DNA of 42,313 bases from assembly GCA_016872675.1 (NCBI GenBank), contig VGZG01000027.1:1-42313 (forward strand). The letters run 5' to 3'. Positions 1-42,313 of this stretch are shown here, in pieces. Positions within the stretch are counted from its first letter, which is position 1. Each line of letters starts with the position of its first letter. The translations under genes were made by a program, and so were the position numbers. Origin of the DNA: Planctomycetota bacterium. Lineage in GTDB: Bacteria > Planctomycetota > UBA1135 > UBA2386. The notes beneath the pieces were generated by a model that had not been told where the DNA came from, did not search any database, and saw only the letters and a program-made list of their open reading frames with translations.

Positions 1-1
1 T

Positions 2-196
2 GGCGACGGCCACGCGGCGATCCCCGGACCGGACGACGGCACGGTGGGGGTCGCCGAGGCGCTGCCGGCGGCCGCGGCCGCGCGCCTGGTGCTGCCGCTC
101 GGGCACACGCGGCTGTCGTTCGCCGACGCGACGATCGCGGCGACGCTGACGTTCCTTGCCCGTGGAAGCTTTCCGCCCGCGTCGCTGCCGCGGTAG
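2..196 (+). CDS. Alpha/beta hydrolase (lipase/esterase-like), C-terminal fragment
   Basis: The window opens inside this gene. 64 codons are visible in frame 2, ending at the TAG at 194-196. The readable tail has a 'PDDGTV' turn followed about 30 residues later by 'LPLGHTRL' and a final 'FLARGSFPP'. In lipase-like alpha/beta hydrolases the catalytic Asp lies near a 'DG.V' turn and the catalytic His in a '.HT.L' segment, with a closing helix ending in 'FL..G.F', so the order fits. The nucleophile elbow lies outside the window, so the assignment rests on this tail alone. Substrate unknown. The next gene starts 35 bases downstream on the same strand. Confidence 0.55.
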   Translation, partial: GDGHAAIPGPDDGTVGVAEALPAAAAARLVLPLGHTRLSFADATIAATLTFLARGSFPPASLPR

Positions 197-231
197 TATC
201 AAGCCCCCGCGGCCACGGCCGCCCGAACCCG

Positions 232-735
232 ATGAACTCCTGGATCCAACCCCTGCTGCTCGGCGCCGGCTTTGGCGTCGCCTTCCTGCTCGGCCGCGGT
301 TCGGCTGGTGATGCCGCGTCGCTCGCCGCCCAGGGCCGCGGGCCGGTCAACGCGCCGCCGGCGCCGACCGCGCCGACGACCCCGACCGAGGCCGCGCCGC
401 CGCCGCTGGTCTATGGCGAGGAGGGCGGCGGCAGCGCGGCGAGCAACAACGGTTTCCTGGCGGTGACCGGCAGCTACGGTGTCGGCACCTCGGTGCTCTA
501 CCTCGTCGACACCGTCAACCGGCAGTTGGCGGTCTACGAGGCCCGCGGTGGCTCGGCCGAGCAGCGCCGGATCGTGCTGGTGGGCGCCCGCCGCATCGAC
601 CTCGACCTGCAACTGCGGAGCTACAACGACCGCAGCGAGTACGAGTACGACCGCCTGGAGAAGCTGTTCCAGAGCGGCGGCAAGGCCGACGACGAGGTCA
701 AGACCGGCCTGGAACCCGGCAACCAGCGCAAGTAG
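232..735 (+). CDS. Membrane-anchored protein of unknown function
   Basis: A 167-residue protein of a family I cannot name. Residues 4-20 form a hydrophobic segment directly after the start, probably an uncleaved N-terminal anchor or signal peptide. Residues about 35-65 are a low-complexity linker rich in Ala, Pro and Thr. The C-terminal two thirds read like a folded domain: 'VLYLVDTVNRQLAVYEA' suggests a beta-strand repeat, and a charged helix rich in Arg, Asp and Glu follows. The inferred topology is an extracytoplasmic domain tethered by the N-terminus. The ATG at 232 is the first start that leaves the hydrophobic segment at the N-terminus. No function is proposed. Confidence 0.6.
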   Translation: MNSWIQPLLLGAGFGVAFLLGRGSAGDAASLAAQGRGPVNAPPAPTAPTTPTEAAPPPLVYGEEGGGSAASNNGFLAVTGSYGVGTSVLYLVDTVNRQLAVYEARGGSAEQRRIVLVGARRIDLDLQLRSYNDRSEYEYDRLEKLFQSGGKADDEVKTGLEPGNQRK

Positions 736-860
736 CTGCTTTTCTCTGGCAGGGCGGACGTTAGGATCGTCCGCCGCGATGGCTCCTCGCTGGTCCTTCG
801 CCGCTCCCGCTGCAAACCCCCTCTCCCCTGGCTCGTCCCACGACGTAGTGAGGTAGGTCC

Positions 861-1361
861 GTGTCCGACAAGAACGACGATTTCCTTTCCTTCGAGAAGG
901 CCCTGCGCGAACTGAAGCTGCGCAGTGAAGAACTGCGCAAACTCGTCTCCGAGGGCGAGATCCGCGCGCGCAAGGATGGTGACTCGATGAAGTTCAAGAA
1001 GGAGGACATCGCTGCCCTCGCCGAGTCGCTGTCGGCCAAGTCGGGCACGACGGCGCCGATCGGCGGCGACGCCCTCGAGGACGACACGGGCATGGTCACC
1101 GAGCAGATTTCCGAGGAGGACACGCTGCTCGCGGACGACGAGCCGGCGCCGGCAAAGGTCACGAGAGCCACTGTCTCGGCGCGCTCGGTTCGCGCGATGG
1201 CGCCGGTCGCCGTCGGCGCGTCGGAGAAGGAACCCGGCTGGGCGCTCGCGTTTGCGATCGTCGGCTTCCTCGTCACCGTCTGGGCGACGATGGTCCACTA
1301 CTCGATCTCGCAGGACGCGAGCCCGAAGGACAACTTCTTCACGTCCGCCTGGGCGAAGTAG
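861..1361 (+). CDS. HTH-like domain protein with C-terminal membrane anchor
   Basis: A 166-residue protein starting at GTG 861, just after an AGGTAGG-like stretch. Residues about 8-55 ('LKLRSEELRKLVSEGEIRA' then 'MKFKKEDIAAL') resemble the excisionase/MerR-type winged helix fold, in which a helix-turn-helix is followed by a short wing and 'F...DI..L'. Residues 60-125 are acidic and low complexity. Residues about 137-155 are a hydrophobic membrane segment ('WALAFAIVGFLVTVWATMV') followed by a short tail. A DNA-binding-like domain on a tail anchor would be unusual, so the fold may instead serve protein contacts. The gene is probably monocistronic: a strong hairpin lies 63 bases after its stop. 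Confidence 0.6.
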   Translation: MSDKNDDFLSFEKALRELKLRSEELRKLVSEGEIRARKDGDSMKFKKEDIAALAESLSAKSGTTAPIGGDALEDDTGMVTEQISEEDTLLADDEPAPAKVTRATVSARSVRAMAPVAVGASEKEPGWALAFAIVGFLVTVWATMVHYSISQDASPKDNFFTSAWAK

Positions 1362-1423
1362 TCGCCGCGGTCGGCTCGACCGTGGCGCCACCGCGCGGTC
1401 GCCGGTTGCGGCGCGGTGACCAA

Positions 1424-1452
1424 GACTGCGGGGCCGCATGCGGCCCGCAGTC
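1424..1452 (+). terminator. Strong hairpin with short T tract, candidate intrinsic terminator
   Basis: The two arms, about 13 paired bases each, are perfect except for one bulged G, with an AT at the turn. GTTT follows at 1453-1456, with AA just before the 5' arm. The position suits termination of the gene ending at 1361. The T tract is short, as is common in GC-rich genomes. Confidence 0.5.
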
Positions 1453-1608
1453 GTTTGCGGCCCCGGTGGCCGCGCCGGCGCCCGCGCGGGGTGCGCAAAC
1501 GCAACGGCTGGTATTCCCGCCGGCTATCCGCTAGGTTTCCGCGCACTCGCGCACCGCCACCGGTCGGCGGTTTGCGGGTTGGCATTGTCTGTACACGAGG
1601 GGGCACCC

Positions 1609-2268
1609 ATGAAGCACACCTTGACGCTCGCCGTGGCATTGTTCGCGGCTTCCTGCGTGAGTTCGGAACAACACCGCCGCATCGTCGGCGAGAAGAACGC
1701 GCTGCAGGCGCAACTCGCCAGCATGGCGGAGGCGCAGAAGACGCTGAGCGCGGAGAACGAGCGTTTGCGCAACCAGAACCGCGATCTGTCGGCGCGCGCG
1801 CTCGACGCCACCTACATCGCCGAGCAGAAGCAGAAACTCGCCGACCTGCTGGCCCGCTACGGCCAAGGCGCGCCAAGCGCGCAGAACGGCGTCGACGTCG
1901 TGCAGACGCCGGAGGGCATCGCCTTCCGCGTCGCCGGCGGCGTGCTGTTCGCTTCGGGCCAGAACGTCCTGTCCGAGTCGGGTCGGCGGACGCTGACCGA
2001 ACTCGCGACGCAGCTCACCAGCCGCAAGATCCGCATCGAAGGCCACACCGACGACGAGCCGATCGTCAACAGCAGTTGGGGCACCAACCTGCGCTTGTCG
2101 ATCGAGCGCTCGATGGTGGTCGCCGACTTCCTGACGGCCTCAGCGGGCCTGTCGAAGTCGAACGTGAGCGTCGCTGGCTACGGTGAGTACCGCCCGGCGG
2201 TCAACGGCGGGGACGACGTGTCGCGGTCGAAGAACCGCCGCGTCGAGATCCTGATGTTCGACCAGTAA
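1609..2268 (+). CDS. OmpA-family peptidoglycan-binding lipoprotein
   Basis: 219 residues from ATG 1609, preceded by ACGAGGGGG. Residues 1-15 form a lipoprotein signal ending in the lipobox 'FAASC', so Cys15 should be lipidated. Residues about 25-75 form a coiled coil rich in Glu, Gln and Leu ('EKNALQAQL', 'ENERLRNQNRDL'). The C-terminal ~110 residues are an OmpA_C-like domain: 'FASGQNVLSESGRRTL', 'IRIEGHTDDEPI', 'SIERSMVVADFL', 'VAGYGEYRP' and 'NRRVEI'. The GHTDD segment and the final NRR are the family's diaminopimelate-contacting region. The expected role is to tether an outer or inner membrane to peptidoglycan; a Pal- or MotB-like partner is possible. An upstream in-frame start would add a tail without a signal, so ATG 1609 is preferred. 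Confidence 0.88.
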   Translation: MKHTLTLAVALFAASCVSSEQHRRIVGEKNALQAQLASMAEAQKTLSAENERLRNQNRDLSARALDATYIAEQKQKLADLLARYGQGAPSAQNGVDVVQTPEGIAFRVAGGVLFASGQNVLSESGRRTLTELATQLTSRKIRIEGHTDDEPIVNSSWGTNLRLSIERSMVVADFLTASAGLSKSNVSVAGYGEYRPAVNGGDDVSRSKNRRVEILMFDQ

Positions 2269-2269
2269 G

Positions 2270-3400
2270 TTGACGGCGCGCGGGCACAGCGGACCGCCGT
2301 GCCGCCGCGCGCGCCGCGCGGCGCGCGTCCGCTCGCTGCTCGCGCTCGTGGTCGCCGTCGGCGCGTCGATCGCGCCGGCCTGCCGTGGCGATGCTGGTCC
2401 CTTCGGGTCGGCCGCCAGCGGCGCGCCACCGCCGCGCTCGGGGCGTTTCGGGTCGCTGCGCGACCTCGTGCTGTTCGTCCGCCCCGGCTCCGTGTCGACC
2501 GAGGCGCTGTTCTGTGATCGCTTCGAGGTCACGCGCGCCGATTGGGCGGAGTTCGCCGCGACGGCCGACGGCCGCGCGTGTGGCGCCGAGCGCGTGCCGG
2601 CCGATGGCGATCCGTCGGTCGCGGTCGGCCTCATCGATCTGCGGCAGGCGCGCGCGTTCGCGCGCTGGCGCTTCCTGCGGCTGCCGCGCCGTGACGAGTG
2701 GCTGTACGTGGCGCTCGACAGCGGCCGCAGGTCGTTTCCGTGGGGCGATCGCGTCGATCCCAGCCGCGCCAACACGGCGGAGCTCGGACTGTGGCAAACG
2801 ACGCCCGTCGGCGCGTTCGAGTCGGGCCGCCAGGCGGGCGGCGGCAATCCGTATGATCTGATCGGCAATGTCAGCGAATGGACGGAGTCGCCGGTGTCGT
2901 GGTGGTGCGATGCTCGGCACTACGCCGGCAGCCAGCCGCTCGATCCGTTCGGTGGCCTCACGCGCGCCCGCGCCGTGGTTGCCGCAGCGCCGGCGCTGGC
3001 GGCGTGGAGCGGATCCGGCGGCTTGGTGCCGGCAGGATGGCTCGTCACCGCGGTCGCCGACTACCTGCCGCGCGAGTGCGTTGGCGCGGACTTCGCCACG
3101 CCGATGACCGACAAGTGGGATGTCGCCCTGCCCGACGAACGCAGCGCGCGCCGAGGCGTGCGCCTGATGGCGACGGCGGGAGAGCTGCTCGGCGCCTTGT
3201 GCGCCGATTCCGCCGCGCTCGCTGCCGCCGACGAACTGCAGCTGCGTCGATTCCTCGCCCGCGACGCGCACCGCGTTGTCTTGGCGGCGAGTTGGCGCGA
3301 ACTCGCTGCGCGCGGCGTCGCGCCGGCGGGGGGCACGGCGAGCGCGGCGTTGTTGGCCGCGGAGCTCGGCGTCGCCGCGGCGTCGGCGGAGCGGCGATGA
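2270..3400 (+). CDS. FGE/sulfatase-modifying-factor-like lipoprotein, probably non-catalytic
   Basis: 376 residues from TTG 2270, one base after the OmpA gene stop. The N-terminus is Arg-rich, followed by a hydrophobic run ('LLALVVAVGASIAPAC') that could be a lipoprotein signal. Residues about 80-210 follow the formylglycine-generating enzyme fold: 'DRFEVTRADWAEF', 'ARAFARWRFLRLPRRDEW', 'FPWGD', 'GNPYDLIGNVSEWTES', and a closing 'RRGVRLM' in place of the usual 'GFRL'. The paired active-site cysteines and the 'RGGSW' segment of true FGEs are not seen, so a binding or structural role is likelier than sulfatase maturation. About 75 residues after the domain are Ala- and Leu-rich helix. No sulfatase gene is nearby. 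It is coupled to ksgA by an ATGA overlap. Confidence 0.75.
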   Translation: MTARGHSGPPCRRARRAARVRSLLALVVAVGASIAPACRGDAGPFGSAASGAPPPRSGRFGSLRDLVLFVRPGSVSTEALFCDRFEVTRADWAEFAATADGRACGAERVPADGDPSVAVGLIDLRQARAFARWRFLRLPRRDEWLYVALDSGRRSFPWGDRVDPSRANTAELGLWQTTPVGAFESGRQAGGGNPYDLIGNVSEWTESPVSWWCDARHYAGSQPLDPFGGLTRARAVVAAAPALAAWSGSGGLVPAGWLVTAVADYLPRECVGADFATPMTDKWDVALPDERSARRGVRLMATAGELLGALCADSAALAAADELQLRRFLARDAHRVVLAASWRELAARGVAPAGGTASAALLAAELGVAAASAERR

Positions 3401-4290
3401 GCGCGCGCGACCCGTTTGCGGCCTTCCTCGCGCGCATGGGAGCGGTCGGCTTCCGGCCGAGCAGCGTGCTCGGCCAGAACTTCCTGCTCGATCCGTCGCT
3501 GCATCGCTTCCTGGCCGATCGCGCCGAGCCGACGGCTGCCGACACGGTGGTGGAGATCGGCGTCGGACTCGGTTTCCTGACCCGCGAGCTGGCGGCGCGC
3601 GCCGGCGCGGTGCTCGCCGTCGAGATCGACGCGCGCTTGCTGCAGCTCGCGCGCGAGGACCTCGCCGCCGCGGCGAACATCACGTGGGTGCATGCCGACG
3701 CGCTCTCGGGCCCTGACAGCACGCTTCATCCGGCGATCGCGGCGGCGGCGCCTGCTGCGGCCGGCGGTCGCACGTTGGTCGTCGCCAACCTGCCGTATTC
3801 GGTGTCCGGGCCGCTGCTCGCCGAACTGTGTGCGTTGCCGCAACTGCCTGCGCGCTGCGTGCTGCTCGTGCAGAAGGAACTGGCGCAGCGCATCGCCGCG
3901 CCGCCTGGCGACCCGGATTACGGCGGCTTGGCGGTGCAGGTGCAGGCGCTCTTTCGCTCCCGGTTGGTCCGCGACGTCGGTCCGCAGGTCTTCCGGCCGC
4001 GGCCCAAGGTCGTCTCTGCCGTGCTCGAGCTCGAGCGACGGTCCGACAGCCCCCTGGCTGGGCGCACCGCCGCGGCGCGGCGCAACTTCGGCGTGTTCGT
4101 CCGGCAACTTTTCCAGCAGCGGCGCAAGGCGCTGCGGACGACGTTGCCAGCCGCGGCCGCGGCCGCCGGCCATCGGCCGTTGTCATGGGAGGAAGCGCTG
4201 CTCGCTGGCCGCGCCGAGGCGGCCGCGGCCGATGACATCGCCGGGTGGTGGACGCGCAGCGTCGGCACGGGCGGAAGACCCGGCGCTTGA
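3397..4290 (+). CDS. rsmA: 16S rRNA (adenine(1518)-N6/adenine(1519)-N6)-dimethyltransferase
   Basis: 297 residues. RsmA (KsgA) dimethylates two adjacent adenines of helix 45 in 16S rRNA during late 30S maturation, using S-adenosylmethionine. The family signature 'GQNFL' is at residues 26-30, motif I 'EIGVGLGFLT' starts at residue 53, the acidic 'VEID' that binds the SAM ribose is near 75-78, and the catalytic 'NLPY' is at 131-134. The C-terminal basic helical domain follows ('LFQQRRKALRTTL'). Length is slightly above the usual ~270 because of Ala-rich insertions at about 113-123 and 250. The ATG overlaps the previous stop as ATGA. The end of the gene carries a candidate promoter for dnaG. Confidence 0.95.
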   Translation: MSARDPFAAFLARMGAVGFRPSSVLGQNFLLDPSLHRFLADRAEPTAADTVVEIGVGLGFLTRELAARAGAVLAVEIDARLLQLAREDLAAAANITWVHADALSGPDSTLHPAIAAAAPAAAGGRTLVVANLPYSVSGPLLAELCALPQLPARCVLLVQKELAQRIAAPPGDPDYGGLAVQVQALFRSRLVRDVGPQVFRPRPKVVSAVLELERRSDSPLAGRTAAARRNFGVFVRQLFQQRRKALRTTLPAAAAAAGHRPLSWEEALLAGRAEAAAADDIAGWWTRSVGTGGRPGA

Positions 4291-4314
4291 CGCGTACATA
4301 CGGCGTGCTACGCT
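4287..4314 (+). promoter_or_regulatory. Candidate sigma-70 promoter for dnaG-rpoD
   Basis: TTGACG at 4287-4292 and TACGCT at 4309-4314 are separated by 16 bases, a good match to the -35/-10 consensus for such GC-rich DNA. The -35 box overlaps the ksgA stop codon (TGA 4288-4290). Transcription would start near 4321, leaving a leader of about 355 nt before dnaG. Confidence 0.5.
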
Positions 4315-4676
4315 AAGGAGTTCCACATTCGCAGCGTCCCCGGACACGACCATAACCACGTCCGGACCCGGCTGGGCCGACACGGCGCCACGCCAACAGG
4401 GGCATGTCGAGGGTGGAGCTGGCTCTGTTCGCAACGGCAGTCCTCGGTTCGCAGCGCGCGCGGCATCGTCCGGCGGCTCGTTCCCGCGGCTCCTGCCCGA
4501 GCGAGTGATCGAACGGTGTGCGCGCGGCGACCTTGCGTCGGCGCGCGCAACAAGCTCGTCCGCCTGTTTCCAAGCGTCGCTTGGGGCGCAGGCAGTCGTT
4601 CGTCGCGTCCCCAGCGACGGCGATCGATCCCAGGGCTCTTGCTCCGTCTGCCTTTCCCCTGCCTGTTTCCCCCGCG
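4315..4676 (+). other. Long non-coding leader between ksgA and dnaG
   Basis: About 360 bases without a convincing gene in any frame. A hidden rpsU (S21), which often precedes dnaG, was looked for and is not there. The stretch holds several GGAC/GTCC repeats (about 4338-4372) that could fold into short stems, and a pyrimidine-rich run just before the dnaG start (about 4645-4673). No known riboswitch was recognised. Confidence 0.4.
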
Positions 4677-6509
4677 ATGGATCGATTCGAGGACGCCAAG
4701 CTGCGCATCAAGGAAGCGACCGACCTGGTCGCCTTGATCGAGAGCTACTTGCCGCTGCGCCCGCGCGGCCGGCTCCTCGTCGCGCTGTGCCCGTTCCACG
4801 CCGAGAACTCGCCGTCGTTCACCGTCTATCGCGACGAGCAGTTCTTCCGCTGCTACGGCTGCGGCAAGACCGGCGACGTGTTCACGTGGCTGATGGAGCG
4901 CGACGGCCTCACGTTCCGCGAAGCGATGGAACAACTTGCCGACCGCGCCAGCGTGTCGCTCGAAGGCGTGTTCCGCGGCGGTCAGCGTCAGGAGAACAAG
5001 GGGCCGGACCCGTACGAGGCGCTCGCCGAGGTCGCCGGCTTCTTCCAGCGCGCGCTGCTCGCGCCCGAGGCCGGCAAGCTCGCGCGCGAGTACGTCGAGT
5101 CGCGCGGCCTGTCCGAGGCGATCGCGCCGTGGCGCCTGGGCTACCATCCGGCGTCCGGGGCGCTGTCGCAGTTCGCGCAGCAGAAGCAGCTGCCCAAGGA
5201 CGTGCTCGAGGCCGCCGGGCTGCTGCGCAATGGCCGTGAACTGTTCTCGCAGCGCGTCATGTTTCCGATCGAGGACGAGCGCGGTCGCACCGTCGGTTTC
5301 GGCGGCCGTATCGTGCCAGGCGCGCCGGGCAGTGAGGGCAATGGCGACTTCAAGCCGCCGAAGTACCTCAACTCGCCGGAGTCGCCGTTCTTCAACAAGC
5401 GCCGCGTGCTGTTCGGCCTGCACCGCGCCAAGCAGGCGGGCCAGCGGCGCATCGTCGTGATGGAGGGGTACACCGACGTCATCGCCTGCCATCTCGCCGG
5501 CTTCCAGGGCGCCGTCGCCACGCTCGGCACGGCGTTCACCGCTGACCATGCGCGCACTGTCGAGCGCTACGCCACCGACGGCCTCGTGCTGATGTTCGAC
5601 GGCGATCGCGCTGGCATGCAGGCGGCCGAACGCGCGGTGCGCGAACTCGCCAACACCCGCCTGTCGGTCCGCATCGCGATGATGAGCGACGCCGACGGCG
5701 CCGCGAAGGACCCGGCCGACGTCGTCGTGCAGCGCCCTGGCGAGGACATGGAAATCGTCGTCGAGCGCCGCGCGCGCTTCGCCGACGTCATCGATGGCGC
5801 CGAGGACCACATTGCCGTCTGGTTCCGCCTGCTGCGTCGCCGCATCGACCTGTCGCAGGCGACCGGCGTCGATGCCGCCGCGCAAGAGTGCGCGGCGGTG
5901 CTGGCGCTGGTCGAGTCGCCGGTGCGCCAGTCGGCGCTGCTCGAGCAGATGGCGCGCCATCTCGCCGTGCCGGCGCCGACGCTGGAGCGCCTGCTACAGA
6001 AGCAGAAGCGCCGCCGCGACGGCCAGCCGGCCGACAACGCCGCCGCGCCGACGCCGACCCGCCTCGCGCTGCAGCCAGGCGAACTCGAACTGCTCGCCTG
6101 CGTGCTGTCGGCGCCGCGTCTGCTCGAGGGCTTCGACCGCGCTGCCGCCGGCGAACTGTCGCCGGCGCTGGCGACCGCACTCGACTGGGCAATCGAGGGC
6201 GCGGCGCTCGGCCGCACGGCGAGCGCTGACCTGATGCGCTACGTGATGGCGCGCGCCGACGAGCGTCCGGACGTCCGCACGTTGCTGGGCGACGCCTTCC
6301 AACGCGGCAGCAAGACCGCCGAGCCGGCGGTCGTGCTCGCCGGGCTGCTCGCCGGTCGCCGTCGCCTCGCCAACGAAGCGCGTCGCCGGACCGTCCGTCA
6401 ACAGCTGCAGCAGGCGCTCGCCGTCGGCGACGCCGCCCGCGCGGCCGAGTTGCAGAACGAGATCCTGACGCGCCTGCGGGAAGACCTCCCGCGCCGCAAC
6501 ACCGACTGA
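4677..6509 (+). CDS. dnaG: DNA primase
   Basis: 610 residues from ATG 4677; the open frame extends upstream but the homology begins at '[21 protein letters not shown]'. DnaG lays RNA primers at the replication fork. The CHC2 zinc finger has ligands C38, H41, C59 and C62 ('LCPFHAE', '[14 protein letters not shown]'). The catalytic core follows, with 'FGGR', '[14 protein letters not shown]' and the TOPRIM motifs '[10 protein letters not shown]' (about residue 260) and '[15 protein letters not shown]'. The C-terminal ~170 residues are the DnaB-interacting helical region, rich in Ala, Arg and Leu. Length fits the family. The gene is followed by rpoD after 71 bases containing a hairpin, an order shared with the E. 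coli macromolecular-synthesis operon. Confidence 0.96.
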
Positions 6510-6540
6510 ACTGCATCCCCAAAAGAGCTTCCCCAAACGC

Positions 6541-6559
6541 TCCCGCGGCCGCCGCGGGA
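6541..6559 (+). other. Perfect inverted repeat between dnaG and rpoD
   Basis: An 8-bp perfect stem (TCCCGCGG/CCGCGGGA) with a 3-base loop lies 21 bases before the rpoD start. No T tract follows, so complete termination is unlikely. It could be a processing, pausing or translation-modulating hairpin. Confidence 0.4.
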
Positions 6560-6580
6560 CTTCGACCGAGACTGAATCCA

Positions 6581-8299
6581 ATGTCCGCACCGACCGAACT
6601 CGACAAGAAGATCAAGGCGCTGATCAAGGCGCACCGCAAGAGCGGCGCCATCACGCTCGCCCAGCTCAACGCCGCTCTGCCCGACGACATGGCGTCGCCC
6701 GACAAGGTCGAGGCGGCAATGGCCATGATCGAGGAGGCCGGCCTCGACGTCGTCGAGGACGACAAGCAGAAGAACAAGAAGGCCGGGGCCCGCAAGGACG
6801 AGGAGGGCGGCGACGAGGGTGGCGACGAGGCTGATCTCGCGCCGGACCTCGACATCGCCGAGCCGACCGAGGCCGAGCTCGCGGCGCCGATGGTCGACAT
6901 CACCGAGAAGATCGATGACCCGGTGCGCATGTACCTGACGCAGATGGGCGAGATCCCGCTGCTCACGCGCGAGGAGGAGATCTCGCTCGCGCGCAAGATC
7001 GAGCTGACGCGCAAGCAGTTCCGCAAGGAAGTGTTGTCGTGCGGCTACGGCATGAAGAACGCCATCGAGATCCTCGAGGACGTGCTCAAGGGCGAGCTCG
7101 CCTTCGACCGCACGCTCAAGGTCAACCAGCAGGACCCCGAGGTCGGCAAGGCCGACCTGTCGGACCGCCTGCCGGGCAACATCGCGACGCTGCGGCTGAT
7201 CTACGAGGCTGCGCGCGCGGACTTCGCCCGACTGACCGATGAACGCGTGCCCGAGGCCGATGCGCAGGCGCTCAAGAAGCGCATCTTCTCGCGCCGCCGC
7301 AAGGCCGTCGCGCTGATCGAGGAGCTCAATCTGCAGGGCAAGAAGGTCCGGCCGATGATCGACCTCGTCGAGAGCCGGATTGCCGAGATGAACCGGCTGT
7401 CAGTTCGCCTGCAGCGCTACCGCGGCGCACAGATCACCAACCCGGACGCCGCCGAGACGCGCCATCGCCTCGCCGAGATGCAGATCGACGGACTCGAGTC
7501 GACCGAGCGCCTGCACAAGCGCCTCGAGTTCCTGCGCACGGCGTACGCCAACTACGAGGACGCCAAGCGCAAGCTCTCGTCGGGCAACCTGCGCCTCGTC
7601 GTCTCGATCGCCAAGAAGTACCGCAACCGCGGCCTGTCCTTCCTCGACCTCATCCAGGAGGGCAACACCGGCCTGATGAAGGCGGTCGAGAAGTACGAGT
7701 ACCGTCGCGGCTACAAGTTCTCGACGTATGCGACGTGGTGGATCCGCCAGGCGATCACGCGTTCGATCGCCGACCAGGCGCGCACCATCCGCATCCCGGT
7801 CCACATGATCGAGACGATGAGCAAGCTGCGCAACGTCAGCAAGAAGCTGACGCAGCTGAAGGGCCGCGAGCCGTCGATCGAGGAAGTGGCGGAAGCGGCG
7901 CAGGTCTCGGTGGACGAGGCCAAGCGCGTGATGAAGATCAGCAAGCATCCGATCTCGCTCGATCGCCCGATCGGCGACTCGGAGGACAGCTACTTCGGCG
8001 ACTTCATCGAGGACGAGTCGGTCGAGAGCCCGGTGCAGTCCGCGAGCCGCGAGATGCTCAAGGATCGCATCGAGAGCGTGCTCAGCACGTTGACCTTCCG
8101 CGAGCGCGAGATCATCAAGCTCCGCTACGGCATTGGCGACGGCTACACGTACACCCTCGAGGAGGTCGGCCGCATCTTCCGCGTCACGCGCGAGCGCGTC
8201 CGCCAGATCGAGGCCAAGGCCGTGCGCAAGCTGCAGCACCCGGTGCGCGCGCGCCGGCTCGGCGGCTTCTTCGACAGCGCCGTCGGCGAAGGCGGCTGA
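6581..8299 (+). CDS. rpoD: RNA polymerase primary sigma factor RpoD
   Basis: 572 residues, the housekeeping sigma-70 group 1 factor. Region 1.1 occupies residues about 1-60, followed by an acidic linker. Region 1.2 is '[17 protein letters not shown]', and a ~180-residue non-conserved region follows it. Region 2 has '[19 protein letters not shown]', '[20 protein letters not shown]' and '[16 protein letters not shown]', the -10 recognition and melting helix. Region 3 follows 'RIPVHMIE'. Region 4 has '[14 protein letters not shown]' and the -35-reading helix '[21 protein letters not shown]'. The non-conserved stretch '[14 protein letters not shown]' resembles planctomycetal RpoD as I remember it. 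It is co-directional with dnaG. ATG 6581 has only a weak Shine-Dalgarno. Confidence 0.96.
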
Positions 8300-8334
8300 G
8301 CACCCGGCGCCGCGACCGCGCTGCCGGTCGACGT

Positions 8335-8354
8335 CCGCGGCGTTTCCGCCGCGG
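8335..8354 (+). terminator. GC hairpin after rpoD, possible terminator
   Basis: The arms CCGCGGCG and CGCCGCGG pair perfectly around a TTTC loop, 36 bases after the rpoD stop and 28 before the next gene. There is no T tract, so the terminator reading is tentative. Confidence 0.35.
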
Positions 8355-8381
8355 CGTCGCGTATCGTGGCGGGCCCCGTCC

Positions 8382-9329
8382 ATGCGCGAAGTCGTCGTCA
8401 CCGAACACGAAGCCGGTCAGCGGCTCGACCGCCTGCTGCGCAAGCTGCTGCGCAATACGCCGCTCGGCGCGATCTTCCGCCTGCTGCGCAGCGGCGCCAT
8501 TCGCATCGACGGCCGCAAGGTCGGCGGCGACCTGCGGCTCGTGGCCGGCATGCGCCTCGAACTGCGCGTTCCTGACGGCGACCTGTCGGCGACGCCGGCC
8601 ACCGGGGCCCGGCCGCCGCGGCGCGCCGTGAGCGCCGCGCCGACGGCCTGGCCGGCGGCGCTGACGCCGTGCGTCGTCCATCGCGACGACGACCTGCTGG
8701 CGCTGGCGAAGCCGGCGGGGCTCGCGGTGCACGGTGGCTCCGGCGTGCGCCACTCAGTCGCCGCCTGGCTCGACGGCGCCGGCTTCGGCGTGCGCACCTC
8801 GACGTGGCATCCGGCGCCGGCGCACCGGCTCGACCGCGCCACCAGCGGTCTGCTGCTGGTCGGATTGCAACCCGCCGCCACGCGCGCTCTCGCCGCCAGC
8901 TTCCGCGACGGCGCGGTCGCCAAGACCTACTACGCGGTCGTCGAAGGCGCGCCGCCAACGCGCGCCGGCGAGATCGACGCGCCGCTCGCGCTGCGCCCGA
9001 ACGCGACCGCCGACGGTCCCAAGGTCGTCGTCGATCCGGCCGGCGAAGTGGCGCGCACCGGCTACGAGGTCGTCGCCGCGACCGACGGGCTGACGCTCGT
9101 CCGCCTGCAGCCGCGCGAGGGCCGTCAGCACCAGCTGCGCGCGCACCTCGCGCATCTCGGCTGCCCGATCCTCGGCGATCGCCGCTATGGCGCGCGCCGC
9201 GGCGCGGGCGGCGGCTTCTTCCTGCACTGTGCCGCCCTCGTTCTGCCGCACCCGCGCACCGGCGCGCCGATCAAGCTTGCGACGCCGGTACCTGCCGGCT
9301 GGCCGTTGTCGCCGCCATCATCCAGCTGA
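8382..9329 (+). CDS. RluA-family 23S rRNA/tRNA pseudouridine synthase
   Basis: 315 residues from ATG 8382. The enzyme isomerises uridine to pseudouridine in structured RNA. The N-terminal ~65 residues form an S4 RNA-binding domain ('GQRLDRLLRKLL', 'SGAIRIDGRKV'). A ~45-residue Pro/Ala linker leads into the catalytic domain. The family motif 'HRLDRATSGLLLVG' places the catalytic Asp at residue 151, and 'REGRQHQLRAHLAHLGCPILGDRRYG' follows, cut here into its two usual blocks. Domain order matches RluC/RluD; the exact target uridine cannot be told from sequence. The stop is at 9327-9329. The DNA immediately after it, in the same frame, encodes a remnant of an unrelated glucosidase. Confidence 0.9.
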   Translation: MREVVVTEHEAGQRLDRLLRKLLRNTPLGAIFRLLRSGAIRIDGRKVGGDLRLVAGMRLELRVPDGDLSATPATGARPPRRAVSAAPTAWPAALTPCVVHRDDDLLALAKPAGLAVHGGSGVRHSVAAWLDGAGFGVRTSTWHPAPAHRLDRATSGLLLVGLQPAATRALAASFRDGAVAKTYYAVVEGAPPTRAGEIDAPLALRPNATADGPKVVVDPAGEVARTGYEVVAATDGLTLVRLQPREGRQHQLRAHLAHLGCPILGDRRYGARRGAGGGFFLHCAALVLPHPRTGAPIKLATPVPAGWPLSPPSSS

Positions 9330-9554
9330 TGCGAGCTGTCAGCGCGGCTGGCGCGGATCTTCCTGCCAGGGCCCGACGGCCGGCGGCCGTTCGCCGGCGA
9401 CGACGCGCGCTTCCGCGACGACCCGCACTACCGCGACCTCGTGCTCTTCCACGAGTACTTCGACGGTGACACCGGGTGCGGCTGCGGGGCCTCGCACCAG
9501 ACCGGCTGGACGGCACTCGTGACTCGCTGCTTCGACGGCGTCGGCGATCGCTAG
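9330..9554 (+). pseudogene. C-terminal remnant of a GH63-like glucosidase (no start)
   Basis: 74 open codons directly follow the rluA-type stop in the same frame and end at TAG 9552-9554. There is no start codon with a ribosome site. The text 'ELSARLARIFLPGPDGRRPF', then 'FRDDPHYRDLVLFHEYFDGD' and 'GASHQTGWTALV' matches what I know as the extreme C-terminus of bacterial GH63 / MGH1-type glucosidases (family form 'HEYFHGD.GAGLGASHQTGWTGLV'). The ~800 residues before it are missing. The original frame may shift by two bases near 9331, where GAT-GC-GAG-CTG would restore 'DEL'. It reads as a deletion scar or an assembly join. The TAG overlaps the stop of the convergent gene. Confidence 0.6.
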
Positions 9555-12289
9555 CGACCGCGGCCAGCACCCGGCGCGCCTTTCTGCTGGCGCTGCGCCA
9601 GCCACTGCGCGTCGAGCTGCTGCAGCATACGACTCACGGCCAGCGGTTCGGCCTGGACGCGCACCGGCTCCCAGCGGTCTATGCGCAGGCGGTGGCGGCC
9701 GAGCGACGTCTCGCGCTGCGGCGACTGCTCGGTATCGCCGGCGTGCGGCCGCAGCAGGATCTCGTACGTGCCGTCCTGCATCAACGGGATCTCCACGGTG
9801 TCGCTGGCGCCAAGCCAGCCGCCGCTGCTGCGGCCGAGGTCCGAGCGAGCAAAGCTGAAGCGTTCGCCGGTGTGTTGGTCGATGCCGGTCAAGTTGGCGG
9901 GCAGGCCGGTGTCGCCGACCAGCACGGCGGAGACGCGGACCTTGCGATGCGGACCCATGAGCGCGCGGATGCCGGGGATCGTCACCAGCGACGGCCGCGT
10001 CGCCGGCAGCACGACATCGGTGTCGCCCGACGCGAGTAGCATGCGGACCGTCTGGTGGCCGCGACCGAAGAAGGTGAAGTTGGCGACGTGGCTGGTCGTG
10101 ATCAGCTCGGCGTGGCCGTTCCGCCACCGGAACGTCAGGTCCGCCGGCTTGCCATCGCGCTGGGTGACGCGGGCGAGGATTGGCCCGTCCAGCCCGAGTG
10201 GGACGCTGGCCTGGTCGACCGCGCGCAGTTTGTAGCGGTGGAGCGCTTCGCGCAGGTCGAGCGGCCGGAAACGGGCGTCGCGCGTCTCGCCCGGCTGCAC
10301 GAAGACGTCGGGCTGCACGGCCACCGGCTCGGCGAGGTTGCGCACCGTGACGACGGCGTCGTAGCGACCTGTGCGCAGAGGTTCGACGACGAAGCGGCCG
10401 CCGTTGCGGCGCGAGAGTTCGACGCTGCGCGTGTTGCGTTGCCGCAGCGATTCGTCGAGCGGTTGTAGCGTCAGCGTCGCGGCGCCGTCAGGCAGCCAAT
10501 CGGGCAGCAGGATGCGACCGCGCAGGATGCCATTGCGTTCGATGCGGATGCGCACGTTCTGCCCCTGCGTGTGCAACGGCACGGAGTCGGCGAAGTGCAG
10601 GTCGGTATCGGCGCGCACGCGCAGCTTGCCAGCCGGCTGGAAGCCGTCGATGCGGAAGCCGCCGTCGGCGTCCGTGCGCGTGCGGAACAGCGAGAGCATG
10701 CGCCAGGGATCGTGGTTCTTCGGCGTCTGCGGATTCTCCTGCTGCACGTGCACGTCGGCCTCGACGACCGGCGCGCCTAGGTCGTCGACGACGTAGCCGG
10801 TCACCAGCGGCGGCAGCGGCGCCAGCGTGATCGTGCCGAGCTCGATACGCGTGTGTGGCTGCATGCGTGGGATGCGGACGCGAGCGCCCAAACGCTGCGC
10901 GCCGTCGTCGGGCAGCGCGGCGCGCACCGCCGCCGGCGCGTTCTGCGCGTTGAGTCGCAGTTCGAGGAAGGTCTCGAACTCGGCGCGTGGCTTGCAGACG
11001 AAGTCGAAGCGGCCGTCGCGGACCGAGTCGAGGTTGGCCGACCAGAGCTCTTCGTCCTGACTCCACAGCGCCGCCGCGACAACGGCGTGTTCGACGGGTG
11101 CGCCGTCAGCCTGCGCAAAGCGGCCGGCGACGACGACCTGGTCGGGGCGCAGCGTCACGCGCACGTCCGCGGTGCCGCCGGGCGCTTGCGGCCCGGGCTG
11201 TGCCGCGCCGCCGGCGGGTTGGCGGTCGAGCGGGAAGCGGGCGTACGCCGAGACTTCGCCGCCGACTCCTTGCCAGGGCACCAGCACCGGCGCCGAGCCG
11301 GGCGGCTTCGCGGCGGTCGACTGCACGAGGCGCTCCGGCAGCGCTAGCGTCTGCTCGTTGGCGAACTTCGGTTGCACGCCGCCGCGCAGCCCGACGTCGG
11401 CGCGCGACAACACCGGCTCGCCCTTGTGGTCGACGACCAGCAGGCGCACCGAGCCGAGCGGCGGCACGGTCAGTTCGATCGGCTCGCTCGACGCGGGCCG
11501 GCCGACGAAGACCTTGGCGATCGCGCCGGGCACTGCGGCGGTGGCGGCGAAGCGTTCGCCGGTGGGCGTCGCCGCGCGATTTGCGCGGACCAACTGGAAG
11601 TGGCGGACCACCGCGCGGCCGCGGCGGTCGGTGGCGCCCTGCCAGACGATCGTGGCTTCTTCGCCGTCGTGGCCTTGCACGATCGCGACCGGGACATCGA
11701 CGGCAGGCGCCTCCTCGCCTTGGCGAGCGATCAGGGTGACGGTCTCGTCGGGCACGAGCGCGATGGTGCGGGTGTGCTCGCGCGGCGGCGCCCAGTCGAG
11801 ACCGAACTCGTCGCCGCTGCGGGCCGCGCAGAGCATCGGCTGGTCAGCGAGGGGCAGTTCGGCGATGCCCTGGTCGTCGGTTTCGACGCGCGCGCCAAAG
11901 GTCTCCGGCCATTCGCGCTCAGGCAGCGGATGGCCGTGGCGCTGCGCGCGGGCGCGACCCTCGTCGCCCGTCAGGAAATAGACGATCGCCTGCGGCACCG
12001 GGGTGGGCGGGTCGCCGCGCACGACCAGGATCCGCGTCGCCGCGTTCGGTGCGAGCGCCGGATCGGCCCATTCGGCGTCGGGCAGGGGCGTCAAGTTCGT
12101 CGCAATGATCGCCGGAACTGTTTCGCGGGCCGGGGCTTCCGCCGCCACGCTGACGATCGCGACAGCGGCCGTAGGCGGCGCTGCCGCCGGCAGTGGGGGC
12201 GCCGTCTGCAGGGTCGCGGCCACCAGCCAACTGCCCAACGCAAGCATGCCAACGAGGCAGGTGGCGAAGAGTAGGACCCAGGACCGCAT
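9551..12289 (-). CDS. Large membrane-anchored protein with carboxypeptidase-regulatory-like repeats
   Basis: 912 residues if started at the ATG ending at 12289; another ATG lies 12 codons upstream. The chosen start puts a hydrophobic anchor/signal at residues 3-26 ('WVLLFATCLVGMLALGSWLV'). The rest is beta-rich, with repeated 'G.V.D..G.PV..A.V.V' units, for example 'VTGYVVDDLGAPVVEADVHV' followed by 'DADGGFRIDGF.PAGKLRVRA', and others near residues 80-130, 275 and 370. These are the carboxypeptidase-regulatory-like/Ig-type folds common in large planctomycetal exported proteins. No protease or glycosidase motif was found, and no PEP-CTERM tail. It is transcribed divergently from the export operon and may be an extracytoplasmic adhesion or matrix component. 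Confidence 0.7.
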   Translation of the reverse strand: MRSWVLLFATCLVGMLALGSWLVAATLQTAPPLPAAAPPTAAVAIVSVAAEAPARETVPAIIATNLTPLPDAEWADPALAPNAATRILVVRGDPPTPVPQAIVYFLTGDEGRARAQRHGHPLPEREWPETFGARVETDDQGIAELPLADQPMLCAARSGDEFGLDWAPPREHTRTIALVPDETVTLIARQGEEAPAVDVPVAIVQGHDGEEATIVWQGATDRRGRAVVRHFQLVRANRAATPTGERFAATAAVPGAIAKVFVGRPASSEPIELTVPPLGSVRLLVVDHKGEPVLSRADVGLRGGVQPKFANEQTLALPERLVQSTAAKPPGSAPVLVPWQGVGGEVSAYARFPLDRQPAGGAAQPGPQAPGGTADVRVTLRPDQVVVAGRFAQADGAPVEHAVVAAALWSQDEELWSANLDSVRDGRFDFVCKPRAEFETFLELRLNAQNAPAAVRAALPDDGAQRLGARVRIPRMQPHTRIELGTITLAPLPPLVTGYVVDDLGAPVVEADVHVQQENPQTPKNHDPWRMLSLFRTRTDADGGFRIDGFQPAGKLRVRADTDLHFADSVPLHTQGQNVRIRIERNGILRGRILLPDWLPDGAATLTLQPLDESLRQRNTRSVELSRRNGGRFVVEPLRTGRYDAVVTVRNLAEPVAVQPDVFVQPGETRDARFRPLDLREALHRYKLRAVDQASVPLGLDGPILARVTQRDGKPADLTFRWRNGHAELITTSHVANFTFFGRGHQTVRMLLASGDTDVVLPATRPSLVTIPGIRALMGPHRKVRVSAVLVGDTGLPANLTGIDQHTGERFSFARSDLGRSSGGWLGASDTVEIPLMQDGTYEILLRPHAGDTEQSPQRETSLGRHRLRIDRWEPVRVQAEPLAVSRMLQQLDAQWLAQRQQKGAPGAGRGR

Positions 12290-12327
12290 GGTGGACGTTC
12301 TAGTGGATCCTTTCCCACAGCCCAACT

Positions 12328-12345
12328 GTGGCGTCGTAACGCCAC
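12328..12345. promoter_or_regulatory. Inverted repeat in divergent intergenic region, possible operator
   Basis: A perfect 7-bp repeat, GTGGCGT and ACGCCAC around CGTA, lies between the divergent 912-residue protein gene and the export operon, 38 bases upstream of the former's start. Its symmetry fits a dimeric regulator site. No regulator for it is known from this window. Confidence 0.35.
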
Positions 12346-12359
12346 CGTCCCAATTGCCC

Positions 12360-12377
12360 CTACGCCATCTCGCGTAG
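12360..12377. promoter_or_regulatory. Second inverted repeat in the divergent region
   Basis: CTACGC and GCGTAG are separated by six bases, 14 bases from the first repeat. It lies 53 bases upstream of the GTG at 12431. A TTGAGA follows at 12388-12393, but no good -10 was found at proper spacing. Confidence 0.3.
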
Positions 12378-12430
12378 TCGCATCAGGTTGAGAGCGCGCG
12401 CTTGCCGATGTTGCGGCGGAACGGAGGGCG

Positions 12431-13330
12431 GTGCGTTGCCTCGTCCGACGCGACACCTACGATGCCGCAGAACCGAGCTTCGCAAGGCATACCGCGTTGA
12501 ACACCTACCCGCGCTGTTTCGTCCGTTGGTTCGCCGCCTTCGTCCCCTGTCTGCTCGGCCTGCTCGCTGCCTGCGGCGGCTACGAGGACAAGCGCATTCG
12601 GGAACTGTTGCCCGAGAAGGGGTTCGGCGCGCGCGCCAGCGGTGACGCCACGGTCGAGAATTACGTCGGCGGTCGCGACGTGTTGCAGTTCCTATTGCCG
12701 CCGAGCGTGTTGGAGCAGCCCAATCTGGCGCGGCTGGCCGAGCTGACGGTGCCTCAGGCCATTGCGGTCGACGGCACCATCTTCGTGCCGTACGTCGGTC
12801 CGGTTGCGGTGCTCGGCAAGACGGAAGCCGAAGCGGCCGCGCTCGTCAATACGCAGTTGCGCGCGGCTGGCATCGCGCTCGACCTCGACATCCAGGCGCG
12901 CATCGTGCAGCTCAGCAGTTTCTCGCAGAAGTGGTTCTACGCCTACGGCGAGGTGGGGCTGCGCGGCCAGGTGCCGATTGAGACCGATCTCACGTTCTGG
13001 GACGCGATGAACACCTGCGGTTGGACGCCGCTCGCCAACCTCGGTCGCGTCTACTTGATCAAGCCCGACGCCGAGCACCCGCTGGTCATGGAGATCAACT
13101 TCCGCGAGATGATCACCACCGGCCTGACGGTGGCGAACGTGCCGATCCGCGAGCGCGACGTCATCTACGTGCCGTCGACGTTCCTAGGCCTCTTGGCACG
13201 ACTGCTGCAGCGCATGCTCGAGCCGATCGGCCTCGCCGTGCAAACGGCGCTCGGCATCGCCCAGACGCAGTACGCGTTCGACGTCATTCGCGGCGACGCG
13301 CCCAACAACGCGCTCTTCTTCCGCTACTGA
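12431..13330 (+). CDS. Polysaccharide export (Wza-like) lipoprotein
   Basis: 299 residues from GTG 12431, which has GGAGG three bases before it. TTG 12497 is an alternative and would give a more typical 25-residue signal before the lipobox 'LLAAC'. The mature protein has the polysaccharide export sequence domain: 'DVLQFLLPPSVLEQ', 'VAVDG.I.VPYVGPV.VLGKTEAEA', then an SLBB-like part 'WFYAYGEVGLRGQVPI', 'LTFWDAMNTCGW', and 'IRERDVIYVPSTFL'. Known members form the outer-membrane channel for capsule or exopolysaccharide; the C-terminal amphipathic helix ('LLARLLQRMLEPIGLAV') fits. It is first in the plus-strand operon and precedes the chain-length protein by 70 bases. Confidence 0.88.
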   Translation: MRCLVRRDTYDAAEPSFARHTALNTYPRCFVRWFAAFVPCLLGLLAACGGYEDKRIRELLPEKGFGARASGDATVENYVGGRDVLQFLLPPSVLEQPNLARLAELTVPQAIAVDGTIFVPYVGPVAVLGKTEAEAAALVNTQLRAAGIALDLDIQARIVQLSSFSQKWFYAYGEVGLRGQVPIETDLTFWDAMNTCGWTPLANLGRVYLIKPDAEHPLVMEINFREMITTGLTVANVPIRERDVIYVPSTFLGLLARLLQRMLEPIGLAVQTALGIAQTQYAFDVIRGDAPNNALFFRY

Positions 13331-13400
13331 TGCAGACCGTCGTCACGATGCCGCGACATGCCGCAGCGGGGCGCCGAGGGCGCCGCCGCGAGGGGGCGTC

Positions 13401-15005
13401 GTGACCCAGGTCGAACTGCCGCAGGTGTCGTTGCAACACTACGTCGACCTCGTGCGACGTCGGCGGTGGCAGCTGGTCCCGATCTCGCTGCTCGGCCTCG
13501 TGATCGGCGCCGTTGTCGCCTTCATGATCCCGCGCTACTACGTCGCCGAGGCCTCGATCGAGCACCAGGAGGTCGCGAGCGAGATGGAACGCGGCGACAA
13601 CCCGTTCAAGCGCATCGTCGACAGCGCCCAGGAGACTATCCGCCTGGATGCTGGCAAGGCTATGGAGGCTTTGAAGTGGCCGGAAGCGGCCATCAACGAT
13701 CCGAGCCTGCGCACGCTGGAGGTGGCGAAGGTCCGGTCGCGCCTCGTCGTGATCGACTCGAACGCCGGCGACAAGGCGCGCACGTATGCGCACATCCGCA
13801 TCCTCTTCAAGGACACGGACGCGAAACGCGCCGCCGACTTCGCCAATGCGCTCGTCGACACCTGGATCCAGGGGCGCGTGCAGAAGCTGCGCATCAGCCA
13901 CCAGGAGCAAATGACGCGCGCCAACGCCGACTTCACCGAGTGGGACCGCACGTACGAGCGCTATTTGCGTGAGAAGCAGGACCTCGAGGTGCGCTTCCGC
14001 ATCCGCCCCGACTTCGATCCGCGGATGCAGCAGGAGGAATTGCGGCGTCGTCAGGAAATTCAGCAGTCGCTGCGCGCGCAGTTGCGCGACCGCGAAACCA
14101 GGCTCACCACGCAGAAGGCGGAAGCCGAGCGCCTGCGCACCGCGCTGGCGGCGACGTCAGAGCGCGTTGCGCCGTCGCAGCGCGAACTGCTGGAAGCGGC
14201 TCGAACGCGGCCCGAACTTGCGCCGCTGCTCCTGCAGCTGCAGTTGGCGGTCGCCGGGCTCGAGGCCTGGAAGCCGGGCACGCGCGAGCGCAGCAAGCAG
14301 GAGCGAGAGATCACTCGCCTGCGCGACACCATCTTCACGGCGATGGCCCTCGACCTCGACGGCGACGGCAAGATCGCGAACCCGGCCCACGCCGAGCTGG
14401 TCAAGCTCTTGACGGCCTCGGTGGCCACCGGTGAGCAGCTCGCCGGCGAGTTGGGTCGCTTGCAGCGCGACATCGATGCCGACACCGCGGAACTCGAGCA
14501 ACTCGCCGAGGGCCATCGCCTGATCGAAGGCAAGCGCAAGGACCTCGAGACGACCGCCACCAAGCGCGCCGACGCCGCCGCGCGCCAGCAGAAGCAGGGC
14601 CAGTTCCTCTCGGCCCTGGAGCAGCAGTTGCCGGTGCAGCCGCTGCAGCGCGCGAGCCCGCCGCCGCACCCGACCGACCCAAACATCCTCGTCATCGCGT
14701 TGATCGGCGGGGTCCTCGGCCTCGGCGCCGCGATTGGTTTGCTCCTGCTACTCGACCTGTTGCAGGGCACCTTCAAGACCAGCGACGACGTCGAGCGCGC
14801 GCTCGGCGTGCAAGTGCTCGGGGCGATGAGCCACATGGAGACCGATGCCGAGCGGACGAGCACCGTTCGCAGCCGCCGTCGCGCCGGCGTCGCGGCCTTC
14901 CTGTTGATGGGCCTCGTGGTCGCGGTTGTCGTCGTCTACTACCGGGCGCCGACGCGCCTGCCGGGCCTCGTCCGCGACATGCTCGCTCTCATGCTGGGTG
15001 ACTGA
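13401..15005 (+). CDS. Wzz/GumC-like polysaccharide chain-length/co-polymerase protein
   Basis: 534 residues from GTG 13401. Residues 24-43 form the first membrane helix after a basic cytoplasmic tail ('YVDLVRRRRW'). Residues about 140-410 are long charged helices consistent with a periplasmic coiled coil ('LREKQDLEVRFRIRPDFDP', 'RETRLTTQKAEAERL'). A second helix lies near 430-455 ('ILVIALIGGVLGLGAAIGLL'), followed by 'KTSDDVERALGVQVLG', which in bacterial tyrosine-kinase co-polymerases leads into the kinase. Here the kinase is absent, and a third hydrophobic segment ('AAFLLMGLVVAVVVVYY') ends the protein. Expected role: controlling polymer length together with the Wza-like lipoprotein. Lacking a kinase, the regulation must differ from the BY-kinase type. 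Confidence 0.87.
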   Translation: MTQVELPQVSLQHYVDLVRRRRWQLVPISLLGLVIGAVVAFMIPRYYVAEASIEHQEVASEMERGDNPFKRIVDSAQETIRLDAGKAMEALKWPEAAINDPSLRTLEVAKVRSRLVVIDSNAGDKARTYAHIRILFKDTDAKRAADFANALVDTWIQGRVQKLRISHQEQMTRANADFTEWDRTYERYLREKQDLEVRFRIRPDFDPRMQQEELRRRQEIQQSLRAQLRDRETRLTTQKAEAERLRTALAATSERVAPSQRELLEAARTRPELAPLLLQLQLAVAGLEAWKPGTRERSKQEREITRLRDTIFTAMALDLDGDGKIANPAHAELVKLLTASVATGEQLAGELGRLQRDIDADTAELEQLAEGHRLIEGKRKDLETTATKRADAAARQQKQGQFLSALEQQLPVQPLQRASPPPHPTDPNILVIALIGGVLGLGAAIGLLLLLDLLQGTFKTSDDVERALGVQVLGAMSHMETDAERTSTVRSRRRAGVAAFLLMGLVVAVVVVYYRAPTRLPGLVRDMLALMLGD

Positions 15006-15017
15006 CCAGGGGCCGCA

Positions 15018-16388
15018 ATGCTGCGCGACGTCCTGGTCTTCGCGATCGTCCTGTTCTTGCTGCCGACCAGCATCCGTCGGCCGTTCGTCGGGCTGCTACT
15101 GTTCAGCTGGCTGGCGTACATGCGCCCGCAGGACCTGTGCTGGGGCTTCGCGCGCACGATGCGCATGTCGTTCTTTGTCGGCGTCGCCATGCTGCTCGGC
15201 TGGTGGGCCTACGAGAAGGGCTCACGACGGTTCGCCAAATGGGACGTGCGCAGCAATATGATGACGCTGCTCGCGGTGCTGGTGACGACCAGCTACGCCT
15301 TCGCCAGGCACCATGACGACTACACCAACACGTACTTCGTCGAGTTCCTGAAGATTGTCGTCGTCGCGCTGTTCACGACCGCTCAGGTGGACACGCGCGA
15401 ACGCTTTCGAATGGTGCTCTGGACGATCGCGATCTCGCTCGGCTTCTTCGGCGTCAAGAATGGCCTGATGGGCATCCTCAGCGGCGGGTCGCCGATCCTG
15501 CGCGGCCCTGGCGGCATGCTCGAGGACAACAACGACTTCGGCCTGGCCCTGGTCATGAACATTCCGCTGCTGTGGTACCTCGGCATCGACGACGGCCGCA
15601 GGTGGGTGCTGCGCGCCACGAAGGCGGCGGTGTGCCTGTCGCTGGTGACGATCGCGCTGACGCACAGTCGTGGCGCCTACCTGGCAGTGATGATTACCGC
15701 GCTGTGGATGGCGTGGCGGTCTGGCCACATCGTCCGCGCCGCCGCCGGTCTCGCCGCCGCTGCCGGCCTGTTCGTGCTGCTGGTGCCCGAGTCGGTCGTG
15801 GAGCGCCTAGCCTCGATTGGCGACACCCAGGATTCGTCGCGCAACGCGCGCCTCGCCGCGTGGTCGACGGCGATGCGCATGATCGGCGACAACCCGCTGT
15901 TCGGCGTCGGGTTGCGCAACTTCCAGCCACGCTACGCCGAGTACTCCACTGTGCCGCTGCAGCCCACCAGCACGACGTACGTCGCGCACAACAGTTACCT
16001 GCAGATCTGGGCGGAGAGCGGCAGTTTCGCCTTCGTCGCCTATTTGGTGCTGCTCGGATCGATCTTCGTGACCTGTCGGCGCATCGCGCTGATGGGGCGG
16101 GTCCGGCCCGACCTCGCCTGGGCCGCCAACTACGCGCGCATGATGGAGGCGACGACGATCGCCTTCCTCGTCGGCGCGTTCTTCCTCAACCGCGGCCACT
16201 TCGACCTCATCTACCAATGGGTCGCGTTGGTCACGGCGCTCGGCGCGATCGCCGGGGCGGCGTGGCGCGCGGCGCCAGATGGTCAGCGCGCCAGCTTCCA
16301 CCGCGGCGTGACCGTTCGGTGGGGCCGCGGCAGGGCGGCATTCACGCGCGCTGGCGCGGCGCTCGCCGTCGCGTCGAGGTGGCGCTGA
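15018..16388 (+). CDS. Exosortase-associated O-glycosylation ligase (Wzy/WaaL-like)
   Basis: 456 residues from ATG 15018, twelve bases after the previous stop. It is polytopic, with about ten hydrophobic segments (for example residues 2-28, 50-65, 195-215, 230-260 and 345-370). The opening, 'RRPFVGLLLFSWLAYMRPQDLCWGFA', is characteristic of the exosortase-A-associated putative O-glycosylation ligase family (shown here in two natural blocks). The central 'GPGGMLEDNNDFGLALVMN' and the large loop 'FGVGLRNFQPRYAEY' with 'AHNSYLQIWAESG' are the O-antigen ligase/polymerase signature, whose loop Arg and His residues act in transfer. Substrate polymer and acceptor are unknown. It overlaps the next gene as TGATG. 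Confidence 0.87.
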   Translation: MLRDVLVFAIVLFLLPTSIRRPFVGLLLFSWLAYMRPQDLCWGFARTMRMSFFVGVAMLLGWWAYEKGSRRFAKWDVRSNMMTLLAVLVTTSYAFARHHDDYTNTYFVEFLKIVVVALFTTAQVDTRERFRMVLWTIAISLGFFGVKNGLMGILSGGSPILRGPGGMLEDNNDFGLALVMNIPLLWYLGIDDGRRWVLRATKAAVCLSLVTIALTHSRGAYLAVMITALWMAWRSGHIVRAAAGLAAAAGLFVLLVPESVVERLASIGDTQDSSRNARLAAWSTAMRMIGDNPLFGVGLRNFQPRYAEYSTVPLQPTSTTYVAHNSYLQIWAESGSFAFVAYLVLLGSIFVTCRRIALMGRVRPDLAWAANYARMMEATTIAFLVGAFFLNRGHFDLIYQWVALVTALGAIAGAAWRAAPDGQRASFHRGVTVRWGRGRAAFTRAGAALAVASRWR

Positions 16389-18247
16389 TGTGCGGCATCG
16401 CCGGCCTGTTCGCGCTGCGCGCCGGGGCCGTCGCTGATCCGGCGCTCGCCGCGCGCATGGCCGCGCGGTTGCGGCACCGCGGGCCCGACGGCGCCGGCGT
16501 CTCGTCCGGGCCGGGCTTCGCGCTCGCGCACGCCCGCCTCGCCATCGTCGACATCGCCGGTGGCGCGCAGCCGATGGGCCTGCCCGACGGCTCGTTGTGG
16601 GTGACGTTCAACGGCGAGATCTACAACTATGAGGAATTGCGCCGTGAACTCGCCGCGCAGGGCGCGATCTTTCGCACCCGCAGCGACACCGAGGTGCTGC
16701 TGCACGGCTGGCGCGCTTGGGGCGAAGGCCTTGCTGCGCGCCTGCGCGGCATGTTCGCTTTCGCGCTGATCGACGTCGCGCGGCGCGAGCTGTACGCCGC
16801 GCGCGACCGCTTCGGCAAGAAGCCGTTCCACTGGCGCGAGCACGAAGGCGTGCTGGCCTTTGCGAGCGAGTTGAAGGCGCTGCACGAGCTCGGCGCGCCG
16901 CGCCGGTTGCGTCCGGCCGCGATCGCGCAGTTCCTCGCCCTGCGCTATGTGCCGGAGCCCGACACGGTGTTCGCAGGCGTGCACAAGCTGCCGCCGGCGC
17001 ATTGGTGTCGCTGGCGCCTCGGCGTCGGCGAACGCGAGCAGCGGCGCTACTGGCAGGTCGAGTACGGCGTCGACGACGCGCCGGAGGCGGCGCTGCAGGA
17101 GCAGACTCTGGCGCTGCTCGACGAGGCAGTGCGCATCCGCCTGATGGGCGAGGTGCCATTGGCGCCGTTCCTGTCCGGCGGCGTCGACAGCTATGCCATC
17201 GTCGACTCGATGACCCGAACGCAGGGCCGCGGCGTGACCGCATGCACGATCGGCTTCCCTGACCCGCAGTTCGACGAACGCCCGGGCGCCCGCGCCTCGG
17301 CGGCGGCCTGCGGCGCGCGTCTGGTCGAGGAAGTGCTCGATCCCGCTGCGCTGCTGCAGCTCGAGTGGCTGGCGGACACCTTCGACGAGCCGTTCAGCGA
17401 TAGCAGCGCGGTGCCGACGTACCACGTCTGCCGGTTGGCCCGGCGGCACGTCACCGTGGCGCTCGCCGGGGACGGTGGCGACGAGGCGTTCGGCGGCTAC
17501 CGCCGCTACCTGTTCGACGTGCAAGAGCATCGCGCCCGGCGCGTCGTGCCGCGTTGGGCGGCCCGCGCCGCCGGCGCGCTCTACCCGAAGGCCGACTGGC
17601 TGCCGCGCTGGCTGCGCGCCAAGCGCACGTTGCAGGACCTCGGCGCATCGCCCGCGGTCGCCTACGCGCGCTCGGTCAGCGCGCACCTGCCCGAAGAGGT
17701 GTTCGCGGTGCTGCGCCGCGATCGCATACCCGAGGTCGGCGATCCGCACGCGCCGTTGATCGCCGCCTACGAGTCGGCGCCGGCGACGCATCCGTTGCAC
17801 AAGGCCATCGCGACCGATCTCGCGACGTGGCTGCCCGGCGACATCCTGGTCAAGGCCGATCGCGTCTCGATGGCGGTCGCGCTCGAGGTGCGCGCGCCGT
17901 TCCTCGACCACCGCTTGTTCGAGCACGCCATGCGTGTACCGGCGGACAGCCACCTGCGGGGCGGCCGCACCAAGTCGTTCCTGCGCGAGGCGCTGGCGCC
18001 GCGCCTGCTGCCCGAGGCGCTCCGGCGCAAGAAGCAGGGCTTCGCGGTGCCGCTGCGGTCCTGGTGCAAGGGCGCCGTGGGCGACGCCGTCGCCGCGTCG
18101 CTGCGCGACGCGCCGTTGCGCGAGTGGATCGACACGGCCGCGGTCGAGCGGTTGTTGGCGCGGCACCGCGCCGGCGTCGGCGACCACGGCGAGATGCTGT
18201 GGGCGGTGCTGGTGCTCGGTCGCTTCCTCCGACGGTGGGCCGCATGA
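16388..18247 (+). CDS. Asparagine-synthase-like amidotransferase, exosortase-locus type
   Basis: 619 residues. Cys2 after the start Met is the glutaminase nucleophile ('MCGIAGLF'), and 'RHRGPDG' at 30-36 and 'FNGEIYNYEELR' near 75-86 complete the class II glutamine amidotransferase domain. The synthetase domain carries the ATP-pyrophosphatase loop 'SGGVDS' at 263-268, then 'LAGDGGDEAFGGYRRY' and 'DILVKADRVSMAVALEVRAP'. AsnB itself makes asparagine, but exosortase/PEP-CTERM loci carry a distinct paralogue near glycosyltransferases, probably amidating a sugar acid of the polymer. That role is inferred from position. Start ATG 16388 overlaps the ligase stop, and the end overlaps the next start as ATGA. 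Confidence 0.9.
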   Translation: MCGIAGLFALRAGAVADPALAARMAARLRHRGPDGAGVSSGPGFALAHARLAIVDIAGGAQPMGLPDGSLWVTFNGEIYNYEELRRELAAQGAIFRTRSDTEVLLHGWRAWGEGLAARLRGMFAFALIDVARRELYAARDRFGKKPFHWREHEGVLAFASELKALHELGAPRRLRPAAIAQFLALRYVPEPDTVFAGVHKLPPAHWCRWRLGVGEREQRRYWQVEYGVDDAPEAALQEQTLALLDEAVRIRLMGEVPLAPFLSGGVDSYAIVDSMTRTQGRGVTACTIGFPDPQFDERPGARASAAACGARLVEEVLDPAALLQLEWLADTFDEPFSDSSAVPTYHVCRLARRHVTVALAGDGGDEAFGGYRRYLFDVQEHRARRVVPRWAARAAGALYPKADWLPRWLRAKRTLQDLGASPAVAYARSVSAHLPEEVFAVLRRDRIPEVGDPHAPLIAAYESAPATHPLHKAIATDLATWLPGDILVKADRVSMAVALEVRAPFLDHRLFEHAMRVPADSHLRGGRTKSFLREALAPRLLPEALRRKKQGFAVPLRSWCKGAVGDAVAASLRDAPLREWIDTAAVERLLARHRAGVGDHGEMLWAVLVLGRFLRRWAA

Positions 18248-19416
18248 GCCGTATCGTCACGTTCACCAGCCTGTTCCCGTCGTCGGTCGCGCCGACGCAC
18301 GGCCTCTTCGTCCACGATCGCATGCACCGCGTCGCCGCGCGCGGCGGCTTCGCTTGGCAGGTGGTCGCGCCGGTCCCCGACGTCGTCTGGCCGCTGCGCC
18401 CCGCCGGCTGGCGCTGTGGGCGCGCCACGCCGCTGGGCGAGGCGTGGGAAGGCGTCGAGGTCGCGCACCCGCGCTGGCGCCATTGGCCCGGCATGATCCG
18501 GCGGCAGGCGCGCGCGATGGCTGCGGGCGCGCGCGCCATGGTCGCCGCGCTCGCGGCGCGCGAGCCGATCGTGCTCGACGCGCACTACCTCTGGCCCGAC
18601 GGCGTCGCCGCCGCGACGTTGGCCCGTGAACTGGGCATTCCGTACACGCTGACCGCCCGCGGCACGGACGTGAACGTGCTGGCGCAGCGCCCGGCCTTGC
18701 GCGCGCGCATCGCCGAAGCGGCCGCCAGCGCGCACGGTTGCTTCGCGGTCAGCGGCGCGCTCGCCGCGCGCTTCGCCGAAGCCGCGGGCCTGCCGTCGTC
18801 GCGCGTCGAGGTGGCCCGCAACGGCGTCGACCTCGCGCGCTTCCGCCCCGGCGACGCGGCGACCGCGCGCGCGGCGCTCGAGCTGCCGGCCTGCGGCTTC
18901 CTCGTCCTGTGCGTCGGCCGCCTCGTCGCCAGCAAGGGCTTTGTCACGGCGGCGAAGGCGATGGCGGCGTTGCCCGACGACGCGCGCCTCGTCGTGATCG
19001 GCGAGGGCCCAGAGCGCGGCGCGATCGCCGCCGCCTTGCCGTCGACGATCTTCCTGGGTCCGCAGCCGCCGGCGCGCGTCGCGCTTGCCTGCCAGGCGTG
19101 CGACGCGCTGGCGCTGCCGAGCGAGCGCGAGGGTTGGCCCAACGTTGTCACCGAAGCCTTGGCGAGCGGCCTGCCGGTCGTCGCCACGCCGGTCGGCGGC
19201 ATTCCGGAGATCCTCGGCGAGGCGCCGCCGCCGTGGCTCGGCGCTCTTTGCCCGGTTGGCGACGTCGCGGCGTTCGGGCGCGCATTTGCGGCCCTGGCCA
19301 CGTCGCCGCCGGCGCGGGCGCAGGTGCGCGCGCACGCTGAACGCTTCGGCTGGGACGAACCGGTGGCGCGCCTCTGCGACGTGTTCCGCGCCGCGCTCGC
19401 CAGGAGGATCGTGTGA
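18244..19416 (+). CDS. GT4-family glycosyltransferase
   Basis: 390 residues, GT-B fold. The N-terminal half has 'SLFPSSVAPTHGLFVHDR' and an acceptor-binding domain with 'DAHYLWPDGVAAATLAREL' and 'TLTARGTDVNVL'. The C-terminal donor-binding half has 'VARNGVDLARFRPGD', 'VGRLVASKGF', 'VVIGEGPERGAIAAA' and the retaining GT4 signature 'LPSEREGWPNVVTEALASG' followed by 'VVATPVGGIPEI'. It should add a sugar to a lipid-linked intermediate on the cytoplasmic face; donor and linkage cannot be predicted. It is coupled at both ends (ATGA at 18244, GTGA at 19413) with the amidotransferase and the next transferase. Confidence 0.9.
   Translation: MSRIVTFTSLFPSSVAPTHGLFVHDRMHRVAARGGFAWQVVAPVPDVVWPLRPAGWRCGRATPLGEAWEGVEVAHPRWRHWPGMIRRQARAMAAGARAMVAALAAREPIVLDAHYLWPDGVAAATLARELGIPYTLTARGTDVNVLAQRPALRARIAEAAASAHGCFAVSGALAARFAEAAGLPSSRVEVARNGVDLARFRPGDAATARAALELPACGFLVLCVGRLVASKGFVTAAKAMAALPDDARLVVIGEGPERGAIAAALPSTIFLGPQPPARVALACQACDALALPSEREGWPNVVTEALASGLPVVATPVGGIPEILGEAPPPWLGALCPVGDVAAFGRAFAALATSPPARAQVRAHAERFGWDEPVARLCDVFRAALARRIV
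19402..19407 (+). promoter_or_regulatory. Full Shine-Dalgarno AGGAGG for the second glycosyltransferase
   Basis: AGGAGG lies five bases before GTG 19413 and inside the end of the previous gene. It fixes the GTG start, which overlaps the upstream TGA. Few genes in this window have such a strong site. Confidence 0.6.
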
Positions 19417-20600
19417 GCGCGCCGCGCGTGCTGTACCACCATCGGATCCGCGCCGACGACGGCCAGGCCGTGCACGTGCGCGAGATGATCGCCGCGCTGC
19501 GCGCTAGCGGCTGTGCTGTCGACGAGTGCGCGCTGGTGCGCAAGGGCCGCGGCGACGCCGACGCCTCGGCCGCGGGCGCTGGCGGCGGCTTCTGGCACAA
19601 GCTGTCGCTGCCGCGGACCGCGGTCGAGGCGCTCGAGATCCTCTACAACCGGCGCGGTCGCGTGATGCTGCGCGCCGCGGCGGCGCAGCAGCGGCCCGAC
19701 TTCGTCTACGAGCGGCACGCGCTGCACTGCCGTGCCGGCCTCGACGCCGCGCGCGCGCTCGGCGTGCCGCTGCTGCTCGAGGTCAACTCGCCGATGACGG
19801 TCGAGATGGCGAAGCTCGGCAAGCTGCGCTTCCCGGCCCGCGCGCGCGCCACCGAGCGGCTCGTGCTCGCCGGCGCCGACGCCGTGCTGGCGGTCACGCA
19901 GACACTGGCCGACATGCTCGTCGAACTTGGCGCGCGCCGCGAGCGCGTGCGGGTGATCGGCAACGGCGCCGATCCGGCCCGCTACGGCGGCGACGCGGTC
20001 GCGGCCGCCGCTTCGGCCCGCGCCCGCTGGGGCCTGCCCGCGGATGCGTTCGCGCTCGGCTTCGTCGGCTACATGCGTGACTGGCATCGCCTCGACCTCG
20101 TGCTCGACGCGATGGCGAAGCCCGAACTGGCGACGCTCGCGCTCGTGCTGATGGGCGAGGGGCCGGCGCTGGCGCCGTTGCTCGCCAGCGCGTCGGCGCG
20201 TGGCCTCGCCGAAAGGGTGCGAGCGCTCGGCGTCGTGCCGCCCGAACTGCTGCCTATGCACGTGCTGGCGTGCGACGGCGCGCTGATCCCGGCGATCAAC
20301 GCCTATGCGTCGCCGTTGAAGCTCTTCGACTCGCTGGCCGCCGGTGTGCCGACCGTCGCGCCCGACCAGCCCAACCTGCGCGAGACTTTGGTCCACGGCG
20401 ACACCGGCCTGCTGTTCCGTCCCGGCGACGCCGACGACCTCGCGCGGCAGCTAGCGCGCCTCGTCGGCGACCGCGCCGGCGCCCGCGCGCTCGGCGCCCG
20501 CGGTCGCGCGGCCCTGCACGCGCAGCAATGGACGTGGCAGGGCAACGCCGGTCGCGTCCTCGAGGTGTTCGCCGGCCTGCGGCGGGGAGGCCTCGCATGA
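19413..20600 (+). CDS. GT4-family glycosyltransferase
   Basis: 395 residues from GTG 19413. The opening 'VLYHHRIRADDGQAVHVREM' matches the exosortase-locus transferases that begin with a 'H.R....G..VHI.E' loop binding the nucleotide sugar. Later motifs are 'YERHALHCRAGLDAARALG', 'VLLEVNSP', 'VIGNGADPARYGGD', 'LGFVGYMRDWHRLDLVLDAM', 'LMGEGPALAPLL', and the donor site 'LIPAINAYASPLKLFDSLAA', where the 'SPLK.FE..A' type replaces the usual 'PS..EG'. The fold is GT-B and the mechanism retaining. It works in the same pathway as its upstream neighbour. The next gene starts within its stop (ATGA) behind GGGGAGG. Confidence 0.9.
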   Translation: MSAPRVLYHHRIRADDGQAVHVREMIAALRASGCAVDECALVRKGRGDADASAAGAGGGFWHKLSLPRTAVEALEILYNRRGRVMLRAAAAQQRPDFVYERHALHCRAGLDAARALGVPLLLEVNSPMTVEMAKLGKLRFPARARATERLVLAGADAVLAVTQTLADMLVELGARRERVRVIGNGADPARYGGDAVAAAASARARWGLPADAFALGFVGYMRDWHRLDLVLDAMAKPELATLALVLMGEGPALAPLLASASARGLAERVRALGVVPPELLPMHVLACDGALIPAINAYASPLKLFDSLAAGVPTVAPDQPNLRETLVHGDTGLLFRPGDADDLARQLARLVGDRAGARALGARGRAALHAQQWTWQGNAGRVLEVFAGLRRGGLA

Positions 20601-22108
20601 ACGTCGCATTGGCCGTGTTCCTGCCGGTCGTCGTCGCCTACTGGACGGCGCTGCAGTGGTGCGCCGACCGCTGGAACGCGCCGACCGAGTACTTCGCGCA
20701 CTGCTGGCTGCTGCCGCCGGTCGCCGCGTGGTTGCTGTGGTCGCGCCGCTCCGAGTGGTCGGCGCGGCCGCGTGCCGTCGATCCAAGGGGCTGGCTGCTG
20801 CTCGGTCCGGCGCTGCTGCTGCACCTCGCCGGCGCGGCGCTGATGGTGGACTCGTGGTCGGCGGCGAGCCTCGTGCTGGCCGTGCCCGGCACGGCGTGGT
20901 TGGCGCTCGGCCGCGAGCGGCTGCGCGGCCTGTGGCCCGTGCTGTGGCTGGCGGCGTTCTGCGTGCCGCTGCCGATGTACGTCGAGGGCCGGCTCGCCTA
21001 CACGCTCAAGGAGGTCGCTCTCGCCGGCGGATCGTGGCTCGCCAACCTCGCCGGCGCCGACGTCGTGCGCGCCGGCGACATGCTGCAGCCGCGCGGCGTC
21101 GACGGCGCGCTGTACGTCGCCGACGCCTGCAGCGGCCTGCGTTCGTTGCTGGCGATGCTGACGTTGGCGTACTGCCTCGCGTTCTTCCTCGGCGCGCCGC
21201 GGCCGGCGCGGCGGGCGACGCTGCTGCTGGCGGCGCCGGTGATGGCGGTCGTGGCCAACGTCGCGCGCATCGCCGTGCTGTGCCTGTTCGCGCGCTGGCA
21301 CGGCGTGGCCTTCGCTGAGGGCTCGGGTCACACGCTCGCCAACGCGGTCGAATGGGCGACCCTGGTGCTGGCGCTGCTCGGACTCGATGCGCTCGCCTTC
21401 GGTCGCGGCGCCGGCGCGACGCCCGCGGCCCCGGCCACGCCGCCGCCGCCGCCGCGCCGGCTCGCCCCGCACGCGGCGGCGCTTTGGTTGCTGGCCGCGC
21501 CGCTCCTGCTGCTGTCGCTGCACCGGCCGCTGGGCAACGCCACCGATCGCGCCGAGCGCTTGCCTGCCGAGGTCGCCGGGTACCGCCTCGCGCCGCGCAC
21601 GGCCGAGCAGGAGGCGCAGTTCGTGAAGAACCTGCCGCGCTGGCGCGAACTGCTCGGCACGTCCGACTTCGTCTGGCGGCGGTACGACGACGCGGCGGGC
21701 AACCCGTTGTGGGTCGTCGCCCTGTTCCACGACGCCAACTGGAAGAGCGTGCACCCGCCGCGCATCTGCATCGAAGGCAGCAACATGGACATCCTGCAGG
21801 ACGACCTCGCGCCATTTCCCGAGCTCGGCGCCGGTTGCTCGGCCGGCCGGATCGTCGCGCAGAGCCGCAGCGATGGCTGGCGCTACGTCACGATGAGCCT
21901 GTACGGGACCGCCGACTGGTCGTCGGGCGACTACTGGGACTTCACGCTGCACCACCTGCCGCGCGCGCTCGTCCGCGCCAATATGTCGGGCTTCCTGCTG
22001 CGCGTCGAGGCCGCCGTGCAGGCGGGCGAGGAACCGGCGGCGGCGGAGGAGCGGGCGCGTCGCTTCCTCGTGGCGCTCGCGCCGCTGGCGCAGGAGCTGT
22101 CGCGATGA
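20597..22108 (+). CDS. Exosortase fused to EpsI domain
   Basis: 503 residues from ATG 20597, with GGGGAGG six bases before it. Residues 1-265 are a polytopic exosortase: the catalytic triad is visible as Cys178 in 'DACSGLRSLLAM', Arg224 in 'NVARIAVLCLF' and His245 in 'GSGHTLANAVEW', lying near membrane helices as in archaeosortases and exosortases. A Pro-rich linker (275-288) and a membrane helix (293-308) lead to an EpsI domain with 'LPAEVAGYRL', 'FHDANWKSVHPPRICIEG' (His386, Cys391) and 'ADWSSGDYWDFTLHHL'. Exosortases cleave a C-terminal sorting signal and probably transfer the protein to a cell-surface acceptor. EpsI is usually a separate protein. The substrate is not in this window. Confidence 0.93.
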   Translation: MNVALAVFLPVVVAYWTALQWCADRWNAPTEYFAHCWLLPPVAAWLLWSRRSEWSARPRAVDPRGWLLLGPALLLHLAGAALMVDSWSAASLVLAVPGTAWLALGRERLRGLWPVLWLAAFCVPLPMYVEGRLAYTLKEVALAGGSWLANLAGADVVRAGDMLQPRGVDGALYVADACSGLRSLLAMLTLAYCLAFFLGAPRPARRATLLLAAPVMAVVANVARIAVLCLFARWHGVAFAEGSGHTLANAVEWATLVLALLGLDALAFGRGAGATPAAPATPPPPPRRLAPHAAALWLLAAPLLLLSLHRPLGNATDRAERLPAEVAGYRLAPRTAEQEAQFVKNLPRWRELLGTSDFVWRRYDDAAGNPLWVVALFHDANWKSVHPPRICIEGSNMDILQDDLAPFPELGAGCSAGRIVAQSRSDGWRYVTMSLYGTADWSSGDYWDFTLHHLPRALVRANMSGFLLRVEAAVQAGEEPAAAEERARRFLVALAPLAQELSR

Positions 22109-22992
22109 CCATCGCGCACGCGCTCACCGTCGACGTCGAGGACTGGTTCCAGGTCCTCAACATGGCGCACGTCGTCGATCGCGCCGAGTGGGACGCCTTC
22201 CAGCTGCGCTGCGGCGACTCGACCCGGCGCTTGCTCGACCTGTTCGCGAAGCGCGATGCGCGCGCGACGTTCTTCTTCCTCGGCTGGGTCGCCGAACGGC
22301 TGCCCGATCTCGTGCGCGAGGTGAAGGCGGCAGGCCACGAGATCGGCAGCCACGGCTTCGACCACCGGCTCTTGCACGACCTCGGCCGCGACGGCTTCCG
22401 CGACGACGTCGCCCGCACCGCGACGACGCTGGCGGCGATCACCGGCGAACGCCCGCGCGCCTTCCGCGCCTGCACGTGGTCGATCACGCGGCGCACGCCG
22501 TGGGCGATCGACGAGCTGCTGGCGGCTGGCTACACGATCGACAGTTCGATCCAGCCGGTTCGACACCCCGACTACGGCGTGCCGGGCGCGCCGACGCTGC
22601 CGTACCGGCTCGCCGGCGCCGGCGGTTCCTTGCTCGAACTGCCGCCCTTGACGCTCGAAGCCCTCGGCCGGCGTCTGCCCGTCGGCGGCGGCGGCTACCT
22701 GCGGCTGTTCCCGCTCGCGCTGTTGCGCGCCGGCCTGCGCCAGAAGGAACGGCTGGGGGCGCCGGGATGCGTCTATCTGCACCCGTGGGAAGTCGATCCG
22801 GAGCAACCGCGTCGGCGACTCGGCGGCTTGCGCGGCTTCCGCCACTACGTCAACCTCGGCAAGACCTACGCCAAGCTCGACGGCCTGCTGCGCGACTGGC
22901 GCTGGGTCGGCGTCGGGGAAGCGCTCGCTCAGGGCAGCGCCAGTTGGTTGGCGAATCTGCCGGCGTTGCGCGCGAGCGAACTGCTCGGATAG
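22105..22992 (+). CDS. Exosortase-system polysaccharide deacetylase (NodB-like)
   Basis: 295 residues. It begins with the exosortase-type signature 'LTVDVEDWFQVLNMA', in which the Asp residues bind metal and act as base. 'ATFFFLGWVAERLP' and 'GHEIGSHGFDHRLLHDL' supply the metal His pair. The segment normally 'FRAPSFSI' reads 'FRACTWSITRRTPWAID'. The C-terminal part has 'PVGGGGYLRLFPLALLR' and 'YLHPWEVDPEQPR', then the DUF3473-like tail. Family members deacetylate N-acetylated sugars of an exopolysaccharide. ATG 22105 overlaps the exosortase stop. Its last 64 bases overlap the end of the convergent repeat-protein gene. Confidence 0.92.
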   Translation: MTIAHALTVDVEDWFQVLNMAHVVDRAEWDAFQLRCGDSTRRLLDLFAKRDARATFFFLGWVAERLPDLVREVKAAGHEIGSHGFDHRLLHDLGRDGFRDDVARTATTLAAITGERPRAFRACTWSITRRTPWAIDELLAAGYTIDSSIQPVRHPDYGVPGAPTLPYRLAGAGGSLLELPPLTLEALGRRLPVGGGGYLRLFPLALLRAGLRQKERLGAPGCVYLHPWEVDPEQPRRRLGGLRGFRHYVNLGKTYAKLDGLLRDWRWVGVGEALAQGSASWLANLPALRASELLG

Positions 22993-25900
22993 TCGCGCTG
23001 CAAGCGTTCGAAGGCGGCTCGCGCCTGCTGCGTTCCGTCCGCGGCTCGGCTCTGCAGGGCGGCGAGCCCGCGGGCGAACAGGTGCATACCGTCGGGACGC
23101 GCGGGCGCGTCGGCGAGCAGCGGCACGGCGTCGTCGGGGCGTCCCATGCGCAGCATCAGCACGCCCTGCGTGTAGCGCCCGAGCGGGCCGTCGCGCAATT
23201 CCGGCGGCAGCGCCGCGAGGACCGCTGCCTCGGCCACGCCGGCGAGGCGCGCTTCGGCAGCGAGGGTCACTTGGAGCAGGCGGAGCGTCGGCGCGTCGCA
23301 GTGCGCGAGCACGGCGCCGAGATCGCGCACTTCCGCGCGCGCGTCGCCACGCGCAGCGGCGACCTCGGTGCGGACCTGCCAGAGCGGCAACGCGGTCGGA
23401 TGCCGCTGCAGCGCCGCCTCGACGGCGGCCTGCGCGTCCGTGGCGCCGACGAGCGCGGCGAGCGCGGTCACGGTCGTCGTCATCTCGGTGGGCGTGTCGC
23501 GGCCGGCGGCGATCGCGTCCATGTGCGCGACGAGCCACTTGGCGCCGTCGCTCGCCATGAGCGTCGGGTCGGCCGTGGCGACGAAGCGCAGCACGCGACC
23601 GTTCACGGCGCCTGCCGCGAGGTCCGCGGCAAGGCGCGCGCGCATCGCTGCGAGCGCTGCGACCGCCGTGGTCGGCGACTGCAGCAGTCGCTCGCACAGA
23701 TCGACGGATCGGGTGACGGCCAGTTGCCGGACCGGCTCGGGCTGCGGCGTGGCCAGGACGGCGGCAAGCGTGGCGACGCCGGCGTCCGGCGGCAGGCGGT
23801 CGGCAAGCAGCGTCACTTCGTCGGCGGCGAGCCAGCGTGTTGCCGGCAACGTCGCGAGCGCCGCCACCACGCGTGCGAGCGTCGCGGCAGGCAGGTCTGC
23901 CGGCAAGCCGCGCCGCAGGAGCAGCAGAGCGGCGACGCGTTCGGTCGCGGGCACGCCGGCTAACTCGCCGGCGAGGAGCGCCTTCACGAATGCCGCGCCG
24001 ACGTCGTCAGCAAGCGTGTAGCCGGGTTGGTCGGCCAGTCGCGCCACCTCGCGCCAGACCAGCGGGCTCGCGGCGCCCTTCGTGACCAGCTCGCGATGGC
24101 GCTGCGCGGCTTCGGCACCGCGGCCGGCGTGCGCCAGCGCGCGCGCGAGCAACAGGCGGTTCGTCATCACTTCGGGCGCCGCGGCGACCAGCGCCGACAG
24201 CCGTTCCACCGCGAGCGGCGCCAGCAGTCCGTCCTCGGCGAGCGCCAGCACCTCGGCGAACGTCGGCAACACGGCAATGGTCAGGCGTGGCCAATCGCTC
24301 ATCGAGCCCTCGCCAAGGGCCGCCATCGTCGCGTGCGCTGCGAGGTCGGTCGGATCTTCGGTAAGACGAGCGGCGACCAATTTGGTGATCGCGGCGGGCG
24401 GGTCGAATCGCAGCGCAAGACCGAGTGCGCGCGGCGCCACGACGACATCGCGGACCTCCTGTGCGCGATCCGGGCGCCCCGTGCACAGGCACAGTCGCGC
24501 AAGGTCTTCGGCGCATTCCTGACCATCGGCAAAGGCGAGCGCGGCGGTGAGACGCTCTTCGGCGACGCGGAGGTCGCCAATCCTGGCGGCGCAGCGGCCT
24601 GCGAGCGCGAAGAGTCGTCCCGTGCGCCGTTCCGGGCGCGTATTCGCGACGGCGTGTTCGGCGACGCTCTGGGCCGCGCGAGGGTGCGTGGCGGCGAGCG
24701 TGGCGGCTAGGGCCGGCAGCAGACCGTCGGTGATCGGCGTCGACGCAGCGAGACCTGGCTGCCACGCTTGAAAGGCAGCGAGCAAGGCGTCATCGGTCGT
24801 CGTTTTCGCCATAGCCGTGAGCCATGCAGCGACGGCTTCGGTGAACTCGTCGCTGCACGCCGCAGGCGCGGTCACGGCGTCGTCGAGCAGCGGGCGCGCG
24901 TCGGCGGCGGTGGCGCTGGCGATCAGCGCGCGCGCGGCCAACAGGCGCGACGCGGGCGGCGCCGCGGGATCGCGCAACACCGGGCCGGCGAAGCTCGCCG
25001 CCGTCGTCGGCGCGTCCGCCAGTGCTTGCGTCAGCAGCGCTGCCTGCAGCTCGGGCGAAGGCGATGCGGTCAGCGCGCGCGTCAGCAGGGCGACAGGCGA
25101 ACGCTTCGCCGCGGCGTAGGCTTGCAGCGCCAGCGCGACGCCGGCGCGGTCGGGCGGCCATCCGGCTAGCAGGCGATCGGCGGCCTTGACGGCCTCTTCC
25201 GGCGCGTCGCTGGCGAGCTGGACGCGCAGCGCCAGTTCGTGGGGCGTCCGGGCCTGCGGAAACGCGTTGATCGCCGCCAAGGCGCAGTCGCGCGCCAGCG
25301 CTTGCGCGTTCGCTGCCAGCGCCGCCTCGGCGCAGAGGATGTAACCGGTCGGATCGCTCATCTCCGGCAGCTTGGAACGTCGCGCGACGCACTGTTGCAT
25401 CAGGGCGGCGCCATCGGGTCCGACGTCGCGCGCTTGCTCACGCATTGCGGCCAGGAAGTTGGCGAAGAGCGCGTCGTTGGCCGGGTCGATCGCGAGGGCT
25501 TCGCGCAGTGCCGCAGCAGCGCCGCGCGGCCGGCCCATCGCCGACTGCATCGCGGCATTGGCCTGTAATGGCTCGATCGTGCCTGGACGCGCGCGTTGCC
25601 ACTGCGTGGTCAGCGACTGCAGGTCAGGCTCGGGCATGCCGTGGTTGCGCATCGCGTCGAGCGCCGCCAGCGCGACTTCGGGTAGCATGTCGAGGCGATC
25701 GACGGCCCGTGGCTGCTTCATCAGCAGAGTTGCCGAATACTGGAGGAAACTGGACGCGTATATCCACGCGGAGTTCTTTGCCGCGGCTAGTCCCTGGCTC
25801 AGCGGTATCACCAGGGTCGAGTACGGAAGGACTTTCGCCAATCCGGTGCTGTCGCGCATGCCCTGCTGCACGGCGGCCATGTCGTTGATCCTGAAGCCGG

Positions 25901-26903
25901 CTAACGACCGGGCCACGAGTAGGTCGACCTGGCCGTCCGTCAGCCCGGGAAAGGGCCTGGGCACGGGCAGCGGGTCGTCGCCCAGCCAGCGCCACGTTGT
26001 CGCCAATGCGGCGGCGTCCTGGCCGTCGCGCAGCAGCGACCACGCCGCTGCCGCGCCGGCATCGGCGACGTACTTGTGCGTGAAGCGCCGGCGCATGATC
26101 TCACATTGCGCCAGCAGGTCGTCGGTGCGACGCGATTGGTCGAGCGCGAGCGCCACGGCGCGGAAGGCCGCGACCGGCTCGCCCGGCGCCTCCAGGCTGC
26201 CGCGGTAGTAGTCGAGGCTGCGCTGCACCAGCTCGCGCAGCGCCACGAGCTGCTGCTCGAGCGGCGGCCACGCGGTCTGCAGGCGCGGGTCGTCGGCGTG
26301 CAGCGCCGCGAGGTGCACGCGCGCCGCCTCGATGCCCGGGTCCTGCGCGGGCCGGTACAGGAACGACCAGGCGGCCTCGCGGCCGGCGGGGCGGTCGAGC
26401 AGCGGCAACTCCCGCTCGAGGCGCACCATCGTCTCGCGCAGCCGCGGCTGGTAGAGCGTCTGGCTCGCCTCGCCGGCGAGTTCGAGGCCGCGGCCGTGGG
26501 TCGGATGCTTCGCCAGGAACTGTTCGGCGGCGCGCAGCGCTCCGGCGCCGTCGCCGCCGAGCGCCAGCAGGCGCACTTCGTCCAGCGGCAGTTCGTCGTC
26601 GTCGGGCAGCGCCCGCATCAGGCGCCGCACGTCCTCGAGCGCCGCGGCGTTCTGGCCGAGCTTCGTCGCCAGGTCGGCGCGCAGTCGCCACAACCGTTCG
26701 CTGCGCGCGGCGTCGCCGCGCACGTCGCGTTCCGTGATGTTCAGCAGCGAGATAGCACGGGCGAGCTGATCGCGGTCGGCGAGGGCCTGCGCCTCGGCCA
26801 GCGCCTCGTCCGGCCCGGTCAATTCCAGCGACGCATACGTGATGACGGCCGCGAGCGCGAGCAGCGTCGTCAAGACGAGGATCTGTAGGCTCTTCGCAAA
26901 CAT
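22929..26903 (-). CDS. Giant TPR-like repeat protein (PrsT-like), membrane-anchored
   Basis: 1324 residues. Residues 5-27 form an uncleaved N-terminal anchor ('LQILVLTTLLALAAVITYASL'). The rest is almost entirely amphipathic helices rich in Ala and Leu, in TPR-like pairs: 'ALAEAQALADRDQLARAISL', 'AAALREALAIDPANDALFAN', 'AQALARDCALAAINAFPQAR' and the closing 'AAFERLQRDYPSSSLARNA'. Exosortase-A loci carry a long TPR lipoprotein called PrsT beside PrsK and PrsR, and this gene lies in the same position, downstream of a PrsR-like regulator 45 bases away. It lacks a clear lipobox, so the link is by size, repeats and context. A TATAAC motif sits 11 bases before the start. It probably scaffolds export or assembly. 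Confidence 0.8.
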   Translation of the reverse strand: MFAKSLQILVLTTLLALAAVITYASLELTGPDEALAEAQALADRDQLARAISLLNITERDVRGDAARSERLWRLRADLATKLGQNAAALEDVRRLMRALPDDDELPLDEVRLLALGGDGAGALRAAEQFLAKHPTHGRGLELAGEASQTLYQPRLRETMVRLERELPLLDRPAGREAAWSFLYRPAQDPGIEAARVHLAALHADDPRLQTAWPPLEQQLVALRELVQRSLDYYRGSLEAPGEPVAAFRAVALALDQSRRTDDLLAQCEIMRRRFTHKYVADAGAAAAWSLLRDGQDAAALATTWRWLGDDPLPVPRPFPGLTDGQVDLLVARSLAGFRINDMAAVQQGMRDSTGLAKVLPYSTLVIPLSQGLAAAKNSAWIYASSFLQYSATLLMKQPRAVDRLDMLPEVALAALDAMRNHGMPEPDLQSLTTQWQRARPGTIEPLQANAAMQSAMGRPRGAAAALREALAIDPANDALFANFLAAMREQARDVGPDGAALMQQCVARRSKLPEMSDPTGYILCAEAALAANAQALARDCALAAINAFPQARTPHELALRVQLASDAPEEAVKAADRLLAGWPPDRAGVALALQAYAAAKRSPVALLTRALTASPSPELQAALLTQALADAPTTAASFAGPVLRDPAAPPASRLLAARALIASATAADARPLLDDAVTAPAACSDEFTEAVAAWLTAMAKTTTDDALLAAFQAWQPGLAASTPITDGLLPALAATLAATHPRAAQSVAEHAVANTRPERRTGRLFALAGRCAARIGDLRVAEERLTAALAFADGQECAEDLARLCLCTGRPDRAQEVRDVVVAPRALGLALRFDPPAAITKLVAARLTEDPTDLAAHATMAALGEGSMSDWPRLTIAVLPTFAEVLALAEDGLLAPLAVERLSALVAAAPEVMTNRLLLARALAHAGRGAEAAQRHRELVTKGAASPLVWREVARLADQPGYTLADDVGAAFVKALLAGELAGVPATERVAALLLLRRGLPADLPAATLARVVAALATLPATRWLAADEVTLLADRLPPDAGVATLAAVLATPQPEPVRQLAVTRSVDLCERLLQSPTTAVAALAAMRARLAADLAAGAVNGRVLRFVATADPTLMASDGAKWLVAHMDAIAAGRDTPTEMTTTVTALAALVGATDAQAAVEAALQRHPTALPLWQVRTEVAAARGDARAEVRDLGAVLAHCDAPTLRLLQVTLAAEARLAGVAEAAVLAALPPELRDGPLGRYTQGVLMLRMGRPDDAVPLLADAPARPDGMHLFARGLAALQSRAADGTQQARAAFERLQRDYPSSSLARNAGRFANQLALP

Positions 26904-26948
26904 TCGGTGCGACGGTTATAGCCCCGGAGAGTAGGCATGCACGCCTAG

Positions 26949-28331
26949 TCAGCGGATGCCGAGCCGGCGCAGTTTGTGGAACAGCGTGCTGCGGTCGATG
27001 CCGAGCTCCTTGGCGGCGCGCTCGCGATTGCCGCCACAGCGCGCGAGGCGCAGTTCGATGATCCGCTTCTCGGACGCTGCGAGCGCGTCGCGCAGCGGCA
27101 GGGCGCCGATGTCGGCGTCGGCGGTCGCGGCCGTCGCAGCCGCGTTGCCGCCGCGCGTGGCTGGCGCGCGTCCAAACGTCGGTAGGTCGACAACATCGAT
27201 TGCCGTGCCCTCGCCGAGCACGACGGCGCGCTCGATGACGTTCTCCAGCTGCCGAACGTTGCCGGGCCACTGTGCCTCCGACAGCGCCGCGAGCGCGGCG
27301 GGGGTGAAGCGGGTCACCGGCTTGCCGTGCTCGGCGGCGAAGCGGCGCAGGAAGTGCTGCGCCAGCGGCGCAATGTCGGCGGCGCGGTCGCGCAGCAGCG
27401 GCATCTCCAGCGCGACGACGTGGATGCGGTAGTAGAGGTCTTCGCGGAACTCGCCGGCGGCGACCGCCTGCTCGAGGTTCTTGTTGGTTGCCAGCACGAT
27501 GCGCACGTCGACCGGGATCGTCTTGGTTTCGCCGACGCGCTCGATGACGCGGTCCTGCAGCACGCGCAGCAGCTTGACCTGGAACGCGGGCGAGATCGTG
27601 CCGATCTCGTCGAGGAAGATCGTGCCGCCGTGCGCCGCCTCGAACTTGCCGACCTTGTCCTTGACCGCGCCGGTGAACGAGCCGCGGATGTGGCCGAACA
27701 ACTCGCTCTCCAGCAGCGACTCTGGCAGGGCCCCGCAATTGACCTCGATGAACGGGCCCCTGCTGCGGGCGCTGAGTTGGTGCAACGCGCGGGCGACCAT
27801 CGTCTTGCCGGTGCCTGACTCGCCGGTGATCAGCACCGTCGTCTTGGTCGGGGCGACGGCGCGCACCGTCTTGAAGATTGCCTGCATGCGCGGGTCGCTG
27901 CCGACGACGTTGTCGAGCCGCAAGCGATCGTCGAGCGCTGACTTGAGTTCCTGGTTCTCGCGCTGCAGCGCCGCCTTCGCGAGCACGCGATCGATGGCGA
28001 CGAGGATCTGATCGGGGGTGTACGGCTTGCCGAGGAAGTCGGCCGCACCATGACGCATCGCCTGCACGGCGTCCTGCACCGAGCCGAACGCCGACATCAG
28101 CACGACGGCGACGTCGGGGTGCGACTGCTGGATCTCGTGCAGCAACTTCATGCCGCCGCCTCCTGGCAGGGCGAGTTCGCAGAGCACGAGATCGACGTCG
28201 TCGTCGGTCAGCGGCGCCAGCGCGGACGGCACGTCGCGCGCGGCGTCGAGTTCGAAGCCATTCCGTTGCAGCAGCGCTTGCAGTTCCTGTTGGGCGCGGG
28301 GATCGGGGTCGGCGACGAGGATGCGGGCCAT
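26949..28331 (-). CDS. NtrC-family sigma-54 activator with degenerate receiver (PrsR-like)
   Basis: 460 residues. The N-terminal receiver (1-118) keeps Asp8, Ser80 and Lys102, but the phospho-acceptor position is Glu52 (codon GAA at 28178-28176) in 'DLVLCELALPG', where 'D.RMPG' is expected. The AAA+ domain has Walker A 'GESGTGK' at 170-176, the sigma-54-contacting loop 'GSFTGA' at 217-222 (usually GAFTGA), Walker B 'GGTIFLDEIG', and 'WPGNVRQLENVIERA'. A Fis-type HTH ends it ('NRERAAKELGIDRSTLFHKL'). Exosortase loci often contain such a regulator (PrsR) with a kinase PrsK; no kinase is seen here. It is co-transcribed with the repeat protein and divergent from the DUF58 operon. Confidence 0.93.
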   Translation of the reverse strand: MARILVADPDPRAQQELQALLQRNGFELDAARDVPSALAPLTDDDVDLVLCELALPGGGGMKLLHEIQQSHPDVAVVLMSAFGSVQDAVQAMRHGAADFLGKPYTPDQILVAIDRVLAKAALQRENQELKSALDDRLRLDNVVGSDPRMQAIFKTVRAVAPTKTTVLITGESGTGKTMVARALHQLSARSRGPFIEVNCGALPESLLESELFGHIRGSFTGAVKDKVGKFEAAHGGTIFLDEIGTISPAFQVKLLRVLQDRVIERVGETKTIPVDVRIVLATNKNLEQAVAAGEFREDLYYRIHVVALEMPLLRDRAADIAPLAQHFLRRFAAEHGKPVTRFTPAALAALSEAQWPGNVRQLENVIERAVVLGEGTAIDVVDLPTFGRAPATRGGNAAATAATADADIGALPLRDALAASEKRIIELRLARCGGNRERAAKELGIDRSTLFHKLRRLGIR

Positions 28332-28470
28332 GGTCGTTGGGTCGGAATTCGGCGACGGTGTCGCGGGAATGCGACGGGGTCGACATCGGCCGACGGCGGC
28401 GGGTGTCTGGAGTCAGTCCCACGGTTCTCTGGCGGTGGCCCTGGGGCTAGCCTCTGCGGCTCCGCCGCCG
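28332..28470. other. Divergent intergenic region between regulator and DUF58 operon
   Basis: This 139-base region must hold both promoters. GTCGC and GCGAC flank GGGAAT at 28360-28375. No -24/-12 (TGGC-N8-TTGC-type) element for sigma-54 was found by eye, and no clean sigma-70 pair. Confidence 0.35.
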
Positions 28471-29424
28471 ATGCCGTTCCGCCTGCCTTGGACCGCCGCA
28501 AGTCGCGCTGCCGCATCGGCTCCCGAGGAGTCGCTGGCGGACGCGCTGGCATCGGTCCGCCGCCTCGAAATGGCGCCTGGCCGGCTGGTGACCGACGTGC
28601 TGGCCGGCGGCTTCCGCTCGTCGTTCCGCGGCGGCGGCTTGGAGTTCAGCGACGTGCGCGAGTACGTCGAGGGCGACGACCCGCGCTCGGTCGATTGGAA
28701 CGTCACCGCGCGCATGGGTCGGCCGTTCGTCAAACGCTTCGTCGAGGAGCGTGAGCGCACGCTGGTGTTCGTGCAGGACCTCGGCGCTTGCATGCAGGCG
28801 GGACTCGGCGCGTGGTCAGTTCGCCAACTCGGTGCGCGCGTCGCCGCGTGCCTGTGCCGCATGGCGATCGACAACCACGATCGCGTTGGGTTGTTCGCCG
28901 GTGTCGCTGGCGACGAGCGCCTGGTGCCGCCGAAGAAGGGTCCGGGCCACGTGCTGCGCGTGCTGCGGGACGTCGTCGAGGCGCCGCTGCGCCCGAGCCG
29001 CGCCAACCTGCCGGCGATGCTCGCCGCCGTCGGCGGCCGTCTGCGCCGCCGCGCGGTGGTCTTCGTGCTGTCGGACTTCGCCGGGACCGCGCCGATTGCC
29101 AGCCTGTCGACGATCGCGCGCCGGCACGACGTTGTCTGCGTGCGCCTGTTGGCGCGCGAACTGGTCGCGCCGCCGCGCGCGTTGTTCGACGTCATCGACC
29201 CGCGCGGCGGGCGCGCGGCGACGATCGACTTCACTGCCGAGCCGGTTCGCGCCGCCTGGGCTGCGCGCGTCGCCGTGTGGCGACGGGCGCGCGCCGAGGA
29301 GATCGCCCGCGCCGGCGCCGACGGCTTCGACGTGGTGGCGCCGGAGAAGGCCGACGCGGATGCGATCGGCCAGCCGCTCGCGCGCTTCTTCCGGCGTCGG
29401 TCGCTGCAGGGCGCGACGCGATGA
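28471..29424 (+). CDS. DUF58-domain protein with degenerate MIDAS
   Basis: 317 residues from ATG 28471, the first start consistent with the family's N-terminus. The DUF58 core is clear: 'GGFRSSFRGGGLEFSDVREY', then 'GDDPRSVDWNVTARMGRPFVKRF' in its usual position (cut here to the visible pattern G-D-D-x-R-x-x-D-W). It is followed by a von Willebrand A-like fold ('TLVFVQDLGACM', 'VVFVLSDFAG'). The MIDAS motif, normally D-x-S-x-S, reads D-L-G-A-C, so metal binding by this site is doubtful. DUF58 proteins act with MoxR AAA+ ATPases and Bat proteins in envelope stress functions. Here no MoxR gene precedes it; the neighbour is the divergent sigma-54 activator. It is coupled to the next gene through ATGA. 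Confidence 0.88.
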   Translation: MPFRLPWTAASRAAASAPEESLADALASVRRLEMAPGRLVTDVLAGGFRSSFRGGGLEFSDVREYVEGDDPRSVDWNVTARMGRPFVKRFVEERERTLVFVQDLGACMQAGLGAWSVRQLGARVAACLCRMAIDNHDRVGLFAGVAGDERLVPPKKGPGHVLRVLRDVVEAPLRPSRANLPAMLAAVGGRLRRRAVVFVLSDFAGTAPIASLSTIARRHDVVCVRLLARELVAPPRALFDVIDPRGGRAATIDFTAEPVRAAWAARVAVWRRARAEEIARAGADGFDVVAPEKADADAIGQPLARFFRRRSLQGATR

Positions 29425-29930
29425 GCCAGGGACCGCAAGGTGGCGGGCCGGTGGTGCTCGAGTGGCCCGGCGACTTGCGCGACCTGCCGGCGGCCGGCGG
29501 CGTGTGGTATTGGCTGGCTGCACTGAGCGTCGCTGCGGCGGCGCTGGCGTGGTGGGCGTGGCGGCGGCGATCGCCGTCGGCCGCGGCGCCGATCGTTGCG
29601 TCGACAGCGACTCTACGCACGCCGGATGCGGCGGCGTGGCTGCGCGCGCTCGCGCTGCCCGCCGATGCTGCGGCGACCGTGGTGTTCGCCGCCAAGGTCA
29701 AGCGGATCGTGCGCTTGCGCGCTTGGTATCAATGGGCGCTCGCGGCCGAGCTCATGACCAGCGAAGAACTGCAGCGCTATCTGCCGGCGGCTCCCGGTCT
29801 GGCGCCGTGCCTCGGCGCCTGCGACCGGGTGCTGTTCGCGAACGGCAGCCTGGACGCTGACGCCGCCGCAGCAGTGCGCGCACAGGCCATCGCTTTCGTC
29901 GAGTACGCCCCAGAGCCAGGAACCTCATGA
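29421..29930 (+). CDS. DUF4381-like membrane protein of the Bat operon
   Basis: 169 residues. After a Gly/Pro-rich start comes 'LRDLPAAGGVWYWLAALSVA', a membrane helix at about 28-48 ending in 'WWAWRRR', a stop-transfer-like basic cluster. The remainder is helical and cytoplasmic by the positive-inside rule ('VKRIVRLRAWYQWALAAELM'). DUF4381 proteins sit between DUF58 and the BatA gene in many MoxR/Bat operons; their role is not known. Identification rests on that order, on size and on the 'L.DI..P....WWP' type opening, which is only partly kept here. Both ends overlap neighbours as ATGA. Confidence 0.7.
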   Translation: MSQGPQGGGPVVLEWPGDLRDLPAAGGVWYWLAALSVAAAALAWWAWRRRSPSAAAPIVASTATLRTPDAAAWLRALALPADAAATVVFAAKVKRIVRLRAWYQWALAAELMTSEELQRYLPAAPGLAPCLGACDRVLFANGSLDADAAAAVRAQAIAFVEYAPEPGTS

Positions 29931-31000
29931 GCCCGGCCATCGCAGCGCATACGAGCGCGACAAGCGCCATCGGGTCCGCGGCGGCCGTGGGCGAAATGGC
30001 GGCAGCCGTGCCCGGCGTCGCGCTGCAGGCGCCCGGCGCGCTCGCGCTCGCCGTGCTCGTGGTGGCGGCCGCGGCCTATCGCAATTGGCGCCGGCCGCGC
30101 GTGCCGTTCGCCGGCATGCAGCTGCTGGCCGATGCCGCCGAACTGCCGCCGCTGCCGACAACGTGGCGCGCGCGCCTTTCGGCGCTGCCGGCATGGTGCG
30201 AACTGCTCGCGGCGCTGGCGTTGGTCGTCGCACTAGCGCGGCCGGTCGAGCGCGTGCCGGCGCCAACGCCGCCGCCGGGGCGCGACCTGCTGCTGTGCCT
30301 CGACATCAGTTCGTCGATGGCGGCGAGCGACCTCGATCCGCAGCGCTCGCGCCACGCCGTCGGCCAGGCGCTGGCCGAACGCTTCGTGCGCGCGCGCGCC
30401 AGCGACCGCATCGGCCTCGTCGCCTTCGCCCGCTACGCCGACCTCGTCTGCCCGCCGACGCGCGACCACGAGGCGCTGGTGACGGCGCTGCGCGGTGTGC
30501 GCATGGTGTCGAAGGACGGCGCCGAGGACGCGACGGCGATCGGCGCCGCGGTCGGGAAGGCGGCGGCGTCGCTGGCCGGCGTGGATGGCGCCGCCAAGGT
30601 CGTCATCGTGGTCACCGACGGCGAGGAGAACGTCAGCAACAAGCTGCAGCCGAACGAGGTGGCGCCGCTGCACGCGGCTCAGGCGTGCGCCGCCGCCGGC
30701 ATTCGCGTGCACGCCGTCGTCGTCGGCCGCGGCAACCAGAAGCCGGATGGCCGCTTCGTGGCGCTTGACACCACGGCGGTGCAGCAACTGGCGAGCACGA
30801 CCGGCGGCCGCAGTTGGCTGTGTGAGGACGAGGCTGCGCTCGCCGAGGTGTATGCGCTCATCGACGCACTCGAAGCCGACGCGACGCCGCCGCCCGGCGT
30901 GGTCGCGCGCGAACGCTTCGCCGTGGCGCTGTTGGTCGCCGCTGTCGCCGCGGCTTTGGCGCGGTTGCTGCGGGCGCTCGGCCTGCGGAGGCTGCCGTGA
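29927..31000 (+). CDS. batA: BatA-like von Willebrand A membrane protein
   Basis: 357 residues. Membrane helices are expected at about 36-52 ('GALALAVLVVAAAAY'), 90-105 ('CELLAALALVVALA') and near the C-terminus ('FAVALLVAAVAAALARLL'). The vWA domain between them has an intact MIDAS: 'LCLDISSSMAASDLDP' (D-x-S-x-S), 'EDATAIGAAVGKA' with the Thr, and 'VVIVVTDGEENVS' with the Asp. The BatA helix-domain-helix layout is standard, with the vWA domain facing the periplasm. BatA-E proteins were named for aerotolerance in Bacteroides, but their biochemical role is unsettled. The GTG of the next gene overlaps this stop. Confidence 0.88.
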   Translation: MSPAIAAHTSATSAIGSAAAVGEMAAAVPGVALQAPGALALAVLVVAAAAYRNWRRPRVPFAGMQLLADAAELPPLPTTWRARLSALPAWCELLAALALVVALARPVERVPAPTPPPGRDLLLCLDISSSMAASDLDPQRSRHAVGQALAERFVRARASDRIGLVAFARYADLVCPPTRDHEALVTALRGVRMVSKDGAEDATAIGAAVGKAAASLAGVDGAAKVVIVVTDGEENVSNKLQPNEVAPLHAAQACAAAGIRVHAVVVGRGNQKPDGRFVALDTTAVQQLASTTGGRSWLCEDEAALAEVYALIDALEADATPPPGVVARERFAVALLVAAVAAALARLLRALGLRRLP

Positions 31001-31977
31001 GCGGGCTGTTCTTCCTCTGGCCGGCGCACTGGCCGCTGGCGCTGCTCGCCGTGCCGGCGGCGGCGGCGCTGTGGCGGTGGCGACGCGCGCGCGAACAACG
31101 GCTGCGTCAGCATCTCGGCGCGCGCGCGGAGCGGCTCGTCGGCGCGCCGGCGGCGGCGCGCTGGCGCTGGGGGGCCGACGCCGGCGTGGTGTTGCTCGTC
31201 GGACTCGCCGTGCTCGAACCGGCGATGCCGGGCGATGTCGGCGAAGCCGGGGGCGACGTGGCGCTGTGCGTCGACGTGTCGTGGTCGATGGCGGCGCGCG
31301 ACGTCACGCCGTCGCGCCTTGGCCTCGCGCAGCAGGCGATCGCGCGCTTTGCCGTTGCGGCGACCGACACGCGCGCTGCGCTCGTGGTCTACGCCGGTGA
31401 CGCGATGGTCGCGGCGCCGCTGACGGCCGACCTCGCCGCGGTCGCGACGCTCGCCGGCGAACTAGCGCCCGGCGCGCATGGTCGCGCCGGCACCGATCCG
31501 GGCGCTGCGATCGATCGCGCCGTCCAACTGCTGCAGCGTGGCGGCCGTGCTGGCGCGGTGGTGGTGCTCAGCGACGGCGAGGACTTCACCGGCGGCGCGC
31601 TGGCGGCGGCGCGGCGCGCCCAGGCCGCGGGCTACACGGTGCACGCGCTCGGCCTGGGCACCGCCGCCGGCGGCAAGATCGTCGTCGATGGCGGCGCCGG
31701 CGAGACGTTCCTCCAGGACGACAACAGCGAGGACATCGTCACGCGCGGCGAGTTCGCGGCGCTGGCGGCTTGGGCGGAGGCTGGTGGCGGCCGCTTCGAT
31801 CGCGTTGGCGATGGCGACGCATTGCGCGCGCTGCAGGATGGAGCGTTGGCGCCGGCGGCGCGGCAGGCGGCGGTGCGCGCCGGGCGCTTGCAGCCGTTGC
31901 CGTTGTGGCGCTGGCCCTTGCTCGTCGCGTTGGCGCTCTGGATGCTGGCCGCGTGCGCCCCGGAGCGTCGGCGATGA
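30997..31977 (+). CDS. batB: BatB-like von Willebrand A membrane protein
   Basis: 326 residues from GTG 30997 (GTGA overlap). The first membrane helix lies at 5-27, followed by a basic cytoplasmic stretch ('WRWRRAREQRLRQHLG'), a second helix near 60-78 ('AGVVLLVGLAVLEPAM'), the vWA domain, and a C-terminal helix ('WPLLVALALWMLAACAPE'). The MIDAS is intact: 'CVDVSWSMAARDVTPSR', 'GTDPGAAIDRA' and 'VVLSDGEDFTGG'. The 'S..R.A.RD..PSRL' pattern after the MIDAS is typical of BatB, which pairs with BatA. The gene is coupled downstream through ATGA. Confidence 0.88.
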   Translation: MSGLFFLWPAHWPLALLAVPAAAALWRWRRAREQRLRQHLGARAERLVGAPAAARWRWGADAGVVLLVGLAVLEPAMPGDVGEAGGDVALCVDVSWSMAARDVTPSRLGLAQQAIARFAVAATDTRAALVVYAGDAMVAAPLTADLAAVATLAGELAPGAHGRAGTDPGAAIDRAVQLLQRGGRAGAVVVLSDGEDFTGGALAAARRAQAAGYTVHALGLGTAAGGKIVVDGGAGETFLQDDNSEDIVTRGEFAALAAWAEAGGGRFDRVGDGDALRALQDGALAPAARQAAVRAGRLQPLPLWRWPLLVALALWMLAACAPERRR

Positions 31978-32705
31978 TCCGCTTCTTCGTGCCCTGCCTG
32001 TGGGCCGTCGCGCTCGCCGCCCAGGATCCGGCGGCGTTCGCCGCCGCGGTTGCCGACTACCGCGCCGGCAAGCACGAAGCCGCGTTCGCCGCTTTCCAGC
32101 AGCAATTCGCCGCCGCTGGCGATACTGCGAGCGACGCGCTGCGTTGGAACCTTGCGCTGGCAGCGCTGCGGCTGCAACGCAGCGGTGACGCCGAAGAGGC
32201 GGTCGGGTCGTGGCTGGATGGCGCCGATGACGGCCGCCGTGCCGACGCCGAGTTCGTGTTCGGCATGGCCGGCGCGCAGCGCGGCGAACGCGCTGCCGCG
32301 GCTGCGCAGCTGCCGGACGCCGAGCCGCTGGCGTGGGCGATGGCGATTCGCGCCATGGAGCAGTCGGCCGGCGCGTTCGTGCGCGCTGCTGGCGCCCGTG
32401 GCGGTTGGCCGGAAGCCGAGCGCAACGCCGCGCGCACGCGCGCCCGCGTCGATGAGCTCAAGCGCTTGCGCGACGCTGTGCGCGAGCAGGCGGCCAAGAA
32501 GGAGTCGGCGCCCAAGCCCTTGCCGCCAGCGCCCAAGCCCAAGCCGGAGACGGACGAGGACCCGCTCGGCCTCGTGGTCGAGCCTTTGCCGACGGGCGAC
32601 CTGCCCGCGCTGGCGCGCCGCATCGCGCAGCGCGACCAGAAGAAGATCGCGGTGCGGCGCGAGCAGCAGCAGCAGGCGCTGCGCGCCGGGGAGCGCGGGT
32701 GGTGA
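31974..32705 (+). CDS. BatC-like TPR protein of the Bat operon
   Basis: 243 residues with a short hydrophobic start ('MIRFFVPCLWAVALAAQ') likely to be a signal peptide. Residues 20-120 read as two or three TPR-like helix pairs ('FAAAVADYRAGKHEAAFAAF', 'ALRWNLALAALRLQRSGDAE'). Residues 125-170 are a charged helix, followed by a Lys/Pro linker ('PKPLPPAPKPKPE') and a basic, Gln-rich tail. BatC proteins are periplasmic TPR proteins placed between BatB and BatD, and position and repeats agree. The low-complexity linker is unusual and may cross the periplasm. Confidence 0.7.
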   Translation: MIRFFVPCLWAVALAAQDPAAFAAAVADYRAGKHEAAFAAFQQQFAAAGDTASDALRWNLALAALRLQRSGDAEEAVGSWLDGADDGRRADAEFVFGMAGAQRGERAAAAAQLPDAEPLAWAMAIRAMEQSAGAFVRAAGARGGWPEAERNAARTRARVDELKRLRDAVREQAAKKESAPKPLPPAPKPKPETDEDPLGLVVEPLPTGDLPALARRIAQRDQKKIAVRREQQQQALRAGERGW

Positions 32706-34081
32706 GCGGACGCGCGGAGCAGCCGGGGACGCGCGGCGACCTGTGGGCGCAGCGGCTCGCGCTCGTCGCCACCGCGGCGTGGGGCGCTGGCCTGACGGCG
32801 CAAGCGCCGGCGCCGGTTCGCGCGTTCCTCGAGCTTGACGGCGCGCCGACGCAGGCGTGGGTGGGGCAGTCCTGCGAATTCGTCGTGCGCGTCGCCACCG
32901 ACGCCGCGTGGTTCGCGGCGCAATCGGTGCCGCTGTCGGCGCAAGCGCTTGACCAGCCGTTCCACCTGTCGGCGCCATGGCTGCAGTCCAACGCTGATGC
33001 GGTGGTGGCGATCGTGCCGCCGCCGGCCGGCACGCCAGCGCAGCGCGTCGCCGTCGGCGACCGCGCCGAGGCGTTGGCCGTCGCCGCGCCGCGCACGATC
33101 GACGGCCATGCCTTTGCCGTGCTTGAGCTGCGCGTGCGCTGGCAGCCGCGCCGCGCCGACGACTTCGAGTTGGCGCCGGCGCGGCTTCGCTACGCCTTCG
33201 CCACGGCGTTCGTCGAGGACTTCCTGCGCGGTCGGCAGCCGCGCGATCGGCAGGAACTGAGCGTCGCTTCCTCGGCGGCGCGCGTGCGCGTGACGCCGCT
33301 GCCGCAGCCGGCGCCGGCGGGCTTCACCGGCGCGATCGGCGCCCTGACGCTCGCGGCGACGCCGGCGGCGGCGAGCGCCACGGTTGGCAAGCCTCTCGCG
33401 GTGACGGTGACGCTGGCCGGCGACGGCAACTTCGGCGCCTTCGGCTTCGCGCTGGCGCAGCCGATGCCTGGGTTCCACGTCGATGGCGTCGTCGCGGTGC
33501 AAGGCAGCGATGGCCGCGCGTTCCGTCTCGATGTGCTGCCATTGCGCGCGGGAGCGCGCGAACTGCCGCCGGTCGGGTTGGCCACGTTTGATCCGCGCGT
33601 CGGCGCGTACGCGATGATCGCGTCGCCCGGCGCGCCGCTCGCGGTCGCACCGGCGCCCGCGCCGTTGCCGCCGCGCGTGCAGCAGCTGGTCGCCGCCGAC
33701 GCAGCTGCTGTCGCTCAAGCGCAGCCCGTTGGCGCGTGGCCGGCGGCGGTCGCCACGGCGCTGGCGTTGCTGGTCGCTGGCCTGCTCCGCGCCCGCCGTC
33801 GCCGCGCTGCGCGCGCCGCCGCCGACGCTGCGGTCGCCGCCTTTGCCGCCGTGCCTGGGGCCGATCCGATCGCGCGGCTCGCCGCCTTCGAGGCAGCGCT
33901 CGCGCATCTCGCCGGCCTGCCGGCATGGCGCAACGATGGCTTCGCGGCGCTGGCCACGCGCTGGCCCGCCGAGGCCGTCGCCGCGCTGCGCGCGCATCAC
34001 GGCGGTCTCGATGCGGCGCGCTTTGGCGGGGCTGCGCCGGCAACGGCGGCGGTGGCGGCGTCGCTGCGCGCGCTCGCATGA
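32702..34081 (+). CDS. BatD-like protein
   Basis: 459 residues from GTG 32702, which overlaps the previous stop; GTG 32699 is in frame too. A hydrophobic stretch at about 18-34 precedes 'PVRAFLELDGAPTQAWVGQS', the beta-rich opening of BatD/'oxygen tolerance' proteins. Two further Ig-like beta modules follow ('VGKPLAVTVTLAGDGNFGAF', 'FRLDVLPLRAGARELPPVGL'), then a membrane helix ('AVATALALLVAGLL') and an Arg-rich cytoplasmic helical tail. The N-D-x-F substrate-like strand 'GDGNFG' fits the family. It is last in the six-gene coupled operon. A short open frame starts in its stop codon at 34078. Confidence 0.8.
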   Translation: MSGRAEQPGTRGDLWAQRLALVATAAWGAGLTAQAPAPVRAFLELDGAPTQAWVGQSCEFVVRVATDAAWFAAQSVPLSAQALDQPFHLSAPWLQSNADAVVAIVPPPAGTPAQRVAVGDRAEALAVAAPRTIDGHAFAVLELRVRWQPRRADDFELAPARLRYAFATAFVEDFLRGRQPRDRQELSVASSAARVRVTPLPQPAPAGFTGAIGALTLAATPAAASATVGKPLAVTVTLAGDGNFGAFGFALAQPMPGFHVDGVVAVQGSDGRAFRLDVLPLRAGARELPPVGLATFDPRVGAYAMIASPGAPLAVAPAPAPLPPRVQQLVAADAAAVAQAQPVGAWPAAVATALALLVAGLLRARRRRAARAAADAAVAAFAAVPGADPIARLAAFEAALAHLAGLPAWRNDGFAALATRWPAEAVAALRAHHGGLDAARFGGAAPATAAVAASLRALA

Positions 34082-34347
34082 AGCGCGCACGCCGCGACGG
34101 CGTACGCTGCTTCGTCGGCGCCGGCCTGTCCGCGCCGGCGGAGCTAACGCCGTTCCGGCGCGAACTGACCGGCGGCGAGGTCGCGCTGTCTCCCGGCGAT
34201 GCGGACTGCATCTACGCGCCGGTCAGCAAGGCGAAGTGCCGACCCAGGCGCGCGGCGCGAGCGGCCGCGTCCCATTCGTCCGGGCGCGAATTGGTGCAGG
34301 GGGAGGGACTCGAACCCTCACGGCCGTTTCCGGCCCGCGGCTTTTAA
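34078..34347 (+). other. Short open frame after BatD, dubious gene
   Basis: 89 codons start at an ATG overlapping the BatD stop as ATGA, the junction style of the whole operon. The frame ends inside the tRNA-Leu gene on the other strand. The product begins 'MKRARRDGVRCFVGAGLSAP' and is basic, with no family recognised. The tRNA overlap argues that the 3' part is not functional coding, so this may be the stub of a lost seventh gene or chance. Confidence 0.2.
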
Positions 34348-34379
34348 AGCCGCTGCGTCTGCCGTTTCGCCACCCCCGC
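34292..34379 (-). tRNA. tRNA-Leu (UAA)
   Basis: 88 nt read on the minus strand. The seven-pair acceptor is GCGGGGG with CCCCTGC, with one G-T pair. The anticodon stem GCGGC/GCCGC encloses TTTAAAA, so the anticodon is TAA. A long class II variable arm (GGCCG-GAAA-CGGCC) is typical of tRNA-Leu. The T arm has GTTCGAGTC-type residues. ACCA at the 3' end is encoded. It is second after tRNA-Cys. A weak ATTCG/CGAAT hairpin follows directly at 34274-34291. Confidence 0.97.
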
Positions 34380-34452
34380 GGCCGGCGCACATCATGCGGG
34401 GGCGTCGGGCGGGGCGGAAGCGCGCAGGTCGGCGCGGGCCGAAGAAGAAGTG

Positions 34453-34523
34453 AGGTCCCGCCCAGAATCGAACTGGGGTAGACGGATTTGCAATCCGTTG
34501 CCTAACCACTTGGCTACGGGACC
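34453..34523 (-). tRNA. tRNA-Cys (GCA)
   Basis: 71 nt on the minus strand. The acceptor stem is GGTCCCG/CGGGACC, and the discriminator is T, as needed by cysteinyl-tRNA synthetase. The anticodon loop TTGCAAA gives GCA, and the T arm has the TTCGATTC loop. CCA is not encoded (CAC follows), unlike the Leu gene 73 bases downstream. The two probably share a transcript. Confidence 0.97.
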
Positions 34524-34537
34524 ACGTGGGGCGCAGG

Positions 34538-34565
34538 AAGGTAGCGTTGCCTCGCCCCGGCGCAA
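34538..34565 (-). promoter_or_regulatory. Candidate promoter for the tRNA-Cys/tRNA-Leu pair
   Basis: On the minus strand TTGCGC (34565-34560) and TACCTT (34543-34538) are spaced by 16 bases, 14 bases before the tRNA-Cys 5' end. The stretch after the -10 is GC-rich (CCTGCGCCCC), a discriminator type seen at stringently controlled stable RNA promoters. Confidence 0.4.
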
Positions 34566-34661
34566 GTGCGAAGCGACCCGAGGCGATTCGGCGGAGGCGC
34601 GCCCTCGGTCCCGTGCGTATGCTCCGCGCCCTGCCGCCCGCACCGGACGGCGCACCTTGCC

Positions 34662-34904
34662 GTGAAGACCAAGAAGAAGATTCACTTCGAGTTCGACCAG
34701 GATCTCGTCCGCGAACCGCTGCTCTACAAGATCAACCGCTCGTTCGACGTCATCGTCAACATTCGCGGTGCGTCGGTCTCGGACGAGGGCGGCTTCATCG
34801 CCCTGGAGTTGGAGGGCGATGCGGCGGAGATCAAGCGCGTGCTCGACTACCTGCGCGGCCAGGGCGTTCGCCTCGGCGAAGGCCTAGGGAGCAACGAGCA
34901 GTGA
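34662..34904 (+). CDS. Small NIL-domain protein
   Basis: 80 residues from GTG 34662; the open frame reaches further upstream but homology begins at 'MKTKKKIHFEFDQDLVREPLLYKI' (first block only matched up to the Ile). The following 'RSFDVIVNIRGASVSDEGGF' and 'LELEGDAAEIKRVLDYLRGQ' match the NIL domain, an ACT-like alpha/beta fold found at the ends of methionine ABC-transporter ATPases and some ferredoxins, where it binds a small ligand. Here it stands alone, which occurs in several phyla next to iron-sulfur or thiol metabolism genes. The next gene, gamma-glutamyltransferase, overlaps its stop (TGATG), so the two may act together in sulfur amino acid handling; that is inference. Confidence 0.82.
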   Translation: MKTKKKIHFEFDQDLVREPLLYKINRSFDVIVNIRGASVSDEGGFIALELEGDAAEIKRVLDYLRGQGVRLGEGLGSNEQ

Positions 34905-36595
34905 TGCGCGCCGGGTTCGGCGGCATGTTTGCCGTGCTGTGGCTGGCGAGCCCGGTCCTCGTCCCGACAGCGCCCAACGACCAGGTTGCCCGCGGGCCAC
35001 GTGGCGTGGTGGTCAGTCAGGAGTCGCACGCGACGGCGGTGGGCTTGCAGGCGCTGCAGAACGGCGGCAACGCCGTCGACGCGGCGGTCGCGACCGCGCT
35101 CGCGCTGGCGGTGACGCACCCGCAGGCCGGCAACCTCGGCGGCGGCGGCTTCTTCGTGATCTGCATGGCCGACGGCCGCACGGCGACGATCGACTTCCGC
35201 GAGAAGGCGCCGAAGGCAGCGCACGCCGACATGTACCTCAAACCCGACGGCAGCGTCGACGCCGACAAGGCGCAGATCGGCGCCACGGCTGCCGGCGTGC
35301 CGGGCGCGCCGGCGGGCCTGTTGCTGGCGCTGCAGAAGTACGGCAGCAAGAATCTCAAGGACGTCGTTGCGCCGGCGATCCGGCTGGCGCGCGAGGGCTT
35401 CGTCGTCGACCAGTTCCTCGCCGGCAGCCTTGCCGAGGCCAAGGACGACCTCGGTCGTTTCCCGTCGACGCGCAAGGTGTTTTTCCAGGACGACGCGCCG
35501 CTGCGCCAGGGCGACTTGCTCGTGCAGCCCGACCTCGCCGACACGCTGCAGCGCTTCGCCGACAAGGGCTACGACGGCTTCTACCGTGGCCGCACCGCCG
35601 AACTGGTGCAGGCGCAGATGCAGCGCGACGGCGGCTTCGTCACTGCCGCAGACATGGCGGCGTACGAAGCCAAGGAGCGGCCGGTCCTGCGCGGCAGCTA
35701 CCGCGGCCACGAAGTGCTCACCATGCCGCCGCCGTCGTCAGGTGGCGTCTGCATGCTGCAGATGCTGGCGATGCTCGAAGGCCACGACCTCAAGGCGATG
35801 GGCTTCGGCAGCAGCGCGTCGATCCACCTGTTGACCGAGGTCATGCGCCGTGCTTACGCCGACCGCTCGCGCTGGCTCGGCGACCCGGACTTCTACGCCG
35901 TGCCGCAGCCCGGTCTGCTGGCCGCGGACTACGCCAAGGCGCGCATGGCCGACTTCGACGCCGGCAAGAAGGGACCGGTGCAGCCGGGCCTGCCGGCTGG
36001 CGGCAAGGAGAGCGACGACACCACGCACTTCTCGGTCGTCGACGCAGCCGGCAACGCGGTCGCCTGCACGACGACGATCAACTCGACGTTTGGCGCCTGC
36101 TGCGTCGTCGATGGGGCGGGCTTCCTGCTCAACAACGAGATGGACGACTTCTCGGCGAAGCCGGGAGTGCCCAACCAGTTCGGACTCGTCGGCGGCAAGG
36201 CCAACGCGATCGCGCCCGGCAAGCGCATGCTGTCGTCGATGACGCCAACGATCGTGCGGAAGGACGGCCAGCTGCGGCTCGTGCTTGGCGCGCCGGGTGG
36301 CGGTCGCATCATCACCGGCGTCATGCAGACGATCCTCAACGTCGTCGACCACGGCATGTCGCTCGAACTGGCCGTGCGAGCGCCGCGCGTGCACCACCAG
36401 TGGCTGCCCGACGAGATCGCCTGGGAACCGATGGCGCTGTCAGCCGACATCCGCGCTGCGCTGCAGCAGAAGGGCCACGCATTCGCCGAGCGGCCGCGCG
36501 GCATCGCCCAGGTTTTCGCCGTCGAAGTGCGCGCCGACGGCACGCGCATCGGCGTCGCCGATCCGCGCAGCGGCGGCTCGGCGCTGGCGTACTGA
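34904..36595 (+). CDS. ggt: Gamma-glutamyltransferase
   Basis: 563 residues from ATG 34904, with a signal peptide ('FAVLWLASPVLVPTAP'). The enzyme cleaves the gamma-glutamyl bond of glutathione in the periplasm and transfers or hydrolyses it. The family block 'GGNAVDAAVATALALAVTHP', 'GNLGGGGFF', 'FREKAPKAA' and 'GVPGAPAGL' is intact. The precursor self-cleaves before Thr373 in 'DDTTHFSVVDAAGNAVACTT', giving a large and a ~191-residue small subunit. The oxyanion 'GKRMLSSMTPTIV' and 'GAPGGGRIITGVMQTILNVV' are present, and 'INSTFGACCVV' is a variant of 'NSSFGS'. The two adjacent Cys there are unusual. It is coupled with the NIL protein upstream; rpe follows 17 bases later. Confidence 0.94.
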   Translation: MRAGFGGMFAVLWLASPVLVPTAPNDQVARGPRGVVVSQESHATAVGLQALQNGGNAVDAAVATALALAVTHPQAGNLGGGGFFVICMADGRTATIDFREKAPKAAHADMYLKPDGSVDADKAQIGATAAGVPGAPAGLLLALQKYGSKNLKDVVAPAIRLAREGFVVDQFLAGSLAEAKDDLGRFPSTRKVFFQDDAPLRQGDLLVQPDLADTLQRFADKGYDGFYRGRTAELVQAQMQRDGGFVTAADMAAYEAKERPVLRGSYRGHEVLTMPPPSSGGVCMLQMLAMLEGHDLKAMGFGSSASIHLLTEVMRRAYADRSRWLGDPDFYAVPQPGLLAADYAKARMADFDAGKKGPVQPGLPAGGKESDDTTHFSVVDAAGNAVACTTTINSTFGACCVVDGAGFLLNNEMDDFSAKPGVPNQFGLVGGKANAIAPGKRMLSSMTPTIVRKDGQLRLVLGAPGGGRIITGVMQTILNVVDHGMSLELAVRAPRVHHQWLPDEIAWEPMALSADIRAALQQKGHAFAERPRGIAQVFAVEVRADGTRIGVADPRSGGSALAY

Positions 36596-36612
36596 GGCCC
36601 TCCGCGAACACC

Positions 36613-37278
36613 ATGACCCATCCGCTCCGCATCGCGCCGTCGCTGCTCGCCGCCGACTTCGGCCGGCTCGCGGACGAGGTTCGCTCGGTCGAGGCGGGGG
36701 GCGCGGACTGGCTGCATCTCGACGTCATGGACGGGCACTTCGTGCCCAACCTGACCTTCGGGCCGTTCGTATGCGCCGCGATCGCCAAGGTGGCGACGCG
36801 GCCGCTCGACGTGCACCTGATGATCACCGACCCGTGGCAGTACGCCGATGCGTTCCTCGACGCTGGCGCCAACCTGCTGACCTTCCACGTCGAGGTCGCG
36901 GAGCGCGGCGATGCGGTGGCGCTATTGCGGCACATCCGCGCCCGCGGCGCGAAGGCCGGCTTGTCGCTGCAGCCGGACACGCCGGTCGAGGCGCTGCGGC
37001 CGTTCGTCGGCGAACTCGACCTCGTGCTGGTGATGAGCGTGTTCGCCGGCTTCGGCGGCCAGAAGTTCCTGCCCGACGTGCTGAGCAAGCCGCCGGCGCT
37101 GCGCAGAATGGGCTTCGCCGGCGAGATTTCGATCGACGGCGGCGTCGGCCCGCGCACGATCGGCGCCGCTGCCACGGCCGGCGTCAATGCCTTTGTCGCC
37201 GGCACCGCGGTGTTCGGCGCTCCGGATCGCGCCGCCCGCATCGCCGAGCTGCGCGCGCTCGCCGCCGCGGCGTCCTGA
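36613..37278 (+). CDS. rpe: Ribulose-phosphate 3-epimerase
   Basis: 221 residues, TIM barrel. It interconverts ribulose-5-phosphate and xylulose-5-phosphate in the pentose phosphate or Calvin pathway. Signature blocks are 'IAPSLLAADFGRLADEVR', 'LHLDVMDGHFVPNLTFGP' (metal His and Asp), 'DVHLMI' and 'ISIDGGVGPRTI' (metal Asp). The block usually written 'MSVNPGFGGQ' reads 'MSVFAGFGGQKFLP', with NP replaced by FA; the phosphate-loop glycines are kept, so activity is likely. ATG 36613 is the start that gives full homology. Length is normal. Confidence 0.95.
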   Translation: MTHPLRIAPSLLAADFGRLADEVRSVEAGGADWLHLDVMDGHFVPNLTFGPFVCAAIAKVATRPLDVHLMITDPWQYADAFLDAGANLLTFHVEVAERGDAVALLRHIRARGAKAGLSLQPDTPVEALRPFVGELDLVLVMSVFAGFGGQKFLPDVLSKPPALRRMGFAGEISIDGGVGPRTIGAAATAGVNAFVAGTAVFGAPDRAARIAELRALAAAAS

Positions 37279-37347
37279 TCGCGCTTCCCCGCTCGCCCTT
37301 CGCTGGCTATCGTCTCGCGGCCGCAACCCGAACAGGAATCGAACGAC

Positions 37348-38280
37348 ATGGCTTGGACCCGCTTCGGCAAGAAGAAGGACATGCCCGGTGGACTCTGGAT
37401 CAAGTGCGAGTCCTGCGGGGCGATGCTCTTCCGCAAGGACTTCGAGCAGAAGAACCGGGTCTGCGGCAGCTGCGGTTACCACTTCACCCTGCCGGCGCGC
37501 GAGCGCATCGCCATCACCGTCGACCCGGGCAGCTTCGACGAGCTGTGGCAGGACCTGCGGGCGCAGGACCTGCTCGGCTTCAACGACCGCGTGCCATACG
37601 CCGAGAAGCTGGTGCAGACCAAGCAGAAGACCGGCGAGTCGGACGCGATGGTCTGTGGCACCGCCAAGGTCAAGGGCGTGGCCTGCGCCGTCGGCGTGAT
37701 GAACTTCCAGTTCCTTGGCGGCTCAATGGGCATGGTCGTCGGCGAGAAGATCGCGCTGCTGTGCGAGCACGCGCTCAAGACCCGCCTGCCGGTCGTGCTG
37801 TTCGCCTGCTCCGGCGGCGCCCGCATGCACGAGGGCGCCGTCTCGCTGATGCAGATGGCCAAGACCTGCGGCGCGCTACAGCGGCTCAACGCCGCCGGCG
37901 TGCCGACAATCTCGGTTATGACGCACCCGACAACGGGCGGCGTCACCGCGTCGTTCGCGTCGGTTTGCGATTTGCTTATCGCCGAGCCGGGCGCGCTGAT
38001 CGGCTTCGCCGGCCCGCGCGTCATCGCCACGACGATCAAGAAAGAGCTGCCGAAGGGTTTCCAGCGCTCGGAGTTCCTGCTCGAGAAGGGCCAGATCGAC
38101 CGCATCGTCCCGCGCGCGCAACTGCGCGACGAACTCGGCCGCATGCTTGCCTATGCAACTGGCGCCGATCCGGTCGCGGCCTACAAGCCGCAGGCGGTCC
38201 CGGCGACCGGCGAGAGCGAGACGCCGCCAGCGCCCGAAGACGACAATCCGAAGAAGAAGCCGAAGGCGAAGAAGGCGTGA
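37348..38280 (+). CDS. accD: Acetyl-CoA carboxylase carboxyltransferase subunit beta
   Basis: 310 residues. AccD is the beta half of the carboxyltransferase that makes malonyl-CoA for fatty acid synthesis. The N-terminal zinc ribbon has Cys20, Cys23, Cys39 and Cys42 ('KCESCGAML', 'VCGSCGYHF'). The crotonase-like domain shows 'FLGGSMGMVVGEKI', 'FACSGGARMHEGAVSLMQM', 'VMTHPTTGGVTASFASVCDL' and 'IGFAGPRVI'. The C-terminal ~40 residues are a Pro/Glu then Lys-rich tail that is not part of the catalytic fold. AccA is not encoded here. ATG 37348 follows GGAA. The gene stands 69 bases after rpe and 40 before truD. Confidence 0.95.
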   Translation: MAWTRFGKKKDMPGGLWIKCESCGAMLFRKDFEQKNRVCGSCGYHFTLPARERIAITVDPGSFDELWQDLRAQDLLGFNDRVPYAEKLVQTKQKTGESDAMVCGTAKVKGVACAVGVMNFQFLGGSMGMVVGEKIALLCEHALKTRLPVVLFACSGGARMHEGAVSLMQMAKTCGALQRLNAAGVPTISVMTHPTTGGVTASFASVCDLLIAEPGALIGFAGPRVIATTIKKELPKGFQRSEFLLEKGQIDRIVPRAQLRDELGRMLAYATGADPVAAYKPQAVPATGESETPPAPEDDNPKKKPKAKKA

Positions 38281-38320
38281 GCCGCCGCCGGCGTCGCGGT
38301 GCGCCCGCGCGAGGCCTTTC

Positions 38321-39382
38321 GTGAGCGGCCTCAAGCCCATGCGCCCCGTGCCCCGCGGCGGACCAGCGCCGCGCTTTCAGGGCCGCTACAAGGTCACGCC
38401 CGAGGACTTCGCCGTCGATGAGGTTCCGGCTTACACGCCGAGCGGCGCTGGCGACCATGTCTGGCTGTGGATCGAGAAGCGCGGGGTGTCGACGCTCGAC
38501 CTGCTGCACGAACTCGGCGCCGCTCTTGACCGCGACGAGCGCAGCTTCGGCATCGCCGGGCTCAAGGACGCGCAGGCGGTCAGCCGCCAGTGGGTCAGCA
38601 TCGAGCACGTCGACCCCAAGTCCTGCGAGGGCCTGCGCGGCGAGCGCTTCGCCGTGCTCGACGTGCGCCGCCACGGCAACAAGCTGCGCATGGGCCACCT
38701 GCGGGGCAACCGCTTCGGCATCACGCTGCGCGGCGCGCGCCCGGAGGACCTCGCGGCAGCACAGCAGAATCTCGCTGACATGGCGGCGCGCGGTGTGCCG
38801 AACTACTTCGGCGAGCAGCGCTTTGGCAAGCGCGGCGCCAACCTGCAGAAGGGTCTCGAGGTGCTCCGCGGCAACCCGCGGCAGTTCGCCGCCCGCATGC
38901 CGCGGCGCGTCTTCGGCCTCGTGCTGTCGGCGGTGCAGAGTGAGGCGTTCAACCGCGTCGTCATGGCGCGGCTGACGACGCTCGGCACGCTGCTGCCAGG
39001 CGACCTCGCCTTCAAGCACGACAACGGCTCGGTGTTCGCAGTCGAGGATCCGCAGGAGGATCAGCGCCGCTGCGACCAACTGCTGGTCTCGCCGAGCGGT
39101 CCGTTGCCCGGCCCCGAGATGATCCAGCCGGCCGGCGAGCCCAGGCAACTCGAAGACGACGTGCTGCGCGCGCTCGGGCTCGCGCACGAGCTGTTCGGCA
39201 AGCTGCCGTTCCGGCTGTGTCGCGGCGAGCGCCGGCCGCTGCGCGTGCCGGTCGTCGACCCGGTCGCCGAGGTCGTGTCCGGCGGCTTGCGCGTGGGCTT
39301 CGAGCTGGCGCGCGGCGCCTACGCCACGTCGGTGCTGCGCGAGTTGCTGGTCGACACGATCTGGTTCGGGCCGAACGACTGA
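38321..39382 (+). CDS. truD: tRNA pseudouridine(13) synthase TruD
   Basis: 353 residues from GTG 38321. TruD forms pseudouridine 13 in tRNA-Glu and is unrelated by motif to RluA-type enzymes. Visible are 'EDFAVDEVPAYTPSGAGDHV', the catalytic 'GIAGLKDAQAVSRQWVSI' with Asp83, 'GNRFGITLRG', 'GVPNYFGEQRFGKRG', 'RRVFGLVLSAVQSEAFNRV' and 'LPGD'. The TRUD insertion domain lies at about 170-280. The C-terminal 'FELARGAYATSVLRELL' closes the barrel. The next gene is convergent, ending 24 bases away. Confidence 0.94.
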   Translation: MSGLKPMRPVPRGGPAPRFQGRYKVTPEDFAVDEVPAYTPSGAGDHVWLWIEKRGVSTLDLLHELGAALDRDERSFGIAGLKDAQAVSRQWVSIEHVDPKSCEGLRGERFAVLDVRRHGNKLRMGHLRGNRFGITLRGARPEDLAAAQQNLADMAARGVPNYFGEQRFGKRGANLQKGLEVLRGNPRQFAARMPRRVFGLVLSAVQSEAFNRVVMARLTTLGTLLPGDLAFKHDNGSVFAVEDPQEDQRRCDQLLVSPSGPLPGPEMIQPAGEPRQLEDDVLRALGLAHELFGKLPFRLCRGERRPLRVPVVDPVAEVVSGGLRVGFELARGAYATSVLRELLVDTIWFGPND

Positions 39383-39383
39383 A

Positions 39384-39405
39384 TTCGGCGCGCAGAGCGC
39401 CCGAA
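39384..39405. terminator. Shared hairpin between convergent truD and recD
   Basis: TTCGGCGC and GCGCCCGAA pair with one bulge around GCAGA, filling nearly the whole 24-base gap between the two stop codons. It can fold in either transcript and so could end both. There is no T tract. Confidence 0.4.
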
Positions 39406-39406
39406 C

Positions 39407-41149
39407 TCAACGCGCCGCCCGCAGCGCCTCGGCGAGGCCGGAGCTGCGGTCGGGCCAATGCGCCAGCGCAGGCGCCAGCACGGCGAGGTCGCCGTGCACG
39501 AGCACGCGGCGGCGGCCGCGTGTGACGCCGGTGTAGATCAGCGGCGCGTCGAGCAGCTCGATCTGCTTGTCGGGCAGCGACAGCAATACGTCGTCGAACT
39601 CGCTGCCCTGCGCCTTGTGCACGGTCATCGCCCAGGCGGTCTCGTGCTGCGGCAGACGGTGCAACGGCACGAGGCGCGGTTCCTCGGCGCCGCGCGGGAA
39701 GGCGACGACGTGGCGACCCTGCGCGTCGGCGACGACGAGCCCGAGGTCGCCGTTGTAGAGGCGGTTCTGGTGGTCGTTGGCGACGACGAGAATCGGCCGA
39801 CCGAGGTAGTCCTCGCGGTCGGTGCGCAGGCCCTCGCTGCGCAGCAAAGCCTCGATGCGAGCGTTCCACGTCGACGCGCCGTGCGGCCCGTGGCGCGTCG
39901 CGGTCAGCACGCGGAAGCCGGTGAGGCGGCTGTCGACGTCGGCGTCGCCCGTGGCCGCAGCGAGAATGGCGGCGCGGAACGGTTGCAAGGCGGCGTCGAT
40001 CGTCAGCGCGTGCGGCAGGTCGGCATGGCCGGCGTGCAGGGCCGCCAGCGCCTCGTCGGAGCGCCGGTTCGCCATCGCTGTGGCAAAGCCGCCGATGCCC
40101 GGGCGCGTGGCGAAGCGGTGGTTCTTGCGCAGGCTGACAACGACATCGGCGAGCGCCGGCGCGCCGTCTTGCGTCGGTAACTCGACGCGGAGCGCCTCGC
40201 GGCAGAACGTGGCGAGCGCGCGCCCGACTCCGCGCTCAGGCGCCGCTGCGCGGCAGAGGTCGCCGAGCGGTTGGCCGGCGCCGACGGCGGCCAGCTGGTC
40301 GCGGTCGCCGACCAGTAGCAGCCGCGCCGTCGGCGGCAGCGCGCCGCACAGCGTCGCCAGCAGCGCGGGCTCGGCCATCGACGCCTCGTCGACCACGACG
40401 ACGTCGTGCCGCAGCGGCCGCTCGGGGCCGCGCGCGAAGGCGTCGTCGGTGGGGCGGTACCCGAGCAGCCGGTGCAGCGTCGTCGCCTCGCAGTGCGCCA
40501 GCACGTCGGCCAGCGACGGCAGCGTCGCCGCTGCGGTACGCAGCGAGTCGACCAAGCGCGCGGCTGCCTTGCCGGTCGGCGCGCACAGAGCGACGCGTAG
40601 CGACGGCTCGCGCCGAGCGAGCACGGCGAGCCAGCGCGCGACCGTCGTCGTCTTACCGGTGCCCGGCCCGCCGGTCAGCACGGCAAACGACGCGCGCGCC
40701 GCGGCGGCGACGGCGACGAGTTGCCAGTCGACCTCGGACCCGGCCGCTGGCAGCAGGCCGAGCGCCTCGAGATCAGCGCGCAGCGCGTTGGCGGCGATCC
40801 GCGGCGGCTCCTGCAGGCGCCGCTGCACGAACGTCGCCAAGGCTCGTTCGCTGGCGCGGTCGCGGCGCAGGTACAGCCGGTCCTGCGCGTCGAGGACGAG
40901 CGGCAGTGGCCGGTCGTCGCGGTCGGCATCGGCGACGACGCCGGTGGCGAGCAGCGCGCGGCGCCACGTCGCCGCGTCCGGGAATGGCTTCTGGCCGGCG
41001 GCTGCCGCCAGCGGCAGGCAGACGTGGCCTTGCTCGCGGTCGGCCCAAAGCCGCTGCAGCGTCGCGCGCAGCAGCGTGGTGTCGCCGAGCGCGCCGCGCC
41101 GCAGCAGCAGGTCGGCGAGGTGCGGTGCGAGCGACATCAGGCCGGTCAT
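39407..41149 (-). CDS. recD: RecBCD helicase subunit RecD (exonuclease V alpha)
   Basis: 580 residues starting at the ATG ending at 41149, which overlaps the recB stop (ATGA). RecD is the fast 5'-3' helicase motor of RecBCD in double-strand break repair. After a ~150-residue N-terminal domain, superfamily 1B motifs appear: Walker A 'LTGGPGTGKTTTVARWLAVL', 'CAPTGKAAARLVDSL', 'TLHRLLGYRP', Walker B 'VVVDEASMAEPALL', 'LLLVGDRDQLAAVGAG', 'ANDHQNRLYNGDLGLVV', 'WAMTVHKAQGSEFDDVLL' and 'IYTGVTRGRRRVLVHG'. Length and motif order agree with RecD1. The open frame continues upstream across recB but carries no homology there. Confidence 0.95.
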   Translation of the reverse strand: MTGLMSLAPHLADLLLRRGALGDTTLLRATLQRLWADREQGHVCLPLAAAAGQKPFPDAATWRRALLATGVVADADRDDRPLPLVLDAQDRLYLRRDRASERALATFVQRRLQEPPRIAANALRADLEALGLLPAAGSEVDWQLVAVAAAARASFAVLTGGPGTGKTTTVARWLAVLARREPSLRVALCAPTGKAAARLVDSLRTAAATLPSLADVLAHCEATTLHRLLGYRPTDDAFARGPERPLRHDVVVVDEASMAEPALLATLCGALPPTARLLLVGDRDQLAAVGAGQPLGDLCRAAAPERGVGRALATFCREALRVELPTQDGAPALADVVVSLRKNHRFATRPGIGGFATAMANRRSDEALAALHAGHADLPHALTIDAALQPFRAAILAAATGDADVDSRLTGFRVLTATRHGPHGASTWNARIEALLRSEGLRTDREDYLGRPILVVANDHQNRLYNGDLGLVVADAQGRHVVAFPRGAEEPRLVPLHRLPQHETAWAMTVHKAQGSEFDDVLLSLPDKQIELLDAPLIYTGVTRGRRRVLVHGDLAVLAPALAHWPDRSSGLAEALRAAR

Positions 41150-42313
41150 GCCATCGACTCCTGCCGCGCTGCGACCGACCACGCGGCCAACGCGGCGATG
41201 AGCTCGGGATCGATCGCTTCGGTGAACAAGCCGCTGTCGCTGCCGGCCGCGACGCCGCGGACGAAGACGTAGCAGACGCCGCCGAGATGGCGCTCCGGCG
41301 CGTAGCCGGGCAGGCGCTCGGCGAGTTGCAGGTGCAGCCCCAGCGCGTACAGGCAGTACTGCAGCACGTAGTCGCTGCTGAGCATCGCGTCGCGCAGGGC
41401 CGCCGGACCGTAATCTTCGCGGCTGTTGCCGAGGTGGTTCGACTTCCAGTCGAGGATCCAGTAGCGGCCGTCGTGCTCGCAGACGAGATCGGCGATGCCG
41501 ACGAGGAAGCCGCGCAGCGCCTCCGGCTGCATGCGCGCGAGACGCTTGCCCTGTTCGCGCACGACCGCCGATCGAGAGTGTCCCAGCGCCGCGGCGAGGC
41601 CGGCGCGGTCGGCCGCGAGCGGCAGCAGGAACGACCACTCGGCGCGCTTGTCGCCGCCGGTCATCGCGGCGAGCGTGCAGCCGGCCAGCGGCACGGCCGC
41701 GCCGGCGAGCCCGCGCAGCATCGCCACGACGTCGGCGACCGGGTCGATCGGCCCGGCGTGCGCGGCGACGGTCAGCAGGCCGTGGTCGGCGAGCGTCTGG
41801 CGCGTCAGCGCCGTCGTCGCCGGATCGTCGACCCTGCCGAGGTCGACGCGCTCGAGCAGCGTGTGCAAGCAGATGCCGGCGGCAGCGCCGCGCGCGAACG
41901 CGAAGATGCCGGTCGCCGGCAGGTCCGGCGCGTTGCCGTCCGTCGCTGGCCGTGGTTCGTCGTCGACGACGTCGTGCGCCGCCGCCTCGGACTCGCGCGT
42001 CGCCATCAGGTAGGTGAAGCTCGCTTCCTTGCGCGGCTCGACGAGGCGGGTCGCGCGGCGTAGCGGCTGCAGCCTGGTCGCCGGCGGCGTGGGCAGCCGC
42101 GCGGTGGCCGGTGCGGCAGGCACGTCGTCGACGGCCACCGCGCCGTTGCTCGCTGCCGCCAGCGCCTGCAGCGCGTCGCGCCAGCTGCTCGCGATCGCCG
42201 CGTCGGCGTCCTGGAACGCAGTCAGCCACGGCAGGAAGGCGGCGCCGTCGGGCGGCGTCGCGGCGCGGCCGCCGACCAGCCACGCCAGCGGGCTGCGACC
42301 GTATTCGCGGCCG
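41146..42313 (-). CDS. recB: RecBCD nuclease-helicase subunit RecB, C-terminal part
   Basis: 388 residues are visible and the 5' end lies outside the window. The fragment covers the last linker and the RecB-type nuclease domain: 'SPLAWLVGG' matches a helicase-end segment, and 'FARGAAAGICLHTLLERVDL' gives the metal His. 'RGFLVGIADLVCEHDGRYWI' followed by 'LDWKSNHLG' gives the Asp and the Asp-x-Lys of the nuclease motif. 'SSDYVLQYCLYALGLHLQL' supplies the Q..Y motif, and 'GVCYVFVRG' closes the fold. RecB combines a 3'-5' helicase with the single nuclease of the complex. A recC gene is expected upstream, outside the window. Confidence 0.93.
   Translation of the reverse strand, partial: GREYGRSPLAWLVGGRAATPPDGAAFLPWLTAFQDADAAIASSWRDALQALAAASNGAVAVDDVPAAPATARLPTPPATRLQPLRRATRLVEPRKEASFTYLMATRESEAAAHDVVDDEPRPATDGNAPDLPATGIFAFARGAAAGICLHTLLERVDLGRVDDPATTALTRQTLADHGLLTVAAHAGPIDPVADVVAMLRGLAGAAVPLAGCTLAAMTGGDKRAEWSFLLPLAADRAGLAAALGHSRSAVVREQGKRLARMQPEALRGFLVGIADLVCEHDGRYWILDWKSNHLGNSREDYGPAALRDAMLSSDYVLQYCLYALGLHLQLAERLPGYAPERHLGGVCYVFVRGVAAGSDSGLFTEAIDPELIAALAAWSVAARQESMA

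Follow-up and report, generated by a model that had tools for sequence, protein, structure and literature searches.

The closest described system to the locus studied here is the exopolysaccharide-associated XrtA/EpsH exosortase with EpsI and its PEP-CTERM substrates, for which the consulted sections of Haft 2006 (PMC1569441) put the median at eight diverse substrates in each genome and already mention a fusion of exosortase with EpsI. The consulted sections of two other papers (PMC11980579 and PMC12188702) treat as unsettled both the identity of the moiety that exosortases join to their substrates and the means by which PEP-CTERM proteins keep exopolysaccharide (EPS) on cells. Since the fusion has been known from PMC1569441, we rejected it as a novelty, and by itself the exosortase-EpsI fusion flagged in this locus is ordinary. 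The less ordinary part is its likely substrates, two minimal, mostly unstructured tagged proteins: most genomes of one bacterial family share the same pair, one member of which has a predicted lipid anchor, and this makes a general tether model testable by two mass measurements.

Results

An exosortase-EpsI fusion within an EPS operon

The window is the whole 42,313-nt stretch of VGZG01000027.1, from a planctomycete-like bacterium, that was analysed, and its relevant features are as follows (L- and G-numbers are the locus and genome labels of this analysis).

12431..13330, + strand: Wza-type polysaccharide export protein (PF02563, 30.9 bits, cut-off 28)
13401..15005, + strand: chain-length determinant, Wzz/TIGR03007-like (TIGR03007 67.5, below cut-off 278.85; PF02706 21.5, below 25.5)
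15018..16388, + strand: putative O-glycosylation ligase of the exosortase A system (TIGR03097, 265.3 bits, cut-off 188.1)
16388..18247, + strand: XrtA/PEP-CTERM-type amidotransferase, AsnB-like (TIGR03108 628, below cut-off 816.9; TIGR01536 435.4, over 267.1)
18244..19416, + strand: GT4 glycosyltransferase (PF00534 and PF13439, from a scan of the longer frame 17554-19416)
19413..20600, + strand: GT4 glycosyltransferase (profile match; overlaps both neighbours)
20597..22108, + strand: exosortase-EpsI fusion protein, 503 aa (profile matches; same fusion in L009)
20627..21388, + strand: exosortase domain PF09721, residues 11-264 (profile match)
21128..21130, + strand: predicted catalytic Cys178 codon (kept in 30/30 aligned exosortases)
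21266..21268, + strand: predicted catalytic Arg224 codon (kept in 30/30)
21329..21331, + strand: predicted catalytic His245 codon (kept in 30/30)
21476..22090, + strand: EpsI/DUF3485 domain, residues 294-498; His386 and Cys391 are conserved (profile match, alignment)
22105..22992, + strand: polysaccharide deacetylase with DUF3473 (PF01522 76.7 bits, PF11959 132.3 bits)
22929..26903, - strand: 1324-aa protein that has a hydrophobic N-terminal segment and reaches no family cut-off (possible PrsT counterpart)
26949..28331, - strand: sigma-54 response regulator, PrsR-like (TIGR02915 419 bits, below cut-off 502.6; AtoC model 459.8, below 714)

The fusion gene is an uninterrupted ATG-to-stop frame whose product matches PF09721 at 157.4 bits (cut-off 25.7) and PF11984 (DUF3485/EpsI) at 42.1 bits (cut-off 26.1), so that exosortase and EpsI do lie on one polypeptide, as originally predicted. 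The catalytic residues had also been placed correctly, the Cys/Arg/His triad being intact in every one of the 30 exosortases aligned, and the His and Cys of EpsI are present in 20/20 fused EpsI. TIGR02602 passes (113.4 against a cut-off of 105.55), which puts the protein in the exosortase family. A named subtype was rejected because no subtype model reaches its cut-off, the best being XrtD (TIGR04152; 141 of 400) and XrtA (TIGR03109; 126.9 of 208), and the EpsI equivalog TIGR02914 also falls below its own (25.8 vs 42.8 bits). Going by these scores, the putative enzyme is XrtA-like and is not filed as XrtA proper. A frameshift or assembly artefact as the source of the fusion is ruled out by the same fusion in a separate record (L009; JADCJE010000066.1, a Phycisphaerales MAG), in which 405 of 507 aligned columns are identical. 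Profile searches found no second exosortase or EpsI elsewhere in this 95%-complete draft genome, and a separate functional pair was rejected on that ground.

The operon neighbours (O-glycosylation ligase, amidotransferase, two GT4 glycosyltransferases and deacetylase) are those of the original prediction, and core gene order is conserved in six relatives. The overlaps behind the claimed translational coupling are real, with 1 base shared at 16388 and 4 bases each at 18244, 19413, 20597 and 22105, the last two joining the fusion gene to either neighbour. The 'complete polymer operon' of that prediction stands as an EPS operon but not as a complete one: a profile scan matched no initiating transferase or flippase family among the eight operon genes, and the two PF02397 genes found are both off-operon, on contigs C31 and C76. 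XrtA-system families over cut-off are TIGR03097 within the operon and TIGR03013 on contig C76. Downstream, the AtoC model outscores TIGR02915 on the PrsR-like regulator, and the 1324-aa protein has matches at the corresponding position in L009, L099, L100 and L103 and none in L101 or L102.

AlphaFold modelling of the full-length fusion from a two-row alignment gave a mean pLDDT of 47.5 and serves as a pointer only; the EpsI domain modelled alone reached 75.3. Among PsbP/Mog1/DcrB-type folds the domain model agreed best with DcrB, at a middling Z of 8.1 (rmsd 2.8, 105 aligned). Foldseek returned no match to it at E <= 0.001, its top rows by E being PYR1-type receptors, apparently unrelated, at an rmsd of ~15 with DcrB third, and a sequence search for a relative of solved structure gave nothing meaningful (best E 0.5). 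The fold matches of the model include the chaperone SciW. The entry title of SciW describes a structure solved bound to a transmembrane segment. A PsbP/Mog1/DcrB-type likeness, as modelled, would fit a binding role for EpsI, and says nothing on glycan.

Two PEP-CTERM proteins and their tails

The search for sorting signals in this genome gave two PEP-CTERM proteins over cut-off, L003 and L004, each of which passes TIGR02595 as well; their genes sit on other contigs, outside the exosortase operon, and they recur in relatives as two families of likely orthologues. Near its N-terminus L004, a member of class L as defined below, has a hydrophobic segment and, after it, a lipobox Cys (IAGC). On L004 the VPLPA-CTERM model gives 14 bits against a cut-off of 25.35, and it is unlisted for L003. 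Three further candidates were rejected as PEP-CTERM proteins, L005 and L007 as sub-threshold matches within longer frames and L006 as a sub-threshold match ending in a hydrophobic segment without PEP. A third PEP-like tail, that of L008, is below cut-off (E 9.98), resembles the large class of G001, G002 and G007, and is out of frame with its own body in this assembly, so that 'two substrates' may be two and a broken third.

A simple consensus scan for the sigma-54 -24/-12 site gave no strict match at L003 or L004 and so does not support co-regulation through the PrsR-like protein; a single loose match lies well upstream of L003, on the far side of the RNase P gene. A search for LolA at E <= 0.1 found none in the genome, leaving outer-membrane delivery unsupported.

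Distribution of the two classes in the family

Class L (lipobox, Gly/Pro/Ser linker, PEP-CTERM) is present in 22/25 family genomes, one copy being truncated, and covers 17 of 18 sampled genera of the family; class S (a signal-like segment joined to PEP-CTERM by a short linker) is present in 20/25, always alongside L. Classes were assigned by eye with neighbour checks, and the counts of 22, 20 and 20 of 25 come from a table compiled by hand. G012 and G017 have class L only. The three genomes with neither class are incomplete: G018 (73% complete) has an exosortase and no PEP-CTERM match, and G002 (72%) and G007 (56%) have a PEP-CTERM match and no exosortase match. Relatives carry up to five PEP-CTERM matches each.

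The 28 class L loci comprise 21 that pass a strict lipobox rule, L040, which is truncated at a contig start, and six of the other 27 proteins that failed the rule and were placed by eye (L045, L049, L061, L064, L065 and L084). Class S comprises 23 loci, in one of which (L063) a rough cleavage rule found no site, and the remaining 12/63 PEP-CTERM matches belong to neither class and were kept in the denominator. Linkers of class L are low-complexity, spanning 51-116 aa with 73% G/S/T/P/N/Q (27 proteins); those of class S are mostly short. The tails are separable, with the nearest neighbour in the same class for 42 of 43. The sole misfit is the S gene of G005, in which PQP stands in place of PEP; its adjoining RNase P gene was the reason for leaving it in class S. 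An RNase P RNA gene (Rfam) adjoins S in 17/20 loci, which we take as stable gene order and not as function.

By the strict rule, a lipobox occurs in 21/63 PEP-CTERM matches in 41 relatives as against 2/74 examined elsewhere in the phylum, the latter set (30 genomes) having been hand-picked, not drawn at random, from the higher-scoring of at least 383 matches in 42 genomes outside the family. Leaving out frames that run off the sequence, the counts are 20/56 and 2/63. The Fisher value for the comparison is 1.1e-6 with kinship between genomes ignored. Class L is described here as a predicted, putative lipoprotein.

Discussion

The explanation that we favour overall, if by somewhat better than an even chance, is an XrtA-like, EPS-associated exosortase with a fused EpsI that would process the class L and class S pair. 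With fair confidence we infer that the predicted exosortase cleaves the PEP-CTERM tails of the L003 and L004 proteins; with less confidence, cleavage would be a putative transfer to glycan rather than plain hydrolysis. Both proteins would leave via Sec before the exosortase removes their tails, and an acyl-enzyme on Cys178 would then hand the new C-terminus to the operon's glycan or a lipid-linked precursor. EpsI probably keeps a substrate, be it acceptor or PEP-CTERM segment, at the active site. Class L, supposing that its N-terminal Cys carries a lipid, would form a short, flexible link bearing lipid and polymer at opposite ends, of which class S would be the unlipidated version; more tentatively, class L may thus tether the operon's glycan to the cell. 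The fullest form of this mechanism, in which exosortase-EpsI joins a small PEP-CTERM lipoprotein to the polymer as a covalent, disordered, Gly-rich membrane-EPS tether, with the unlipidated substrate as free form and EpsI presenting the tail helix, is a tentative proposal and more probably wrong than right.

A possibility of some weight, though not the probable one, is that nothing beyond the plain known system operates here: an XrtA-like exosortase would free two small matrix proteins by hydrolysis or a small modification, the lipobox would be a detail, and no glycan would be joined. This agrees with the gene content of the locus and with the consulted sections of Haft 2006, and a glycan link is absent from every tool result; yet low-complexity L and short S linkers would give freed matrix proteins no obvious function, and the two families nonetheless recur. 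It is very improbable that the pair is what is left of a reduced system, which Haft 2006 (in those sections) proposed where a genome holds one or two such proteins. Counts of one or two do fall in the range seen there as possible noise or remnants, and the third tail of this genome is out of frame with its body, but class L spans nearly all sampled genera, its tails and neighbours are conserved, and the triad is intact in all 30 exosortases aligned.

The original prediction had EpsI accepting or positioning the polymer, with the fusion fixing a ratio of protein sorting to glycan transfer, which we consider unlikely. The fusion and the overlapping genes are real, and all 28 EpsI matches in 41 genomes lie inside or next to an exosortase match. 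However, of 30 related loci 20 have EpsI fused and seven have it as a separate adjoining gene, with at least three changes of state on the exosortase tree (on which G019 and G021 are unlabelled), and no result links EpsI to glycan. Because EpsI stands as a separate gene at the same place in relatives, a fixed ratio is not a general feature.

Comparison with known systems

This locus is closest to the XrtA/EpsH and EpsI system (TIGR02602, TIGR03109, TIGR02914), with which it shares the exosortase family and triad, an EpsI that is fused or adjacent, PEP-CTERM substrates, a PrsR-like regulator, and an EPS operon with TIGR03097 ligase, amidotransferase and deacetylase. It differs in that the fusion reaches neither the cut-off of XrtA (126.9 of 208) nor that of TIGR02914, in having two substrates over cut-off against the published median of eight (PMC1569441, consulted sections), and in that one substrate family bears a lipobox. 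The XrtD/VPLPA-CTERM exosortase model (TIGR04152) matches the fusion at near full length, including the C-terminal domain, but its 141 bits are far under the cut-off of 400 and VPLPA-CTERM is likewise below threshold on L004. The cyanoexosortase B model for hormogonium polysaccharide (PMC12188702) also places an exosortase in an EPS locus with a proposed polymer-holding role; its substrate set, in the sections consulted, is larger, with only a fraction tied to functions, and its main text nowhere uses the word 'lipoprotein'. Myxosortase and MYXO-CTERM (PMC11980579) offer, in the sections consulted, a similar C-terminal tag and a product proposed to be lipid-anchored, but the protease is unrelated and the lipid is proposed to sit on a Cys of the C-terminal tag, whereas that of class L would sit at an N-terminal lipobox.

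Exosortase and EpsI on one chain

The predicted union of exosortase and EpsI on a single chain is real, with both Pfam domains over cut-off on one 503-residue protein:
20597-22108, plus strand: open reading frame of the exosortase-EpsI fusion, 503 residues
residues 11-264: exosortase domain (PF09721, over cut-off in Pfam)
residues 294-498: EpsI domain (PF11984/DUF3485, over cut-off in Pfam)

The catalytic triad lies at the positions originally claimed (Cys178, Arg224 and His245) and is kept in 30/30 aligned exosortases, the window's own counted among the 30. In a profile search no exosortase subtype model passed its cut-off (XrtD 141 vs 400, XrtA 126.9 vs 208), and so we call the enzyme XrtA-like, not XrtA; TIGR02914 scored 25.8 on the fusion protein against a cut-off of 42.8. 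Profile search of this draft genome (3.58 Mb, 182 contigs, completeness 95%), in which the window is contig C27, detected one exosortase and one EpsI, and no separate pair elsewhere that might be the functional one.

Among the best 30 loci, one per genome, out of 41 related genomes (G001-G041), EpsI is fused to the exosortase in 20 and is a separate gene directly after it in five by Pfam; in G019 and G021 a separate EpsI in the same position was recognised by its H-x4-C motif, and in G018, G032 and G040 none was found in the stretches read. Pfam misses the EpsI of G001, yet L009 (JADCJE010000066.1, a Phycisphaerales MAG whose genome is apparently G001; G041 shows identical match coordinates) aligns full-length with the window protein at 80% identity. 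The fused or separate state requires at least three changes on the exosortase tree, in which G019 and G021 are unlabelled and several deep branches are weak. Because this state varies, with relatives encoding EpsI as a separate adjacent gene, the fixed ratio of sorting to glycan transfer in the original prediction is not a general rule. All 28 of 28 Pfam EpsI matches in relatives fall within or adjoin an exosortase match, and this constant adjacency does argue that both parts work together. The fusion itself is real and ordinary, already described by Haft and colleagues (PMC1569441), in whose account a number of EpsH proteins bear a C-terminal region homologous to EpsI.

His386 and Cys391 occur in 20/20 fused EpsI domains, as do a matching His and Cys in 7/7 separate EpsI proteins read. 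A predicted model of the EpsI domain alone (residues 314-503; mean pLDDT 75.3, from a two-row alignment) matched DcrB best in VIA-align, at a middling score (Z 8.1, rmsd 2.8, 105 aligned), followed at middling Z by cyanobacterial PsbP (7.9), MTC28 (7.4), Mog1 (7.3) and SciW (6.6), all of which we take to be one broad fold. Foldseek with the same model returned nothing at E <= 0.001, receptor folds ranking first at rmsd ~15. SciW, by the title of its structure entry, was solved in complex with a transmembrane segment; the likeness of the model to it is at most a hint that the PEP-CTERM helix could be held by EpsI.

Operon and flanking genes

The operon comprises eight plus-strand genes (12431 to 22992) encoding, in order, an export protein, a chain-length determinant, an O-ligase (TIGR03097, over cut-off), an amidotransferase, a pair of GT4 glycosyltransferases, the exosortase-EpsI fusion and, last, a deacetylase; the five junctions among the last six share 1 to 4 bases. 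All eleven window proteins tested have a match in L009, in the same order. Within stretch limits the core order of ligase, amidotransferase, glycosyltransferases, exosortase-EpsI and deacetylase is retained in five further genomes (L099-L103), with an additional glycosyltransferase-like match ahead of the amidotransferase in G027 (L102). The operon is not "complete", as had been supposed: the two PF02397 initiating transferases found in the genome sit off the window, on contigs C31 and C76, the one on C76 passing TIGR03013, an XrtA/PEP-CTERM system family. Two genes downstream are convergent with the operon:
22929-26903, minus strand: 1324-aa protein, no family over cut-off
26949-28331, minus strand: PrsR-like response regulator (TIGR02915 419 vs cut-off 502.6)

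The 3' end of the former overlaps the deacetylase gene on the opposite strand in the window and L009; L101 and L102 hold no match to it. No PrsK-type kinase was found among the scanned subset of window ORFs. Further on (28150-31977, plus strand) a DUF58 protein and then two VWA proteins form a BatA/BatB-like cluster.

A recurrent pair of probable minimal substrates

The genome search for sorting signals proposed with the original prediction yielded two PEP-CTERM genes over cut-off, L003 and L004; each scores above the TIGR02595 cut-off, and none of the named substrate families reaches its cut-off in either. In L004 (contig C16) a lipobox Cys begins a stretch of 82 residues, itself counted, that is rich in Gly/Pro/Thr and leads into the tail, a design of lipobox, Gly/Pro/Ser linker and tail that we call class L. 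In L003 (contig C48) about 19 residues, by a rough cleavage rule, separate a signal-like hydrophobic segment from the tail (class S: signal-like segment, short linker, tail). A third, sub-threshold PEP-like tail, L008 (contig C51, ~1489-1650, minus strand; E 9.98), ends a short frame; the frame beside it resembles by eye the body of large G001 and G002 PEP-CTERM proteins, and body and tail lie in different frames in the present assembly. L008 is apparently a third, broken substrate or an assembly error.

A PF07589 search of the 41 relatives gave 63 matches spread over 30 genomes, each with between one and five; all mapped to reading frames, the matches sort into 28 class L loci (one truncated), 23 class S loci and 12 others. 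These others are large PEP-CTERM proteins in G001, G002 and G007, and what may be a fragment in G016; six small genes adjoining second exosortases (G010 has three of them, and G001, G005 and G022 have one apiece); one match in G037; and a foreign-looking one in G005. Large proteins with a terminal tail at L039, L056 and L076 appear von Willebrand/VIT-like by eye. The second exosortases are weaker, and with their tiny TPEP/APEP-tailed neighbours (L069, G010:C180; L088, G001; L089, G022; L097, G005) likely form a dedicated side system. The PVPEASTLAL tail of L079 (G005:C84) lies on a 7.9-kb contig that is probably foreign to G005 (contamination 6%).

Within the window's family, a table compiled by hand places class L in 22/25 genomes and class S in 20/25, S always with L; the three genomes lacking both are 72, 56 and 73% complete. 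G002 and G007 have neither L/S nor an exosortase match, and G018 has an exosortase and no PEP-CTERM match. The class S gene has a recurrent neighbour, as in the window's genome:
1878-2246 of L003, plus strand: class S gene, with the RNase P RNA gene next to it in divergent orientation

An Rfam search placed the RNase P RNA gene divergent from and adjoining class S in 17/20 loci; at the remaining three (L054, L060, L063) a contig end leaves only a short stretch, and two of these stretches show the RNase P start motif. That motif adjoins S in 22/23 loci vs 0/68 comparison loci, an RluD-like motif adjoins class L in 15/28, and the nearest-neighbour tail is of the same class for 42/43 L and S tails. 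By these sequence measures L and S look like two orthologue families rather than a shifting set.

A strict-rule lipobox occurs in 21/63 PEP-CTERM matches of the relatives vs 2/74 elsewhere in the phylum (20/56 vs 2/63 without frames running off the sequence), the outside set being 74 hand-picked strong matches of 383 in a 119-genome sample, and the related genomes not being independent. Both outside cases (G044, G055) share the L-like design, and G055 additionally encodes an S-like protein. According to Haft 2006 (PMC1569441), re-analysis suggested that 97% of PEP-CTERM proteins carry a signal peptide, the median per genome was eight, and one or two per genome were possible noise or remnants. 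The open-access literature searched offered no description of a lipobox-bearing PEP-CTERM protein.

Proposed mechanism

We hypothesize that class L and class S proteins would be exported by Sec, class L being lipidated at its predicted lipobox Cys, while the PEP-CTERM tail would remain in the inner membrane; the exosortase, by what is known of its family, would cut at PEP through Cys178, and the new C-terminus may be handed to the operon's glycan, with class L supplying the lipid end. Two results count against this mechanism: LolA was not found in the genome search, and no strict sigma-54 site was found at L003 or L004. The minimal-substrate pair makes the polymer-tether question testable, and as a recurrent pair, one member a predicted lipoprotein, it is a new variation on the PEP-CTERM/exosortase system.
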